64,000 nucleotides of DNA. Source: Rugalucina vietnamica. Its lineage: Eukaryota; Mollusca; Bivalvia; Lucinida; Lucinidae. The position numbers were made by a program, and so were the translations under genes. Below the pieces are notes generated by a model. The model made no database searches and had not been told where the DNA came from. It saw only the letters and a list, made by a program, of their open reading frames with translations. The DNA is taken from positions 15,619,226 to 15,683,225 of the forward strand of contig OZ024876.1 in assembly GCA_964017185.1 (NCBI GenBank), written 5' to 3'. Shown here piece after piece: positions 1 to 64,000 of the stretch; positions within the stretch are counted from its first letter, which is position 1, and each line of letters opens with the position of its first letter.

Positions 1-311
1 GTATGAGTCAAGTGGGATTAAATTGAGTGTGAGTGGAGTATAGATTTGGTATGCACAACAGTCACTCAACCATCACTCACTGGAGTGTCAGATTTTCTTT
101 ATAAATCAAAGAAATTTGAAATCTTATGGACATTTGATGTTATTCCAGCATCAAATTAGCAGCAAAGACTCTGACTAGACGCCGCATATTGCGGTGAGTT
201 GTTATCTAATTTTGATGTTCACGCATGGTATCGTATTTGCTTATATGAACTCATTCCTTCTTTATTGTTTGTTTGTCTGCTTGTTTGTTTATTTGTATTT
301 CTTTCTGTGTT

Positions 312-355
<44 letters not shown>

Positions 356-373
356 TGCATGTTGGTTTATTTG

Positions 374-428
<55 letters not shown>
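312..428. repeat. CT/GA dinucleotide microsatellite
   Basis: Two pure CT tracts (312-350 and about 381-428) are separated by a short CT-poor spacer. Reading frames through the tract give only Ser-Leu or Arg-Glu repeats. The block sits between inverted arms: the motif ATTTGGTATGCACA near 45 recurs reverse-complemented near 845-863, so the microsatellite may lie inside a larger inverted-repeat element of roughly 1-950. Confidence 0.95.
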
Positions 429-430
<2 letters not shown>

Positions 431-1079
431 GGTGGGTGGGTGAGTAGATGTCTGTACGTGGGGGTAGAGGGGTGAGTCTGTGACAGCGATATCTAGCATA
501 AAGGTGCAAATGTGTCTGCATCTGGAAGTACAATGTTGACCACGCACCTAAAAATATGGATAATTGCTTTTCATGTTCAAAATAGTAGTAAATGACTTAA
601 TTGCCTTGAGAAAATCAAAATCTGTTCTAGAATTCGCGACCCCTCTCAAGAAAAGATTTGTCCCAATCATAAAACTTGGTCCAGCTGATGTATGTAATCT
701 GCTATTTAGGGATTTTTTGGAAGAAAAATGAAGAAATAAGGGTCCAAATTTTTTCGAGTAGCGCTCGAGTGAGGTGTCGCCTTCACTCAACGATTACTCG
801 AAATTTGAGTTGAGTTCGAGTGTGAGTGGGACATGAGTGGGACATGTGCATACCAAATCGAACAGTTATGCACTCACACGAGTGACTGATCAGATTATCT
901 GGATGAGTTTGAGTGGAGTATGCCTCGAGTGTAGGATGAGAATACAGCCGTTATAGATAAACCATATTATAATGAATTGTAAATACTATGTAAGATACGA
1001 ACAAAATAATGAAAATTACAGAAAATTGAAGATTGTGCTCCAAGAGAATTGCTTATATCATCTTGGTTGCCAACAAGTA

Positions 1080-1860
1080 TGCTTTACATATCTGAATCTA
1101 TATCAATAAAGTATTGTCTTATCAATTATATGATGCCACAGCTATTGGTAGTCGAGACCCGAGATATATGCAATCTTAATGGTATAGCCCTTCATTATTG
1201 GGAGATTTTTCTCTAATTTAAAAAAGTACAAGTAAGCATGTATTTAATATTAATACCACAAAAATATCAAAATATTTATATATCTGATTACAAAATTATA
1301 AAACATTGTCCTAGCAATCAGCTCATACCAATTTCAGCACTCTAGGTCTATCAGTAGCCAACTACATTTGCTTTCACATGTACACCATATTAATTCGTCC
1401 CGATTTTACTCCAATGTCTGAAGGTATTATTAATGTTCATGAAAATAAAAATCCAATGGCGTATATATTTTATATATTTTTATATAGTTAAAATGGTATA
1501 ATATAACCCTAGCAGTCATTTGATGCCATTTTCAGCACTTTAGTGCTTTTGGTTGCCGAGATACACGGCATTTTATAGGTTTACCCGTTTAAGGTTTTCT
1601 TTTTTCTCTCCTATTCCAAAAGTTTTCATTAATATTCATGACATTGAAGATCAGATTTTTCTTATACCAGATATTTCTTTTCCATAGCATTCACTCTATA
1701 CCTCTATACCACTTTCAACATTCTAGGTTTATAGACAGCCTTGGAGTAAGTGATGTTTGTATGTATACCCCCGATTTTTCTATGATTTTCTCAAATTTCT
1801 TATGTTATGTTTTGTATCATTAATATTCATGAATTAGCAAGTTCAATGATTTGAATATTA
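1080..1860. repeat. Degenerate tandem repeat, unit roughly 180 bp
   Basis: Diverged repeats share 'ccatttTcagcacTtTagg', 'gtagccgagat' and 'cattaatattcatga' blocks (for example around 1325, 1525 and 1700; 1430, 1630 and 1820). No coding frame is supported. The DNA from 1860 to about 2690 is AT-rich and holds nothing I can name beyond short 'tgacctttgacctt' motifs, which also occur near 63440-63660. Confidence 0.5.
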
Positions 1861-2689
1861 GGTATTTATGTTAAGTATTACAGTCAGGCCAATCATAGTA
1901 GTTTATAGCATATTATTGGTTTGATATGAGTATTTTTGTAAGTACAGCCAATTCGTTTGAATCCCAGGTGGGCGTGGACACAATGTTATTTTACAACATG
2001 CAGATGTGTTCATTGTTGAGGACAATATGGACAGTTATTAGAATGTTCATGTCACAAGCAGGAATTATAAAATAATATCGGAAGTGCATTAAAAAAGTCA
2101 TAGCAACTTTACAGGATCAGGTTTATAATCAAGATTAGTTGTAGCATTTTATTTTATATTGACACAATGCGATTTAGCCTGGGTGCTTTATTAGCACAAA
2201 TACGGCATGTTTACTACTTTAAACAAAGGAAAATTACGTTACATTTTAGCCCTCTGCATAACACTATGTCTATTTACAACTGTTCCACTCATGATTAAAT
2301 TTGCAAATTAAGATAAAGAAAAGAAGTGGTTGTATTTGTAAGCATTTTCAGCATATTTGCACCAGTTTGACCTCTGACCTTCTTGTGTATCGAACCCATG
2401 TGTCAAATTAATCCTTTTGGCAAGCCTCTGGGTCATTCCATATAAACTGGCAGCTGTTTTTATTTATTTTATAACATTTTCGTGACATAAAAATACATAT
2501 TATGAAATTAAGTATTATTTTTCTTACAAAATGCACTTAGTTGACCTTTGACCTTACTGTGACCTTAAAACGCAAATTCACGCTTGGCATCCGGCCCTAT
2601 GTTGTTTGTAGTATCCCAAGGAATGATTCTAGCCTGGATGCCGAGCATTAACAAAAAATGCCATCATGAGTTATCGTAGAAATTAAGCA

Positions 2690-3279
2690 CGGCCGACTAT
2701 CATAGTTTGATAAAATGATGACACTAGGATGACCTTGACCTATTTTACGACAAGGTCAATTTTGGAAACATAGGCTTTAATATTGGAAAAAAGTGAAAAC
2801 TATAGAATTTATGTAAACTATTGCAGCCTTATATAGACCTGAAAAGTGGTAGATACAAACAACTTATGGAGTAGATGAAGGTATGTGATTAATTTAGGTC
2901 AAGGTCATCTCTTGACCTTGGCCAGTCTGTCGTCCATACATATTTTTGAAAAATCTTCTTCTCTGAAACTGCTAGGCTAATCAAAGTGAAATTTCATGTG
3001 GAGCATCCATGTGTAGGGTGAATGAAAGTTTGATCGCGAAATCCGGGTCACATGACCAAGATGGCCGCCACGCCCATATATGGTAAAAACCACTCCAAAA
3101 TCTTCTTCTCCAGAACCGGCAGGCCAGTTTTCATGAAACTTGGTATGTAGCATTTGGGACTTCAGCCCATCATAGTTTGATCAAATGATGATGCTACGAT
3201 GACCTTGACCTATTTTACAGCAAGGTCAATTTTGGAAATATAGGCTTTTACATGGGAAAAAGTGAAACTATGGATTTAT
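2690..3279. repeat. H1-type satellite remnant without its left end
   Basis: This stretch carries the same tandem unit as the following H1 element: 'gatgaccttgacc', 'cttcttctctgaaac' and 'atgaccaagatggc'. It lacks the palindromic head. It looks like the truncated core of an older H1 copy into which, or beside which, the element starting at 3281 was inserted. Confidence 0.55.
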
Positions 3280-3280
3280 T

Positions 3281-5272
3281 AGCTCACCTGAGCCGAAGGC
3301 TCACAAGGTGAGCTTATAGGATGGCCATGATCCGGCGTCCGTCCGTCGTCCGACAGACGTCGTCGTCGTCCACAATTTCAAAGATCTTCTTCTCTGAAAC
3401 CGCTTGGCCAATCTAGTTGAAATTTTATGTGGAGCTTCCTTGGGTAGTGGCATTTCAAGTTTGATCGCAAAATCCAGGTCACATGACCAAGATGGCCGCC
3501 ATGCCCATATATGGTAAAAACCCTTCAAAAATCTTCTTCTCCAGAACCGGTGGGCCGATTTCCACGAAACTTGGTATGTAGCATTGGGGACTTCAGCCCA
3601 TCATAGTTTGATAAAATGATGACCCTTGGATGACCTTGACCTATTTTACGGCAAGGTCAAATTTGGAAACATAGGCTTTTACATTGGAAAAAGTGAAAAC
3701 TATGGATTTTTTGAAAACTATTGCAGCCTGAGGTCTGAAAAGTGGTAGATGCAAACAACTAATGGAGTAGATGAAGGTATGTGATTAATTTAGGTCAAGG
3801 TCATCTCTTGACCTTGGCCAGTCTGTCGTCCATTCACACTTTTCAAAGATCTTCTTCTCTGAAACTGTTGGGCCAATCAAAGTGAAATTTTATGTGGAGC
3901 ATCCATGGGTAGGGGAGATGAAAGTTTGATCGCGAAATCCAGGTCACATGACCAAGATGGCTGCGACGCCCATATATGGTAAAAACCACTAAAAAATCTT
4001 CTTCTCCAGAACCGGCAGGCCGATTTTCATGAAACTTGGTATGTAATATTTGGGACTTTAGCCCATCATAGTATGATAAAATGATGACCCTAGGATGACC
4101 TTGACCTAATTTACGGCAAGGTCAATTTTGGAAACATAGGCTTTTACATGGGAAAAAGTGAAAACTATGGATTTTTTGAAAACTATTGCAGCCTGATGCC
4201 TGAAAAGTGGTAGATGCAAACAACTAACGGAGTAGATGAAGGTATGTGATTAATGTAGGTCAAGGTCATCTCTTGACCTTCGCCAGTCTGTCGTCCATAC
4301 ACACTTTTCAAAGGTCTTCTTCTCTGAAACTGCTGGGCCAATCAAAGTGAAATTTTATGTGGAGCATCCATGGGTAGGGGAGACGAAAGTTTGATCGCGA
4401 AATCCAGGTCACATGACCAAGATGGCTGCCACACCCATATATGGTAAAAGACACTCAAAAAGACCAATGGTCCTCTGGTTTGAAAATTGTTGCAGCCTGA
4501 GACCTGAAAAGTGGTGGATGCAAACAACTAATGGAGTGGATGAAGGTGTATAATTAATTTAGGTCAAGATCATCTCTTGACCTTGGACAGTCTGTCGTCC
4601 ATACACACTTTTCAAAGATCTTCTTCTCTGAAACTGCTTGGCCAATCAAAGTGAAATTTTATGAGGAGCATCCATGGGTAGCGGGAATGAAAGTTTGATT
4701 GCAATATCCGGGTTACATGACCAAGATGGCTGCCACGCCCATATATGGTAAAAACCACTCAAAATCTTCTTCTCCAGAACTGGCAGGCAGATTTTTACGA
4801 AACTTGGTATGTAGCATTTGGGACTCCAGCCAATCATAGTTTGATCAAATGATGACCCTAGGATGACCTTGACTTATTTTATGGCAAGGTCAAATTTGGA
4901 AACATAGGCGTTTACATGGGAAAAGGCGAAAACAATGGATATTTTGGAAACTGTTGCAGCCTGAGACCTGAAAGTTGCTAGATGCAGACAACTAATGGAG
5001 TCAATGAAGGTAAGTAATAAATTAAGGCCAGTGTCATTTCTTGACTGTGACCCAAGGTCATTTAAATATCAAAATTAAGATAATGTTTTTCTTAGAAACT
5101 GGGTTTGGAAACTATTGCAACCTGAGACCTAAAACTGGGCAGATGCAGACAACTTATGAAGTCAATAAAGGTGTGTGAGTATTCAAGGTCATGGTCATTT
5201 CATGATGACTTAATACTCCAAGATCAGGCTTCAGGTGAGCGTTCTCAGGACCATTGGTCCTCTGGTTTGTTT
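3281..5272 (+). mobile_element. H1 satellite-cored element, copy 1 (unit about 465 bp)
   Basis: It starts with the palindromic head AGCTCACCTGAGCC / GGCTCAC..GGTGAGCT and runs into tandem copies of a unit of roughly 300-470 bp ('atgaccaagatggc' at about 3484, 3949, 4418 and 4719). It ends with the perfect hairpin AGGACCATTGGTCCT (5247-5261) followed by CTGGTTT. A palindromic head, satellite core and 3' hairpin with a short tail is the layout described for Helentron-associated (HINE/pearl-like) elements of bivalves; that assignment is inference. Short - strand ORFs inside are shadows of the repeated unit. Confidence 0.65.
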
Positions 5273-5274
5273 GT

Positions 5275-6758
5275 TAGCTCACCTGAGCCGAAGGCTCACA
5301 GGTGAGCTTATAGGATAGGCAGGCATCCGTCGTCCGTCGTCCGTCCGTCCACAATTTCAAATAAGAATATTTCTGAAGCTAGTAGGCCGATCTTGATCAA
5401 ATTTAATATGAACCATAATTGGGTTGGGGGATTGATGGCATTAGGTTTTGGAGCAGATTGTATCAAAATTGTGGTTTCCATGGCAACAGATAGGTCCCAT
5501 AGACTTACAATGGGAAAAACTAAAAAAATCTTCTTCTCTGAAACCACTAGGCCCACAGCTTTGATATTTGGTATGTAGCAATGGCTAATGGTCCTCTACA
5601 TAAATTATGCCATTCATGCCCCTGGGGTCAAATTTGGCCACGCCCCGGGGGTGGATAGTTTCCATAGACTTACAATTGGAAAAACTAAAAAAATCTTCTT
5701 CTCTGAAACCACTAGGCCCACAGCTTTGATATTTGGTATGTAGCAATGGCTAATGGTCCTCTACATAAATTGTGCCATTCATGCCCCTGGGGTCAAATTT
5801 GGCCACGTCCCGGGGGTTGATAGTCTCCATAGACTTACTATGGGAAAAAAAAATAAAAAATCTTCTTCTCTGAAACCACAGGGCCCACAGCTTTGATATT
5901 TTGTATGTGGCAATGGCTAATGGTCCTCTACATAAATTGTGCCAATCATGTCCCTGGGGTGAAATTTGGCCACGCCCCGGGGGTCGATAGTCTCCATAGA
6001 CCTACAATAGGAAAAACTAAAAAAATCTTCTTCTCTGAAACCACTAGGCCAACAGCTTTGATATTTGGTATGTAGCAATGGCTAATGGTCCTCAACATAA
6101 ATTGTGCCATTCATGCCCCTGGGGTCAAATTTGGCCACGCCCCGGGGGTTGATAGTCTCCATAGACTTACTATGGGAAAAAAATTAAAAAATCTTCTTCT
6201 CTGAAACCACTAGGCCCACAGCTTTGATATTTGGTATGTAGCAATGGCTAATGGTCCTCTACATAAATTGTGCCATTCATGCCCCTGGGGTCAAATTTGG
6301 CCACGCCCCGGGGGTCGATAGTCTCCATAGACTTACTATGGGAAAAAAATTCAAAAATCTTCTCTGAAACCACAGGGCACACAGCTTTGATATTTTGTAT
6401 GTGGCAATGGCTAATGATCCTCTACATAAATTGTGCCAGCCATGCCCCTGGTGTCAAATTTGGCCACGCCCCGGGGGTAGATAGTCTCCATAGACTTACA
6501 ATGGGAAAAACTAACAAAAATCTTCTTCTCTGAAACCAAAAGGCCCAGAGCTTCTATATTTTGTATGTAGCAATGTTTGGTAGTCCCCATTATAAATTGT
6601 GCCAGTCATGCCCCTGGGTCAAATTTGGCCATGCCCCGGGGGTCAATAGTGTCCATGCATAGACTTTCATTGGTCGATTCTCAATTAATTTAAATCTCAT
6701 GAGCTTACAATGTGATAATCTCTCAGGTGAGCTACAGGACCAATGGTCCTCTAGTTTG
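5275..6758 (+). mobile_element. H1 satellite-cored element, copy 2 (unit about 166 bp)
   Basis: The head is the same as copy 1 and the end matches too: hairpin AGGACCAATGGTCCT at 6736-6750, then CTAGTTT. The core unit is different, about 166 bp, repeated from roughly 5530 to 6650 ('ctctgaaaccac', 'gccacgccccgggggt', 'atggctaatggtcct'). It begins two or three bases after copy 1 ends, so the two elements abut. Short ORFs are repeat shadows. Confidence 0.7.
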
Positions 6759-7240
6759 TTTGAATTGATGCTTAACGTCCCATTCATCAGCTATGGTCAT
6801 GTGAGAATGTTGCCTCCATTCTATGGGACTTTTACAGAAAATGAGGATGTCATGACATCCAATAGGTGCTTCAAATATAACCATCCAATTAAGTCACAAA
6901 ATTAAGGCTTGTACATATTGTTGGTTTGACTTGAACCACGTTTCCTGGGCAGGCAAAGACCAGAGTGGTCAACCAGTAATCAGATGGTCAGTCAGTAGTG
7001 TATAAGCTTTGCCTGGAGGCACAAGCAGCCCATCTATTTCTCTAGGCCCCAATGAGCGGGGCCTGTTGGTTTTGACATTTGCCAGGTTAGTTTTTTTCAT
7101 ATAATAACTCACAATACAAAACTGCTTAAAATCTATCTTAGCAAATTGTAACTGATATTTATTTTATGCAGCTTCACATCTATACAATAACTTTTTCTTA
7201 CTAACCATGTCCATGTTTATTCTGTGACATTGCATTAATT
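6759..7240. other. No gene seen; dispersed-repeat fragment
   Basis: The block 'cagctatggtcatgtgag...ttgcctccatt' and 'gatgtcatgacatcc' near 6788-6860 recurs in diverged form near 23440, 44540, 54725 and 60800, so it is a low-level dispersed repeat. No exon signal with a supported frame is visible. Confidence 0.4.
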
Positions 7241-7472
7241 GAGCCGCCTCATAGGAAAACCAGCTATGTGGTTTCGGGACAGGTCTGACACAAACCGGGC
7301 TATACAAGCACAGAAGATGGCTGGAGACAGGAAATTTTAGATTTAGAAAGAAGAGGAATTCTACTATCCGTGTAGCAAAAATAAAGGCGCTGATCAAACT
7401 GCGAAGCGAATTTGCACCTTTGGTTTTGCATTTATATGCAGATTGTTTAGCATTATTTTCTCATAAGGCAGC
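7241..7472 (-). mobile_element. M1 MITE copy (diverged)
   Basis: The left terminus is GAGCCGCCTC, the right terminus is eroded (ctcataaggcagc), and the internal palindrome lies near the right end, so the copy is in reverse orientation. Confidence 0.75.
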
Positions 7473-7491
7473 ATAATTATCTTTATCCGTT

Positions 7492-7590
7492 TGAGCCATG
7501 TCATGAGAAAAAAGATTTTTTTATCGACAGAATAAGGTGCAGGCCAGTTGCACAGTAACTGCATATCTGATCAAGGTCTATGTTTTCCCA
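7492..7590 (+). mobile_element. M1 MITE fragment
   Basis: Only the left terminus (gagccatgtcatgagaaaa) and a decayed palindrome ('gcagtaactgc') remain. Confidence 0.5.
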
Positions 7591-7682
7591 GTATTAATAG
7601 TACAGCACCTCATCTTTGTATAGCCTCTGGTCATATTCTGTAGCTTTATTGACCTGTTTCTCAATAGCTGATGACAACATTT

Positions 7683-7917
7683 GAGCCGCCTCATGGGAAA
7701 ACCAACAATCTGCATAGGCGAAAACAAAGGTGCAGATCAGCTTCGCAGTAACTGCGAAGCTGATCAGCGCCTTTGTTTTCGCTACACATAGACTATAATT
7801 CCTCTACTTTCTAAATCCAAAATTTCAAGCCTTTAACCATCGTCTGTGACTGTACAGCCTGGTTTGTGTCAGATGTGGTCGGAACCCAAATTTGGTGGTT
7901 TTTTTGTGCACAGGCTC
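7683..7917 (+). mobile_element. M1 MITE, full length
   Basis: Both termini are present, with GAGCCGCCTC at the left and an eroded right end ..caggctc. The palindrome CTTCGCAGTAACTGCGAAG is intact. The 4-bp flanks match: 'attt' on both sides. Confidence 0.9.
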
Positions 7918-8010
7918 ATTTGTCGTGACTTTGCATAACTTACTTCACAAAGGCTCACCATTCGTAAGGCTCACCAGGTGAGCAGTAAGCACACTGGGGA
8001 CCTCTTTTTT

Positions 8011-8690
8011 AGCTCGACTGCACAAAGTGCAAAGAGTTTTTGTAGTTGCCTTAGTTGACTGAGGATGTTCCCGTGCATGTTCCTGTTTTCTTGCGCGTCA
8101 CACTTTGGTTAACTAAACATTTTAGAAGTCCATAACTTGACAACCAGGGGTGGGGCTAGTGGCTAAAATCTAGAACACCCTAAAAATAATTTCTAAATGA
8201 AAGAACTTAGGAAGATGGGTGGTCATTCATCTTTTTAAAATTTAATTTTGTGAAACTGACTTGTGTGTCATGAAGTTAAAGCTGGGTTGCCCTAATTTCC
8301 ATAGTCCAGTGATTTTGACATATCTTGACACACAGTATTTTTTCATTTTTCTTTCAGATAATGAGTTATACCCCAAAGTACTAATAGGTCACTGTGACGT
8401 GTTTTCGTGGTTCAATGATTTTGCCCCATATCTATGCATCACTCAATTAGTATATGAGTATACTTCTTTTACAATATGAGTACATGTATGACCAAACCTT
8501 TCATCCCAAAGTAGTTTTAGGTCACTGTGCCCTTATTTCATGGTTCATTTATTTTGCCTTTTATCTCATCACTCAGTAAATATATGGGCATTTTTTTTCA
8601 CAGTATTAGTGAGTTTGACAATGCCTTTGACCCCAAAGTCGTTTTAGTCAATGTGACCTAAGTTCACTTCACATAGTTATGAAGAAATCT
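8011..8690 (+). mobile_element. H3 satellite-cored element, truncated copy
   Basis: It begins AGCTCGACTGCACAAAGTGC, carries the 'gttcccgtgcatgttcc' block and then two to three diverged 'cagtgattttgac...' units that match the H3 core at 16300-17760. It has no 3' hairpin. Confidence 0.6.
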
Positions 8691-8903
8691 CAGATTTGCA
8701 TTTACTGTATGTGTATGTTACAGTAAGAAAATGGTTACATAACTAAAATCCTCTTCTTTTCATACTAAAATTCAATGTTTTGTTCTTCTCTGCAGGTCTA
8801 CAGTTTAGAGCATCATGAAAGTTATTTTAAATGTTGGTTTATGCACCAAACGAAATTGGTTTTTGGCACTTTGGTCTTTGCATGGCAAAGATATTTTGAT
8901 CTA

Positions 8904-9505
8904 AAGGGTGTTAAGAAAGTTCGTTCCGCGCAAAATTTGCTTTCCTGATAGCTTGACTTTAATGCTTTAAAACTAAAAAATGACAAAACCAGACTTTAAT
9001 TTGGATGAATATGAAAAGCTAAAAGCAAAGATGTTTTAAATCAGATACTTGGCCATGACCAAAACAGCCATCAAACACTGGCACCCATTTTCTTACCCTT
9101 GAACTTTTACACAAAAATGGGGGTATACTAGAAAATATCTTTGCCATGCCAAGACAAATGCGTAAAAATCCTCAATAGTTTAATGAATAAAGCCTAAATG
9201 GACTTCTTATTCGCCATTTGCAATAGTTTTGTGATGTCTTCAATAATAAACCTGTATAGAAAAATCAAAAATCAAAATTTTAAGAAAATTCTCAGAAAAT
9301 TGAATTTTTTACGAAATTGTGAAATAAAGTATCCTTAGAAAATATACATCTGTGAAGCAACTCGACGTTTGACAGCGTTTCTACTTCTGTACTTTATCTG
9401 AGAAAACAACAGATTCATGGCAAATGCAGCATTTAATTAGTTAATTTCTCTAAAATGCTTTCAAACCAAGTGGTAAACTGCCGAACGAACTTTCTTAACA
9501 CCCTT
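8904..9505. mobile_element. 602-bp TIR element with TA flanks
   Basis: Perfect inverted termini AAGGGTGTTAAGAAAGTTCG (continuing TTC) occur at 8904 and, reverse-complemented, up to 9505. Both ends are bordered by TA, as expected of Tc1/mariner-type target duplication. The interior has no coding frame, so the element is non-autonomous. Confidence 0.75.
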
Positions 9506-9675
9506 TATACAGAGACCCTCATTTTGCTACAAAAGTCAAAGTGATAAATATTATGGGTACTGTCTCTTGATCACCATTTCTCTGTTGATATCTTTTCCAT
9601 TGCATCAACATAAAAGTCTTATTTAGCCATTCATGTCTTTTGAAAGATGAAAAGCATGCTTAAACAGCAATCTTT

Positions 9676-12052
9676 ATAGCCCCGCTTTGAAAAAGTGGGG
9701 CTATACTGGATTCACCATGTCCTTCCGTCGTTCCGTCCTTCCGTCCTTCCGTTATTCCGTTATTCCGTCCAAATTTCATTTCCACTCAATATCTTGAGAA
9801 CCAGTTTACAGAATCTGACCAAATTTTGTATGTACATTAACATTGACAAGATCTAGCTTGGGATTGTTGACCGTCATTTTTCGCAAAATTTTGACAGAGT
9901 TACTGCCCTTGATTGACGTCAGAATTTCGTTTCCGCTCAATATCTTGAGAACGAATTCACAGAATCCGACCAAATTTTGTATGCACATCATCATTGACAA
10001 GATCTAGCTTGGGATTGTTACCCGTCATTTTTCGCAAAATTTTGACGGAGTTACGGCCCTTGATTGACGTCAGAATTTTGTTTCCGCTCAATATCTTAAG
10101 AACGAATTGACAGAATCCGGCCAAATTTTGTGTACACATCAACATTGACAAGATCTAGCTTGGGATTGTTACCCGTCATTTTTTGCAAAATTTTGACGGA
10201 GTTACGGCCCTTAATTGACGTCAGAATTTCGTTTCCGCTCAATATCTTGAGAACGAATTGACAGAATCCGACCAAATTTTGTGTGCACATCAACATTGAC
10301 AAGATCTAGCTTGGGATTGTTACCCGTCTTTTTTCGCAAAATTTTGATGGAGTTACGGCCCTTGATTGACGTCAGAATTTCGTTTCCGCTCAATATCTTG
10401 AGAACGAATTGACAGAATCCGGCCAAATTTTGTTTACACATCAACATTGACAAGATCTAGCTTGGGATTATTACCCGTCATTTTTTGCAAAATTTTGACG
10501 GAGTTACGGCCCTTAATTGACGTCAGAATTTTGTTTCCGCTCAATATCTTGAGAACGAATTGACAGAATCCGACCAAATTTTGTGTGCACATCAACATTG
10601 ACAAGATCTAGCTTGGGATTGTTACCCGTCATTTTTCGCAAAATTTTGACGGAGTTACGGCCCTTGATTGACGTCAGAATTTTGTTTCCGCTCAATATCT
10701 TGAGAACGAATTGACAGAATCCGACCAAATTTTGTATGCCCGTCATCATTGACAAGATCTAGCTTGGGATTGTTACCCGTCATTTTTCACAAAATTTTGA
10801 CGGAGTTACGGCCCTTGATTGATGTCAGAATTTTGTTTCCGCTCAATATCTCGAGAACAAATTGACAGAATCTGATCACATTTTGTATGCACATCAACAT
10901 TGACAACATCTACCTTGGTATTGTTGCCCGTCATTTTTCGCAAAATTTTGACGGAGTTAAGGCCCTTGATTGACGTCCTAATTTCGTTTCCGCTCAATAT
11001 CTCGAGAACCGATTAACAGAATCTGACCAAATTTTGTATGCACATTAACATTGACAAGATCTAGCTTGGGATTGTTGCCTGTCATTTTTCGCAAAATTTT
11101 GACGGAGTTATGGCCCTTGATTGACGTCAGAATTTCGTTTCCGCTCAGTATCTCGAGAACGAATTGATAGAATCTGACCAAATTTTATATGCACATCAAC
11201 ATTGACATGATCTAGCTTGAGATTGTTGCCTGTCATTTTTTTTTGCAAAATTTGGACAGAGTTATGGCCCTTGGTTGACGCCAGAATTTCGTTTCCGCTC
11301 AATATCTCGAGAACAAATTGATAGAATCTGACCAAATTTTATATGCACATCAACATTGACATGATCTAGCTTGAGATTGTTGCCCGTCATTTTTCGCAAA
11401 ATTTGGACGGAGTTATGGCCCTTGGTTGACGTCAGAATTCCGTTTCCGCTCAATATCTGGAGAACAAATTGACAGAATCTGACCAAAATTAATATGCGCA
11501 TCAACATTGTTAAGGTCTAGCTTGGGATTTTTGCCCGTCATTTTTCGCAAAATTTTGACGCCCTTGATTGAGGTCAGAATTTTGTTTTCGCTCAATATCT
11601 CGAGAACAAATTGATAGAATCTGACCAGATTTTATATGCACATCAACATTGACATGATCTAGCTTGGCAATGTTGCCTGTTACTTTTCGCAAAATTTTGA
11701 CGGAGTAACAGCTCTTGATTGACATCAGAATATAGATTCCACTCAATATATTGAGAATGAATTGACAGAATCTGACTAAATTTTGTATGCACATCAACAT
11801 CGACAAGATCTAGCTTGGGATTGTTGCCTGTCTTTTTTTTGCAAAATCTTAGAGTTTTGGCCCTTGATTGATGCCAGAATTTTGTTTCTGCTCAATACCT
11901 TAAGAACAAATTGTCAGAATCTGACCAATCTTTTTATGTGCATCAACATTAACAAGATCTAAGTTGGCATTGTTGCCCGTCATTGTTTGTCTCTCCCTAG
12001 CAAAAAGCTCAGAAGCGGGGCTATAGTCAGATCCTCTGACAATTCTAGTTTT
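9676..12052 (+). mobile_element. H2 satellite-cored element with a 151-bp tandem array
   Basis: The head is ATAGCCCCGCTTTGAAAAAG and its inverse 'agcggggctata' appears near 12015. A hairpin GTCAGATCCTCTGAC (12026-12040) is followed by AATTCTAGTTTT. The core (about 9790-11990) holds about 15 copies of a 151-bp unit: 'gacaagatctagcttggg' recurs every 151 bp from 9845. The chain of overlapping - strand ORFs of about 64-81 aa results from this unit; 151 is not a multiple of three, so no continuous protein is possible. Confidence 0.8.
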
Positions 12053-12079
12053 TTGTGGAACAAACTTTCTGAGCACTGT

Positions 12080-12219
12080 TTAGAAGAGGAATTGTACTGT
12101 CTTTGAAGCGAAAAAACAAAGCCGCTGATCAGCTGTGCAGTTACTGCACAGCTAATCTTCGCCCTTTTCGCATATGATGCCAAAATCTGTTTTTCTCTTG
12201 AGGGCATTATGATGCGGCT
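12080..12219 (-). mobile_element. M1 MITE, partial reverse copy
   Basis: The palindrome variant GCTGTGCAGTTACTGCACAG and the terminus 'gatgcggctc' are present. The far end is lost where it meets the H2 element. Confidence 0.65.
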
Positions 12220-12225
12220 CATTAT

Positions 12226-13720
12226 TGAGCTGCGTAACGTAAGAAAACGGGATTACATGTATTGTCTATGCAAAAACAAAGTCGCAGATCAGCTGTGCAG
12301 TTGCTGATCAGCCCCTTTGTTTTCGCTACACAGATAGTACAATTTCTCTTCTTCCTAAATCTTCAAGCTTCTAGCCTTTTTCCGAGATTGTACAGCCCTC
12401 ATGAAAATTTGATGTCTGAATCCTGTCTGAATTTGTCTAATTTTTTTCTGGAAATCTGCTGAAAAAAAATCTGAATCGGTCTGAATTAGTTATAATTGCT
12501 TTTCTTAATATCTGCTGAAATTGGGACTATCCAGAAAAGATTCAGACAATTGAAGAACTGGTTCAGATATTTGATACATAAATAATAAGCACTATTCAGT
12601 CATTGTCAGAACTAATGTAGAAACAATCAGATATTTTCAGAACAAATTCAGTGCATTATTCAGAAAGGTTCAGTCAGCTTAATCATTCTGAATTTAATCT
12701 AAATATTTCTGAATACTGCTTTTCTTAATATCTGCTGAATTTGGGACAATTAAGGAAAGATTCAGACATTTTGCAGAACTGGTTCAGATTCTTGAACCAA
12801 CACTGAATATTTCTGAAATGTTAATCTGAACTTGTCTGATGGCTGAATCCACCCCCCCTCCCCCCCATTAATTCAAACTTTACTTTATATACCCATTATA
12901 TTTCATCAGTCATAATCAACTTCAGGAAGTAGTGTTTTCAAAGTATTCCCATAAGTTTTCAGATTGATCCTGGTTGATCACGTCTCTCAAGCCAAAAATG
13001 AGTGTGTAACATGTATTTTGTAGTGGGTGGGGTAATGATATTTAACTTTAAAGGTGAATTTCAGGGCAACACATGAATAATAGGCTTATACAAGCATCCA
13101 TTTAGTTCTTAATATTTTCTTGCATGTTTCAGTCATCTTTCCTCATCATTCAGTTTCTTTAAATTAAGTAAAGATTTCTGTTGAGTTTGACCTTTTTGTT
13201 CTGCAGACAACTTTGAAAAAGGAAATTCCCAGCATGCATAGAAGTCACATGACTTCCTGTTGAATTATTCAGAAAGATTCAGACAAATGCAGACAGAAAT
13301 ATTCAAAAGGATATGATTCAGACATATCCAGACCATTCAGAAAGATTCAGATTTTATTTCATATAAGAACTCATACTAATTTGGTTCAGAAAGATTCAGC
13401 TCATTATGAGGTTCAGAAAGATTAAGACCATACAATAGATTCATAAAGATTCAGACAATTCAGAATATTTCAGCCTGATTTCAGATTCTGAATCTTTCTG
13501 AATATCTATCAGAGCATGTCCAGTCATGGTTCAGAAACAATAAGACAAAAGGATTTAGTGTTCAGATGGAATCAGACAATAATTTAGTGTTAAGCCAGAC
13601 TTCAGTACTAAATAAGATAACTTCAGCCAAGTTAATAAACTATTCAGAAAATTAAGTTCATGAGGGAGGTCAGTTTGACTTTGTGAAACCCGGAAGACAA
13701 GTTTTCTCGTGTCGCGGTTC
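12226..13720 (+). mobile_element. M1 MITE split by a 1.27-kb insertion
   Basis: The left part (12226-12395) carries the terminus, the palindrome relic and the 'acagatagtacaatt' block. The right part (13667-13720) carries 'cagtttg..gaaaccc..gaagac' and the terminus 'gttttctcgtgtcgcggttc'. The two halves join to one M1 when the TCTGAAT-rich segment between them is removed. The right end lies 29 bp upstream of the exon at 13750. Confidence 0.75.
12396..13666. mobile_element. TCTGAAT-rich insertion with CCCTCATGAA ends
   Basis: It is bounded by the inverted 10-mer CCCTCATGAA / TTCATGAGGG. The outer parts are crowded with the motif TCTGAAT on the left and its complement ATTCAGA on the right, so the arms are loosely self-complementary. 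A non-repetitive middle (about 12860-13250) has no supported ORF. I do not recognise the family. Confidence 0.6.
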
Positions 13721-13749
13721 ATTTACAAACTGTATAATTTACCTTGTAG

Positions 13750-13903
13750 GTGACTACCAATGCCCAGGTGTTTGACCTTGACAATGCCATAAGTACTCTG
13801 ACTTTGACAAAGAACTTGACCAAGTCAACTGATGGTGGCACTTTTGAGTGTAAAACAGACACAGGAAATCACGAGTCGAGGATTTCAGTCCATCTCTTTA
13901 CTG
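13750..13903 (+). CDS. Basigin-like exon a: second half of first Ig domain
   Basis: The acceptor is tttaccttgtag/GTG (phase 0) and the donor ACTG/gtaaga (phase 1). It encodes 51 residues with the Ig C-terminal signature DGGTFEC, a sequon KNLT and the strand-G-like ending ISVHLF. The partner half-domain with the first Cys and Trp was not found in 1-13749. An alternative acceptor 18 bp downstream (cccag/gtgt) exists but has a poor pyrimidine tract. A 51-bp poly-A run follows in the intron at 13956. Confidence 0.85.
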
Positions 13904-13954
13904 GTAAGATACTTAGGATGTTTCGTTTCATTAGAAAACACACCTATGTTAATA

Positions 13955-14008
<54 letters not shown>

Positions 14009-17000
14009 CAGCTTGAAAAATAGCAATTTTCAGTTGAAAAACAAATACATTTTTCTTACTGTTGGCTCAAAACATTAGTTGTGTGTACACGTAAGAACTA
14101 GCTCTTATTGTTTTGTAGCAAAAGTAAGAAAAAATGTATGCCCAGGTAAACCACAGTTTTACTGTAAAGATGTAGGGTTTATGGGATGGACATATACCTC
14201 TATGCACTTCTCATTCACCATCTTTGCATTATCTGCTGGTTTCAAGCTTACAAAAACTCAGTATTGGAAATATGGGTAACCAAATCCATACTGACTGGTA
14301 CTTCCAATATTGAATGTGTCCTAGCTGGAAACCAACCTGAAATGCAAAAACGGAGAATAGTCTAGTAGCACACTTGTTAGTCAATAACCAACCTAGGTTG
14401 ATCTTCAAACCATTTGTACAAAATTCCTCTTTTTATTGACATAACGTTCCTGCGGTCATTCTGTCCCCATGGTTACCTGACACGTCCAGGTTAGAGACAA
14501 CACACAAAGTACATGTATAAATCAAAATGAGGTTGTATCGATGTTGTCATTATGCATGTATGGGAACAGCTTTCCACAGATCAGATTGATCTGTGGCAGA
14601 TCTGTGGCTAGTTGTTCCCAAACAGTATTTACTTCTTGTTGTGGCTTATTGGTTTCATCTGCCTGAGTTGTTTTCAGTCACATGTGAGCCGCCTCATAGG
14701 CGAAAACAAAGACGCAGATCAGCTTCGCGGTAACCGCGAAGCTGATCAGCGCCTTTATTTTTGCTACTCAGATAGTACAATTCCTCTTCTACTTAAATCC
14801 GAAATTTCAAGCTTCTAGCTCTCTTCTGTGCTTGTACAGGCTGGTTTGTGTCAGACCGGTTCGGAAATTACATTGTTGGTTTTCCCACGAGGTGGCTCAT
14901 TTGTTGTCTCTATAACCTGTTTTGGTGTGAATGACAGGCTGACATTATTCTAGCTTTTGGCTGTTAACGGTAGCTATACTAACATTTATCCAATAAGGAT
15001 ATATTTGCTGGGCCATTCTGATGGTAAAATTAGCAATGTAAACTGTAAAATAGAGAAATTTTCGCATTAGAGTTGATCATATTTTCTGCTTAACAGATAA
15101 TATTACATGTAATAACACTTTATAAATTATCAATAACAATTTATAAATTAAAATTGATTAAGTTCGATCCCCACAGGCGTCACCGTTTTGTGTCCTTGAG
15201 CAAGACACATTAACTATCTTCAGTACTGGTTAAACCAAGGAAAAGTTGGCTCCGTCCCGACAACTGAAAAATTTTTGACTGCGACGTTAGGCCTCAATAC
15301 AAAAAAAAAGATTAACAATCATGATAATCATGATAATCTAAAGTAAAAAATAATTTATAATAAAAATAAAGGCCGAAAAAGTAGGTACAATGTAAGGCAG
15401 AACTTTGCTATTAAATGTACATGTACCAGTAATAGTTTTTAGCTCGACTGCACGAAGTGCATAGAGCTATTGCAGTCACCCCGGTCGTCCACGTTCCCGT
15501 TCCCGTGTGCGTTCCCGTTCCCGTGCGCGTCACACTTGCGTTAAAGTTTTCTAGAAGTCCATATCTTGACAACCACTCATCAGAAAGCATTCATACTTGG
15601 ACCATAGATACCCTGTAGGGTTAGCTTTCATTCCATGGCATCGGGCCCCTGGGTCCAGGCCTGGGGGGTGGGGCTGGAGGTTAAAATCTAGAGCACCTTA
15701 AAAATAGCTATTATTGTGTTAAAGTTTTCTAGAAGTCCATATCTTGACAACCACTCATCAGAAAGCATTGATACTTGGGCCATTGACACCATGTAGGATC
15801 GGCTTTCATTCCATAGCATCAGGTCCCTGGGTCCATGCCAGGGGGAGGGGCTAGAGGTTAAAATCTAGAACACCATTAATAATAATGGCTTTTCTGTGAT
15901 ATTGTATTCTAGAAGTCTATATGTTGAAAAAATTTTATCAGAGGGCTTTCATACTGGGACCATAGGTACCCTGTAGGGTTGAGTTTCATTTCATGGCATC
16001 GGATCTCTGGGTCCATGCCTGGGGGGTGGGGCTGGAGGTTAAAAACTAGAACACTGTAAAAAATAGATGTACTGCTGTGTAACTTTTACAAGGAGTCCAT
16101 ATCTTGACAACAACTTATCATAAAGCATTCATACTTCGTACACTTTAAGTTCCATGGCATCTGACCGGGTCGGAGTCAGGGGGGCGGGGCTAGAGGTCAA
16201 AATCTAGGACACCGATTTTTTTTTCTTTTTATTTCTTAATAGAAACAACTTAGGAAGATGGTTGGTCATTCATCTTTTGACTTTTTGACACTATCTTGTG
16301 TGTCACGACGGTAAGGGTCGGTTGACCTACTTTCCATGGTTCAGTGATTTTGCCTTATATGTTGACACTCAATTAGTATATTTCTTACTTCTTTCAGATT
16401 ATGAGTGAGTACGACCAGGCCTTTGACCCCAATATACTTATAGGTCACTGTGACCTAATTTCACGGTTCAGTGATTTTGCCTTATATCTTGACACTCAAT
16501 TAGTATATTTTCATACTTTTTCAGATTATGAGTGAGTATGACCAGACCTTCGACCCCAATATACTTATAGGTCACTGTGACCTAATTTCACGGTTCAGTG
16601 ATTTTGCCTTATATCACGGTACTCAAATGGTTTATGAACAAACTTCTTTCAAAGTATGTTTGCTTATGACAAGACCTTTCACCCTGAAGTAAACCTAGGT
16701 CACTGTGACCTAATTTCACGGTTCAGTGATTTTGCCTTATATCTTGACACTCAATTAGTATATTTTCATACTTTTTTCAGATTATGAGTGAGTATGACCA
16801 GACCTTTGACCCCCAATATACTTATAGGTCATTGTGACCTAATTTCACGGTTCAGTGATTTTGCCTTATATCTCGGTACTCAAATGGTTTATGAACAAAC
16901 TTCTTTCAAAGTATGTTTGCGTATGACAAGACCTTTGACCCTGAAGTAGTCCTAGGTCACTATGACCTTATTTCACGGTTCAGTGATTTTGCCTTATATC

Positions 17001-20000
17001 TTGACACTCAATTAGTATATTTTCATACTTTTTTCAGATTATGAGTGAGTATGACCAGATCTTTGACCCCAATATACTTATAGGTCACTGTGACCTAATT
17101 TCATGGTTCAGTGACTTTGCCTTATATCTCAGCACTCAAGTGGTTTATGAACAAACTTCGTTCACACTATGTTTGCGTATGACAAGACCTTTGACCCTAA
17201 AGTAGTCCTAGGTCAATTTGACCTGATTTCACGGTTCAGTGATTTTCCAATACATCTCGGCACTCAATTGGTATATGGACATACTGCTTTCATGATATGT
17301 ATGAGTATGACAAGACCTTTGACTGTAAAGTATTCCTGGGTCACTGTGACTTAATTTCATGGTTCAGTGATTTTGCCTTATATCTCGACACTCAGTTGGT
17401 ATTTTTTTATATTTCTTTCTGATTATGAATGAGTATGACCAGACCATTAACCCAAACATACTTATAGGTCACTATGACCTAATTTCATGGTTCAGTGATT
17501 TTGCTTTATATCTCAACACTAAATGGGTATATGATCATATTTCTTTCACATTATGAGTAAGTATCACTAGACCTTTGACCCTGAAATACTTATAGGTCAG
17601 TGTGGCCTTATTTCACGGTTCAGTGATTTTGCCTTGTGTCTTGGCACTCAGTTGATATATGAACACACTTCTTTCACAATATGAGTGAGACCTCTAAATC
17701 TTAGGTAGTTATAGTTAACTTCCATGGTTCAGTGATTTTGCCTTATTGCATCATGGGTTACTGGTCGGGTTTGGCCTTATGTTTGACAAAGGTCAGAAGC
17801 AGTCGAGCACGCTGTCCTGCGACAGCTCTTATCTTAAACATATGGCCACTGTTTAATTGAGTGTAGATCTCTATTTACATGTATGTAGGTAATGGTAAGT
17901 AGCAATGAGTTACTGAGTTTTCTTTCATGTAGTCATTCTCTTAGACTTCTTTAAACTGTGGAAATTTTGCCTCTTTCTATGAGCCATATGAGCCACGACG
18001 CGAGAAAACGGGTCTGCAGGGTTTCCGACCAGGTCAGACACAAACTGGTCTTTGCAACTACAGAAGATGGCTAGAAGCTTGAAATTTCAGATTTATGAAG
18101 AAGAGGAATTGTACTATCTATGTCCCGAAAATAAGGGCGTTGATCAGCTGTGCAATTACTGCACAGCTGATCAGTGCGCCTTTGTTTTCGCTTAGGCAAA
18201 AATCTGGTTTTCTCATGACGTGGCTCCTATCACAAGAAAATCTGTTTCAAGGACAAAGTGAGCTATACAACCTCTAAAGATGGAATAACAAAATCAACAG
18301 ATGAATGACAGACTTGTAATGTGAAAGTGAGATCATCTAAATTGTCTCTGAAATATGGCTCAACTAAATTTGATATTGACCTTAAACCCTATATCCATGA
18401 TGCAACCAAAATACTTACTGCGCAGATATTGATACAACACCAGATGACAAGTGACAAAATGTAGTACATTGATTGGAAATAAATACTGAATTCCTGTAAG
18501 AGCCGAGCGAGTATACATGTATTTATGAGAAAAGGGATGGACCCTACTGCGGTTTTGGGCCACTCAACCCTCTTCAGTGACCCTTTAGATTTGGCAAAAT
18601 GGAGCCAAAGAGAAATATTTTAATTTTGCAACTTTCAACAAGATAGTCGATACAAAGACTAGTTACCTACACAGAGCCAAATATATAAAATGTTGCAATA
18701 GAAAATGAATCTGAACCAATAATGAATTTCTGATTTCTCAGAATACTCTCGCTGATCTCAAAGGACTAAAAGGAAAATATAATCTGTACTATGGATAATG
18801 TACGGGGAGACTTTTTAGGGCCACCACATGGCACAACACCAGCTGCAATAATAGCAAATAAAATAAAACTGAATTCCTTTAAAAGCAGCGAGTATATTAA
18901 GGAGAAAAACGGATGGGCCATACCCCGGTTTCAGCCACTAAAGCCTAATAAGCAACAACATATGAGCCGCCTCATGGGAAAACCTCACGGTAACCGCGAA
19001 GCTGATCAGCGCCTTTGTTTTCACTACTCAGATAGTACAATTCCTCTTCTACTTAAATCCAAAATTTCAAGCTTCTAGCTCTTTTCTGTGCTTGTACAGG
19101 CCAGTTTGTGTCGGACCTGTTCGGAAACCATATTGTTGGTTTTCCCACGTGACGGCTCATATAGCAAAGCAATATCAATTTTGCAAATACCTAAAAGCCC
19201 ATTTGATGAGGCTTCCAATCACGGCACTGCATCTTGTCATATGTGATGTTGAATCAGTCTGCGCTTTTAAAATTATGGGTAAACAGGGTGTTCTTAGACA
19301 CAAAATTTCCAATCTAAACTATTCACCATTTTTGCATTTATCCAGTACCTTAATTAGGCTGCGTATTTGCGTAATTACCCAATTAAAATATGAAAAAACG
19401 CAATTAATAACGATCTGGTAGCATAAGAAAACGCAAACGCAATACCGGAAAAATCAATTGCGTACCAGTTTTTTATCGGTGTGCGCCGCAGAACGGCTTA
19501 CGCCGTCTAGATTAAACAAAAATGTCATTGGACATGCGCAAATCGATCAATTGGAAGCCATTTCTTTTCTGTTTTTTCGTTGGTTGACTGCGATTTTAGT
19601 TAATTCTCTCAACCAATCAATGTTTCCCTTTTATTTTATGCTATGCAAAAGCAAAAGTAGAAGAAAATAAGGAAAGTACACCTCGAACATCATTTTTACC
19701 AAATTGTTTTCCATTTTACCCAATTGATTGAAAATAGAGTGCGTAACAGAATTGAACTTACCCAATTAAAATTCCAGATACGCAATTGAATGAAAAAGGG
19801 GTGCGTAAATACCCTATAGGCTAAAAAATTAATTAAGGTACTGAATTTATCGGCTGGTTTCCAGCTTACAAATAATCAATATCGGAAATACAGGTAACCA
19901 TTTACCACCCTGACCTTGAGGTCAGGGTGGTTATGGTTACCTGTATTTCCATTATTGATTTTTTAAAGCTGGAAACCAGCCGATCAAAAATGGTGACTAT

Positions 20001-23000
20001 AGGCAATAAATAAGTACTGGTACATGTAAGAAGTAATCCGAGTCTAATTGTATATGATTCTGTATACTTATCTGGGTCTTTGAATTATGAGTAATATACA
20101 GGTTTTCTTGTGATGCTGCTCATATTTTCTCATCTTTTATTTCATAAAATTTATTTAGGCAGTTATATTATTATTTAGTTTTTCTTGTTTATTTTTTCCA
20201 CTATATGTGAGTGAACTTTATTGGTTCATTATTATATGAGCTGCATTGTGGGAAAACCTGTTTCAGGTATAGATAAGTCTCGACTCAAGAAAACCTTTCT
20301 TTGATGTTTCTAACCAGGTCTGACACAAACTGGTTTGTACAGTCACAGAAGAAGGCCAGAGGATGGAAATCTTGGATTAAAGTAGACAAGGATTTATATG
20401 AGCCATTGCATGCAAAAACCAACAATTTGGGTTCCAACCAGGTCCGACACAGGCTGGTCTGTACTGTCACAGAAAAACGCTAGCAGCTTGAAACTTTGGA
20501 TATAAGTAGCAGAGGAATGGTACTATCCTTGTAGCGAAAACAAAGGCGCTGATCTGAGCTGTGCAGTTACTGCACAGCTGATCTGCACCTTTGTTTCGCA
20601 TACGTAAATTGTTAGTTTTCTGATGCAGCGGCTCATATTATATAAGTACATGTACTATCATAATCTATTTAGCTTTAAGACAAGCAGCCTTCATGAGCTG
20701 TGGAGTCACTGTACAACTGATCTGCGTCTTTGTTTTCATATAGGCTCATTACTAGGCTCGATCCTATTTTGCCGACCACTTTGCTTCAGTTTAGCTCTTG
20801 CCTTGTTGCAATAAGCTTTCATACATTAACCACTGCATGAGAAAACCAGCAAAATGCTTGGGCGAAAACAAAGGCGCATATCAGCTTCACAGTAACTGCG
20901 AAGCTGATCAGCGCCTTTGTTTTCACTACTAGGATAGTACAATCCCTCTTCTTCTTAAATTCGAATTTTCAAGCTTCTAGCTTGCTTCTGTGACTGTACA
21001 GGCAGGTTTGTGTCGGACCTGGTGGGAACCCATATTGCCGGTTTTCTCACGCACAGGCAGACATGTGTAAAGCTAGTATTTCACTGGCATGCGAATTTCT
21101 CGCAGCTGTTTTGCAAATTTTGTCGCGGACTTTCGCACGACATTCGTGTGAGTGTCACACGAGTGTCGTGAAAATTTTCATGTGTGGCGAACTAGTCGCA
21201 AATTGGTGGCGAAGGTTTTAAACATGTTTAAAAATTTTATGCGAATTTTTCTGCCAAAATATTTCGCAAGACTGTCCCGCGACGCTTGTGCGACGTTTGT
21301 GCAAGTGTCGCGAACCTGTCGCTGCCAAATTTTTGCAAATTTTTAATGAGAAATTTTTGCGACACTCATACAAATGTCGTGCGAGTGTCATACGACAGTC
21401 TTGAGAAAACATGGGAACACCTCGGGACTATCTGGCGAGAAAATAAAACAAAGCGACATTCGTACAAAATGTCTTGCGACACTTTCACAAATGTCGTGTG
21501 TCACTGTCGTACGAATTAGAATGAAAATAAGCTGCATTCGCTGGAAAGTCGTGAGACACTCTCACGAATGTCTCGCGACTGTGGTGTGACAGTTGCGAGA
21601 TATATTTTCAAAATTAGACTGAAATTCACGCATTTGTGGCATAAATGTCCATTCAATGAGACTGCAATGTGAAAGTTGTGTTTATTTATTATGAACTATT
21701 CACAAACTAGTCTCCAGTTGTCGCATTCTAGTGAAATAAGGGCTTATCTGAAATTGCATGTCCTGCTCAAAGGTGTTTAGACTGGAATTTATTCTTCTCC
21801 AAAATGCAATGTTTGTAAAATTTCAAGAATTTATAGCATTTTAACTAAAAAAAAAAAATATTTTATTTTCATTTTCAAATTTTTAAGGGAAGTTTGAATT
21901 CTTTGCTCCGCTGAAAAATGAAAAAAAAATGTTAAATGTTATTTAATAACCTTTGGGCCTGGTCATGAAACACAATCTACAGATGTTCTCATGATCAGGT
22001 TTAAAATGTTCAATTTAATTCATTGTGAAATTTTATCTTGATTCTATGCATATTAATGTATAAAATTCACCATCTGATCATAAATATATGATTGTATAAT
22101 TGTATATTTATCCATTTGTATCTATGTTTATCTTGTATCCTATCTCCAAGGGCATTTACTGTCAATGTCACTTATAGAAATTTTACACACTATTCAAGCT
22201 TTTTTTATACCTTTATGAAGAAAATGTACATGAACAGTACCCTCTGGCTGGCTTTTGAAATCGAGTTGGAAACTTTTGCCATTGATAGCGTGGTATGAGA
22301 AAGCTTGCTATTTTCATCACGATAACATGTCGGTGTAATGTATACCCCGTTATACCCCACTTTTATATAGTAAAACTGGGATATGCAGGGGTATACCTAT
22401 TTTTCTTTTTTTTTTGCTCCTAAACATAGATTGTGGGTACTCGTTAGAACCGCCTTGGCAAGGGGGTTCTAATGAGTACCCACCATCTATATGTTTTGGA
22501 ACAAAAATAAGAAAAAATGTATTAAAAAATCTATTGAAAAATTTCCATTTTTACAACTCAAGAAAAAAATCTGCATGTTACATGGGCATGTTTTCGTAAT
22601 GTTAGCAAGGGGATAGAATTACTCACAACAGAACAGAACAGAGTATGCTAAGGCAAAGCACCTTTGTTATTATTAAAAAAGTACTTTACTACATTGACGA
22701 GTCATAAAGTGGGATAACAAGATATTTAGGTATATGCCAGGGTTCAAGCTAACCAAGAACTTTAGTGAGAAACTTCTTCTCTCCCCAAGAAAATTAGGAT
22801 GTTTGAATTGAATTTCAGGTTTGCGTATATATATTCTATACGCTTTTATTAGCTCACCTAAGCCGAAGGCTCATAGGTGAGCTTATACAATGGTCAAGCT
22901 CTGGTGTCGGCGTCTTTGTGTTCGTTGTCATTCTCCACAATGTTCAAACATCTCCTCTGAAACTTAATATGCAGTACAAAGGATTCTCACATTTTATCAA

Positions 23001-26000
23001 CAAAAAATAACAGTGTATTTGCTTATCTTAAAACGAGTTGAGGTCTTAACCATGACGATGACTTAAGCTAACAATGTTGTTTTGAACAACTGACCGCTGA
23101 TCTGTGCAAAGAACTATAATTACTGATAAGTCTGTATCATTATGGATGTGCATGTAGTTTGATCTGTGCTGTTTCTGGTGTGGTTGAGATAAAGAGTGGG
23201 TTTACCCATGACATGACTTTTTAATTTTTTCATATTCATAGGCATGTGTAGCATTATCAGGACACTGACATGCATAATCATTGTTATCATCCTATTTGTA
23301 AGAACAAAAAATGCCTAAAAAATCCAGCCTGCATGTACAGAATGATGTTAGTACACAGCCAGATTGATTTGTGGCTTAACATCCCAGTAAACAGTACACA
23401 GCCAGATTGATTTGTGGCTTAACATCCCAGTAAACAGCTATGGTCATAACAGGAGGTTGTCTTCTTTTTCTGGGACTTCTATCCAACGTTGAGGCATTGT
23501 CAAAACATCTAAAATGAGCTTTTCCACCAAAATTAACAAGAAAGATTTGATTGTAGTTTTATATTTCTGATCGTTCCAATGCGATATTTCTGTAGTGGTT
23601 CTAATTGTTTTATGTTTTTTGCATTGAATTTTTTTTTGTGCTGTTTGCGCCTTATGTACGTTTTCAAATTTTAGTTAAGTTAGGGTAACTAAGTGCCAGC
23701 CTATTGGGAAATAGCTGCTTACTCAGCTTACAATCTGTTTTCTTAGTACAGTATAAGTATCTGATTGTTTATAAAGTTTTTTCTCACCTCAGTTATTGGA
23801 GTGGGAATTTCTTTCTGATTGTGTCATTTCTTGTTCATTGCCTACTTTCACCTTTTAACTTGACATTTATTGACTTTGGTTCTGATTGCACCAGTTCCAG
23901 GCCCCGAGGTTATAAAACTTTTTTCATGCTCAACTCAGCTGAGCATGAAATTTCAACTGCTGATAGAATGCTGAAAATAGTAAAAAATTGTGGAATATTC
24001 AGGTTCAAAACTAAAAAACTAGTAATTTATCCTGCTTAAAAATGTTAAAATGCCAACAATTGTTGGCATTTTAACATTTATGTGCAGGATAAATTTTCGT
24101 CTCAGATGAGTTGAGCATGAAAAAAGTTTTATAACCTCTGGGCCTGGTTGTTGCTTACCTTTCAGACATTCTTAAGGAGATTTTTTTTAATGAACTCAGT
24201 GTTTTAAGTCCAAAGTCGATGAGGCCCCCCCAGGGGTGGAGGGTCTTTGCTCACTGCTCCCTGAAAGAAAAATGACCATTCTCCCCAGCTCCCAAAAATG
24301 TTTTTCCTCAGCTCCCTGCTCCCTAAAACCTCAAAAAGTTATGCTTTCTCCCCAAATCCCTGAAAATAAATGACCCTTCTCCCCAAATCCCTGAAAAATA
24401 GCCCTTCTTCCTGAATCCCCAAAACCCCTGGGAGGGCCTTGTCGATAGCTAAGTTCATGTCAAGATGGTCAATTATATCCCAGATGCATATTATATGAGC
24501 CCCAGCATAAAAAAACTAACAACATGCATATGTGAAAACAAAGGTGCTGATCACACAGATCAGCTGTGCAAAAAAAAAAAGTTGAGATGCCTCTCATTTA
24601 TTATTACCTTATCTTGCCTTTTCTATTTTAGTTTCTCTGAGCAATGACAATCTAGTAAAGGGGGCGACGTCCGTCACTCTACAATGTGTCCCTGAAGGTG
24701 TGAGCCCCTCTGATGACATCAAGGTGGCATGGATCAGAGATGGCAAGAACCTAACTACGGACAGCAAGTACATCATATACGCGGAGAACAACTCCCTGGT
24801 GATTAATGACCCAGGTATCTGTTACAACTTTTGTTATTTCCTCAGCCATATTCTTCTAATCCTGAAAATACTTGCTTACAAAATACAGTTGAAGTTGTAG
24901 ATTCATTGAGGTTACAGGTTGTTAGTAAATTTATTTGATACATTATTAATTAACTTATTATGCCCCCAACTTTGAAAAAGTTGGTAGGGCATATTGCTTT
25001 GGGCTTGTCCGTGTGTCCGTGTGTCCGCACCACTTTTTCTTAACTTTTAAACGGTGGATGCTAGTGTCTTGAAATTTCATATATGGATTCCTCATGAAAA
25101 AAAAGATGACCCGTATTTTTTTTCTTTTCTGAGTTATGCCCCCTTTCTGAATTATCTCCCTTTGAAAAAAAATCTTGAAAATCTTGTGTGCAAGATATCT
25201 CAAAATGTATTTGAGCTAATGCTTTCATATTTGGTATGCTGATTGGGAACAAGGAGTAGATCACATGATTAACTTTTGAGAACTTTTTGTCAAATTTTGA
25301 CAAAATTACGGAATTTTGAAAATTTATCAATTTTACCACTTTCGGATTTAAGTGTGCATCTGTTATCACTGTTAGTCCTCAAGTTTGCTATTTGTGCCCA
25401 GGTCAACTCTGTTTGCTTACATGATTTTCAAAAATAATGAAAAAACTGTGCCAGGTTAGTGGCAAGCATACAGTTGGGGGCATAGTGTTTTACAAACACT
25501 TATTTCTAGTTAGTTTATAGTCCTTAAATACAGAGAATTTGGTCTGTGGCATACTGGTGACATTTCTTTTATCGCATAGTCTATACTGGATTTCACCTCG
25601 ACCTAATACAGCTGACATCGCACTATTACAGTTGACCTTGTATCTATATGGATTGACCTGCTATCTGTATGGAAACCCCTACATCTGATTGGTCAAAATA
25701 CGACACGCAAGGTCATGTGCCGCGTTTAATGTCGGAATAATGAGTTGAGACAAAAACAATGGCGGCGATTGAGCCGATCAAGTAAAATAGTGAACAAACA
25801 AACAAAATTCATGTCAGCATCTTTGAAAAGAATGTCAGACATGGGTGCTAAGAATGATGAAGGTATGCTTGACAGCGGATGATATGGACAGATATGGACT
25901 TTTGATAGTTAATTAATGAAAATCTCATTAACCAAGTTATTTTGTATTGGACCAGTTACAGGTCCTCAGCTGTATTTGTACTAATTAGTGCACAGCATGC

Positions 26001-29000
26001 TTAACTTTTCAAAATAACTTAAGGTTACCATATCTTTCTAATCAGCATACATTACAAATAAAAACAGCAAGCAAAATTGCTGAAATCAGCAAATAAAATT
26101 GCTGAAATAACTATGTCAAAACATCAGTGATGATGTCATTTAAGTGTTCCAACTGATGCAAAATAGTGTTTGAACATTTAAAGTTACGTTTTCATGGGAC
26201 TGATATGGTATTAATGTGGAAAGTTTGTGCAAAATACCAATATGCTAGTCTAGCAGTGTGCCTTATTTTTGGAAAAGAGCAGGGCTTGTGCTTATTGTAG
26301 CATGTGTGTTTATTAGAATGAATATGGTATATTTGAAACTGAACTGACAATATGTTTTTATTCATATCTTTAACTTATTTTCCAATGTCCTGTAAACTAT
26401 AAAGTTTGAATTCAGCCAGAGTTTTAAAAACTTAACAGAATGGTACAAAATATGGTAACCTGACCAGAGTTGTTTTGTTGGATTTCAGTTCGAGCAGATA
26501 TGGGCGAATACATCTGTGAAATTGTCTTCAACGCTGGTCATGCTGAGGAGCACAGAGTTCGACCTCAGCCACTGTTTGTTGGAGGTAAGTTCATGAAAAG
26601 GGCAGTGGCACAAGAAAAACGGGCTTCACATATGAAGGCTTTTAAGAAAAAGAGGGATTGAACTATCTGTGAAGTGAAAAGGGTACTGATCAGCTGTGAT
26701 AGTAAAATATTCTAATGTCATATAGAGGATATTTACATTTTTTAGTTGAATACCAAATATATTTCATCGAATGTGTTGAAAACATTATGTTCATAAGTGC
26801 ACAGCATGAGTGAAAATTTTGATGTTTTCAACACAAGATGAAATATATTTGGTATTTACCGGAATGAAAGTGAATTTTCTTTTTATGCCCCCAACTTTGA
26901 AAAAGTTGGAAGGGCATATTGCTTTTGGCTTGTCTGTCTGTCTGTGTGTGTGTGCGTCCGTTAACTTTTGAACGGTGCATGGTAGGGTTTTGAAATTTCA
27001 TGTGTGTATTCCTCATGAAAAAATAGTTGACCCGTATTTTTTTTCATGTCTAGGTTATGCCCCTTTTCTGAGTTATGTCCCTTTGAAAACAAAATTTGAA
27101 AATCTTGTGTGCAAGATGTCTCAAAAAGTATTTAAGCTAGAGCCTTCATATTTAGTATACTGATTGGGGCTGAGGAGTAAATGACCTGAAAAAGTTTTGA
27201 GAGCTTTCCGTAAAATTTTGACAAAAATACGGAATTTTGAAATTTTGATTCGGTGAAATTTGAAACTTTTGAAAGGTGAATGTTAGGGTTTTGAAATTTC
27301 ATATACAGATTTCTCATGAAAAAATAGTTGACCCATATTTTTTTCATGTCTGAGTTATGCCCCTGTTTGGAGTTATGCCCCTTTCAAAACAAAATTTGAA
27401 AATCTTGTGTGCAAGATATCTCAAAAAGTATTTAAGCTAGAGCCTTCATATTTCGTATACTGGTTGGGGCTGAGAAGATGATCACCTGATTAACTTTTGA
27501 GGACTTTCCGTCAAACTTTGGCAAAAATACTCGATTTTGAAATTTTCACTCCATTTCTAACTTGTATGTAAAAAGCTTACATTCTGTTTCTGGATCGAGG
27601 TCAAAACAGAGGCAACAGGAAATTAAATTTCACTTCATTCCAATGAAATGAATCATACAAGCTGCCAGTTTAGGGGCAAGCATACAGTTGGGGGCATAGT
27701 GTTTTACAAACACGCATTTCTAGTTATTATTTTATATAATAAATGTATGTTTTTCCGTTGAAGAGACTGAAAATGTAAAAAAAAAAAAAAAAAATTGAAA
27801 ACACAATTTTTATACAAAATTGTTACTTACATTCTAACGTCAAGTGACTAGAAACCTCAGGAATAATCCAAATTCTACAGTGAAAAATGAAACCATTGGC
27901 TGATATGAATCACTAGTGAAAATATCAATATCAGTGAAAATATTACTTTTATTTATTTTTCATATACATTGATTTCACTGGTAAGTATAAAATAAAATGT
28001 CATTTCTCTTTCAGCACCCCCAGCCATTGAGGGAGGCAGTCAAAGGAAGGACAAAAACATGGTCCAAGGGGAACAACTCGACCTCACATGTAAAGTATCA
28101 GGCTACCCATTCCCTACGGTCGAATGGCGTAAAGATGGCAAGGAATTCAACACTACAAAACGCATCCATTTCTCAGAATATGAAGGCTCGCCGACAGGAA
28201 AGCTGACTATTTATTCCCTTGACTTTGACGATAAAGGAGCGTACACATGCATTGCTTCGTCTCCGAGATTTGAAAACCAAACTGCAACTGCTGAATATTT
28301 CATCCGAGTTAAAGGTAAGATAACTTGCTACAGTTTTGAGATTAATTGCTATAAGTTTGAGATGAACAAATACAAGTCTTGTGTCTTATAAAATTTATGA
28401 GACATAGGCAAACGAAAGCGCTCCAGATCTGACAAACATTTTTTTTATATTACAAAGCCCCATCTGGGGCAGATGGGGCTATTCTGTTTGCTTAGAGGAT
28501 TTTCATAAAAAAATTTATTGTCTGCTTTTTCAAGAGGGAGTGGTGGGTTCCAACCCGAGCTACCTTGATTGGTGCTCAGCATTGTAAGGCAAACACTTGT
28601 TGATGCCTGTCATGTTGGTGACAAGTGTTCATCCTGACATGACTTAATTATAACAAACCCGCATATCAGGTAGGAACGTGATTTATATTATTTGAGCCAT
28701 GTCATGAGAAAACTGGATTTTCACATATTTGAAAACAGAGGCACAGATCAGCTGTGCAGTAACTGCACAGCTGATCATCGCCTTTGTTTTTGCTACATGG
28801 ATAGTACCATTCATCTGCTACTTATATCCAAAGCTTCAAGCTTATAGCGTTCTTCTGTGACAGTACAGACCGGTCTGTGTCTGACCTGGTTGGAAACCGA
28901 AATTGTTGGTTTTCTCATGTGATGGCTCAAATTTTGATATTCTGTGACAGCTATATATCTATGCCTCAGACCTGCTGATCTGTGGATAGGGCAATTCCTC

Positions 29001-29732
29001 CACTTTCTAAATCCAAAATATCCAGCCTCTAGCCATCTTTTGTGATTGAGCATCTCGGTTTGTGTTGGACTTGTTCGAAAACCACATTGTTGATTTTCTA
29101 ATAACATGGTTGAAATGTTCATTCCAGACAAGCTTGCTGCCCTGTGGCCATTCCTGGGTATTGTTGCCGAGGTGATAGTTCTGTGTGCAATCATTCTCAT
29201 CTATGAGAAAAGGAAGAGCAAACAGATGCAGGACGAGGATGACTCCCCGGACGCTAACGAGTGAGTAGTTCTTCTATTACATGACAGAACGCAATTATAA
29301 TGTGTTTTTCAATATAACATGGTCATGTCATGGCTCCTAAATTGATTTTTTTGCTATATGTCTTTAGTAAGTAACCTCATTATAACAGTTGAAAAATGCA
29401 TATTAAAAAAAAAAACAAAAAAAACTCCCTTTGAATGTTCCCACTGCTTCCAAAGGATCTTACCTTTATATTTTAAAGGTTAAAAAGTTTTATAACTGCG
29501 AAGATGAACAGCGCCTTTGTTTTCTCTACACAGATAGTACAGTATTCTTCTTAAATCTAGAATTTCAATTTCATACTTCTAGCTTTCTTCTGTGACTGTA
29601 CAGGCTGGTTTGTGTCAAACCTAATCGGAAACTCAAATTGTTGGTTTTCTCACCCATATGCTCAAATTTAATTGTGTTCCTTGCAGAGATGAGAAAAAAG
29701 ACCATGGAGATGTGAGACACCGCAGAACCTAG
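13750..29732 (+). CDS. Basigin/neuroplastin-family Ig membrane protein, 3' part (six exons)
   Basis: Joining 13750-13903, 24632-24814, 26489-26584, 28015-28314, 29128-29260 and 29687-29732 gives one open frame of 303 codons and a TAG stop. All junctions have AG acceptors and GT donors, and phases agree throughout (0 in, then 1,1,1,1,2). Order, numbering from the first visible residue: half an Ig domain (1-51, Cys34), Ig domain (52-144; Cys70, Trp85, Cys122), Ig domain (145-244; Cys170, Trp182, Cys223), transmembrane helix (about 248-270) with a buried Glu259, and a basic then acidic tail. N-glycosylation sequons are at Asn22, 91, 104, 190 and 232. The segment LAALWPFLGIVAEV is the hallmark of basigin, neuroplastin and embigin. 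In vertebrates these are chaperone/accessory subunits of monocarboxylate transporters and plasma-membrane calcium pumps and act in adhesion. Three Ig domains match the long isoforms. Basigin and neuroplastin cannot be told apart here, so no symbol is given. The signal peptide and first half-domain are outside or unseen. Confidence 0.9.
13956..14006. repeat. Poly-A run, 51 bp
   Basis: An uninterrupted A tract lies in the intron shortly after the first exon. Length in the assembly may be unreliable. Confidence 0.95.
14211..14360. mobile_element. Decayed hairpin element (same family as 19318-20002)
   Basis: The left arm 'attcaccatctttgca..gctggttt' and right arm 'agctggaaacca..tgcaaaaacg' are inverted relative to each other. 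They match the arms of the longer hairpin at 19318-20002. Confidence 0.55.
14686..14898 (+). mobile_element. M1 MITE
   Basis: Termini GAGCCGCCTC and gaggtggctc; perfect palindrome CTTCGCGGTAACCGCGAAG. A short deletion just inside the left terminus removes the 'aaaaccaacaat' block. Confidence 0.9.
15165..15300 (+). repeat. SINE-like fragment with TTGAGCAAGAC block
   Basis: 'gttcgatccccacaggcg' resembles a tRNA B box and is followed by 'gtgtccttgagcaagacaca', a block shared with 33735-33760, 51855-51880 and, diverged, 62355. It ends near a short A run at 15300. Other stretches between 14900 and 15437 hold nothing I can name. Confidence 0.45.
15440..17833 (+). mobile_element. H3 satellite-cored element, complete
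   Basis: The head is AGCTCGACTGCACGAAGTGC. The core has four units of about 180 bp (15540-16210; 'agaagtccatatcttgacaa') and then about eleven units of about 127 bp (16310-17760; 'ggttcagtgattttgcctta'). The 3' end carries the inverse of the head ('cagtcgagca') and the hairpin GCTGTCCTGCGACAGC (17811-17826) followed by TCTTA. The layout is the same as H1, H2 and H4. No protein is encoded. Confidence 0.75.
17990..18226 (-). mobile_element. M1 MITE, reverse orientation
   Basis: Termini gagccacgacgc and gacgtggctc. The palindrome variant is GCTGTGCAATTACTGCACAG, near the right end. Confidence 0.85.
18470..18946. repeat. Two dispersed-repeat fragments
   Basis: 'ctgaattcct..aagagc..cgag' followed by 'gagaaaagggatgg' occurs at 18485-18545 and, diverged, at 18870-18945, and again near 61670-61730. 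No coding content. Confidence 0.45.
18964..19158 (+). mobile_element. M1 MITE, internally deleted
   Basis: Both termini are present and 'atat' flanks both sides. The first arm of the palindrome is deleted (only 'ggtaaccgcgaagctgatc' remains). Confidence 0.85.
19318..20002. mobile_element. Long hairpin element interrupted by another element
   Basis: Arms 'gctggtttccagctt' and 'aagctggaaaccagc', 'caggtaacca' and 'tggttacctg', 'accaccctgacc' and 'ggtcagggtggt' fold around 19915-19925. The outer arm 'attcaccatttttg' (about 19321) is separated from its continuation by a 501-bp insertion; its partner 'caaaaatggtga' is at 19985-19996. Confidence 0.75.
19343..19843. mobile_element. hAT-like 501-bp non-autonomous element
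   Basis: The termini CAGTACCTTAATTA / TAATTAAGGTACTG are inverted. The flanks catttatc (19335-19342) and aatttatc (19844-19851) match at 7 of 8 bases. A CAG-start TIR and 8-bp duplication fit hAT; this is inference. The interior is AT-rich with no transposase frame. Confidence 0.7.
20238..20397 (-). mobile_element. M1 MITE fragment
   Basis: Carries 'gagctgcattgtgggaaaac' and the 'ccaggtctgacacaaactgg' block, and stops where the next M1 begins. Confidence 0.65.
20400..20634 (-). mobile_element. M1 MITE, reverse orientation, full length
   Basis: Both termini are present; 4-bp flanks 'atat' on both sides; palindrome GCTGTGCAGTTACTGCACAG. Confidence 0.9.
20833..21056 (+). mobile_element. M1 MITE
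   Basis: The left terminus is eroded (actgcatgagaaaacc), the palindrome is near-perfect (cttcacagtaactgcgaag) and the right terminus is 'ctcacgcacaggc'. A small palindrome fragment of another M1 lies at 20690-20755. Confidence 0.75.
21074..21742. mobile_element. CGACA/TGTCG-rich element with inverted ends
   Basis: The ends 'agtatttcactggcatgcga' and 'tcgcattctagtgaaata' are imperfect inverted repeats. The middle (21110-21600) is crowded with TGTCG, CGACA, TCGCGA and GTGTCGT motifs in both orientations, unlike the CpG-poor surroundings. The overlapping short ORFs on both strands are by-products of the repetition. Family not recognised. Confidence 0.5.
22316..22601 (-). mobile_element. M2 hairpin MITE
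   Basis: The ends catcacgataacatg and catgttttcgtaatg are inverted. The central hairpin pairs 'agattgtgggtactcgttag' with 'ctaatgagtacccaccatct'. The same family occurs at 36103, 48774, 51405, 56977, 57750 and 59065. Confidence 0.8.
22850..22977 (+). mobile_element. H1 head fragment
   Basis: The head AGCTCACCTAAGCCGAAGGC and its inverted partner GGTGAGCT are present. The core is lost after about 120 bp, where M3 sequence begins. Confidence 0.7.
22978..23092. mobile_element. M3 MITE, right half
   Basis: Matches the right half of the M3 at 36416-36610: 'aaaggattctcacatttt', 'caacaaaaaataacagtgta' and 'ttttgaacaact'. Confidence 0.65.
23350..23435 (+). repeat. Exact 43-bp tandem duplication
   Basis: Two identical adjacent copies start at 23350 and 23393 ('agtacacagccagattgatt'...). 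The identity suggests a recent slip or an assembly artefact. Confidence 0.85.
23702..23872 (+). repeat. Dispersed repeat ('ggagtgggaa' family)
   Basis: The blocks 'ctattgggaaatagct', 'ggagtgggaatttctttctg' and 'ttgcctactt' recur at 47205-47265 and, inverted, at 47572-47699 and 55788-55938. Confidence 0.55.
23897..24147. mobile_element. M4 inverted-repeat element
   Basis: The left end 'ccaggccccgaggttataaa' and right end 'tttataacctctgggcctgg' are near-perfect inverted repeats that continue through 'ttcatgctcaact'. An inner perfect hairpin 'gccaacaattgttggc' lies in the centre. A second copy lies at 29785-30225. Confidence 0.8.
24230..24440. repeat. Short C-rich degenerate tandem repeat
   Basis: Repeats of the type 'ctccccaaatccctgaaaat' with a period near 32 bp. 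Intronic. Confidence 0.5.
24495..24600 (+). mobile_element. M1 MITE fragment (left half)
   Basis: Carries 'gagccccagcataaaaaaac', 'gtgaaaacaaaggtgctgat' and a decayed palindrome ending in an A run. The final 'gatgcctctcattt' may be the eroded right terminus. The exon at 24632 starts about 32 bp further on. Confidence 0.5.
24632..24814 (+). CDS. Basigin-like exon b: first half of second Ig domain
   Basis: The acceptor is ttctattttag/TTTC (phase 1) and the donor CCAG/gtatct (phase 1); 61 codons. It carries the first disulfide Cys (VTLQC) and the core Trp (KVAWIRDG) 15 residues later, and the sequons KNLT and NNS. It ends just before the DxGxYxC motif, which is on the next exon. Confidence 0.9.
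24959..25510 (+). mobile_element. H4 element, copy 1
   Basis: The head is TATGCCCCCAACTTTGAAAA, followed by pairing GTTGG..GGGCATA. The 3' end is 'gttgggggcatagtg', the hairpin AGTGTTTTACAAACACT and TATTTCTAGTTA. It lies in an intron of the basigin-like gene. Both-strand ORFs are shadows. Confidence 0.7.
25511..26488. other. Intron, no feature recognised
   Basis: AT-rich intronic DNA between the H4 copy and exon c. No inverted ends, tandem array or coding frame stood out. Confidence 0.5.
26489..26584 (+). CDS. Basigin-like exon c: second half of second Ig domain
   Basis: The acceptor is gttggatttcag/TTCG and the donor GGAG/gtaagt (consensus), both phase 1; 32 codons. It encodes RADMGEYICEI, the typical DxGxYxC turn that places the second disulfide Cys, then the closing strand and the linker to the third Ig domain. 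No M1 copy abuts this acceptor. Confidence 0.9.
26750..26858. repeat. Short stem-loop element
   Basis: The arms 'taccaaatatatttcatc' and 'gatgaaatatatttggta' continue through 'tgtgttgaaaaca' / 'tgttttcaacaca', giving a stem of about 33 bp. Intronic. A weak M1-like trace ('gcactgatcagctgtga' type) precedes it at 26600-26700. Confidence 0.65.
26883..27725 (+). mobile_element. H4 element, copy 2
   Basis: The head and 3' hairpin (GTGTTTTACAAACAC, then GCATTTCTAGTTA) are the same as copy 1. The core holds two diverged units of about 290 bp ('cctcatgaaaaaatagttga' and 'tctcatgaaaaaatagttga'). Same intron side and same orientation as copy 1. Confidence 0.7.
28015..28314 (+). CDS. Basigin-like exon d: complete third (membrane-proximal) Ig domain
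   Basis: The acceptor is catttctctttcag/CACC and the donor AAAG/gtaaga, phase 1 at both ends; exactly 100 codons. It contains the whole I-set-like domain: LDLTCKVSGYPFP, VEWRKDG, LDFDDKGAYTC and the closing strand ending FIRVK. Two sequons (NTT, NQT) are present. A symmetric phase-1 exon carrying one full domain contrasts with the second domain, which is split. Confidence 0.95.
28693..28928 (+). mobile_element. M1 MITE, full length
   Basis: Termini gagccatgtcatg and tgatggctc. Perfect palindrome variant GCTGTGCAGTAACTGCACAG. It lies in the intron before the transmembrane exon. Confidence 0.9.
28973..29112 (+). mobile_element. M1 MITE remnant abutting a splice acceptor
   Basis: The right two-thirds of M1 are recognisable: 'ggatagggcaattcctc', 'aaatccaaaat', 'cggtttgtgttggac', 'aaaaccacattgttga'. 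The terminus has decayed to 'ttttctaataacatggttg'. Exon e begins at 29128, 15 bp later. The terminus now contains CTAATAAC (29098-29105), a plausible branch site 22-25 bp before the AG. Confidence 0.7.
29128..29260 (+). CDS. Basigin-like exon e: transmembrane segment and proximal tail
   Basis: The acceptor is atgttcattccag/ACAA (phase 1) and the donor ACGA/gtgagt (phase 2). It encodes DKLAALWPFLGIVAEVIVLC and then AIILIYEKRKSKQ. The family's membrane helix has a Glu in its middle, a Pro near the outer face and a basic stop-transfer cluster, followed by an acidic stretch QDEDDSPDANE. In vertebrate relatives this helix contacts transporter partners. The acceptor lies 15 bp from the end of a degraded M1 copy. 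Confidence 0.95.
29494..29663 (+). mobile_element. M1 MITE remnant abutting a splice acceptor
   Basis: Only the second palindrome arm (actgcgaagatgaacagcgc) and the right half of M1 remain, ending 'ttttctcacccatatgctc'. The terminal exon starts 23 bp downstream. Confidence 0.8.
29687..29732 (+). CDS. Basigin-like exon f: C-terminus and stop
   Basis: The acceptor is gtgttccttgcag/AGAT. The first base completes Glu289; then DEKKDHGDVRHRRT and TAG (29730-29732). The ending resembles the short basic C-terminus of neuroplastin/basigin (an arginine-rich stretch after a charged Lys/Asp run). The acceptor is 23 bp from the right end of an M1 copy. Confidence 0.85.
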
Positions 29733-29784
29733 ATACGGAGAGACTTTGATAGTGCTGGTTGGCATCCTCCATCTTGAGGGTAGA

Positions 29785-30225
29785 TCCCAGGGTTTAAAAA
29801 AACATTTTTCATGCTCAAATCAGCTGAGACTGAAAATCATGCTTAGTAATTGTTGTCATTATGACATTAATGAGCCACTGCTTAAGAAAACCCAACGAAA
29901 TGCTTGGGCAAAAACAAAGGCTCAGATCACCAACTTTGTTTTCGCTACAAGGATAGTGCAATTCCTATTCTTTCTAAATCCAAAATTTCCACCCTCTATC
30001 CATCTTCTGGGACTGTACAGCCCAGTTTGTGTCGGACCTGGTTGGAACCAAATTGTTGGTTTTCTCACGCACAGGCTCATTTATTAGTAAGATACATGAC
30101 TGGATTTTGTGATTGAAACCTCCAATTTTCCTCTCATATTGGCTATATCAGTTTTATTAGCAATCAAAGTTTCATGCTCAGCTTAGTTGAGCATGAAAAA
30201 AAGTTCTCTAACCTTGGGCCCAGAT
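29785..30225. mobile_element. M4 element interrupted by M1
   Basis: The left end 'cccagggtttaaaaaaac', 'tttcatgctcaaatcagctg' and the right end 'gagcatgaaaaaaagttc', 'accttgggccca' pair as in the M4 at 23897. An M1 copy (29872-30078) sits between them. Confidence 0.7.
29872..30078 (+). mobile_element. M1 MITE nested in M4
   Basis: The termini gagccactgctta and cacgcacaggctc are both present. The palindrome is reduced by internal deletion ('ggctcagatcaccaactttg'). Confidence 0.8.
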
Positions 30226-30614
30226 CTCAGCAGCTCATTCAACGCAACCAGGGAGTTTTTTGATGGAAATGAAATTGGTATTTGGTTATTATAGAAGGAC
30301 AGTTTTTGCAAATTTATAATGACTAAGAGATTACGTTTGTTGGTGTGATTGGCATTAATAAATCCCTTTAAATGAATTTTGGTGAGTGCAAACAATTGAA
30401 GGTTTTATTGAAAAAATTACTGCTGCAATTTCCTTACAAGGGAGGGGACTGTATTTGTCTTTATAGGGGAGATAACTGAAATTGCCCTTATATGGGACAT
30501 AACTGAAATTGTTTTTGTAGGGGAGATAGCGTAAATTGTCTTTTTATGATTACCAAATACTGACCTTATTGATCCCACTGCTGGAACAATAGTTTCGGGA
30601 ATTAAAGAATAAAT

Positions 30615-30849
30615 GAGCCGCCTCTTGGGAAAACCAACAATGTGGTTTCCGAACAGGTCCGACACAAATCAGGCTGTACAGTCACAGAAGATGGCTAGAG
30701 ACTGGAAATTTTGGATTTAGAAAGTAGAGGAATTGTACTGTCCGTGTAGCGAAAACAAAGGCGCTGATCAGCTTCGCAGTTACTGCGAAGCTGATCTGCG
30801 CCTTTGTTTTCACATATGCAGATTGTTGGTTTTCCCATGAGGCGGCTCA
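30615..30849 (-). mobile_element. M1 MITE, reverse orientation, full length
   Basis: Termini GAGCCGCCTC and GAGGCGGCTC; flanks 'aaat' on both sides; palindrome CTTCGCAGTTACTGCGAAG. Confidence 0.95.
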
Positions 30850-31592
30850 AATATTGTGATACTATTATTAATACTTTAGGTTAGGTTTTTTCAAAACATT
30901 CTTAGCCTAGTGATGTTTTCCTAATACAATGTTAACTTGTTCGGTACATGCCAACAACATTTCTAAGTTCTGTTCTTTGTGTTGGGAAATTTAGAAATTG
31001 TTTTACATTTTACTCAACAAAAACAACTGCATCTGTATCTTTAATCTTTTGAAATTCAAACAAAGGATTCTTAATCATGCCATTGATTTTAACAACTGGC
31101 CATAGATATTTTACTTCCAAGGTTTTGCAGAGGTTTGTTGATTTGGACTTAATGTTTTCTTTGGAGGTTTTCTCATCCCTGTGGTAAAAATACAAACCAT
31201 TGATTAATCTTGTTGCATTGACTGTGTTCAGCATAAATCATGTGTCTGAATACAGTATGCTTTACAGATGAAACAAAATTCTAAAGATAGATTTTAAACA
31301 GCAGATTTTTTTTTTTTTTAAAAAAAAAAAAAAGATTTATACCATGTTTCATTGTAGATGTTGTTAATAGGTAGGAAAAATTCTCAGATATAGTTAGAAG
31401 TCATGAAGTTTATATTTAAACAGTTCAAATTGCACAGCTTTTTATATCTATATCAATTTTGCATTTCCACAAAAGTAGCTCATAATTTATATTAGTTAGT
31501 TGTTTAAGAATGTTGTAATTATAACATTTTTCTATCTTAAAGAAAGGCTTCTTCCGTCAGTGCAGAGTGATTTAAGGTGTAAGGAATAAAAT

Positions 31593-31827
31593 GAGCTGCA
31601 TCATGGGAAAACCAACAGTTTGCATATGTGAAAACAAAGGCGCAGATCAGCTTCGCAGTAACTGCGAAGCTGATCAGCGCCTTTGTTTTCGCTGAACAGA
31701 TAGTACAGTTCCTCCTTTTTCTAAATCCAAAATCTCAATCTTCTAGCCTGCTTCTGTGACTGTAAAGGCTGGTTTGTGTCAGACATGTTCACAAACCTTA
31801 TTGTTGGTTTTCTCATGACACTGCTCA
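31593..31827 (+). mobile_element. M1 MITE, full length
   Basis: Termini gagctgcatcatg and catgacactgctc; palindrome CTTCGCAGTAACTGCGAAG. Confidence 0.9.
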
Positions 31828-31890
31828 TATATAGCAACATAATGCTTGACAAGCCCTGATGTTTTAAATTCTTTATTTTTTTCTCTTTAT

Positions 31891-32434
31891 ATTGCTTTTA
31901 AGAAATGACCTTCAAACTTGGAACACAGAATAGCAAGAGTACCAAACCTAAGAAAGTGTTTACTATAAACAGGGGCTTTTTAGCCACTGCTCTGTTGAAA
32001 TTCATGAATTCTTATTTGTCTAAATAAATTGATAAACAAAAAAAAACAAAAAACATTAAAGATATGATATAAACAATTTAGAACAAGGGAGATATGTATT
32101 TAATACATTTAGATACATGCGAATGATTAATATTTTTCATGAAATCTCATTTATTGAGGGTTTGTCAAGCATGTGGTGCATAAACATTCCACATTACATG
32201 AGCCGCGACGTGAGAAAACTGGTTATCGGGGTTTCCGACCAGGTCTGACACAAACCGACCTGTACAGTCACAGAAGCAGGCTAGAAGCTTGAAAATTTAG
32301 ATTTAGTTGAAGAGAAATTGTACTATCCGTGTAGCAAAAACAAAGGTGCAGATCAGCTTCGCAGTCACTGCATAGCTTATCTGCATCTTTGTTTTTGCAT
32401 ATGCAAAAATCCGGTTTTCTCATGCCGCGGCACA
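31891..32434 (+). repeat. Duplicated segment ending in an M1 copy (with 37336-37862)
   Basis: About 310 bp of unique-looking sequence ('attgcttttaagaaatgacc' onward) plus the M1 attached to its right end match 37336-37862 closely, with small indels. The M1 part is 32200-32434 (reverse orientation, flanked by 'ttaca' on both sides when the terminal T/A is included). Confidence 0.8.
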
Positions 32435-32782
32435 TTACAATATGCTCACAATTCGTTGTGAGACCTAAAACATTGCTATTTATATTCAAGATCCTTTGAT
32501 ATAGTGAATCTAGCTTACTTTCAATGCTTAGCTCCATTATGGATGCATGAAATTAATTTTCAATTCCTGATTTATCTTTGTGTAAAAGTTTGTGCTAATA
32601 CAATGAGAAATAACAAGGAAAAACACCAAAGTCAATGTTTTAGAAGCTACTGAAGAGTGTCTTGCCATTTTAAGGAAGTTTTCAGCTATTTTGCGATGAG
32701 TTGAGCTCATGTCCCTGTTGAACAGTAGGGGTGGATATTTTATGATGAGTGTAGTTGGATTTTGAACTAGTTAGGAACCACT

Positions 32783-32889
32783 CCCAGCAGGCACATGACA
32801 TCAGAATGATGTCATATCAATGTCGATGTGACGTCATGACATTGATCGACTTTGATATGACGTCATTTTGACATCATGTGCCTGCTGGG
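32783..32889. mobile_element. 107-bp palindromic element CCCAGCAGGCACATGA
   Basis: Perfect outer arms CCCAGCAGGCACATGA / TCATGTGCCTGCTGGG, with 'tgatgtcatatcaatgtcga' paired to 'tcgactttgatatgacgtca' inside. It is almost entirely self-complementary, a foldback MITE. The flanks contain 'ctag' near both sides. Confidence 0.8.
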
Positions 32890-33166
32890 ACTAGTTGCAC
32901 CACATTAAAAACAAGACTGCTTGTCAGTGTCCTGTACATCCTTTTTGAAGAGTGGGTCACAAATTTTTTATATGCTGACATCAAAGTCAGTGATTGATCA
33001 TGGAACAACAAAAAGTGATTGATTTATTTAGAACCAGTGTTTTCTTAATCTTAATTTACTGTGAAATTTACAGCCTACAATTATTTGAAAGTTTAACTAA
33101 GTTCTAGCTGTACGGCTTCTAACATGCAGGTCAGGTACCAATAGTATATTACCATAGATTTTTGGC

Positions 33167-33367
33167 ATATGAAAACAAATGCACAGATCAGTCTGTGCAG
33201 TGACTACACAGCTGATTAGTGCTTTTGTTTCCACTTTGAGGATAGAACAATCACTTTCTCTCTTAAATCTGAAATTTCAATCTTCTAGCCCTGTGCTTTG
33301 ACTAAAACAGCATTGTTCATGTTCGACCTGGTCGGAAACCCCCCAAAATCAGTTTGCTCGGACCTCT
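33167..33367 (+). mobile_element. M1 MITE, eroded
   Basis: The palindrome region (cagatcagtctgtgcagtga), 'aaatctgaaatttcaatctt' and the 'gacctggtcggaaacc' block are present; both termini have been lost. Confidence 0.7.
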
Positions 33368-33639
33368 GCGTATAAGGTATCCACCCTAGCTGTTTTGAAC
33401 TTTTTTTATTGTGAATATATATATTATCCAAGTGTTTTATTTGTATATTCATGTCTCCAATATTGTGATTCAAAGTAATTTTTCCTGCATGTTTGTGAAT
33501 GGTGCGCCTGTACTGAAAATAGGTTAAAAATTGGTTTGATACCGATCAGAATATTTGTTTTGGCGTGAGAAGGCAGTTTTAGCACGTATATACAGTTAAA
33601 TTGTCTTAAATAGTGAAGTTTTGAATTCTTGTAAACAGA

Positions 33640-33790
33640 GGAGAGTGGACCAGTGGTATGTGCGTCTTACCCTGGATTGGGAGGTTTGGGCGGTGGGGGG
33701 GGGGGGGGGGGTCTTTGAACCTTTCTGGCACTGTTGTGTCCTTGAGCAAGACATTTACTGGCATAGTACTGGTTAATAACCAGTGATTGT
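33640..33790 (+). repeat. SINE-like fragment with G17 run
   Basis: A G run (33695-33711) is followed by 'ggcactgttgtgtccttgag' and 'caagacatttactgg', the same block as at 15187 and 51855. The 103-aa - strand ORF here, rich in Pro from the G run, is not supported as a gene. Confidence 0.45.
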
Positions 33791-33938
33791 CCCATCTGGT
33801 CATGACAGACAAATGGTTGACTAGGACATAAACCAATAAAACAATCAGTGGCAAAACATCTGAAAGGCAAACAGTGAATACCTTGATCAGACTGTTCCTA
33901 GTCTGGGTCTGCTCCACCTACACAGACTTACACAATTT

Positions 33939-34174
33939 GAGCCTCATCACGAGAAAACCAGATTTTTTTCCTATGTGAAAACAAAGGCACAGATCGGCTG
34001 TGCAGTAACTGCACAGCTGATCACCGCCTTTGTTTTCGCTGCATGTACAGTACAATCCCTCTTGTTCTTAAATCTGAAATTTCCAGCTTCTAGCCTTTTT
34101 CCCAGACTGTACAGGTTGGTTTGTGTGGGACCTGGTGGGAAATACCAGAGGCCATTTTTCTCGCATTGCGGCTC
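33939..34174 (+). mobile_element. M1 MITE, full length
   Basis: Termini gagcctcatcacg and cgcattgcggctc; palindrome variant GCTGTGCAGTAACTGCACAG. Confidence 0.85.
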
Positions 34175-34345
34175 TTTTCTACTTTTAATGAAGTTTTGTT
34201 GTGTTTCCACTGTCAGAACAAAGTCTGGGAGATGAAAACTAAATTACCAGTTAAACTTGCATTTTTTATATCATCAGTGTGTCAGTGCTTACTTTATGAC
34301 TGTAGTGCTCTTTGAAAAATTGATCAATATTCAAGTTCTTTAATA

Positions 34346-34532
34346 TGAGCCATATTGTGAGAAAATACTATTAACCTTCTTCATGTGAATATGTGTAGAG
34401 AATAGATAGTGGTTTTACGAGTGAAGTTCTTTATCGCATGACATCCGTAGAGAAGGAAATTGGACCTTGCTTATTCACAGTTTGATGTTTGGGTTGTAAA
34501 AAATGTGGGCTTTTCTCACGATATAGCACATA
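34346..34532. mobile_element. Possible very decayed M1-like element
   Basis: The left end 'gagccatattgtgagaaaat' and right end 'gcttttctcacgatatagc' are inverted and resemble M1 termini, but the internal palindrome is absent. Confidence 0.3.
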
Positions 34533-34793
34533 TGGTGTGTTTTATAACCTTTGAGTGGTCTGTTGAAAAGATGAATTCAGGGTTTCATCTTCATGATTGT
34601 GTCTGGTTCTTTTGTGTTCTTGACACCCATGTATTTTGTTGGAAACAGAGATAATAAAAAAACCAACAAACACATTAGTTGCTAAAGTCACATTCTATAA
34701 TTTTGAGCAAAATTCAAAGAAAAAAAAAAAACAACTCATAAATGTTCTTTTGAAAAAACGATGATTTTAATAATTGTAAAGATCTTAATACTT

Positions 34794-35028
34794 GAGCCGC
34801 CACATGGGAAAACCAACAATCTGCGTAGGCGAAAACAAAGGCGCAGATCAGCTTCATAGTAACTGCAAAGCTGATCAGCGCCTTTGTTTTCGCTACACAG
34901 ATAGTGCAATTCCTCTACTTTTTAAATCCAAAATTTCCAGCCTCTATCCATCTTCTGTGACTGTACAGCCCGGTTTGTGTTGGATGTGGACCAAAACCCA
35001 AAATGTTGGTTTTCTCATGCACAGGCTC
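34794..35028 (+). mobile_element. M1 MITE, full length
   Basis: Termini GAGCCGCCAC and 'catgcacaggctc'; palindrome with two unpaired changes (cttcatagtaactgcaaag). Confidence 0.9.
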
Positions 35029-35136
35029 GCATGTCATCTAATTTTTGTTTTCTTGGTCACATTGTCTGTGACTATGTGGCCTGTAAAATTTGCTTAAATT
35101 ATGTATTTTATATTTTACTTGTTTATTAATATAATT

Positions 35137-35363
35137 TAGCCGCCCCATGGGAAAACCCAACAATCTGCATAGGCGAAAACAAAGGCGCAGATCAGTACCG
35201 CGAAGCTGATCAGCGCCTTTGTTTTCGCTACTTGGATAGTACAATTCCTCTTCTACTTAAATCTGAAATTTCAAGCTTCTAGCTCTTTTCTGTGCTTGTA
35301 CAGGCCGGTTTGTGTTGGACCTGTTCAGAAACCACATTGTTGGTTTTCCCATGAGGTGGCTCA
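35137..35363 (+). mobile_element. M1 MITE
   Basis: The left terminus has lost its first G (tagccgcccc) and the right terminus is gaggtggctc. Part of the palindrome's first arm is deleted (cagtaccgcgaagctgatc). Confidence 0.85.
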
Positions 35364-35672
35364 TATGATTTATTGGTGTAATATTGTAATCACCAGTTCT
35401 GTTACTGTATACGCACAATTTCTTTGTGCGTTTGCTTGATTTTTTTGAGTGATTGAGATCATGTTTGTGTATTGGAAGTCATCGAGTTCCCGTTGAAGAA
35501 AACTTGGGTGTAGAGATATTATGGTTGCGTGGTCTGACACAAATTGGGCTACAGTACAACCAAAACTGTTAAGAAGTTAGAGAAGTTTTCAGATATATCA
35601 ACATAGAGGGGTTTTGCTATTTGCTCTACTAGTTGTTTCTTCAAAATTGGTTTTATTGGAAAAATAAAAAAT

Positions 35673-35895
35673 GAGCCGCCTCATGGGAAAACCAACAATC
35701 TGCATAGGCGAAAACAAAGACGCAGATCAGCTTCGCGGTAATCACGAATCTGATCAGCGCCTTTGTTTTCGCTTCTCGGATAGTACAATTCCTTTTCTAC
35801 TTAAATCCGAAATTTCAAGATCTGTGACTGCACAGACTGGTTTGTGCCAGACCTGTTCGAAAACCACATTGTTGGTTTTCCCATGAGGAGGCTCA
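35673..35895 (+). mobile_element. M1 MITE
   Basis: Termini GAGCCGCCTC and gaggaggctc; flanks 'aaat' on both sides; palindrome cttcgcggtaatcacgaatc has lost pairing. Confidence 0.9.
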
Positions 35896-36102
35896 AATAA
35901 AATAAACTCTCTGATGTAATACACTTTTTTTTAAAAAAAATTAGCTTCTTACCATCTTATACCAGTATATCTTAACATATTTTTAGACCAAAAATGACTT
36001 GGAACTTACAAAGGCAGAACAAGTAGGATAAAATGCACCAAAAGACATGGAAATGACCATCATTCCATAGTAGTAGTCAAAACCAATGGCTTTACATGAC
36101 CA

Positions 36103-36351
36103 CATCAGGATAACATGTTTGTGAAATGTCTACCCCCTAAAACGCCACTTTTGTAAATAAATTTGGGATTTGTAGGGGTATACCTATTTTCCTTATTATT
36201 GATCCAAAACATAGATTGGGGTACTTGTTAGACCCTCCTCGATGTTTAGAGCGAAAATATTAAAAGTATCGATTTTTTTCTGATGAAATTTTCAATCTTT
36301 ATGCCTGAAATAATCTGTACATGTATATTGCATGGGTATGCTTTCGTAATG
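36103..36351 (-). mobile_element. M2 hairpin MITE, central hairpin partly deleted
   Basis: The ends catcaggataacatg and gctttcgtaatg are present. The left stem 'catagattggggtacttgtt' remains, and most of the right stem is lost. Confidence 0.7.
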
Positions 36352-36415
36352 TAACTGCTGTGTGGTATTTTCAACACACACCACCACATCACCATTAAAG
36401 AGCTGGGGCCAGTTG

Positions 36416-36610
36416 TTCAAAATTAACGACATTGTTAGTTAACGATTCATTAAAATTTCAACAATTTTTTGTTGAAAAAAATGTGAGAATCCTTTGCATT
36501 GCAAAGGATTCTCACATTTTTTCAACAAAAAATAACAGTGTATTTATATTGTTAACAAATTGAGGGCTTAACGACAGCATTAAGCTAATTAAGTTTTGAA
36601 CAACTGGGCC
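36416..36610. mobile_element. M3 hairpin MITE
   Basis: Ends GGGCCAGTTGTTCAAAA and TTTTGAACAACTGGGCC. A perfect inner hairpin 'gagaatcctttgcattgcaa' / 'aggattctc' is centred near 36505. A second intact copy is at 59338-59503. Confidence 0.8.
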
Positions 36611-36832
36611 CTGTATTACAATAGGAACCAGGATGATTTTACTGATTTTTTCAACAGCTTGTGTGCAAAAAGCCACTCTGAGATGCTTATGAGTACCTAC
36701 AAAATGTTCAATGGAGCATTATAAAAGAAAATTATATGTTACTATAACAAAATATAAATCATTTGAATTCCTTAACTTATGCGAAATTTGACTTTGCAAA
36801 TGCCATACATCACTCTAGAAAGCATAGAATAT

Positions 36833-37067
36833 GAGCCTGTGCATGGGAAAACCAACAATTTGCATGGGCGAAAACAAAGACGCAGATCAGCTTCGCGGTA
36901 ACCGCGAAGCTGATCAGCATCTTTGTTTTCGCTACATGGATAGTACATTTCCTCCTCTACTTATTCCCAAATTTTCAAGATTCTGGGTTTCTTCTGTGAC
37001 TGTATAGGCTGGTTTGTGTCAGACCTGGTCAAAAACCCAAATTGTTGGTTTTCTCATGCACAGGCTC
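36833..37067 (+). mobile_element. M1 MITE, full length
   Basis: Termini gagcctgtgcatg and catgcacaggctc; flanks 'atat' on both sides; palindrome CTTCGCGGTAACCGCGAAG. Confidence 0.95.
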
Positions 37068-37179
37068 ATATTGTAGTCTTATAGCATAGGATTTTATAGT
37101 ACCACTCAATAGATGCTGGACTTAAACAGTGTTGGTCTCTTGGTGTATGAGAACTAAGTGAAAGGCTAATCTGTAATTT

Positions 37180-37312
37180 GAGCTGTGTCATTAGAAAACT
37201 AACACTGGTTTCTGAAAAGGTCCAACACCAACCGAGCTGTACAAGCAAAGAAGATGGCTAGAGGCTGGAATTTTAGGATTTAAAAAGAAGAGGAAGTGTA
37301 CTATCCGTGTAG
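37180..37312 (-). mobile_element. M1 MITE, left part of reverse copy
   Basis: 'gagctgtgtcattagaaaac' through 'ctatccgtgtagtgaa'; the palindrome half is missing. Confidence 0.75.
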
Positions 37313-37335
37313 TGAATGCTGTTTTTGCTCTAAAT

Positions 37336-37862
37336 ATTGCTTTTAAGAAATGACCTTCAAACTTGGAACACAGAATAGCAAGAGTACCAAACCTAAGAAA
37401 GTGTTTACTATACAGAGGGGCTTCTTTTGAAATTCATGAATTCTTATTTGTCTAAACAAATTGATAAAAAAAAAACCAAACATTCAAGATGTGATATAAA
37501 CAATTTAGAACAAGGGAGATATGTATTTAATTCATTTAAATACATGCAAATGATTAATATTTTTCATGAAGTCTCATTTATTGAGGGTTTGTCAAGCATG
37601 CGGTGCAATAAACATTCCACATTACATGAGCTGCGACGTGAGAAAACCGGTCTTCGGGGTTGCCGACCAGTTGCGACACAAACTGACCTGTACAGTCACA
37701 GAAGCAGGCTAGAAGCTTGAAATTTCGGATTTAAGAAGAGAAATCGTATTATTTGTGTAGCGAAAACAAAGACGCTGATCAGCTTAACGATTATGGCAAA
37801 GCTGATCTGCATTTTTTCTTTTTTTGCATATGCAGATTGTTGGTTTTCTCATGAGGCGGCTC
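37336..37862 (+). repeat. Duplicated segment ending in an M1 copy (with 31891-32434)
   Basis: Second copy of the segment described at 31891. It ends with M1 (37628-37862, reverse orientation, terminus GAGGCGGCTC). The M1 starts at the same point of the segment in both copies, so it was present before the duplication. Confidence 0.8.
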
Positions 37863-38123
37863 ATTTGTTGTTTGCTGCATTGCCTGCAAATTTACTTCAA
37901 GTTATATAGATCAAAATTTCCTTGATGCTGAATGGGGTCTTTTGGGAATAGATTTCTTGGTTTTTAAAGCCTCACAAATTAATAGTTTTGCTGCATGGAT
38001 TTGGGTATCTAGCAATTCAAATTGTGTTTGAACAGGGTAATATGAAGTAACTTGTCATGCATTGCTGTGCTTTAGTCCAAGTTTTCACAACTCCACAAAA
38101 TATGCAATATTGTTGTTTGTATT

Positions 38124-38359
38124 TGAGCCGCATCGTGAGAAAATGGGATTTTTGCCTATGCGAAAACAAAGGCGCAGATCAGCTTCGCGGTAACCGCGAA
38201 GCTGATCAGCGCCTTTGTTTTCGCTACACAGATAGTACAATCTCTCTTCTTCTTAAATCCGAAATTTCAAGCTTCTATCTATCTTCTTTGACTGTACAGG
38301 CCGGTTTGTGTCGGACCTGGTCGGAAACCCCGAAGACCGGTTTTCTCGCGTCGCGGCTC
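38124..38359 (+). mobile_element. M1 MITE, full length and well preserved
   Basis: Termini GAGCCGCATC and cgtcgcggctc; flanks 'attt' on both sides; perfect palindrome from about 38172 to 38210 centred on GGTAACC. A good reference copy for the family. Confidence 0.95.
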
Positions 38360-38669
38360 ATTTCATCATATTGTAAGACTGATTTTTGTGTATTTTAATG
38401 ATAGAGGATTGTTAGAAGTATGATTTTCATTTATTTTGTACATAGTGTAATAATAATATATAGAATAAACACATCTTTTACTCTCTTTACATTTATTACT
38501 GATCCTTGTCAGTAAGTTCTGTGAAAAATCATCATTCTCAGAATTTGCAAAAAGCTCTCCTAGTGAAAAAATTAAGTGCGTACTCCAAAAACATGGTAAC
38601 CCAATTGTGGTTAAGCTGTTTCATCAGGAAATTATGTCCATTAAAAGTAACTTCCTTGGACCCCATTTT

Positions 38670-38936
38670 AGCTCACCTGAGCCAAAGGCTCACAGGTGAG
38701 CTTATAGGATAGGCAGGCATCCGGCGGCAGCGTCCGTCCATCCACAATTTCAAAGAAGAATATTTCTGAAACTAGTTGGCCGATCTTAATCAAATTTAAT
38801 GTGAATCATCATTGGGTTGGGGGATTGAGATTGCATTAGATTTTGGAGCAGATTGTATCAAAATTGTGGTTCCCATGGCAACAGATAGCTCCCATAGACT
38901 TACAATGGGAAAAACTAAAAAATCTTCTCTAAAACC
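38670..38936 (+). mobile_element. H1 element, truncated
   Basis: The head AGCTCACCTGAGCCAAAGGC..AGGTGAGCTTATAGG and the first unit match 5275-5540 ('aatttaatgtgaatcatcat', 'gtggttcccatggcaac'). There is no 3' hairpin. Confidence 0.75.
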
Positions 38937-39084
38937 ATGACAGGTCTCTTGTCTGCAATTACGGCCCTGTTGCTTGACATGCTCTTGAACATACTGTATG
39001 CTCAAATATTATGGCCCATCTTGATGAACATGCACTCCTGTCAGACAGGCAACACGCATTTACCAAATGACAGAATAGAGGGAC

Positions 39085-39360
39085 CAGGCATCGATGCAAT
39101 TAATATTTAAATTCTCAACATAGACACCAGGTGGGAAAGAAAATAAAAATGTACATATAACACAGCAAAACATTTTCCGGCAACACACACGAAGAGCAGA
39201 ATGACTAGCTCTTTTCCCGACAAGGTAGCCAACCGGCTAAGTTCAAACCGAAACGAAAGGGAGCGAGCACGACAGAGAGGCAGGCACAATCCACAGTAGC
39301 AACACGAAGACAAACCACTTTTCCTGGGACACCGATTTACTCGGGACAACACCGAAAACT
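39085..39360 (-). repeat. Dispersed repeat R6, inverted relative to 57295-57602
   Basis: The blocks 'gtgtcccaggaaaagtggtt', 'ctcgttgcctttcgtttcg', 'gctaccttgt' and 'tttcccacctg' match 57295-57602 on the opposite strand. Both copies give short ORFs that share 'ARxLSFRxxLSR.ATL', but neither is long or has a family signature. It could be a fragment of a larger transposon. Confidence 0.55.
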
Positions 39361-40103
39361 ATTAGATTTCATAAAAAAAGAAAATTAAATAAAAACAAAC
39401 ATAGTATTCAACTGGCGAATTTTCCTTATTTTTACGTTCTCTCTCATGGCATAGCATAAACCGAATTTGGTTAAGATGCGCACTTTTCTCAAACCTTGCG
39501 TTGGTGCACCATTTTGAAAAATGCACCCTGACGTCATTATACAGACGTTTTTGACTTGAAAATTCTTGAAAACCCTTGCAAAGTTGTATAACAAGCTTTA
39601 GAATATCAAAAGTTTGAAACGTAATTTTACTGGACTACGTGAAGTGGAAATACTGCAAACAACATATGGACTTTTCACAAGAAAACAAACAGACGGAACG
39701 AAAAAGTGATACTGTTCGGTTTCTGGCATTCGAAGCGACTCCAAAGTATGGGCGGCATAAGATTCCCTCTACCGATTTTTGTTACCGTAGCTCTTTCGCC
39801 AACGCATCTGTAGCAAAATCTGTTTGACGTCGACGTCTCTTATGCTAACGAATTCTAATGATGAACAATTTCAGAAACGATGCCATTATATTCGGATGCA
39901 CGCCGTAAATTATCATTATGAAATCGCATTATTTGAAATGAATAGCCAAGAATGGAGCAATGGTATTCTGACGCTTACATCCATAGACGTCAAATACACG
40001 TTATCCGTAAGGACGTTCGTTTCACGCTGAAAGACAGGAGAAGAAACAATAGAAGCTATTCTTTGTCAAATAGCCATGTCAGGATAGCCTTTGAAAACTT
40101 TTT

Positions 40104-41002
40104 GGCAGTGGCTAGGGATACGGTACCGTATCTTTAGCCTGTGGGCTAGGGATACGGTACCGTATCTGTAGCCTATATATCGGAAATGGCTAGAGGTACG
40201 GTATAGATTAAAAATCGATAATATGATATTTTCAGTTGAGTTTTAAGTTGAATCATTGCCAGTATCCTAAATGGCTAAGGTACGGAAGACTAGAGACACA
40301 GACTTAAGAAAACAATGTTAATATATAAAGTTGAGAGATTTCAATTTTATTCCTGACCCCTTGGAATGAAATTTTCAATTGTTATATGTGAGTGTGTTTT
40401 TGTGCAATATCACCATTATCTACAATTATTTGACCGACATCAAAGGATATAAAGCCAACTCGCAGTATGAAAGTGTCTAACGATGCGTGAAGATAATAAC
40501 ATGATAATATTAGCCTCAATCAGTTGTTTATAACCATCAATACGATGTCCGCGCCTCAATGTGCGAACAACAAACATAACAGTAATGAAGTGTTGATTTA
40601 TTTTGTCCTACCGCTAAACCCCTGAAGTAAGACATTGGCATTTGTTTAATTTGCCAATTAGTATTCGGCGAATGCTTTTAACTTTTGTTATGGTTAAGTA
40701 AGTAACTGCAGTATAAAACAATTTAAGCATCGCCGTACAATTTTAAAACATGCATGCAAATTTTGATTCATACCGTCAGAATGGCTCGTATACTTCACAT
40801 CGAGCAAAAAATTGAAAACTTTCGTGCATTTGAAAGTGCTATTGAGCGCTATCAGAATGCCGAAAGTGCTCAGTTCTATAAGAGAGATAGAAGTGTAGAA
40901 AAGGCGCAAGTGCGTGTTTCGTATAAGTTGAATGAAAGACTAAACATTCAGGTGTATTCACGGCGGCAAGAACTTCAAGTCTCGAGGGACAGGAGTGAGA
41001 GA

Positions 41003-41068
<66 letters not shown>

Positions 41069-41685
41069 TACATATAAAACATGTCTTTATCAAAGCGCTG
41101 CAGATAAAGACACGGCGTAAATTTGAATTGCGGCTCTCCACGTCAGTGCATTTACTTGAAAAAAAAAAAATATAAATAAAACAAAGTAATTGACATTTCC
41201 TAAGACTTGCGCGTTCTAAGTTAGAATTTGCAGTTGAAAAAATTGCCTATCAAAGAACTCTTTCTGTGACTTATGATATAATTTTACGCTTGTTTTACAT
41301 GTTTTCTTGTTCTCGTAATTGTTTTTATGCGCTTAATATTTTAAGTTGGAAATCATGTTGTGATACTTTGGCAATTACTGTTTAATTTAAGACGTCGATC
41401 GATGTTTTTCTTTTTGCGTCAAAATGATACATACATGTATGTTCCTTTATCTAAGGAGCTTTTTTTTTAAGTTTACAAGCGATTTTCCATTAACGTCAAG
41501 TAATAAATTGCCTAAAATGCAATCGTCTTTGTCTCGTACGTTTTTCAGTTGTTATATAAATATATGCATAATTTCCCAAGCAATTAAAAACAATTAACGC
41601 TACTACTTTTAAGATTATTGTGCATGCGGTACCGTATCCCTAGCCCACAGGCTAAAGATACGGTACCGTATCCCTAGCCACTGCC
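40104..41685. mobile_element. Mutator-like (MULE-type) non-autonomous element, young
   Basis: 59-bp perfect terminal inverted repeats (40104-40162 and 41627-41685) start GGCAGTGGCTAGGGATACGG and contain an internal duplication of 'ggctagggatacggtaccg'. The 9-bp flank AAACTTTTT is duplicated exactly at 40095-40103 and 41686-41694. Long TIRs with a 9-bp duplication are typical of Mutator-like elements; no transposase is present. Identical TIRs and a perfect duplication suggest recent insertion. The interior contains a TATC microsatellite (about 41007-41066) and one 107-codon ORF. Confidence 0.85.
40754..41077 (+). CDS. Hypothetical 107-aa ORF inside the MULE-type element
   Basis: The open frame begins MQILIHTVRMARILHIEQK. 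It is rich in Lys, Arg, Glu and Gln and could form a helix over about residues 14-85. The last 25 residues are translated from the TATC repeat (SIYLSIYL...), which argues against a conserved C-terminus. No family is recognised. It may be chance, or a fragment of host gene captured by the element. Confidence 0.2.
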
Positions 41686-42136
41686 AAACTTTTTGGCCAT
41701 TTAAATGCGATGACCATTTAAGCATTGATCGTTAGCTGCAGTGACGTCAATAACGCTAGAGAACGAAATTCGGTTTTCAAAAATGTGTTTCAACAACATA
41801 TGGTCACATATGGATATCCCACTCAATGGCGTATGCGTTAGTATTGCAAAGAAGGCTTTCAGTAATCGAAAGAAGCAATGCCTGACAGACCGGTTCTGGA
41901 ACAGAATAGGGAATTTCCGAGGGGTGTAAGTTTTCAGCAGCATGTCATTTTTCAAGCAGCTGTCTGAATAATTCCATTTCAGCATTTCCGAATGCGTAAA
42001 AGGTTAGCAAAAGATATGACTAATATTTAAAATAATTTAAGTTGTTTATCATGGCAGTATGACGCGTCAAAGTTGACTGAGGCGTTTTTTGTTGACGTCA
42101 GTATATGTACTGGTGCTTATAATATACCTAATGGTT

Positions 42137-43838
42137 TTACAGATTATCACTTTTGATTGCTTGTTGCAAATACCTTTTACGTCTGTCTGTTGCATGATAT
42201 AGATACAGATCCCTGGGCGCCCAATAACTTACACCGGAGCAAAAGAAAACCACCAGTTGATCCCCGGTGGGCCAAGCAACAGACAAGAGGCTCCGGCCCA
42301 AACCAACTAAAATGAATAGCTTTATGTCGGGGCCATCATAGAGTCTGACGCCCGACCCACCGGCGTGCAATTAAAGAAGGCAGCATAGTTATCAACTGTG
42401 ATTGGGTTAAAAACTAGGCATGCATACTGTCGCATAACATTTAAGTTATATCCTATACGTCTGTAACGCGTAATGATTTTTCTGAATTGAAAAGAAAAAT
42501 CATTCCTTCCAATAAGTTTCTTAAATTTGTAAACCAAGTCACCATAAAATTCTGGTTCCGAAAGGCCCTCACGTAAAAGCGTATTTTAACCTACATTATA
42601 TTTGGAAATCAATTCATAGTGTCTGCGATAAAATTTAGAAAAGGTTTTTCGAAGTTTATGATACCTATGGCCCTGCTGAAGAAGTTTGGCTGTTAAACAT
42701 TTATTTCGTGCATTGAAGTCCGCAACATGATTGCAGACTCTAGCGAACCTAATAAGTTGTGAAATGTATACGCCATAAGAAGCACGGCGAGGAACGTCAC
42801 CATCCAAAAACGGAAAGTTTTCTATATCAAAATCAAAGTCATCAGGTTTATCATAAATTTTAGAAAGTTCAGTGGTAGTACAAGAACTAGAATTAGCAAT
42901 AAATTTAGCTTTGTATGGTCTTTTGTGAAGCTTAGGTAACCAATACATCGTAGGAAGTTTGTCTTGGCCTTCATTAACAAAAACAGAAAACTTAACAGGT
43001 AATTTATTTAGGTGAGCATTAACTACAGACATTTCATCAGTATCTGTCTCTTGATAAGCCCTGGTACCATCAAGCTCCTGTTTTAAGGTGTTAATATAGT
43101 GAAGCCTACAAACAACAACAACGTTGTTTGCGGCCTTGTCTGCTGGAACCAAGTCATACTTTCTATGGAATTCTTGGATAACCTGCTTTAAATGCCTGAA
43201 GGAGGATTTGGGCTAAGGCGTTAAAAGATTAGTATTCTGTGAATAAAGCTTTATACGTTTATCCACAAGTGAAGATACTTCTTTTCCTAGCTTTAAGAGC
43301 ACCATCCTCAACACCCTCTCGTTTACACCATCGATTACCGAATTCATTTAATGCAGATGCAATCTCCTCTCTACACTTGTCGAAATTAATGTAGGAAGGG
43401 AATCTGTATTTCGGACCTTTCGAAACAATATTGCGAATTCTAGAATCCGAAATGACTTTTAAATTTCCAGTTACTATATGTCTGAATCTTTACACTCTCA
43501 AGACTTAGGAGTATTAGCATGGATATCAAGATCAAAAACAAGTTTATTGAAATTAAAAATTGTATTTCTGATTGGTTTGTTATATTTGTAACAAATAATA
43601 GGAGGTTCCGAGTTTTGGAAGTACGTAGGTATAGACTGTGATACTGATTTGTCCTGGAATATACTTGGTAAATCAATGAAGTCGATTCCTTTATTAATGA
43701 ATGAGATTTTAATGAAATGCCGTATATGATTAGATTCGGAATCGATAAATGGACGAAGAGCGTGTTGAGTATAACATCTTGTCAGCAGTGCAACGTCGTA
43801 CATTAATGATTTCTATCGTAAAATCTGTTAGCCTCTGT
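42137..43838 (-). pseudogene. Penelope-like retroelement, degraded
   Basis: Read on the - strand, the fragments are in order. First, 43838-43498 carries an N-terminal block with 'SFINKGIDFIDLPSIF' and 'ICYKYNKPIRNTIFNFNKLV'. A stop- and frameshift-ridden stretch follows (43440-43200; 'VSKGPKYRFPS', 'EIASALNEFGNRW'). Then 43152-42586 is an open 188-codon stretch with 'VPADKAANNVVVVC' and the RT motif 'LPTMYWLPKLHKRPYKAKF'. After 'TTTELSKIY' it jumps directly to 'DFDIENFPFLDGDVPRRASYG', so the catalytic core of the reverse transcriptase is deleted in frame. The C-terminal part continues at 42537-42137. LPK(L/I)HK-type RTs of this kind belong to the Penelope-like group as I recall it. The copy cannot encode an active enzyme. 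Confidence 0.7.
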
Positions 43839-43984
43839 GTCCAAGGAACGTAATACAGCAATAGGTAGAGAACTAAGATAAGAAGCATAGAATTTCGACG
43901 TGTTCCCTTAGTTTAGCCGCTAAATCATTAAGGGAAGTGTTCAATTTCATTGCTGCGCACCGTTTTCGCTTGTCAGTACCCCTT

Positions 43985-44368
43985 TTCCTTATACCATGAG
44001 CCAGCTATTGATTCAATATAAACTGGATAGTTTTTAGCCAAATCAGTTAATCAATTGTTCAAAGTTCTTGTGAAAAGTTTTCCCAGTGTGCTTAATAATG
44101 TAATACCTCTGTAGTTTTCAACTGTATTAAAAGACCTTTTTTATGAATCGGAACTATGTGACCATCTGTCCAACATGTAGGAAAGGTGACCACTATCATA
44201 AATAGTGTTAAATAACGTTGATAAATATTTTGGTAATACGTAAATTCCGTAAATGAAAAACTCGTTTAGGAATCGATCTAGACCCCCGCTTTTGCCCGAG
44301 ATCAACTGTTTAATTGCGTTTACAATTTCTTGTTCGGTTATTGCAACATCGAGTTCATAGTACATTCT
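43985..44368 (-). pseudogene. LINE reverse-transcriptase fragment
   Basis: The - strand carries 'ITEQEIVNAIKQLISGKSGG', 'LNEFFIYG' and then, after frameshifts, 'IVPIHKKG' and 'NYRGITLLSTLGKLFTRTLN'. These are RT blocks typical of non-LTR (CR1/RTE-like) retrotransposons. Degenerate 'NYPVYIES' follows. Several frame changes and an in-frame stop make it non-functional. It directly abuts the Penelope-like remnant, same strand. Confidence 0.75.
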
Positions 44369-46949
44369 TTGCGCCTCTGAGTTAAAAAAAACTCAAAGTT
44401 TATTCACTGAAATTGACTCCTTAAATGGTCTGAGCCTGTTTTGGAAAAGCGTAAAACCATTCATGCATAAATATAAGCCTTAATTGTTCATGTGGATGGT
44501 TGGATTTTGAAGTATATTCACATGTCATGACGTCCTATGATTCGGTAGGAGTCCCATAACATTTGGACAACATCCAGAAACAGCTATAGCTGTTGACTGT
44601 GTTGTAAAGCAAAGAACAAAAACAAGATATGTGAATGAAACTCGTCAGCAGATAATTCAAACCATCTAAAGCAACAACATCACGATTATTTCTGGTATTA
44701 CAGCTGCTAATCTTTTTTATTATTGTTTGTTTGGTTCAAGACCATTTGTTACATATATGTTATCTGTCATATGAGGTCACTATTGGCTGTGTATTGTTCC
44801 TACTTCAGCTGAATAGCATTTCTCTTTTTTGGTCTTGTAAGTGCTAATGTCGGGAGAGGTTTGCTTTGCGTAGATTGACAGAGATGATAGTGTTGTGAAA
44901 CCGATAAGGAACTGACAAAGGCTGAACCAAAGAGAGTTCAAACCATAAACCATAATAAACTACAGCAAAATATACACTTTATAACATGCCCTTAACGCAA
45001 AGACTGAAGCTGACCATCACATTTCAATTTATAGCCAAAGATCACATTTTATAATTTATATACATCGCACACGCGGGTTGAATGACTTCTAAAATGTCAG
45101 ATTCTACTGACTGCACCTGTTTATTATTTAAAAAAGAGAAAACTTCAATATACCACCCTTAGATATGACTTTTCCACTGTCTGTATGTCTAGTGGTTAAT
45201 TTGCTAACATTAAAACGGCCACTTACATCCGGATAGGTTATGCTAGGAATATTTGTGCCAGTCAGTTGGCGAGAGAATCTTTGTAGACACAAAATGGGAC
45301 ATTATATGTAAGTGACAAGACAGGTTGACAAATGGGCCGAAGAATGTGCTACATATCTAAATGCGTTTGGTCTTTTTCAAGGTAACCACATAGAACATAC
45401 TATTTGTCCTGAAAGAAATTTGTGTACACATGGTTGACTTATGTCTTCTAATCATTGCACAAGGGATAAATTTGCCCAGTTCTACTACAATTTTTAAAAA
45501 TGATTGGAACTCTCTGTGGACCATCTTTTATCGATTGTGTGGTTTCACAATGCAAGCATTTGTCAATCTTAGAAAATTATCAAAGTTCCATGTGGCGATG
45601 TTAGGCAATTACGAAACCTGGGGTAAAGAGAAATTGCATTTGAGTTAAGAAAATTTAACACACAGTTCATGACCCCGTCCGACATATGAAATCACCAATA
45701 GAAATATGCAGTTTTTGATAAAGAAGTAGTGGTTGCAATACCAGAATGAATTGAGACTTGATATTTTATCAAATACCATTTTATTTCACAGTTATAAAAT
45801 ACTGTAGGCCTGCAATTCCACTGAAGCACTCATAGATGCATGTGCGACATACCAACTTTATGAAAACACCTTTGTGCATTAAATAGTTTGTTTTTTTTTA
45901 TTATCATTATGCTGTATATAGTTTATATACCGTACGTTATATGTGCCAAACCGCGACCCTCTTGGATGCGATATTGAATTTACACAGTAAACCAAAATGA
46001 AAAAGGGTATCAAATAGATACATTATACTGCATGCCACTTTGACAGCACTTGGAAAGATATGATAAAATAGCGTAAATATGTTCGACATTTTTTTTTTGT
46101 TTACTTTCGGTGGCCATCTTAGACGCCATTTTTATTTATTACTGATAAAAGGCCAATGGGCGAGCAATTTCATCACAATATGATACAAAGATAAAATTAA
46201 GCGCCTTTCTGATCAGATATAAGTACAACTGTTATACAATATGATACATATATGGCATTTCTTGACTGTATCTGATCAGAAAACACAAGATTTTGGATTA
46301 TACACGGTTAGTACTGTATGGTTTTTATAGATGGCAGCCATCTTGGATTCCATATTGAATTGATTTTAATTAACAAAGGGTGACAATGTGGCGCAGCTGG
46401 GTTCATTTGTTGCATATTATTCTTCTACACCACTTACAATGTTAAAAATTGTGAAAAAAAAGTATGAATCTGTTTGAAAATTCCAACATTTTTCATTTAG
46501 GCGGCCATCTTGGATGCCAGTTTTGTTTCAAGCTCACAAAAGACCAAAGAAAGTACTTCTTTTTCACAAAATGATACATTTGTAACATTTGTGGATGAAA
46601 TCTGATCAGAAAAGCTTGAATTTCGTACTATACATGCATTGTACTCTAAAGTTTTAACAGATGGGAACCCTCTTGGACGCCATCTTAAATTATGGGAGTT
46701 GCCCAAGGGTGACAAGGTGGAATCAAGTGGATTCTTGTTCCTGAAGGTGTTGGCTTTGATAATCAGTCAAAACATTTTCTATACACCGCAAATTCAGGTC
46801 CACCCCCGAATCTGCCAGATTATTTCATCATCCAGTGAAATCTAAAATCTGAATTACAATACTTATATATTTACATGTTTATATTATTATTCAGATTTTA
46901 ATTTGCAATATATGAGAAATACAGTATAAGATAGTTCTCTAGACTAATA
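44369..46949. other. No gene seen; low-level repeats
   Basis: 44440-44600 resembles 60720-60830 ('accattcatgcataaatata', 'gtcatgacgtcct'). From 46100 to 46690, 'ggc(a/g)gccatcttggatgcca'-type motifs recur four times with a spacing near 190 bp, suggesting a degenerate tandem repeat. No supported exon. Confidence 0.4.
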
Positions 46950-48113
46950 GACATTTCCAACTTAATCCGATTTTGAAATTGGAGTTTGACAATGGAGTTC
47001 GGATATTTTTTGAGGGATATTCTCATGGACTACATGTGAACTAATAGATGAAGACATTGTATACAAACATGTTCATGTATAACACGGGATCTGTCGCTTA
47101 ATCGCTTATTGATGCGCCATGCTTTGTTAAGAAATAAGATAACGGCATTTGTATGCGTCGTCGAGATCAAAACAAATGCCCACATCTTTTTAGCAGCCCT
47201 TTGTTTTTGGAGTGGGAACCTTTTTCTGATTGCACCTTTTCCTGATCTTTGCCTACTTGTACCTTGTATGGTGGACGCCCGGGGTGGAGCAATATATCGA
47301 GTTGGAGAACTTGTACAGATGCACACCACCGCATGCGTCACTCTAGACGTTCCCTACTTTCTAGCAAAATGACGATAGCGTGTGTCAGAACCAGTCAAGC
47401 TATTTCGCCATTGTTAATTCGTTGTGGTTGGTAGGCAAATGATTTACCGACAACGCATAAACGCCGGTCACTGGAGACCTGCATTATGTCTTTAACTAAG
47501 GTAAGACTGATCAAGGTCTCAATGTTGTTTGAAACTTTGGTTTAAACTTATTTTATTTCAAGATTATTTGAAAAGGTACAAGTAGGCAAAGATCAGGAAA
47601 AGGTGCAATCAGAAAATGATTCCCACTCCAAAAACCGAGCTGGGAAAAAACCAAACCAACAATATTTCGTAAGCAGAATGAGCAGCTCTTTTCCCAATAG
47701 CTTTATATTATATTTCTTTATATTATATGAAACTTTATATTATACTCAATATCAAGGTAGAGTATGAACAACAAGCAAAGCTTCCTATAAACATATATAT
47801 ATGCATAATTTTATTATTATTATCTTACTTAACAAAGATTTTGTTATATATTTAACGCACGGCGAAGACCATGATATGATATATTGTGCTTCGCTTACGC
47901 ATGCGTGTTACATTGTATTGTTTTGTCACGGCTCAACAGAACAAGACCAGGCGCATCAGACTGACCATAGTTCAGATGGCTTTACCATGGATAAAGGCAT
48001 CAAACCATATTTTCAATTCTTGTATCAACAGATAAAATGTATATATGTGGGTACAATTTAAGTAGCATGGCCCTTTTCAAGACAGTTTTTTTACAGACGA
48101 AGATGTACCTACC

Positions 48114-48222
48114 CCGTTGTGAGAAAGCCGGATTTTTGCCTAGGCGAAAACAAAGGCACAGATCAACTGGTCAGCGCCTTTGGTTTCGCTACGCGGATAG
48201 TACAATTCCTTTATTTTTTGTT
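48114..48222 (+). mobile_element. M1 MITE fragment
   Basis: 'gcctaggcgaaaacaaaggc' and 'gatagtacaattcc' are present; the palindrome collapsed to 'gatcaactggtc'. Confidence 0.65.
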
Positions 48223-48773
48223 ACATGAACATTATTGTTGCCATGGCTTTAGAAAGGAAAAAGCTTATAAAATTTTCTTCTCAAGAACCAAAAGGCCTAT
48301 GAGCATGAGACATCAGGGTGAGGAGCTCTACAAAGTTTGTGTAAATCATGTCCAAAATAGACGTAAGTAATGCTCAGGAAACCCAAAGGCTTGCTTAAAC
48401 ATGTTCAGTACTAGTTTATATTTTGAAATGAAAAGGTTTGATGGACAAAGGCGGTTGATTCAAAAGACAGCATCTCACAAAATACTGAAATTTATGAGTT
48501 AAAAAATATATTCGGTGGTACAACATAAATGCTATTGTAAAATATTGAATAATGGTCTGTTTTGTGAAGCTACTATAATTTTAAGATTATTTTAAGTATG
48601 AATACAATCAATAAAATGTAAGAAGTTGTTACTAGTATATTTTGAAGCACGTTTCGCATATCATTACATCATAACCAATTGAAAATGGAGGCAACGTCCT
48701 GTTGGCTGGTGCGTAAAAAAAATAGCAAACAGAACAAACAAACCTTCCGCATAGGATTCTTTTCTTGACCTAG

Positions 48774-49050
48774 CATTACGAAAACTTGCCCATGCAATAT
48801 ACAGAGATTTTTAAAGTTGTAAAAATGAAAATTTTCAGTAGAAAAAAATTGTTATTTTTCTTATTTTTCCCAAAACATAGATTGTGGGAACACGTTAGAA
48901 CCGCCTCACCGAGGCGGTACTAACGAGTACCCGCAATCTATGTTTTGGAGCAAAAATAAGAAAAATGGGTAAACCCCTGCATACCCCACTTTTTCTATAT
49001 AAATAAGGGGTTTAAGGGGGTGTTTATTGCATGGACTTGTTTTCATGATG
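48774..49050 (+). mobile_element. M2 hairpin MITE, intact
   Basis: Ends cattacgaaaacttgccc and acttgttttcatgatg. The central hairpin 'agattgtggga' / 'cccgcaatct' has a perfect inner stem CCGCCTCACCGAGGCGG. It is present in element A and absent from the matching point of element B. Confidence 0.85.
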
Positions 49051-49347
49051 GATCGTTACAAGTACATGTATATGCATCGTGTTTTACTTATTTCAAGATG
49101 AAATAAAAATAATTCGACTCCAATTTTCTGTCGTTTTCGGTAAATCCCTGCCAGTGCCATTGTTTTTGTTTCGTAGAGCTCCGCTGTTGACTGCTCTGCG
49201 AACTGGATAACCAAGAATGTTTGAGCGAATGAATACTGTCACTAAAATTCTAAAAGTTTGGGTGCAACTTTACTAATTTGTGTTAACTCCTTCATCAGTG
49301 TCAGAATATCAATGTATACGCACATAAGGCCGCCGCAAGAAAGAAAT

Positions 49348-49551
49348 GAACCACCTCGTGGGAAAAACAACAATGTGGTTTCCGAACAGGTCTGACACAA
49401 AGAAGCTTGAAATTTCGGATTTAAGAAGAAAAGGGATTGTACTTTCCCAGTAGCGGAAAAAAGGCGCTGATCAGCTTCGTGGTTACCGCGAAGCTGATCT
49501 GCGTTTTTGTTTTCGCATATGCAGATTGTTGGTTTTCTCATGAGGCGGCTC
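49348..49551 (-). mobile_element. M1 MITE inserted in element A
   Basis: Termini gaaccacctcgtg and GAGGCGGCTC; palindrome cttcgtggttaccgcgaag. The corresponding place in element B (near 55015, 'gaatgaaatgttacat') has no insertion, giving a natural empty site. Confidence 0.9.
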
Positions 49552-49565
49552 ATTAATGTTACACT

Positions 49566-49640
49566 AGGGTCTACTCAGTAGCGTCGATGGCTTCTAACTA
49601 CCGACATAGGGGTCGAATCCCAATGGCGATGCTAGTAAAA
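49566..49640 (+). repeat. tRNA-like sequence inside element A
   Basis: 'ctcagtagcgtcgatggctt' resembles an A box and 'gggtcgaatccc' a B box. Element B has the A-box half with the extra 'ggatagctcactcagtag' at 55033-55050. It is probably a tRNA-derived SINE head rather than a functional tRNA, since no cloverleaf could be completed. Confidence 0.35.
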
Positions 49641-51404
49641 TGTCAATAATTGATAAACCTATCAAATTGCTCCTGCATCGGCGTGTCACATTCCGGGCAC
49701 GATGGTTTCACGGGGTATTTTCCAACCGAACATCGAGAACTGCTATGGCTCCCCCACGACCACCACCACCAATAGGCAGGCGGTGTCTAAGAAGCAGAAT
49801 TGCTTGGCCATTGATAATTGCTTCGGCTGGCGTCTGTTTCTTGCATGCCACGTAGATTTGCGTGATTCGTTACAGGAAACAATTAAAAGCATACCATGGT
49901 CTTAGCATGCATGTGATAGGTGCAAAAGACCAAATAAAATCTGTGTACGATTTTTTAAATTGAAAAACTTTAGAAACCTTCAGAAAAACTTATAAAACAT
50001 GGTACGAAAGTTATCAAACACATTTGATCGTGCACAGGTACTGGACGTTTAGGGTTTTCACCAACTAAGTTAGACAGCCTTGAGATACCCCCCAGGAATC
50101 GATTAAAGTTTCTCGTATATCGTATATCGTATCTCAGACTAAGTTGGAAATGTCTACTAGACATTTCCAACTTAATCCGATATTGATATAGGAGTTTAAC
50201 ATTGGAGTTCGGATAATGTTTTTGATGGATATTCTCAAGGACAATATGTAAACTAATAGATCAACACATTGTATACAAACATGTTCATGTATACACATGG
50301 GATCTATCGGTTTATCGCTTATTGATGCGACATGCGGCTCTTGAATGGTGGGCGCCTGGGGTGGACGCAATATATCGGGTTGGAGAACTTGTACAGATGC
50401 ACACCACCGCATGCGTCACTAGACATTTCCTACTTGCTAGCAAAATGACGATAGCGAGTAGCAGAACCAGTGAAGCTTTTTCGCCATTACTTATTCGTGT
50501 TTGGTAGGCAAACGATGTCCCGAGAACGCATAAACACTGGTCCTTGCAGACCTGCAATATGTCTTGCACTAAGGTAGGACTGTTCAAGGTCTCAGTATCG
50601 TTTGAATCTTAATTTTATACTCAATATCAAGGTAGAGTATGCACAACAAGCAAAGCTTCTTATAAACATATGTACACACATGACATGTATACATATTTTT
50701 TATCATTTTAATCTTACTTAACAAATAAACAAGACAGTTGGTTTTGTTATATATTTAACGCATGGCGAAGACCATAAAGTGACTGCGATATATTGTGGTT
50801 TGCTTACGCATGCATGTTACATTGTATTGTTTTGTCACTGCTCAACAGAACAAGACCAGGCGCAAGAGACTGACCAGAATTCAGATGGCTTTACCATAAA
50901 TGATGTGGTAGATATAAACGACCGACATAACTTCAACATTTTTTTCCATGGACGCAATGCATCAAACCTTATTTTCAATTCTTGTATCAGTAGATAATGG
51001 TGCATATTTGGGTGCAATGCAAGTACGAGGACCCTTCTCAAGCCAGTTTTTACAGATGAAGATGTGCCTACCTATTTTAATAATGAGCCAACTGGGACAA
51101 TTTACCTCAGTCAGCTAAGGGACATTACCAAGGCGTTACCTGGAAAATTACCTGTGCAGATCAAATTCCGATTGTTTCCCATAGATTGCGATGTGCGCGA
51201 TGTCCTATTTTGACACCTGAGGGACAATTACCAATATAGACCTGTGTTTTACAGGTAACTTGTGGCTAATGCCTGGGATAGATTTATGCAATTTGAGTTA
51301 TATGAAATTGAAAGAAAAAGAGCATCATAGTAATAGTAATATGAAATGGATGTTTCAAGGGTTCTGTCCAGATTAGACGTATTCCGTCTGTGCAGTCAAA
51401 AATG

Positions 51405-51652
51405 CATCATGAAAACATGTCGATGCAATGAATACTCCCTTAAATCCCAAAATTATTTAGTTAAACTGTGGTATACAGGGTAACCTATTTTTTTTTTTCA
51501 TATTTTTGCTCCAAAGAGCGGTTCTAACGTGTATCCTTATTCCATGTTTCGAGCAAAAATATGAAAAAATATCAAATATTTCCAGTGAAATGTTTCTATC
51601 ATTACCGCTGAAAAAAAATCTCTACATATTGCACGAGAAAGTTTTCGCAATG
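51405..51652 (-). mobile_element. M2 hairpin MITE, partly deleted
   Basis: Ends catcatgaaaacatgtcg and gagaaagttttcgcaatg. The hairpin is reduced to 'gagcggttctaacgtgtatc'. Confidence 0.7.
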
Positions 51653-51794
51653 GGTAAACTATATTTGAATTCTTGAAATTAGAAAAGATAACAATTATTT
51701 TTCATAAAATTTACCACGCATGTGCATGCTCCTTAGAATTGCAGGAGCGGACTTTGCTGTCGGTCTGGGTGCTTTTTTGGTAATTAAAATACAG

Positions 51795-51885
51795 TAGAAG
51801 GGAGCTCCATATCGAGCGGTCCTGGGTTCGAAACCCTCATGGGGCACTGTGTTTTGTCCTTGAGCACGACGCATTAATTCCCTAG
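51795..51885 (+). repeat. SINE-like fragment
   Basis: B-box-like 'gggttcgaaaccc' is followed by 'gcactgtgttttgtccttga' and 'gcacgac', the block also seen at 15187 and 33735. Confidence 0.5.
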
Positions 51886-52459
51886 AGTAACGTTGTAGAA
51901 AGAAAACAAAACATGATGCAATTTATTTTTTATGATCAGGCACGAATCGCACAATAGAGGTACAAATTGCCTGCGGGGATTCAGTGTGCAGGCTAATCTT
52001 AAGAGTTCTGAGAGTGAATAGGGACCGGTCCGATGGCCTATTGTCGTTAATTTTAGTTGTGAATTGTCACTTGACAAAACTGAAGCGTCTATCACCTCGA
52101 TGCAGTTATTGACACATATGTTGATTTGCACAAACACAGTCTCATGTCTTAAAATGAATTGGAATTTAGACGCATTATTTTTCAGACTAAAAACTGTTTG
52201 CAATAAAAAAAATCTATTTTTGTAGGTGAAAATTAGCTTCCTTAGTTTTGCGCCTAGAAATAATGCTTTGTTATATTGCCAATCTCGGAGACTCGCCAAT
52301 ATGTATGTACGTGTTTATGGAGCAGATATGGTGTGCAGGCTGATCGAAACATGTTTTCTTATCCATATATTCAGATCTATACCCAAAGTCTTGGGTGCAT
52401 CTAGTTTCTGTACTTGCGTAGAATATATAATGTTGGGCCTAGTCCTCTTTCACAGCGAT

Positions 52460-52461
<2 letters not shown>

Positions 52462-52490
<29 letters not shown>
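52462..52490. repeat. Poly-T run
   Basis: An uninterrupted T tract, part of a - strand A-tailed repeat or simple sequence. A second T run is at about 54939-54957. Confidence 0.9.
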
Positions 52491-52703
52491 CTACATGTAG
52501 CTCTAAATAGATCATTTATTTTACGAAGAAAAACATACGCAAGATGCAATCTCTATTCCAAACGCTGAATTTGTCAAAATCACCTATCGTCAAGGTAATA
52601 CGGCCGCAGGCCCCAGCTTTTATTGCAGGGAATGTTTATTTAAGACACGCGCCACAAGTTGATTTGAGAATGACAACCTGATTCAATGTGTGAACAATCA
52701 GTT

Positions 52704-52855
52704 TGGCCGCGACATGAAAAAAAAATCTTGCTTAATGTTTTCACCAGTCTGTCATCAAACCAGGCCGGTTTGTGACTACAGATGATAACGCTCTTACAAA
52801 ACTCGGAGTTTGGGACAGGTATACTATCTACATAGCAAAATCATTCACGCTGATT
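52704..52855 (-). mobile_element. M1 MITE, very decayed
   Basis: 'gccgcgacatgaaaaaaaaa', 'caaaccaggccggtttgtga', 'actatctacatagcaaaatc' and 'cgctgatt' follow M1 order. The palindrome and right end are lost. Confidence 0.5.
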
Positions 52856-53053
52856 AAATACATGTTCAATTCTCATGCAGCTTATTTTCATCTATAAAAA
52901 TGTATCTAACATGTATTTCGCGTTAAAAGTTCTCATTGTGAGGTAATAGTTTTATTTAAAAAGATGCATTTAGTAAGTCAAAATCTTTAAATTCCACAAT
53001 TCATAAAATAAGTTCTTTAATTAAACATGATTTGAACTTCATATTTTATTATC

Positions 53054-53098
53054 GTTTCTTTCTTTCTTTCTTTCTTTCTTTCACTTTCTTTCTTTCTT
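53054..53098. repeat. TTTC tetranucleotide microsatellite
   Basis: TTTC repeats with one interruption. The flanks 52850-53060 and 53120-53340 are themselves a diverged tandem pair ('ctgattaaatacatgt', 'aattaaacatga'). Confidence 0.85.
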
Positions 53099-53966
53099 AT
53101 ACTATGCATTCTAACACGCACTGATTAAATATATGTACAATTTCCATGCAGTTGATTTCTACTTGTTAAAAGTTGTCTATCATGGTGTCAACATGTATGT
53201 CGCGGTATATTAAATGATTTAAAGTTCTCACTTCCAGCTAAACTGCTGTTGAGTAAAACAAATCACTATAGCGAGTACAAACCTTTAATTTCTGCATTGA
53301 ATTCGGCTCCTTTCATTAAAATAATTTCTTTAATTAAACATGATCTTTCACTCTTTCTCTATTTCTTTATTGAATAACCGACTCAACTGGTTACAGTGGT
53401 AGCGACGCTGCTCCTCTAGGTTTGGACTTAGGCATTTCATAGAGTAAGTCATGATGGTAGTTGCGAAACGCGTAATTTTGCATCTTCTGAATTAAATGGA
53501 AGAAATTTTGAAAAAACTTATTTTATTATAAAACACATCAGATTAATGCTTATAAAATTTTCTAAATGGTGATAACTTATAAAAAGTTCGCAAAAAATCC
53601 CAAATTTATGAAATTTAAGGCTAAAAATGACTTCTTACACCTTTTCGCAAAATTCCTACTGAGTCTATGAGATTAATATGGACGAACTTTCGAATATGGA
53701 AGGATTTTCAATCGCAAAAGGAAGAAACAAGGCAAATACTTATTTTGTATATTTTTATACCACATTTTATGGCATATTATAAACATTATGACCATAACTT
53801 ATAAAATTTTGTCGTAAAACGGAAAAAGTGTCATTTTTAACATTTTATATGGTTTTCCTATTCAATTGTGTACATCGCTCAACAGTAATTTCACAGGTAA
53901 GCGCTCGGGTATTTCCGTAAATCCGATAATAGCCGATGGTGCTAGTGAAGACTATTGTTCCCTATG

Positions 53967-54210
53967 CCCGTCGTGAGAAAACCGGATTTTGCCTATGAGA
54001 AAACCGGATTTTGCCGAGGCGAAAACAAAGGCGCTGATCAGCTTCGCGGCAACTGCAAATCTGATCAGCGCCCATGGTTTGGATAGGTGGATTCCCCAAC
54101 TTTCTAAATCTAATATTTCCCGTGCCTAGTCATCTTCTGTGCTTGTACAGCTCGGGTTGTGTCAGATATGGTAGGAAACCCCGAAGACCGGGTTTCTTGC
54201 GTCGCGGGTC
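53967..54210 (+). mobile_element. M1 MITE with duplicated left arm
   Basis: 'gagaaaaccggattttgcc' is repeated twice at the left end. The palindrome is diverged and the right end is 'cttgcgtcgcgggtc'. Confidence 0.8.
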
Positions 54211-56251
54211 AATTATTCCAGTACATGAGACACTGTGGAATTATGTATGCCGACATTAATATCGCACCATAGCAGTACAAGTTATCAGACATTTTTAAGA
54301 ATTTAAATGAAGGGTTTTCTCATGACGTGCCCCCACCTCATCGACACAGAATGCCAGTTTGGTATGTTCTATGAATGTGAAGACCACACTTTTTGACAAA
54401 AAGAATTGACGGGTCAAGGGTGTAGGACACAAGTAGAAATAAACAAATGCACTGAAAAATTTTTGCACTCTTGAAACATTTCTTTCAAAATAGACTTAAA
54501 ATTATAACACTACAAACTATGAATTCCTGTTGTTGACGAGCACAGTCTGCATTAATAGCGCTAAGACAAAGAATTATAAATCAACGGAAAAGTGTAATTG
54601 TCCATTTCACCAAAAGATGTAATGGGTGCTCCTTAAAATGCAACATGAAATACGAAATCAGTTTGAAGCACGTTTCGAATAATGTAGGATAGACGACTAA
54701 ATGAAAATGGAGGCAACGTCCTCACATGACCATAGCCGTTGGCTGGTGCGTAAAAACAAACCAAGCAAACAGAACAGAACAAACAAAACTTCCGCATACG
54801 TTTTATTTTCTTCAACCTAGATCGTTACAAGTACATGTATACATATGCATCGTGTTTTACTTATTTCAAGATGAAATAAAAATAATTCGACTCCAATTTT
54901 CTGTCATTTACGGCAAATCTCTGCTAGTGCCATTGTGTTTTTTTTTTTTTTTTTTTTGTTTAGTTGTTTTTCAGAATATCATTGTCTACGCATATATGGC
55001 CGCTGCACGAATGAAATGTTACATTTGGGTCTCCGGATAGCTCACTCAGTAGCGTCGATGGCTTCATAAACCTATCAAATTCTTCCTGCATCGGCATTAT
55101 TTCAATGGTTTGATTGTCACCTTCCGGGCACAATGGTTTCACGGAGTATGTCCCGACCGAACATCGAGAATTGATGTGGCTCCCCCACGACCACAATCAC
55201 CACTTGGCGGTCAGTGTCTCAGAAGCAGAATTGCTTAGCCAGTCATAATTGCTTCGCCTGACGGTTGTTTCTTGCAAGCCACATAGATTTGCGTGATTCG
55301 TGACAGGAAACACTTAAAACAGTATACCATGGCCTTAGCATGCATGTGATCGGTGCAGAAGACTAAAATAAGATATGTTTATGATTTTTTTTACATTGAA
55401 AAACTTCAGACACCTCCAGAAAAACTCATAAAACTTGGTACGAAAGTTATCAAACACATTTTATCGTGTACAGGTACTAAAAGATAGGGTTTTCACCAAC
55501 TTAGTTGGACAGCCTTCAGATACCCCCCAAAAATCGATTAAAGTTCCTCGTATGTCGTATATCGTATCTCAGACTAAGTTGGAAATGTCTACTAATAAAT
55601 ACATGTATATCTGATAGAGCCGTCGACGGGTAATTAATTTTAAAAATAATTCACGGGTCATTGGTTTCAATACAGTAATACACCGCCAAACGCAGCAAAG
55701 TAACCTGCACATGCACAATGCACAACAGTAATATGGCACTGTCGACTTCAATTCTTTTTCTAAACATTGAAGTTTTATATTAAGAAGGTACAAGTAGGCA
55801 ATGATCCAATGATCAGGAAAAGGCGTAATCAGAAAGAAATACCCACTCCAAAAACCGAGGCAGGAAAAATCAAATTGACAATTAGGTACTTATACTTAGA
55901 GAACATATCATAAGCCGAGTGAGGAGCTATTTCCCAATATGCGGCCGCTAAGTTTGAAAACGTGCATAGAACCACAACAGAAGTATTGACTTGAAATGAT
56001 CATGAATATATAAAACTACTGGGTGGGGGAGGGGGCTTAAACCGGTTTACAGGACCCTAACCTCACCCTCATCTTCTGCAGTGGTCCACAACATTAAGTT
56101 AGTTGTTCGGTACTCGTGGTGAATCTTGAACAAGTCAATGAATCATCATGGACAAACAAACAAATCATGATAACCACCATGATGAATGAAAAACGAGGAC
56201 TCACAGATTCAGTAAGCTACCCGACGATGGCCACTTATTGAAATTTGGAGC

Positions 56252-56776
56252 AAGAAAAACACCAGTTAAACTCCGGTGGGCCAAGCAACAGACAAGAAGC
56301 TCCGGTCCCAACGATCTAAAATGAATAGCTTTAAGTCGGGGCCATCTCAATTCACCGGCGTGCAGTTAAAGAAGGCAGCGTAGTAATCAACCATAATTGG
56401 GTTTAATACTAAGCATTCATACTGTCGCATATCATTTAAGTTATAGCATATGCATCTGTAACGTGTAATGACTTTTCTGAACTGAAAAGAAAAATTATTC
56501 CTTCCTATAAGTTTCTTAATTTCGTAAGCCAAGTCACCATAAAATTCTGGTTTCGAAAGCGTCTATAGCCCAACATTAATTTTGGATAAAATTTAGAAAA
56601 TGTTTTTCGAAGTTTATGATACCGATACCTGCTGGAAAAGTTTGGCTGTTACACATTTTTTTTTTCGCGCGATGGAGTCCGCAACATGATTGCAGACTCT
56701 AGCAAACCTAATAAGTTGGAAATGCATATACCATAAGAAGCAGGGCGAGGAACGTCACAATAAAAAAAAAAAAACG
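56252..56776 (-). pseudogene. Penelope-like retroelement, second 3' fragment
   Basis: Closely matches 42240-42780 along its length, including the - strand frame 'IKKLIGRNNFSFQFRKVITR' (compare 'FKKLIGRNDFSFQFRKIITR'). It has frameshifts and A/T-run expansions. Only the C-terminal region is present, consistent with 5' truncation during reverse transcription. Confidence 0.75.
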
Positions 56777-56976
56777 GAAAAGTTTAAAGTTTCACGTTGG
56801 ACAGTTGAGGTCATGTGGGGATGGTCAGTTATCTTAATAAACTCAAATGACTCACGTCGTATTTAATTAACTCTTGACAAAATAGAAACTTTAGACAGAT
56901 TGATACTTTAAAAATACCACAGTTAAAGCTTTATGCTTCGTGTGACAATATTGTCACAGGAACTGAATCTCAAAGG

Positions 56977-57261
56977 CATTACGAAAACTTGCCCATGCAA
57001 TAAACAGAGATTTTATAGCTTTAACAATTGAAAGATTTTCAGCTGAAAAATGTTGATATTTTTCTTATTTTCGCTAGAAACATAGGTTGTGGGTACAGGT
57101 TAGAATCGCCTCGGGGAGGCGGTTCTAACGAGTACCCACAATCTATGTTATGGAGCAAAATTAAGAAAAAAAAAAGGTATATCCCTGCATACCCCAGTTT
57201 TGTTTTTATATAAAAGTGGGGTTCAGGGGGGAATAAATTACACGGACATGTTTTCCTGATC
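56977..57261 (+). mobile_element. M2 hairpin MITE, intact
   Basis: Ends cattacgaaaacttgccc and acatgttttcctgat. Hairpin 'ataggttgtgggtac' / 'gtacccacaatctat' with inner stem CCGCCTC / GAGGCGG-like. Confidence 0.85.
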
Positions 57262-57294
57262 GTTTGTTAGTTTAATTTTCTTTCTTTCTTAAAT

Positions 57295-57602
57295 CGAGGG
57301 TGTCCCTAGTAATTGTCCCCAGTAAAATCATTTTCGGCGTTGTCCTCAGTCACGGTAAAATGGTAATCGGTGTCCCAGGAAAAGTGGTTTATCTTTATGA
57401 TACGACTGTTTATTGTGCCTGCCTCTGTTGTGCTCGTTGCCTTTCGTTTCGATTAAAACTTAGCCGGATGGCTACCTTGTTGGGAAAGAGCTAGTCATTC
57501 TGTTCTTCGAATGTGTTGTCGGAAAATGTTTTGTTATGTTTTATGTATTTCTTTCCCACCTGCTGTCTTTGGACTTTAAATTTAATTGCATCGATTCCTC
57601 GT
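57295..57602 (+). repeat. Dispersed repeat R6, second copy
   Basis: The inverted match of 39085-39360. It starts 'gagggtgtccctagtaattg' and ends near 'gcatcgattcctcgtcc'. Confidence 0.55.
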
Positions 57603-57749
57603 CCGTCAATTCTTAACTTGACAGTGAAATACATTTACTACCGACTTAAAAACGCGATTTGTTGCTCAGTTTATTGTTGGCATTTACATGTATACATTGT
57701 CAAGCTCGTCAGTGCTGCGCTATTATAGGCAATAAAATGTCATGTAACG

Positions 57750-57998
57750 GAAGATAACATGTCCATGAAATGTATACCCCCTTAAACTCAACTTTTATAG
57801 AGTGAAATTGGGGTTTGCAGGGGAATTCCCCCCCCCCGTTTTTTTTTGCTCCAAAACACAGATGTGGATACTCGTAAGAACCGCCGCCTCGGTTCTTCCG
57901 TGTACCCACAATCTATGCTTTGAGCAAAAATAAGAAAAATATCAAAAGTTTTCTACTGAAAATTTTCAATTTTTATAACTTGAGAGAAATCTGTAGAC
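57750..57998 (-). mobile_element. M2 hairpin MITE, right end truncated
   Basis: Left end 'agataacatgtccatgaaat', central stem 'gatgtggatactcgtaagaa' / 'gtgtacccacaatct'. It contains a C run at 57828-57836 and lacks the right terminus. Confidence 0.7.
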
Positions 57999-58032
57999 TG
58001 TCTTCGACCAAGTAGTTTATGAAACAATTTGT

Positions 58033-58274
58033 GAGCCACATCATGAGAAACCAACATTTTGCATGTGCGATAACAAAGGCGCAGATCAGCTTCGCGGTAA
58101 CAGCCTCGAACTGCGAAGCTGATCAGCGCCTTTGTTTGCGCTACATGGATAGTACTATTCCTCTACTTTCTGAGGCCAAAATTTCCAGCCTCTAGCCACA
58201 TTCTGTGCTTGTACAAGTCGGTTTCTGTCGAATCTGCCCGGAAACCGCATTGTTGGTGTTCTCATGACGCGGCT
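58033..58274 (+). mobile_element. M1 MITE with 10-bp enlarged loop
   Basis: Termini gagccacatcatg and catgacgcggctc. The palindrome arms 'agcttcgcggt' and 'actgcgaagct' are separated by an extra 'aacagcctcga'. Confidence 0.85.
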
Positions 58275-58574
58275 CATGCTCTTTGTCCAACCTATTGAAG
58301 AGGACTCGCATCATTGGCCACTTTTTTTCAGCGCCGCATAAATATATGTTAGGGTCATAATTTATTCAAGAACCTTTATGACAAACCATGTGTATTGTGA
58401 TCATCGTTTAGAGGGGATGCCATCACTGCATTTGTTGCCCGTCTATGATATGATCTTTTACTATGGAACGCCAAAGCTGTCTGATGGTAAGGAATATCAT
58501 CGTCATTATCCTGCTCACATTTGATCACATGTTGTTTAGTGCATAATATAATGAGAAAAGTCCATTATATCGAT

Positions 58575-59055
58575 CATGATGATGATGATCGATCATTATG
58601 AGGATGATCGATTATGATGATCGATCATGATGAATGATCATGATGATGATCGATGATGATGATCGATCGTAATGAGATGATGATCGATGATCGATCGTGA
58701 TGATGATCGATAATGATGCTGATCGATCATGATGATGATGATCGATCATGATGATGATGATCGATTATGATGATCGACCATGATGATCGATCATGATGAT
58801 AGATCATGACGATGATCGATCATGATGATTGATCGACCGTGATGATTGATCGATCGTGATGATGATCGATCATGATGATGATCGATCAGGATGATCGATC
58901 ATGATGATGATGATGATCTATTATGACGATGATCGATCATGATGATAACGACCGATCATGATCATGATGATCGATTATGATAATCGATCGTGATGATCGA
59001 GCGTGATGATGATCGATCATGATGATGATCGATCATGATGATGATCGATCATGAT
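58575..59055. repeat. GATC-rich satellite (GATGATCGATCAT type)
   Basis: About 480 bp built from GATGAT and GATCGATCAT in irregular alternation, containing dozens of GATC sites and many self-complementary ATGATCGATCAT-type 12-mers. It abuts an M2 remnant on the right. Confidence 0.9.
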
Positions 59056-59064
59056 TAACTTGAA

Positions 59065-59279
59065 CGTTTTCAGTAGCATATTTTTTTTCTTCTTATTTTT
59101 GCTCACACATAGATTGTGGGCGACCGTCAGAACCCCCTCGGTGATACGGTTCTAACGAGTACCCACAATCTATGTTTTGGAGCAAAAATAAGGAAAATGG
59201 TATACCCCTGCATAGCTCAGTTTTTGCTATATAAAAGTAGGATATTGGGTATACATTACACGGACATGTTGTCCTGATG
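59065..59279 (+). mobile_element. M2 hairpin MITE, left end truncated
   Basis: Central stem 'agattgtgggcgaccgtcag' / 'acgagtacccacaatct' and right end 'acatgttgtcctgatg'. The left terminus was lost at the GATC satellite. Confidence 0.75.
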
Positions 59280-59337
59280 TGCAACTGTTGTAGCACAGGG
59301 GCATCTCACTTGAATCTAAGAGACATTATAACAATCA

Positions 59338-59503
59338 GGGGCCAGTTGTTCAAACCTTCGTTAGCCTAACGATATCGTTAAGACATAAATTTGTTAAGCA
59401 AATGTCAGCTAAAGTAACAAATACAGTGTATTTGTAATATTCACGTTTGAAATTTTAACGAATCGTTAACTAACGACATCGTTAATTTTGAACAACTGGC
59501 CCC
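59338..59503. mobile_element. M3 hairpin MITE
   Basis: Ends GGGGCCAGTTGTTCAAA and TTTTGAACAACTGGCCCC; inner arms 'ttagcctaacgatatcgtta' and 'taactaacgacatcgtta'. Confidence 0.85.
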
Positions 59504-62130
59504 AGAACGTTAAAATGTACAATTATGTACATTCAATGCAATGCCTTAAACAGACACATACGATGCTGGCGGGACGTCTGGTGTACAGAGTTAATTCTCA
59601 TGTTACATACACTTAAACAGAATTTTTTCTTAAAAACACAAATGGATGTTTTTGTTTATCCTCAAAGAAGAAAAAATGAGCCATTGCATAATAGTCAGCT
59701 ATCCAATCCATGAAAAAAATCTTCAAATGGCAAAATGGAGTAGAAGCTGGCATCCATGCTAGATATGTTCCTAGATAGATTCTATAACAGATAGGGGTGG
59801 ATGCCAAGTCTGTAAATGACCATGGGTCATGGAATTAGGTCAAAGGTCAACTCGGTGCAAAATAGCAATAAATTGTACAAAAACCCCATTAAGTGTAATA
59901 AGTTGCCTACATTTTCTGTTAAAGTTTGCTGAAACTACCCAGTATACACTTATAATACATGTGGCACTTACATTATAACTGAAAAGAGCACTGAGCATGT
60001 GCCTTTGTGATTTTAAAGGTCATGTAAGTGCAAATTTCTCACGCAAATTTAAAATCAGTGCTGAATTTCTGATATCAATTGATGTGAAAAAAAAAATAAA
60101 TGTGATATTTTATCTCATTCAAGGCCAAGACTTAAAGGTCATTAAGTGCATAGGAAGGGCAGAATTTGAAAATGAGTTTTTGTACAGTGATCAGTGTGTC
60201 CATCGCCTCCTATTTGGTTTTGTTCGGTCTTGTTTGTTCTTTAATTTCCTGGTCAACGTTTTAGTCGAAGTAGAAAAATTTCTGCAAAGATTAATGTGCA
60301 CCTCCCCCCCCCCTGATAGTAGAAGAAATATTGTAATCATGAATTTGTTATTTTTAAGCCAGAATTAGAGTTAAAATGACCAAAAATAACACTTTCAGTT
60401 TCCTTGGGATGGCTCTGTTAAAATTAATATTATTCTATCATAACTTTTTGTAAGGCCCCAAGAAAAATACTCTACTTCAGTACAGGAATTACACACAACC
60501 CAACAAAATCAACAATTTGCTGTCTAAACTAACAGTGGTACTGTATTGATTGACAGCTCTGCAAAGGTTGGTTGCGTGGGAATATGGGCTCCAGCCCATT
60601 GGCAATGAGAAATAAGAAAATTGCTTGTGCATACATGCAAAGCTTATAACTACTGACTGATCATTTGATTACTGGTTAAATGCTCAGAGGGTCTGAGTCT
60701 TTCAAAGAAAGTTTTTTTTCATGTCAGGTCAAACCATCCATGCATATAAGCCTTAGTCCTTCACTTGGATGGTTGTACTGTGGAGCACATTTTGGATGTC
60801 ATGACATCCTTATGTCAGACGTAAAGGAGCAGCCCATCAAGAAGAAAAATAATTTGTTTAAGCTGAAAGAAAGCGCATAGAGCGCACAGCAAGAGTAAAT
60901 GGGTCATCACCAGTTTCTTCAACATTGACTTGCTCTACATGCAACCAATAGTTTAGAGCTAAAATAGGCTTAGTCAGCCATTAAAGAACTCACTGACACA
61001 CGTGAACAATCTAATAATCAAGAAATAAAGATATTTCTCACTAGTGAGAGACGAACGACTATGTTGGGCATATGTGCCATAAAAGGATGCAACTTCCCAA
61101 GATGACCATAGCTGCTGACTGGGATGCTTAGCCACAAATCAAACAGATCAGTCCTGAAAACAATTTACACAGAAGACTGCAAGTCAAAAACAGCAATATG
61201 TTATAAGTGAAGACACCATGATAATATTGCCTATCTACATCTACAGCAACTGGATGCTGCTACAAGATGATATCGGTAGTCTAGAAAGCATCTCCATACT
61301 GAAGGGAATATTTAAAATTGTAAAGCTTTCAAGTACCGGACTGTACAAACAATTGGTTGAAGTACTGATGGATACCAGATTTCAGGGGTACATTCAAGCA
61401 TTGTTGTTATACAATACAGTCCTGAAGTTCGGGAGTTGTTTTTTAGCCCTTTCTTTTTATTTTTAACTAATATGTGCAACAATGCTGATTTCGCTGTTTT
61501 TGTTTTCAATTGAAAGGGAAGAAGAATGATACAATCTTGAGTGCTACAGGCTAGCCTGTTGCCATTTACTCTTTTGTAATACATGATTGTATTGTCAGTG
61601 TTGCATTACTATTGGCCACATTTTCCCCCAGTTTTCTTGCAAATAAAAAAAAACAAAACAAAAAAAAAACTGAGATCCTTTAAGAGCAATGAGCATATTA
61701 ATGAGAAAAGGGATGGGCAATACCGCGGAAAAATACATAAGAAAAAAGTCCGAAACTAACTCAATTGTGACCGTGACCAACCGATCATAACCCATTTCTA
61801 ACCCTCCATTTTTGTAAACAGGTACCAGATGATAGAAATCATATCTTCAACATTCCCACCCTTACTCTGTTGTATCCCACCTTTCTCTAAATGTACGTTT
61901 AAGTAAAAGTGATTAACATTTTCCACCTTTTATATATATAAATTTGGTGTCCCATCTGATCAGAATCAGAATCGTTAACTGGTGAAACGTCAAATTGACA
62001 ATACCACACCAGGATGGTAGATGGATAGGAGCGCATTGATGTCAAAAGCAGATTTGTGGAATCTTAAATAGAAATTCATGGGCAAATCTAAAATAGAAGC
62101 GGAATGTAGTATGTAGTCATTTCATGTATA
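59504..62130. other. No gene recognised
   Basis: A 123-codon ORF at 59997-60368 (+) begins MCLCDFKGHVSANFSRKFK. It has no domain signature, and part of it overlaps a sequence resembling common dispersed repeats ('ggttttgttcggtcttgttt'), so it is not called. Other content is fragments shared with 44440-44600 (at 60720-60830) and with 18485-18545 (at 61670-61730). Confidence 0.4.
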
Positions 62131-62139
62131 ATCACACCA

Positions 62140-62400
62140 ATACTGCCTTGTGGTGTTGTAGAGTGTTGGTTTAGCACACAAGAGGACGTGGTTCGATCCT
62201 CAGTCTGAGCATAATGTGATAAGCCAATAACATTTTTAACATATTAAACTATCCAAACCCACCCTTCCATACCCTACCCTAGTCTAGGGGAGTGTGGTAG
62301 CCTAGTAGTAGAGCAACAGGTCCTGGATTTCAAGCATATCTTCTCAATGTAGTGTTGTTAAGCAAGACGCTTTAAGCTCCGCATATTCCTAGGTAATAAT
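62140..62400 (+). repeat. Two tRNA-like/SINE-like fragments
   Basis: 'ttggtttagcacacaaga' plus 'gtggttcgatcctc' (62169-62200) and 'gtggtagcctagtagtagag' (62293-62312), followed by 'ttaagcaagacgctttaa' (62358-62375). The A/B-box spacing is imperfect, so functional tRNA genes are unlikely. Confidence 0.35.
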
Positions 62401-63789
62401 CAAAAAGTCTGGCTCTATCACAGCGTGGCTGAAAAATGTTGACTGGAACATCAAGCCATGACCAAACCGAACCGAACAAACCTACACAATTTTCTCATTA
62501 CCATTTACCCTCCCAGCTATACCACTATCTAATCCCGCTGTTCCGACCTCTTTTCTAGTCTCTACACATACCCAACAGTTTTGAAACGCCACACCATGTG
62601 ACTACCTTACCACATGCCATCTATACCTTGCCCAATCCTAGCCTACCCCATCTCATCATATTCTACATAATGTCTGCCTGCATACTATATCCATACCTTT
62701 GAAACATTCAGGCATAAAAATGAAGGATACAGTATGAATTTCCAGCATTGTGTTTATAGACAATGCTTAAATGCAAATTGACATTGGTCAGTCGATAATG
62801 GATGTAAAAATCTAAAATTAAACATAAATTATCCTATCCAAATGTAGACGACCATCAAATGCTTACTCGAATACACTACCTGCCTTTCGAAAGCCATGTT
62901 GGATTTTGGCAGCAATTATTATTATTATCATTTTTTTTATTATTTTTTTTTTATCTTTATTCCATATTGGTGAAATATCTAAGCTTTATATATTATTTAC
63001 TTTAAATGTGATCCTTAACTTTTCATCACACCCATATGTAAGAATTTCTATCAAAACCCCTTTTTGTTGTCCATCTTGAATTTTGGCGGCCGTCTTGAAT
63101 TTTGGTTGCTATCTTGAATTGCTCAAGGATTTTATATCAGGATACTGATATGTAGTTATGTCTGTGGAAAAATATTCTGTAGATGATATGACACGGTCAT
63201 CTAGGTTTCATGCCGAACTATATTAAAGAATTCATTTTTTACAAATGTGTATATATGTATATGGAATATGCAATTTTTAAATACATGTCTTGAGACTGAA
63301 ATATCTATTCAATGATGCCTCTAGTGTGTTTCTTTCTATAATTTAAAAGCAGTTCAAACACGAAATGATTTTATTCCAAGATTTTTAACCATTCTAATAA
63401 AACATTGGAATATTTCTCTGAAAATTTCCTAAATTGCACTTACTGACCTTTTGACCTCCTGTACTTGGGTTCAGACAAACATGCTTGATTATCTGACAAA
63501 TACAAACCCTAAATGTACTATCAAACAGTTAATATACCAAATTTTAGCATCCAAACCACTTTCTTTGGCCTTGGTTTTTACTTGTATTTTCAGCTGGGGT
63601 AAGTTTTCTTAATTTTTGCACTCGTTGAACTTTGACCTAGTTTCTGACCTTAATAAGCAAATCTAGACATGGCATCCACCCCTATGGCTTCAGGCGTGCA
63701 TCAAAGAATATATTTACAACATCAAATTGCTTCTACTCAATTTTGCCATTTAAAGTGAAAATAAGCCTCAAATGTATGAATGGATGGCT
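62401..63789. other. No gene seen
   Basis: AT-rich DNA. 'cttgaattttggcggccgtc' and similar at 63060-63120 recall the 'gccatcttgga' repeats at 46100-46690. 'tgacctttgacct'-type blocks with 'ggcatcc' at 63430-63690 recall 2340-2640. Confidence 0.4.
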
Positions 63790-63995
63790 GCCTATAAGAA
63801 AGTAAACAAAATGATTGGGCGAGAACAAAGACTCAGATCAGCTTCGCGGTAACCGCGCCTTTGTTTTCGCTACACGGATAGTACAATCCCTCTTCTACTT
63901 AAATACAAAATTTAAAGCCTCTAGCAATCTTCTGTGACTGGTTTGTGTTGGACCTGATCCGTACCAAAATTGTTGGTTTTCTCACGCACAGGCTC
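63790..63995 (+). mobile_element. M1 MITE, left terminus eroded
   Basis: 'gattgggcgagaacaaag', 'cagcttcgcggtaaccgcgc' (second palindrome arm shortened) and right end 'ctcacgcacaggctc'. Confidence 0.8.
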
Positions 63996-64000
63996 AAATT

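Follow-up and report, generated by a model that had tools for sequence, protein, structure and literature searches.

Three of the six exons of a plus-strand gene begin shortly downstream of the terminal edge of one and the same small repeat, M1, in the 64-kb stretch of DNA that was analysed (the window). The clustering of M1 ends at the acceptors of exons a, e and f is confirmed as an observation. The reading that we favour tentatively, with a probability of roughly 0.4, is that truncated relics of a MITE have been tolerated at acceptors that existed before them, and that at least once such a relic probably took over the role of the branch point. A single gene cannot establish a general rule for M1 at acceptors. 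The features discussed are collected in Table 1.

Table 1. Exons, M1 copies and candidate splicing signal, in positions of the window.
Feature	Positions	Strand	Remarks
Exon a	13750..13903	+	second half of Ig domain; acceptor AG 13748-13749
Exon b	24632..24814	+	from joined exons and agreement with P0001
Exon c	26489..26584	+	nearest upstream M1 edge 5.4 kb off
Exon d	28015..28314	+	nearest upstream M1 edge 7.0 kb off
Exon e	29128..29260	+	transmembrane segment
Exon f	29687..29732	+	cytoplasmic tail and stop codon
M1 right-end relic, model 200-237	13684..13721	+	28 nt before exon a acceptor
M1 left-end fragment, model 1-66	24496..24570	+	profile; ends 61 nt before exon b acceptor
M1 internal fragment, model 75-134	26641..26697	-	starts 56 nt after donor c; without terminal edge
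M1 full-length copy	28693..28929	+	profile; shares intron with exon e relic
M1 left-truncated copy, model 106-237	28983..29113	+	14 nt before exon e acceptor
Branch-point-like CTAAT in M1	29098..29102	+	A at 29101, 26 nt before last base of intron; motif match only
M1 left-truncated copy, model 68-237	29493..29664	+	profile; 22 nt before exon f acceptor

The gene and its predicted product

The six exons, when joined, give a read-through of 303 aa that ends at a stop codon. All five introns between them have GT..AG borders, and exon a is preceded by AG. P0001, which ranked first among 313 homologues (120 listed), shares 90% identity across the whole 303 aa and agrees at the protein level with all six exon starts, including those at 13750, 29128 and 29687 that the earlier note had proposed for exons a, e and f and that were recovered here unchanged. 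Since P0001 is located on a contig of 1437 bp, it looks like a transcript. Exon a matches P0001 and P0002 from VTTNAQVF on, and an in-frame TAG ends at 13749. Residues 1-79 of P0001 found no convincing match within the 64-kb window, so that upstream exons probably lie beyond it.

Concerning the nature of the product, Pfam recognised Ig domains, and the solved structures matched by the 303-aa protein included Neuroplastin (9gsd, E 3e-27, query 62-287) and Basigin (7y1b, E 5e-19, query 78-285), the top-scoring PDB chain being sidekick-1, another Ig protein. Among the matches listed, the best named relatives were bivalve proteins, for instance from Mactra, Ruditapes and Dreissena. As judged from its sequence, the predicted product is basigin/neuroplastin-like, with Ig domains and similarity to that family through the transmembrane segment.

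Rfam gave no matches over the window at gathering scores, there were no tRNAs in it, and nine other open reading frames (of 50 listed) gave no Pfam families. The longest stop-free stretch among the listed frames (42586-43212, minus strand, 208 aa) had no Pfam match. The intron between exons a and b contains a run of 51 A at 13956-14006, counted by eye.

The M1 element and its target site

M1 is 237 bp long and has terminal inverted repeats of about 28-30 bp (TGAGCC... / ...GGCTCA), as given by cross-strand matches of its ends. Being short, present in many copies and bounded by inverted repeats, it is, on these structural features, most likely a non-autonomous DNA transposon (MITE). A profile built from 14 copies, the three acceptor copies not among them, found 38 copies or fragments, none overlapping another, across the 64 kb at a score of at least 8 bits, a count somewhat higher than the figure of about 34 given before. 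Twenty-seven upper-coordinate terminal edges in the window are able to face a plus-strand acceptor. A translated M1 copy matched 7265 predicted proteins, all of those among the 120 matches listed being from ENA contigs; M1-like sequence is thus very abundant somewhere, though not necessarily in this species. Exact M1 patterns gave no matches in the collections of viral contigs and genome contigs, and the exact string GTTGGTTTTCTCA did not occur in the literature searched.

Candidate target duplications of 2 bp matched in 11 of 20 copies, against 3.05 expected, and could also be read as 4 bp (match in 8 of 20). The sequence ANNT was found at 20 of the 27 edges, compared with 10% of window positions, its A being the last base of M1 itself. 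The independent part of the signature is the T at the third outer base (23/27 edges against a background of 32%), and on the left side there was an A at the third outer base in 15 of 20. A target signature so clearly AT-rich would suit a preference of M1 for 3' splice sites, one of the readings in the earlier note, if insertion were guided there by target sequence or chromatin. Against it, ANNT was only slightly denser before the six acceptors than elsewhere (14% versus 10%, M1 sequence included), and for 24 of the 27 edges no known acceptor follows within 30 nt, 15 of these edges lying beyond the gene, where exons are unknown. We consider such a preference very improbable.

M1 relics at the acceptors of exons a, e and f

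The three relics end at 13721, 29113 and 29664, one base from the ends claimed earlier (13720, 29112 and 29663), and the gaps, counted from the last base of M1 to the last base of the intron, measure 28 nt (exon a), 14 nt (exon e) and 22 nt (exon f). The statement that three of six exons lie shortly 3' of an M1 right end is thus borne out. In the case of exon e, the profile match stops at 29109 and was extended by 4 bases to model position 237. All three copies are in the orientation of the gene, as had been noted, but since the ends are inverted repeats, a reversed copy would show a similar end. Each of the three junctions carries the target signature (ATTT, AAAT and AAAT for a, e and f, the first A being the last base of M1).

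The relic before exon a is only 38 bp long, scored 8.9 bits with the profile (E 0.023) and was missed by BLAST with one M1 copy at E 1e-3. It showed 87.5% identity over 40 bp to 38324-38363 (E 2e-7), and an ungapped identity of 84% compared to a maximum of 61% among random segments.

In each of the three cases, M1 stops 14-28 nt short of the end of the intron, leaving the AG outside, and fills much of the usual branch-point zone. There are no M1-coded residues at the exon junctions relative to P0001. An exonised transposon was rejected, as the AGs are outside M1 and the exon starts match P0001. There are species in which introns arise from small inverted-repeat elements, the introners (PMC9860276), and M1 could be imagined to have made introns or acceptors here in the same manner. 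However, none of the five introns is matched in its extent by an M1 copy, and in the shortest of them (426 bp) M1 starts 232 nt after the donor. The borders of the element neither match an intron nor supply a splice site, and all lower-coordinate terminal edges of M1 are at least 378 bp away from each of the five donors. It is exceedingly improbable that M1 acted in this way, and the candidate was rejected.

The remaining acceptors

The nearest M1 edges upstream of exons b, c and d are 3.6, 5.4 and 7.0 kb away. Exon b had been put forward as a possible fourth case. The left-end M1 fragment before it is certain, but the degenerate candidate right end at 24596, 35 nt before the acceptor, is not significant once offsets are taken into account: its probability was 0.003 at that place for 12-16 nt and about 0.1 over 31 offsets, with nothing at 20-24 nt. 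When the 200 nt before each acceptor were compared with the window itself, only M1 matches reached the acceptors of a, b, e and f.

Two other repeats were observed in the introns. An imperfect palindrome at 27872-27993, 61% self-complementary, ends 21 nt before acceptor d, and one part is 78% identical to the opposite strand of 60070-60118; the palindrome may be what remains of some other small transposon. Copies of a second repeat, which contains ATGCCCCCAACTTTGAAAAAG, lie at 24948-25500 and 26873-27720 (extents by eye), in introns b-c and c-d, the two copies being 91% alike over 65 bp.

Significance of the clustering

An M1 edge was within 30 nt of 3/6 acceptors, compared to 0.08 acceptors expected from circular shifts of the edges. 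At least three of six was reached in 40 of the 63,999 shifts over 64 kb (P 6.3e-4), and P was 5.3e-4 when shifting was done in the first 30 kb and 2.1e-3 with a limit of 60 nt. Random placement within each intron, keeping its number of edges, yielded P 1.3e-4 with a limit of 30 nt and 5.9e-4 with one of 50 nt, or 3.0e-5 and 2.7e-4, respectively, with the last 12 nt excluded. All these P values are post hoc, as the pattern was picked after the data had been seen; a correction factor of about ten, which is our own judgement, gives about 1e-3 to 1e-2.

The main competitor of the tolerance reading at this point is coincidence: the region is rich in M1, there are six acceptors, and the pattern was chosen once many repeats and features had been viewed. 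The 64 kb contain 27 suitable edges, the acceptors of b, c and d have no M1 edge within 3.5 kb, and with a limit of 20 nt only one of six acceptors qualifies (P 0.05). The expectation of 1-2% per acceptor in the earlier note holds for the average (1.2% of intron positions have an M1 end at most 30 nt upstream) but not for the last two introns, where the proportion is 5-6%. Nevertheless, the P of 1.3e-4 was obtained with these differences between introns preserved, and the values remain low even after the generous post-hoc factor. We regard coincidence as somewhat unlikely.

Truncation, predicted folding and possible survivorship of the relics

The copies at acceptors differ from most others in having lost the far end. 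A loss of at least 60 positions was found in 3/3 acceptor copies against 2/24 other edges (P 0.0034), the truncation class (5/27 edges) having been set by hand. Folding was predicted for 26 of the 27 edges, leaving out the one at the end of the window. The predicted unpaired probability of the last 28 nt was 0.29, 0.39 and 0.48 for a, e and f, compared to a mean of 0.19 in 21 full or near-full copies (rank test of 3 versus 23 edges on rounded values, P 0.01). Five of these 21 copies exceed the exon a end, and two truncated copies away from acceptors fold tightly (0.20 each). In this tiny sample, the predicted difference agrees with a model in which the M1 end would be masked by an intact left arm.

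Truncation would also be expected if deletions erode old M1 copies in general and those adjacent to exons, not being deletable from the exon side, simply outlast the rest without any function. In agreement with such survivorship, the part missing in the three copies is the one distal to the exon, copies a and e are only 68% and 77% identical to the consensus (e being the ninth most diverged of 38), and M1 fragments persist also 56 nt after donor c and 61 nt before acceptor b. On the other hand, the distance of at least 378 bp between donors and lower-coordinate edges does not show the same effect on the donor side, though five donors are few. In addition, the copy of exon f (85.5% to the consensus) is not unusually diverged, and the divergence of relic a partly reflects its subtype, since it is 84% identical to a copy of its own subtype. 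Survivorship is in our view unlikely.

Candidate splicing signals in M1

Branch-point candidates were sought as yTnAy motifs 14-55 nt before each AG. Exon e has two of them, both inside M1. For exon f, M1 accounts for one candidate (34 nt) and host sequence for another (15 nt); for exon a, the candidates are the last base of M1 (28 nt) and a host site (24 nt). Considering all the edges, yTnAy occurs in 23/27 (85%) when the terminal 40 bp and one further base outside are taken, compared to 61% of random segments; the excess is modest, the five-base motif being common by chance.

The M1 end had been described as pyrimidine-rich. This is right as to direction but the enrichment is only mild (58% versus 50% in random window segments), and the tract of exon e is weak, with 53% pyrimidine from -20 to -4, the lowest of the six. 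The suggestion that M1 donated the pyrimidine tracts near the AG was rejected, because in 3/3 cases the last 14-28 nt are located downstream of M1; for the same reason, M1 is no donor of the acceptors. Two other readings offered in the earlier note, tolerance and a donated branch site, fit the data. From the position of the motifs, M1 may have supplied candidate branch points, but neither acceptors nor near-AG tracts.

Discussion

The favoured reading, tolerated relics with at least one branch-point takeover, can be put as a series of steps. M1 copies would have inserted into AT-rich sites lying no more than about 30 nt ahead of three acceptors. These acceptors are probably older than the insertions, because the protein junctions are unchanged. 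The insertions would have left in place the AG and the adjoining nucleotides, which are seen outside the element, and would have occupied the branch-point zone that M1 is seen to fill in large part. Splicing probably continued, with M1 supplying the branch point at exon e and perhaps also those at f and a, because M1 ends often carry branch-point-like motifs and because the left arm able to fold had been lost. What is present now would be the left-truncated relics. Some facts count against a functional reading: it concerns one gene and three events noticed after the fact, the copies of exons e and f sit in the most M1-dense introns of the gene, and exons a and f have host-derived branch candidates too.

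Should acceptors tolerate or recruit M1 ends, this would show how branch points can be replaced although the exons do not change, and the abundance of M1 would make the matter testable inside one genome. It is quite improbable that the inverted repeat of M1 is a portable branch-point module whose truncated ends have repeatedly replaced branch points genome-wide; if it were so, a notable share of the acceptors in M1-rich genes would depend on transposon sequence.

Concerning known systems, no description of MITE ends at mollusc acceptors was found in the titles and abstract excerpts of the papers listed by the literature searches. The haemoglobin genes of Lucina pectinata are reported to have MITE-like short repeats in introns and promoters, also in a bivalve (PMC4732748); that account, in its excerpted form, makes no link to acceptors, and the likeness to M1 is by description only. 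Some introners (PMC9860276) are, like M1, small and bounded by inverted repeats, and they have short target duplications; introners, however, give rise to new introns and draw on splice sites at their edges, and M1 does neither here. In mammals, Zhang, Romanish and Mager (2011, PMC3088655) report transposons to be under-represented near exons, in a zone whose width for all DNA transposons is 50 bp in the human and 100 bp in the mouse genome. Most of the transposons within the zone are truncated there, as are 3/3 here. Unlike the mammalian situation, three M1 terminal edges are located at the acceptors of one gene, and at the donors there is only the internal fragment (56 nt). According to the same paper, three retrotransposon classes, in a comparison that left out DNA transposons, are rarer near acceptors than near donors; M1, which here lies closer to acceptors than to donors, shows the opposite arrangement. 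The closest parallel to what is proposed for exon e is the primate gene BLOC1S2, in which, as described in PMC6822395, MIR and AluSp give branch point sequences. There, however, they also give the AG and the GT, and with them a new exon, while here neither the exons nor the AGs are M1.
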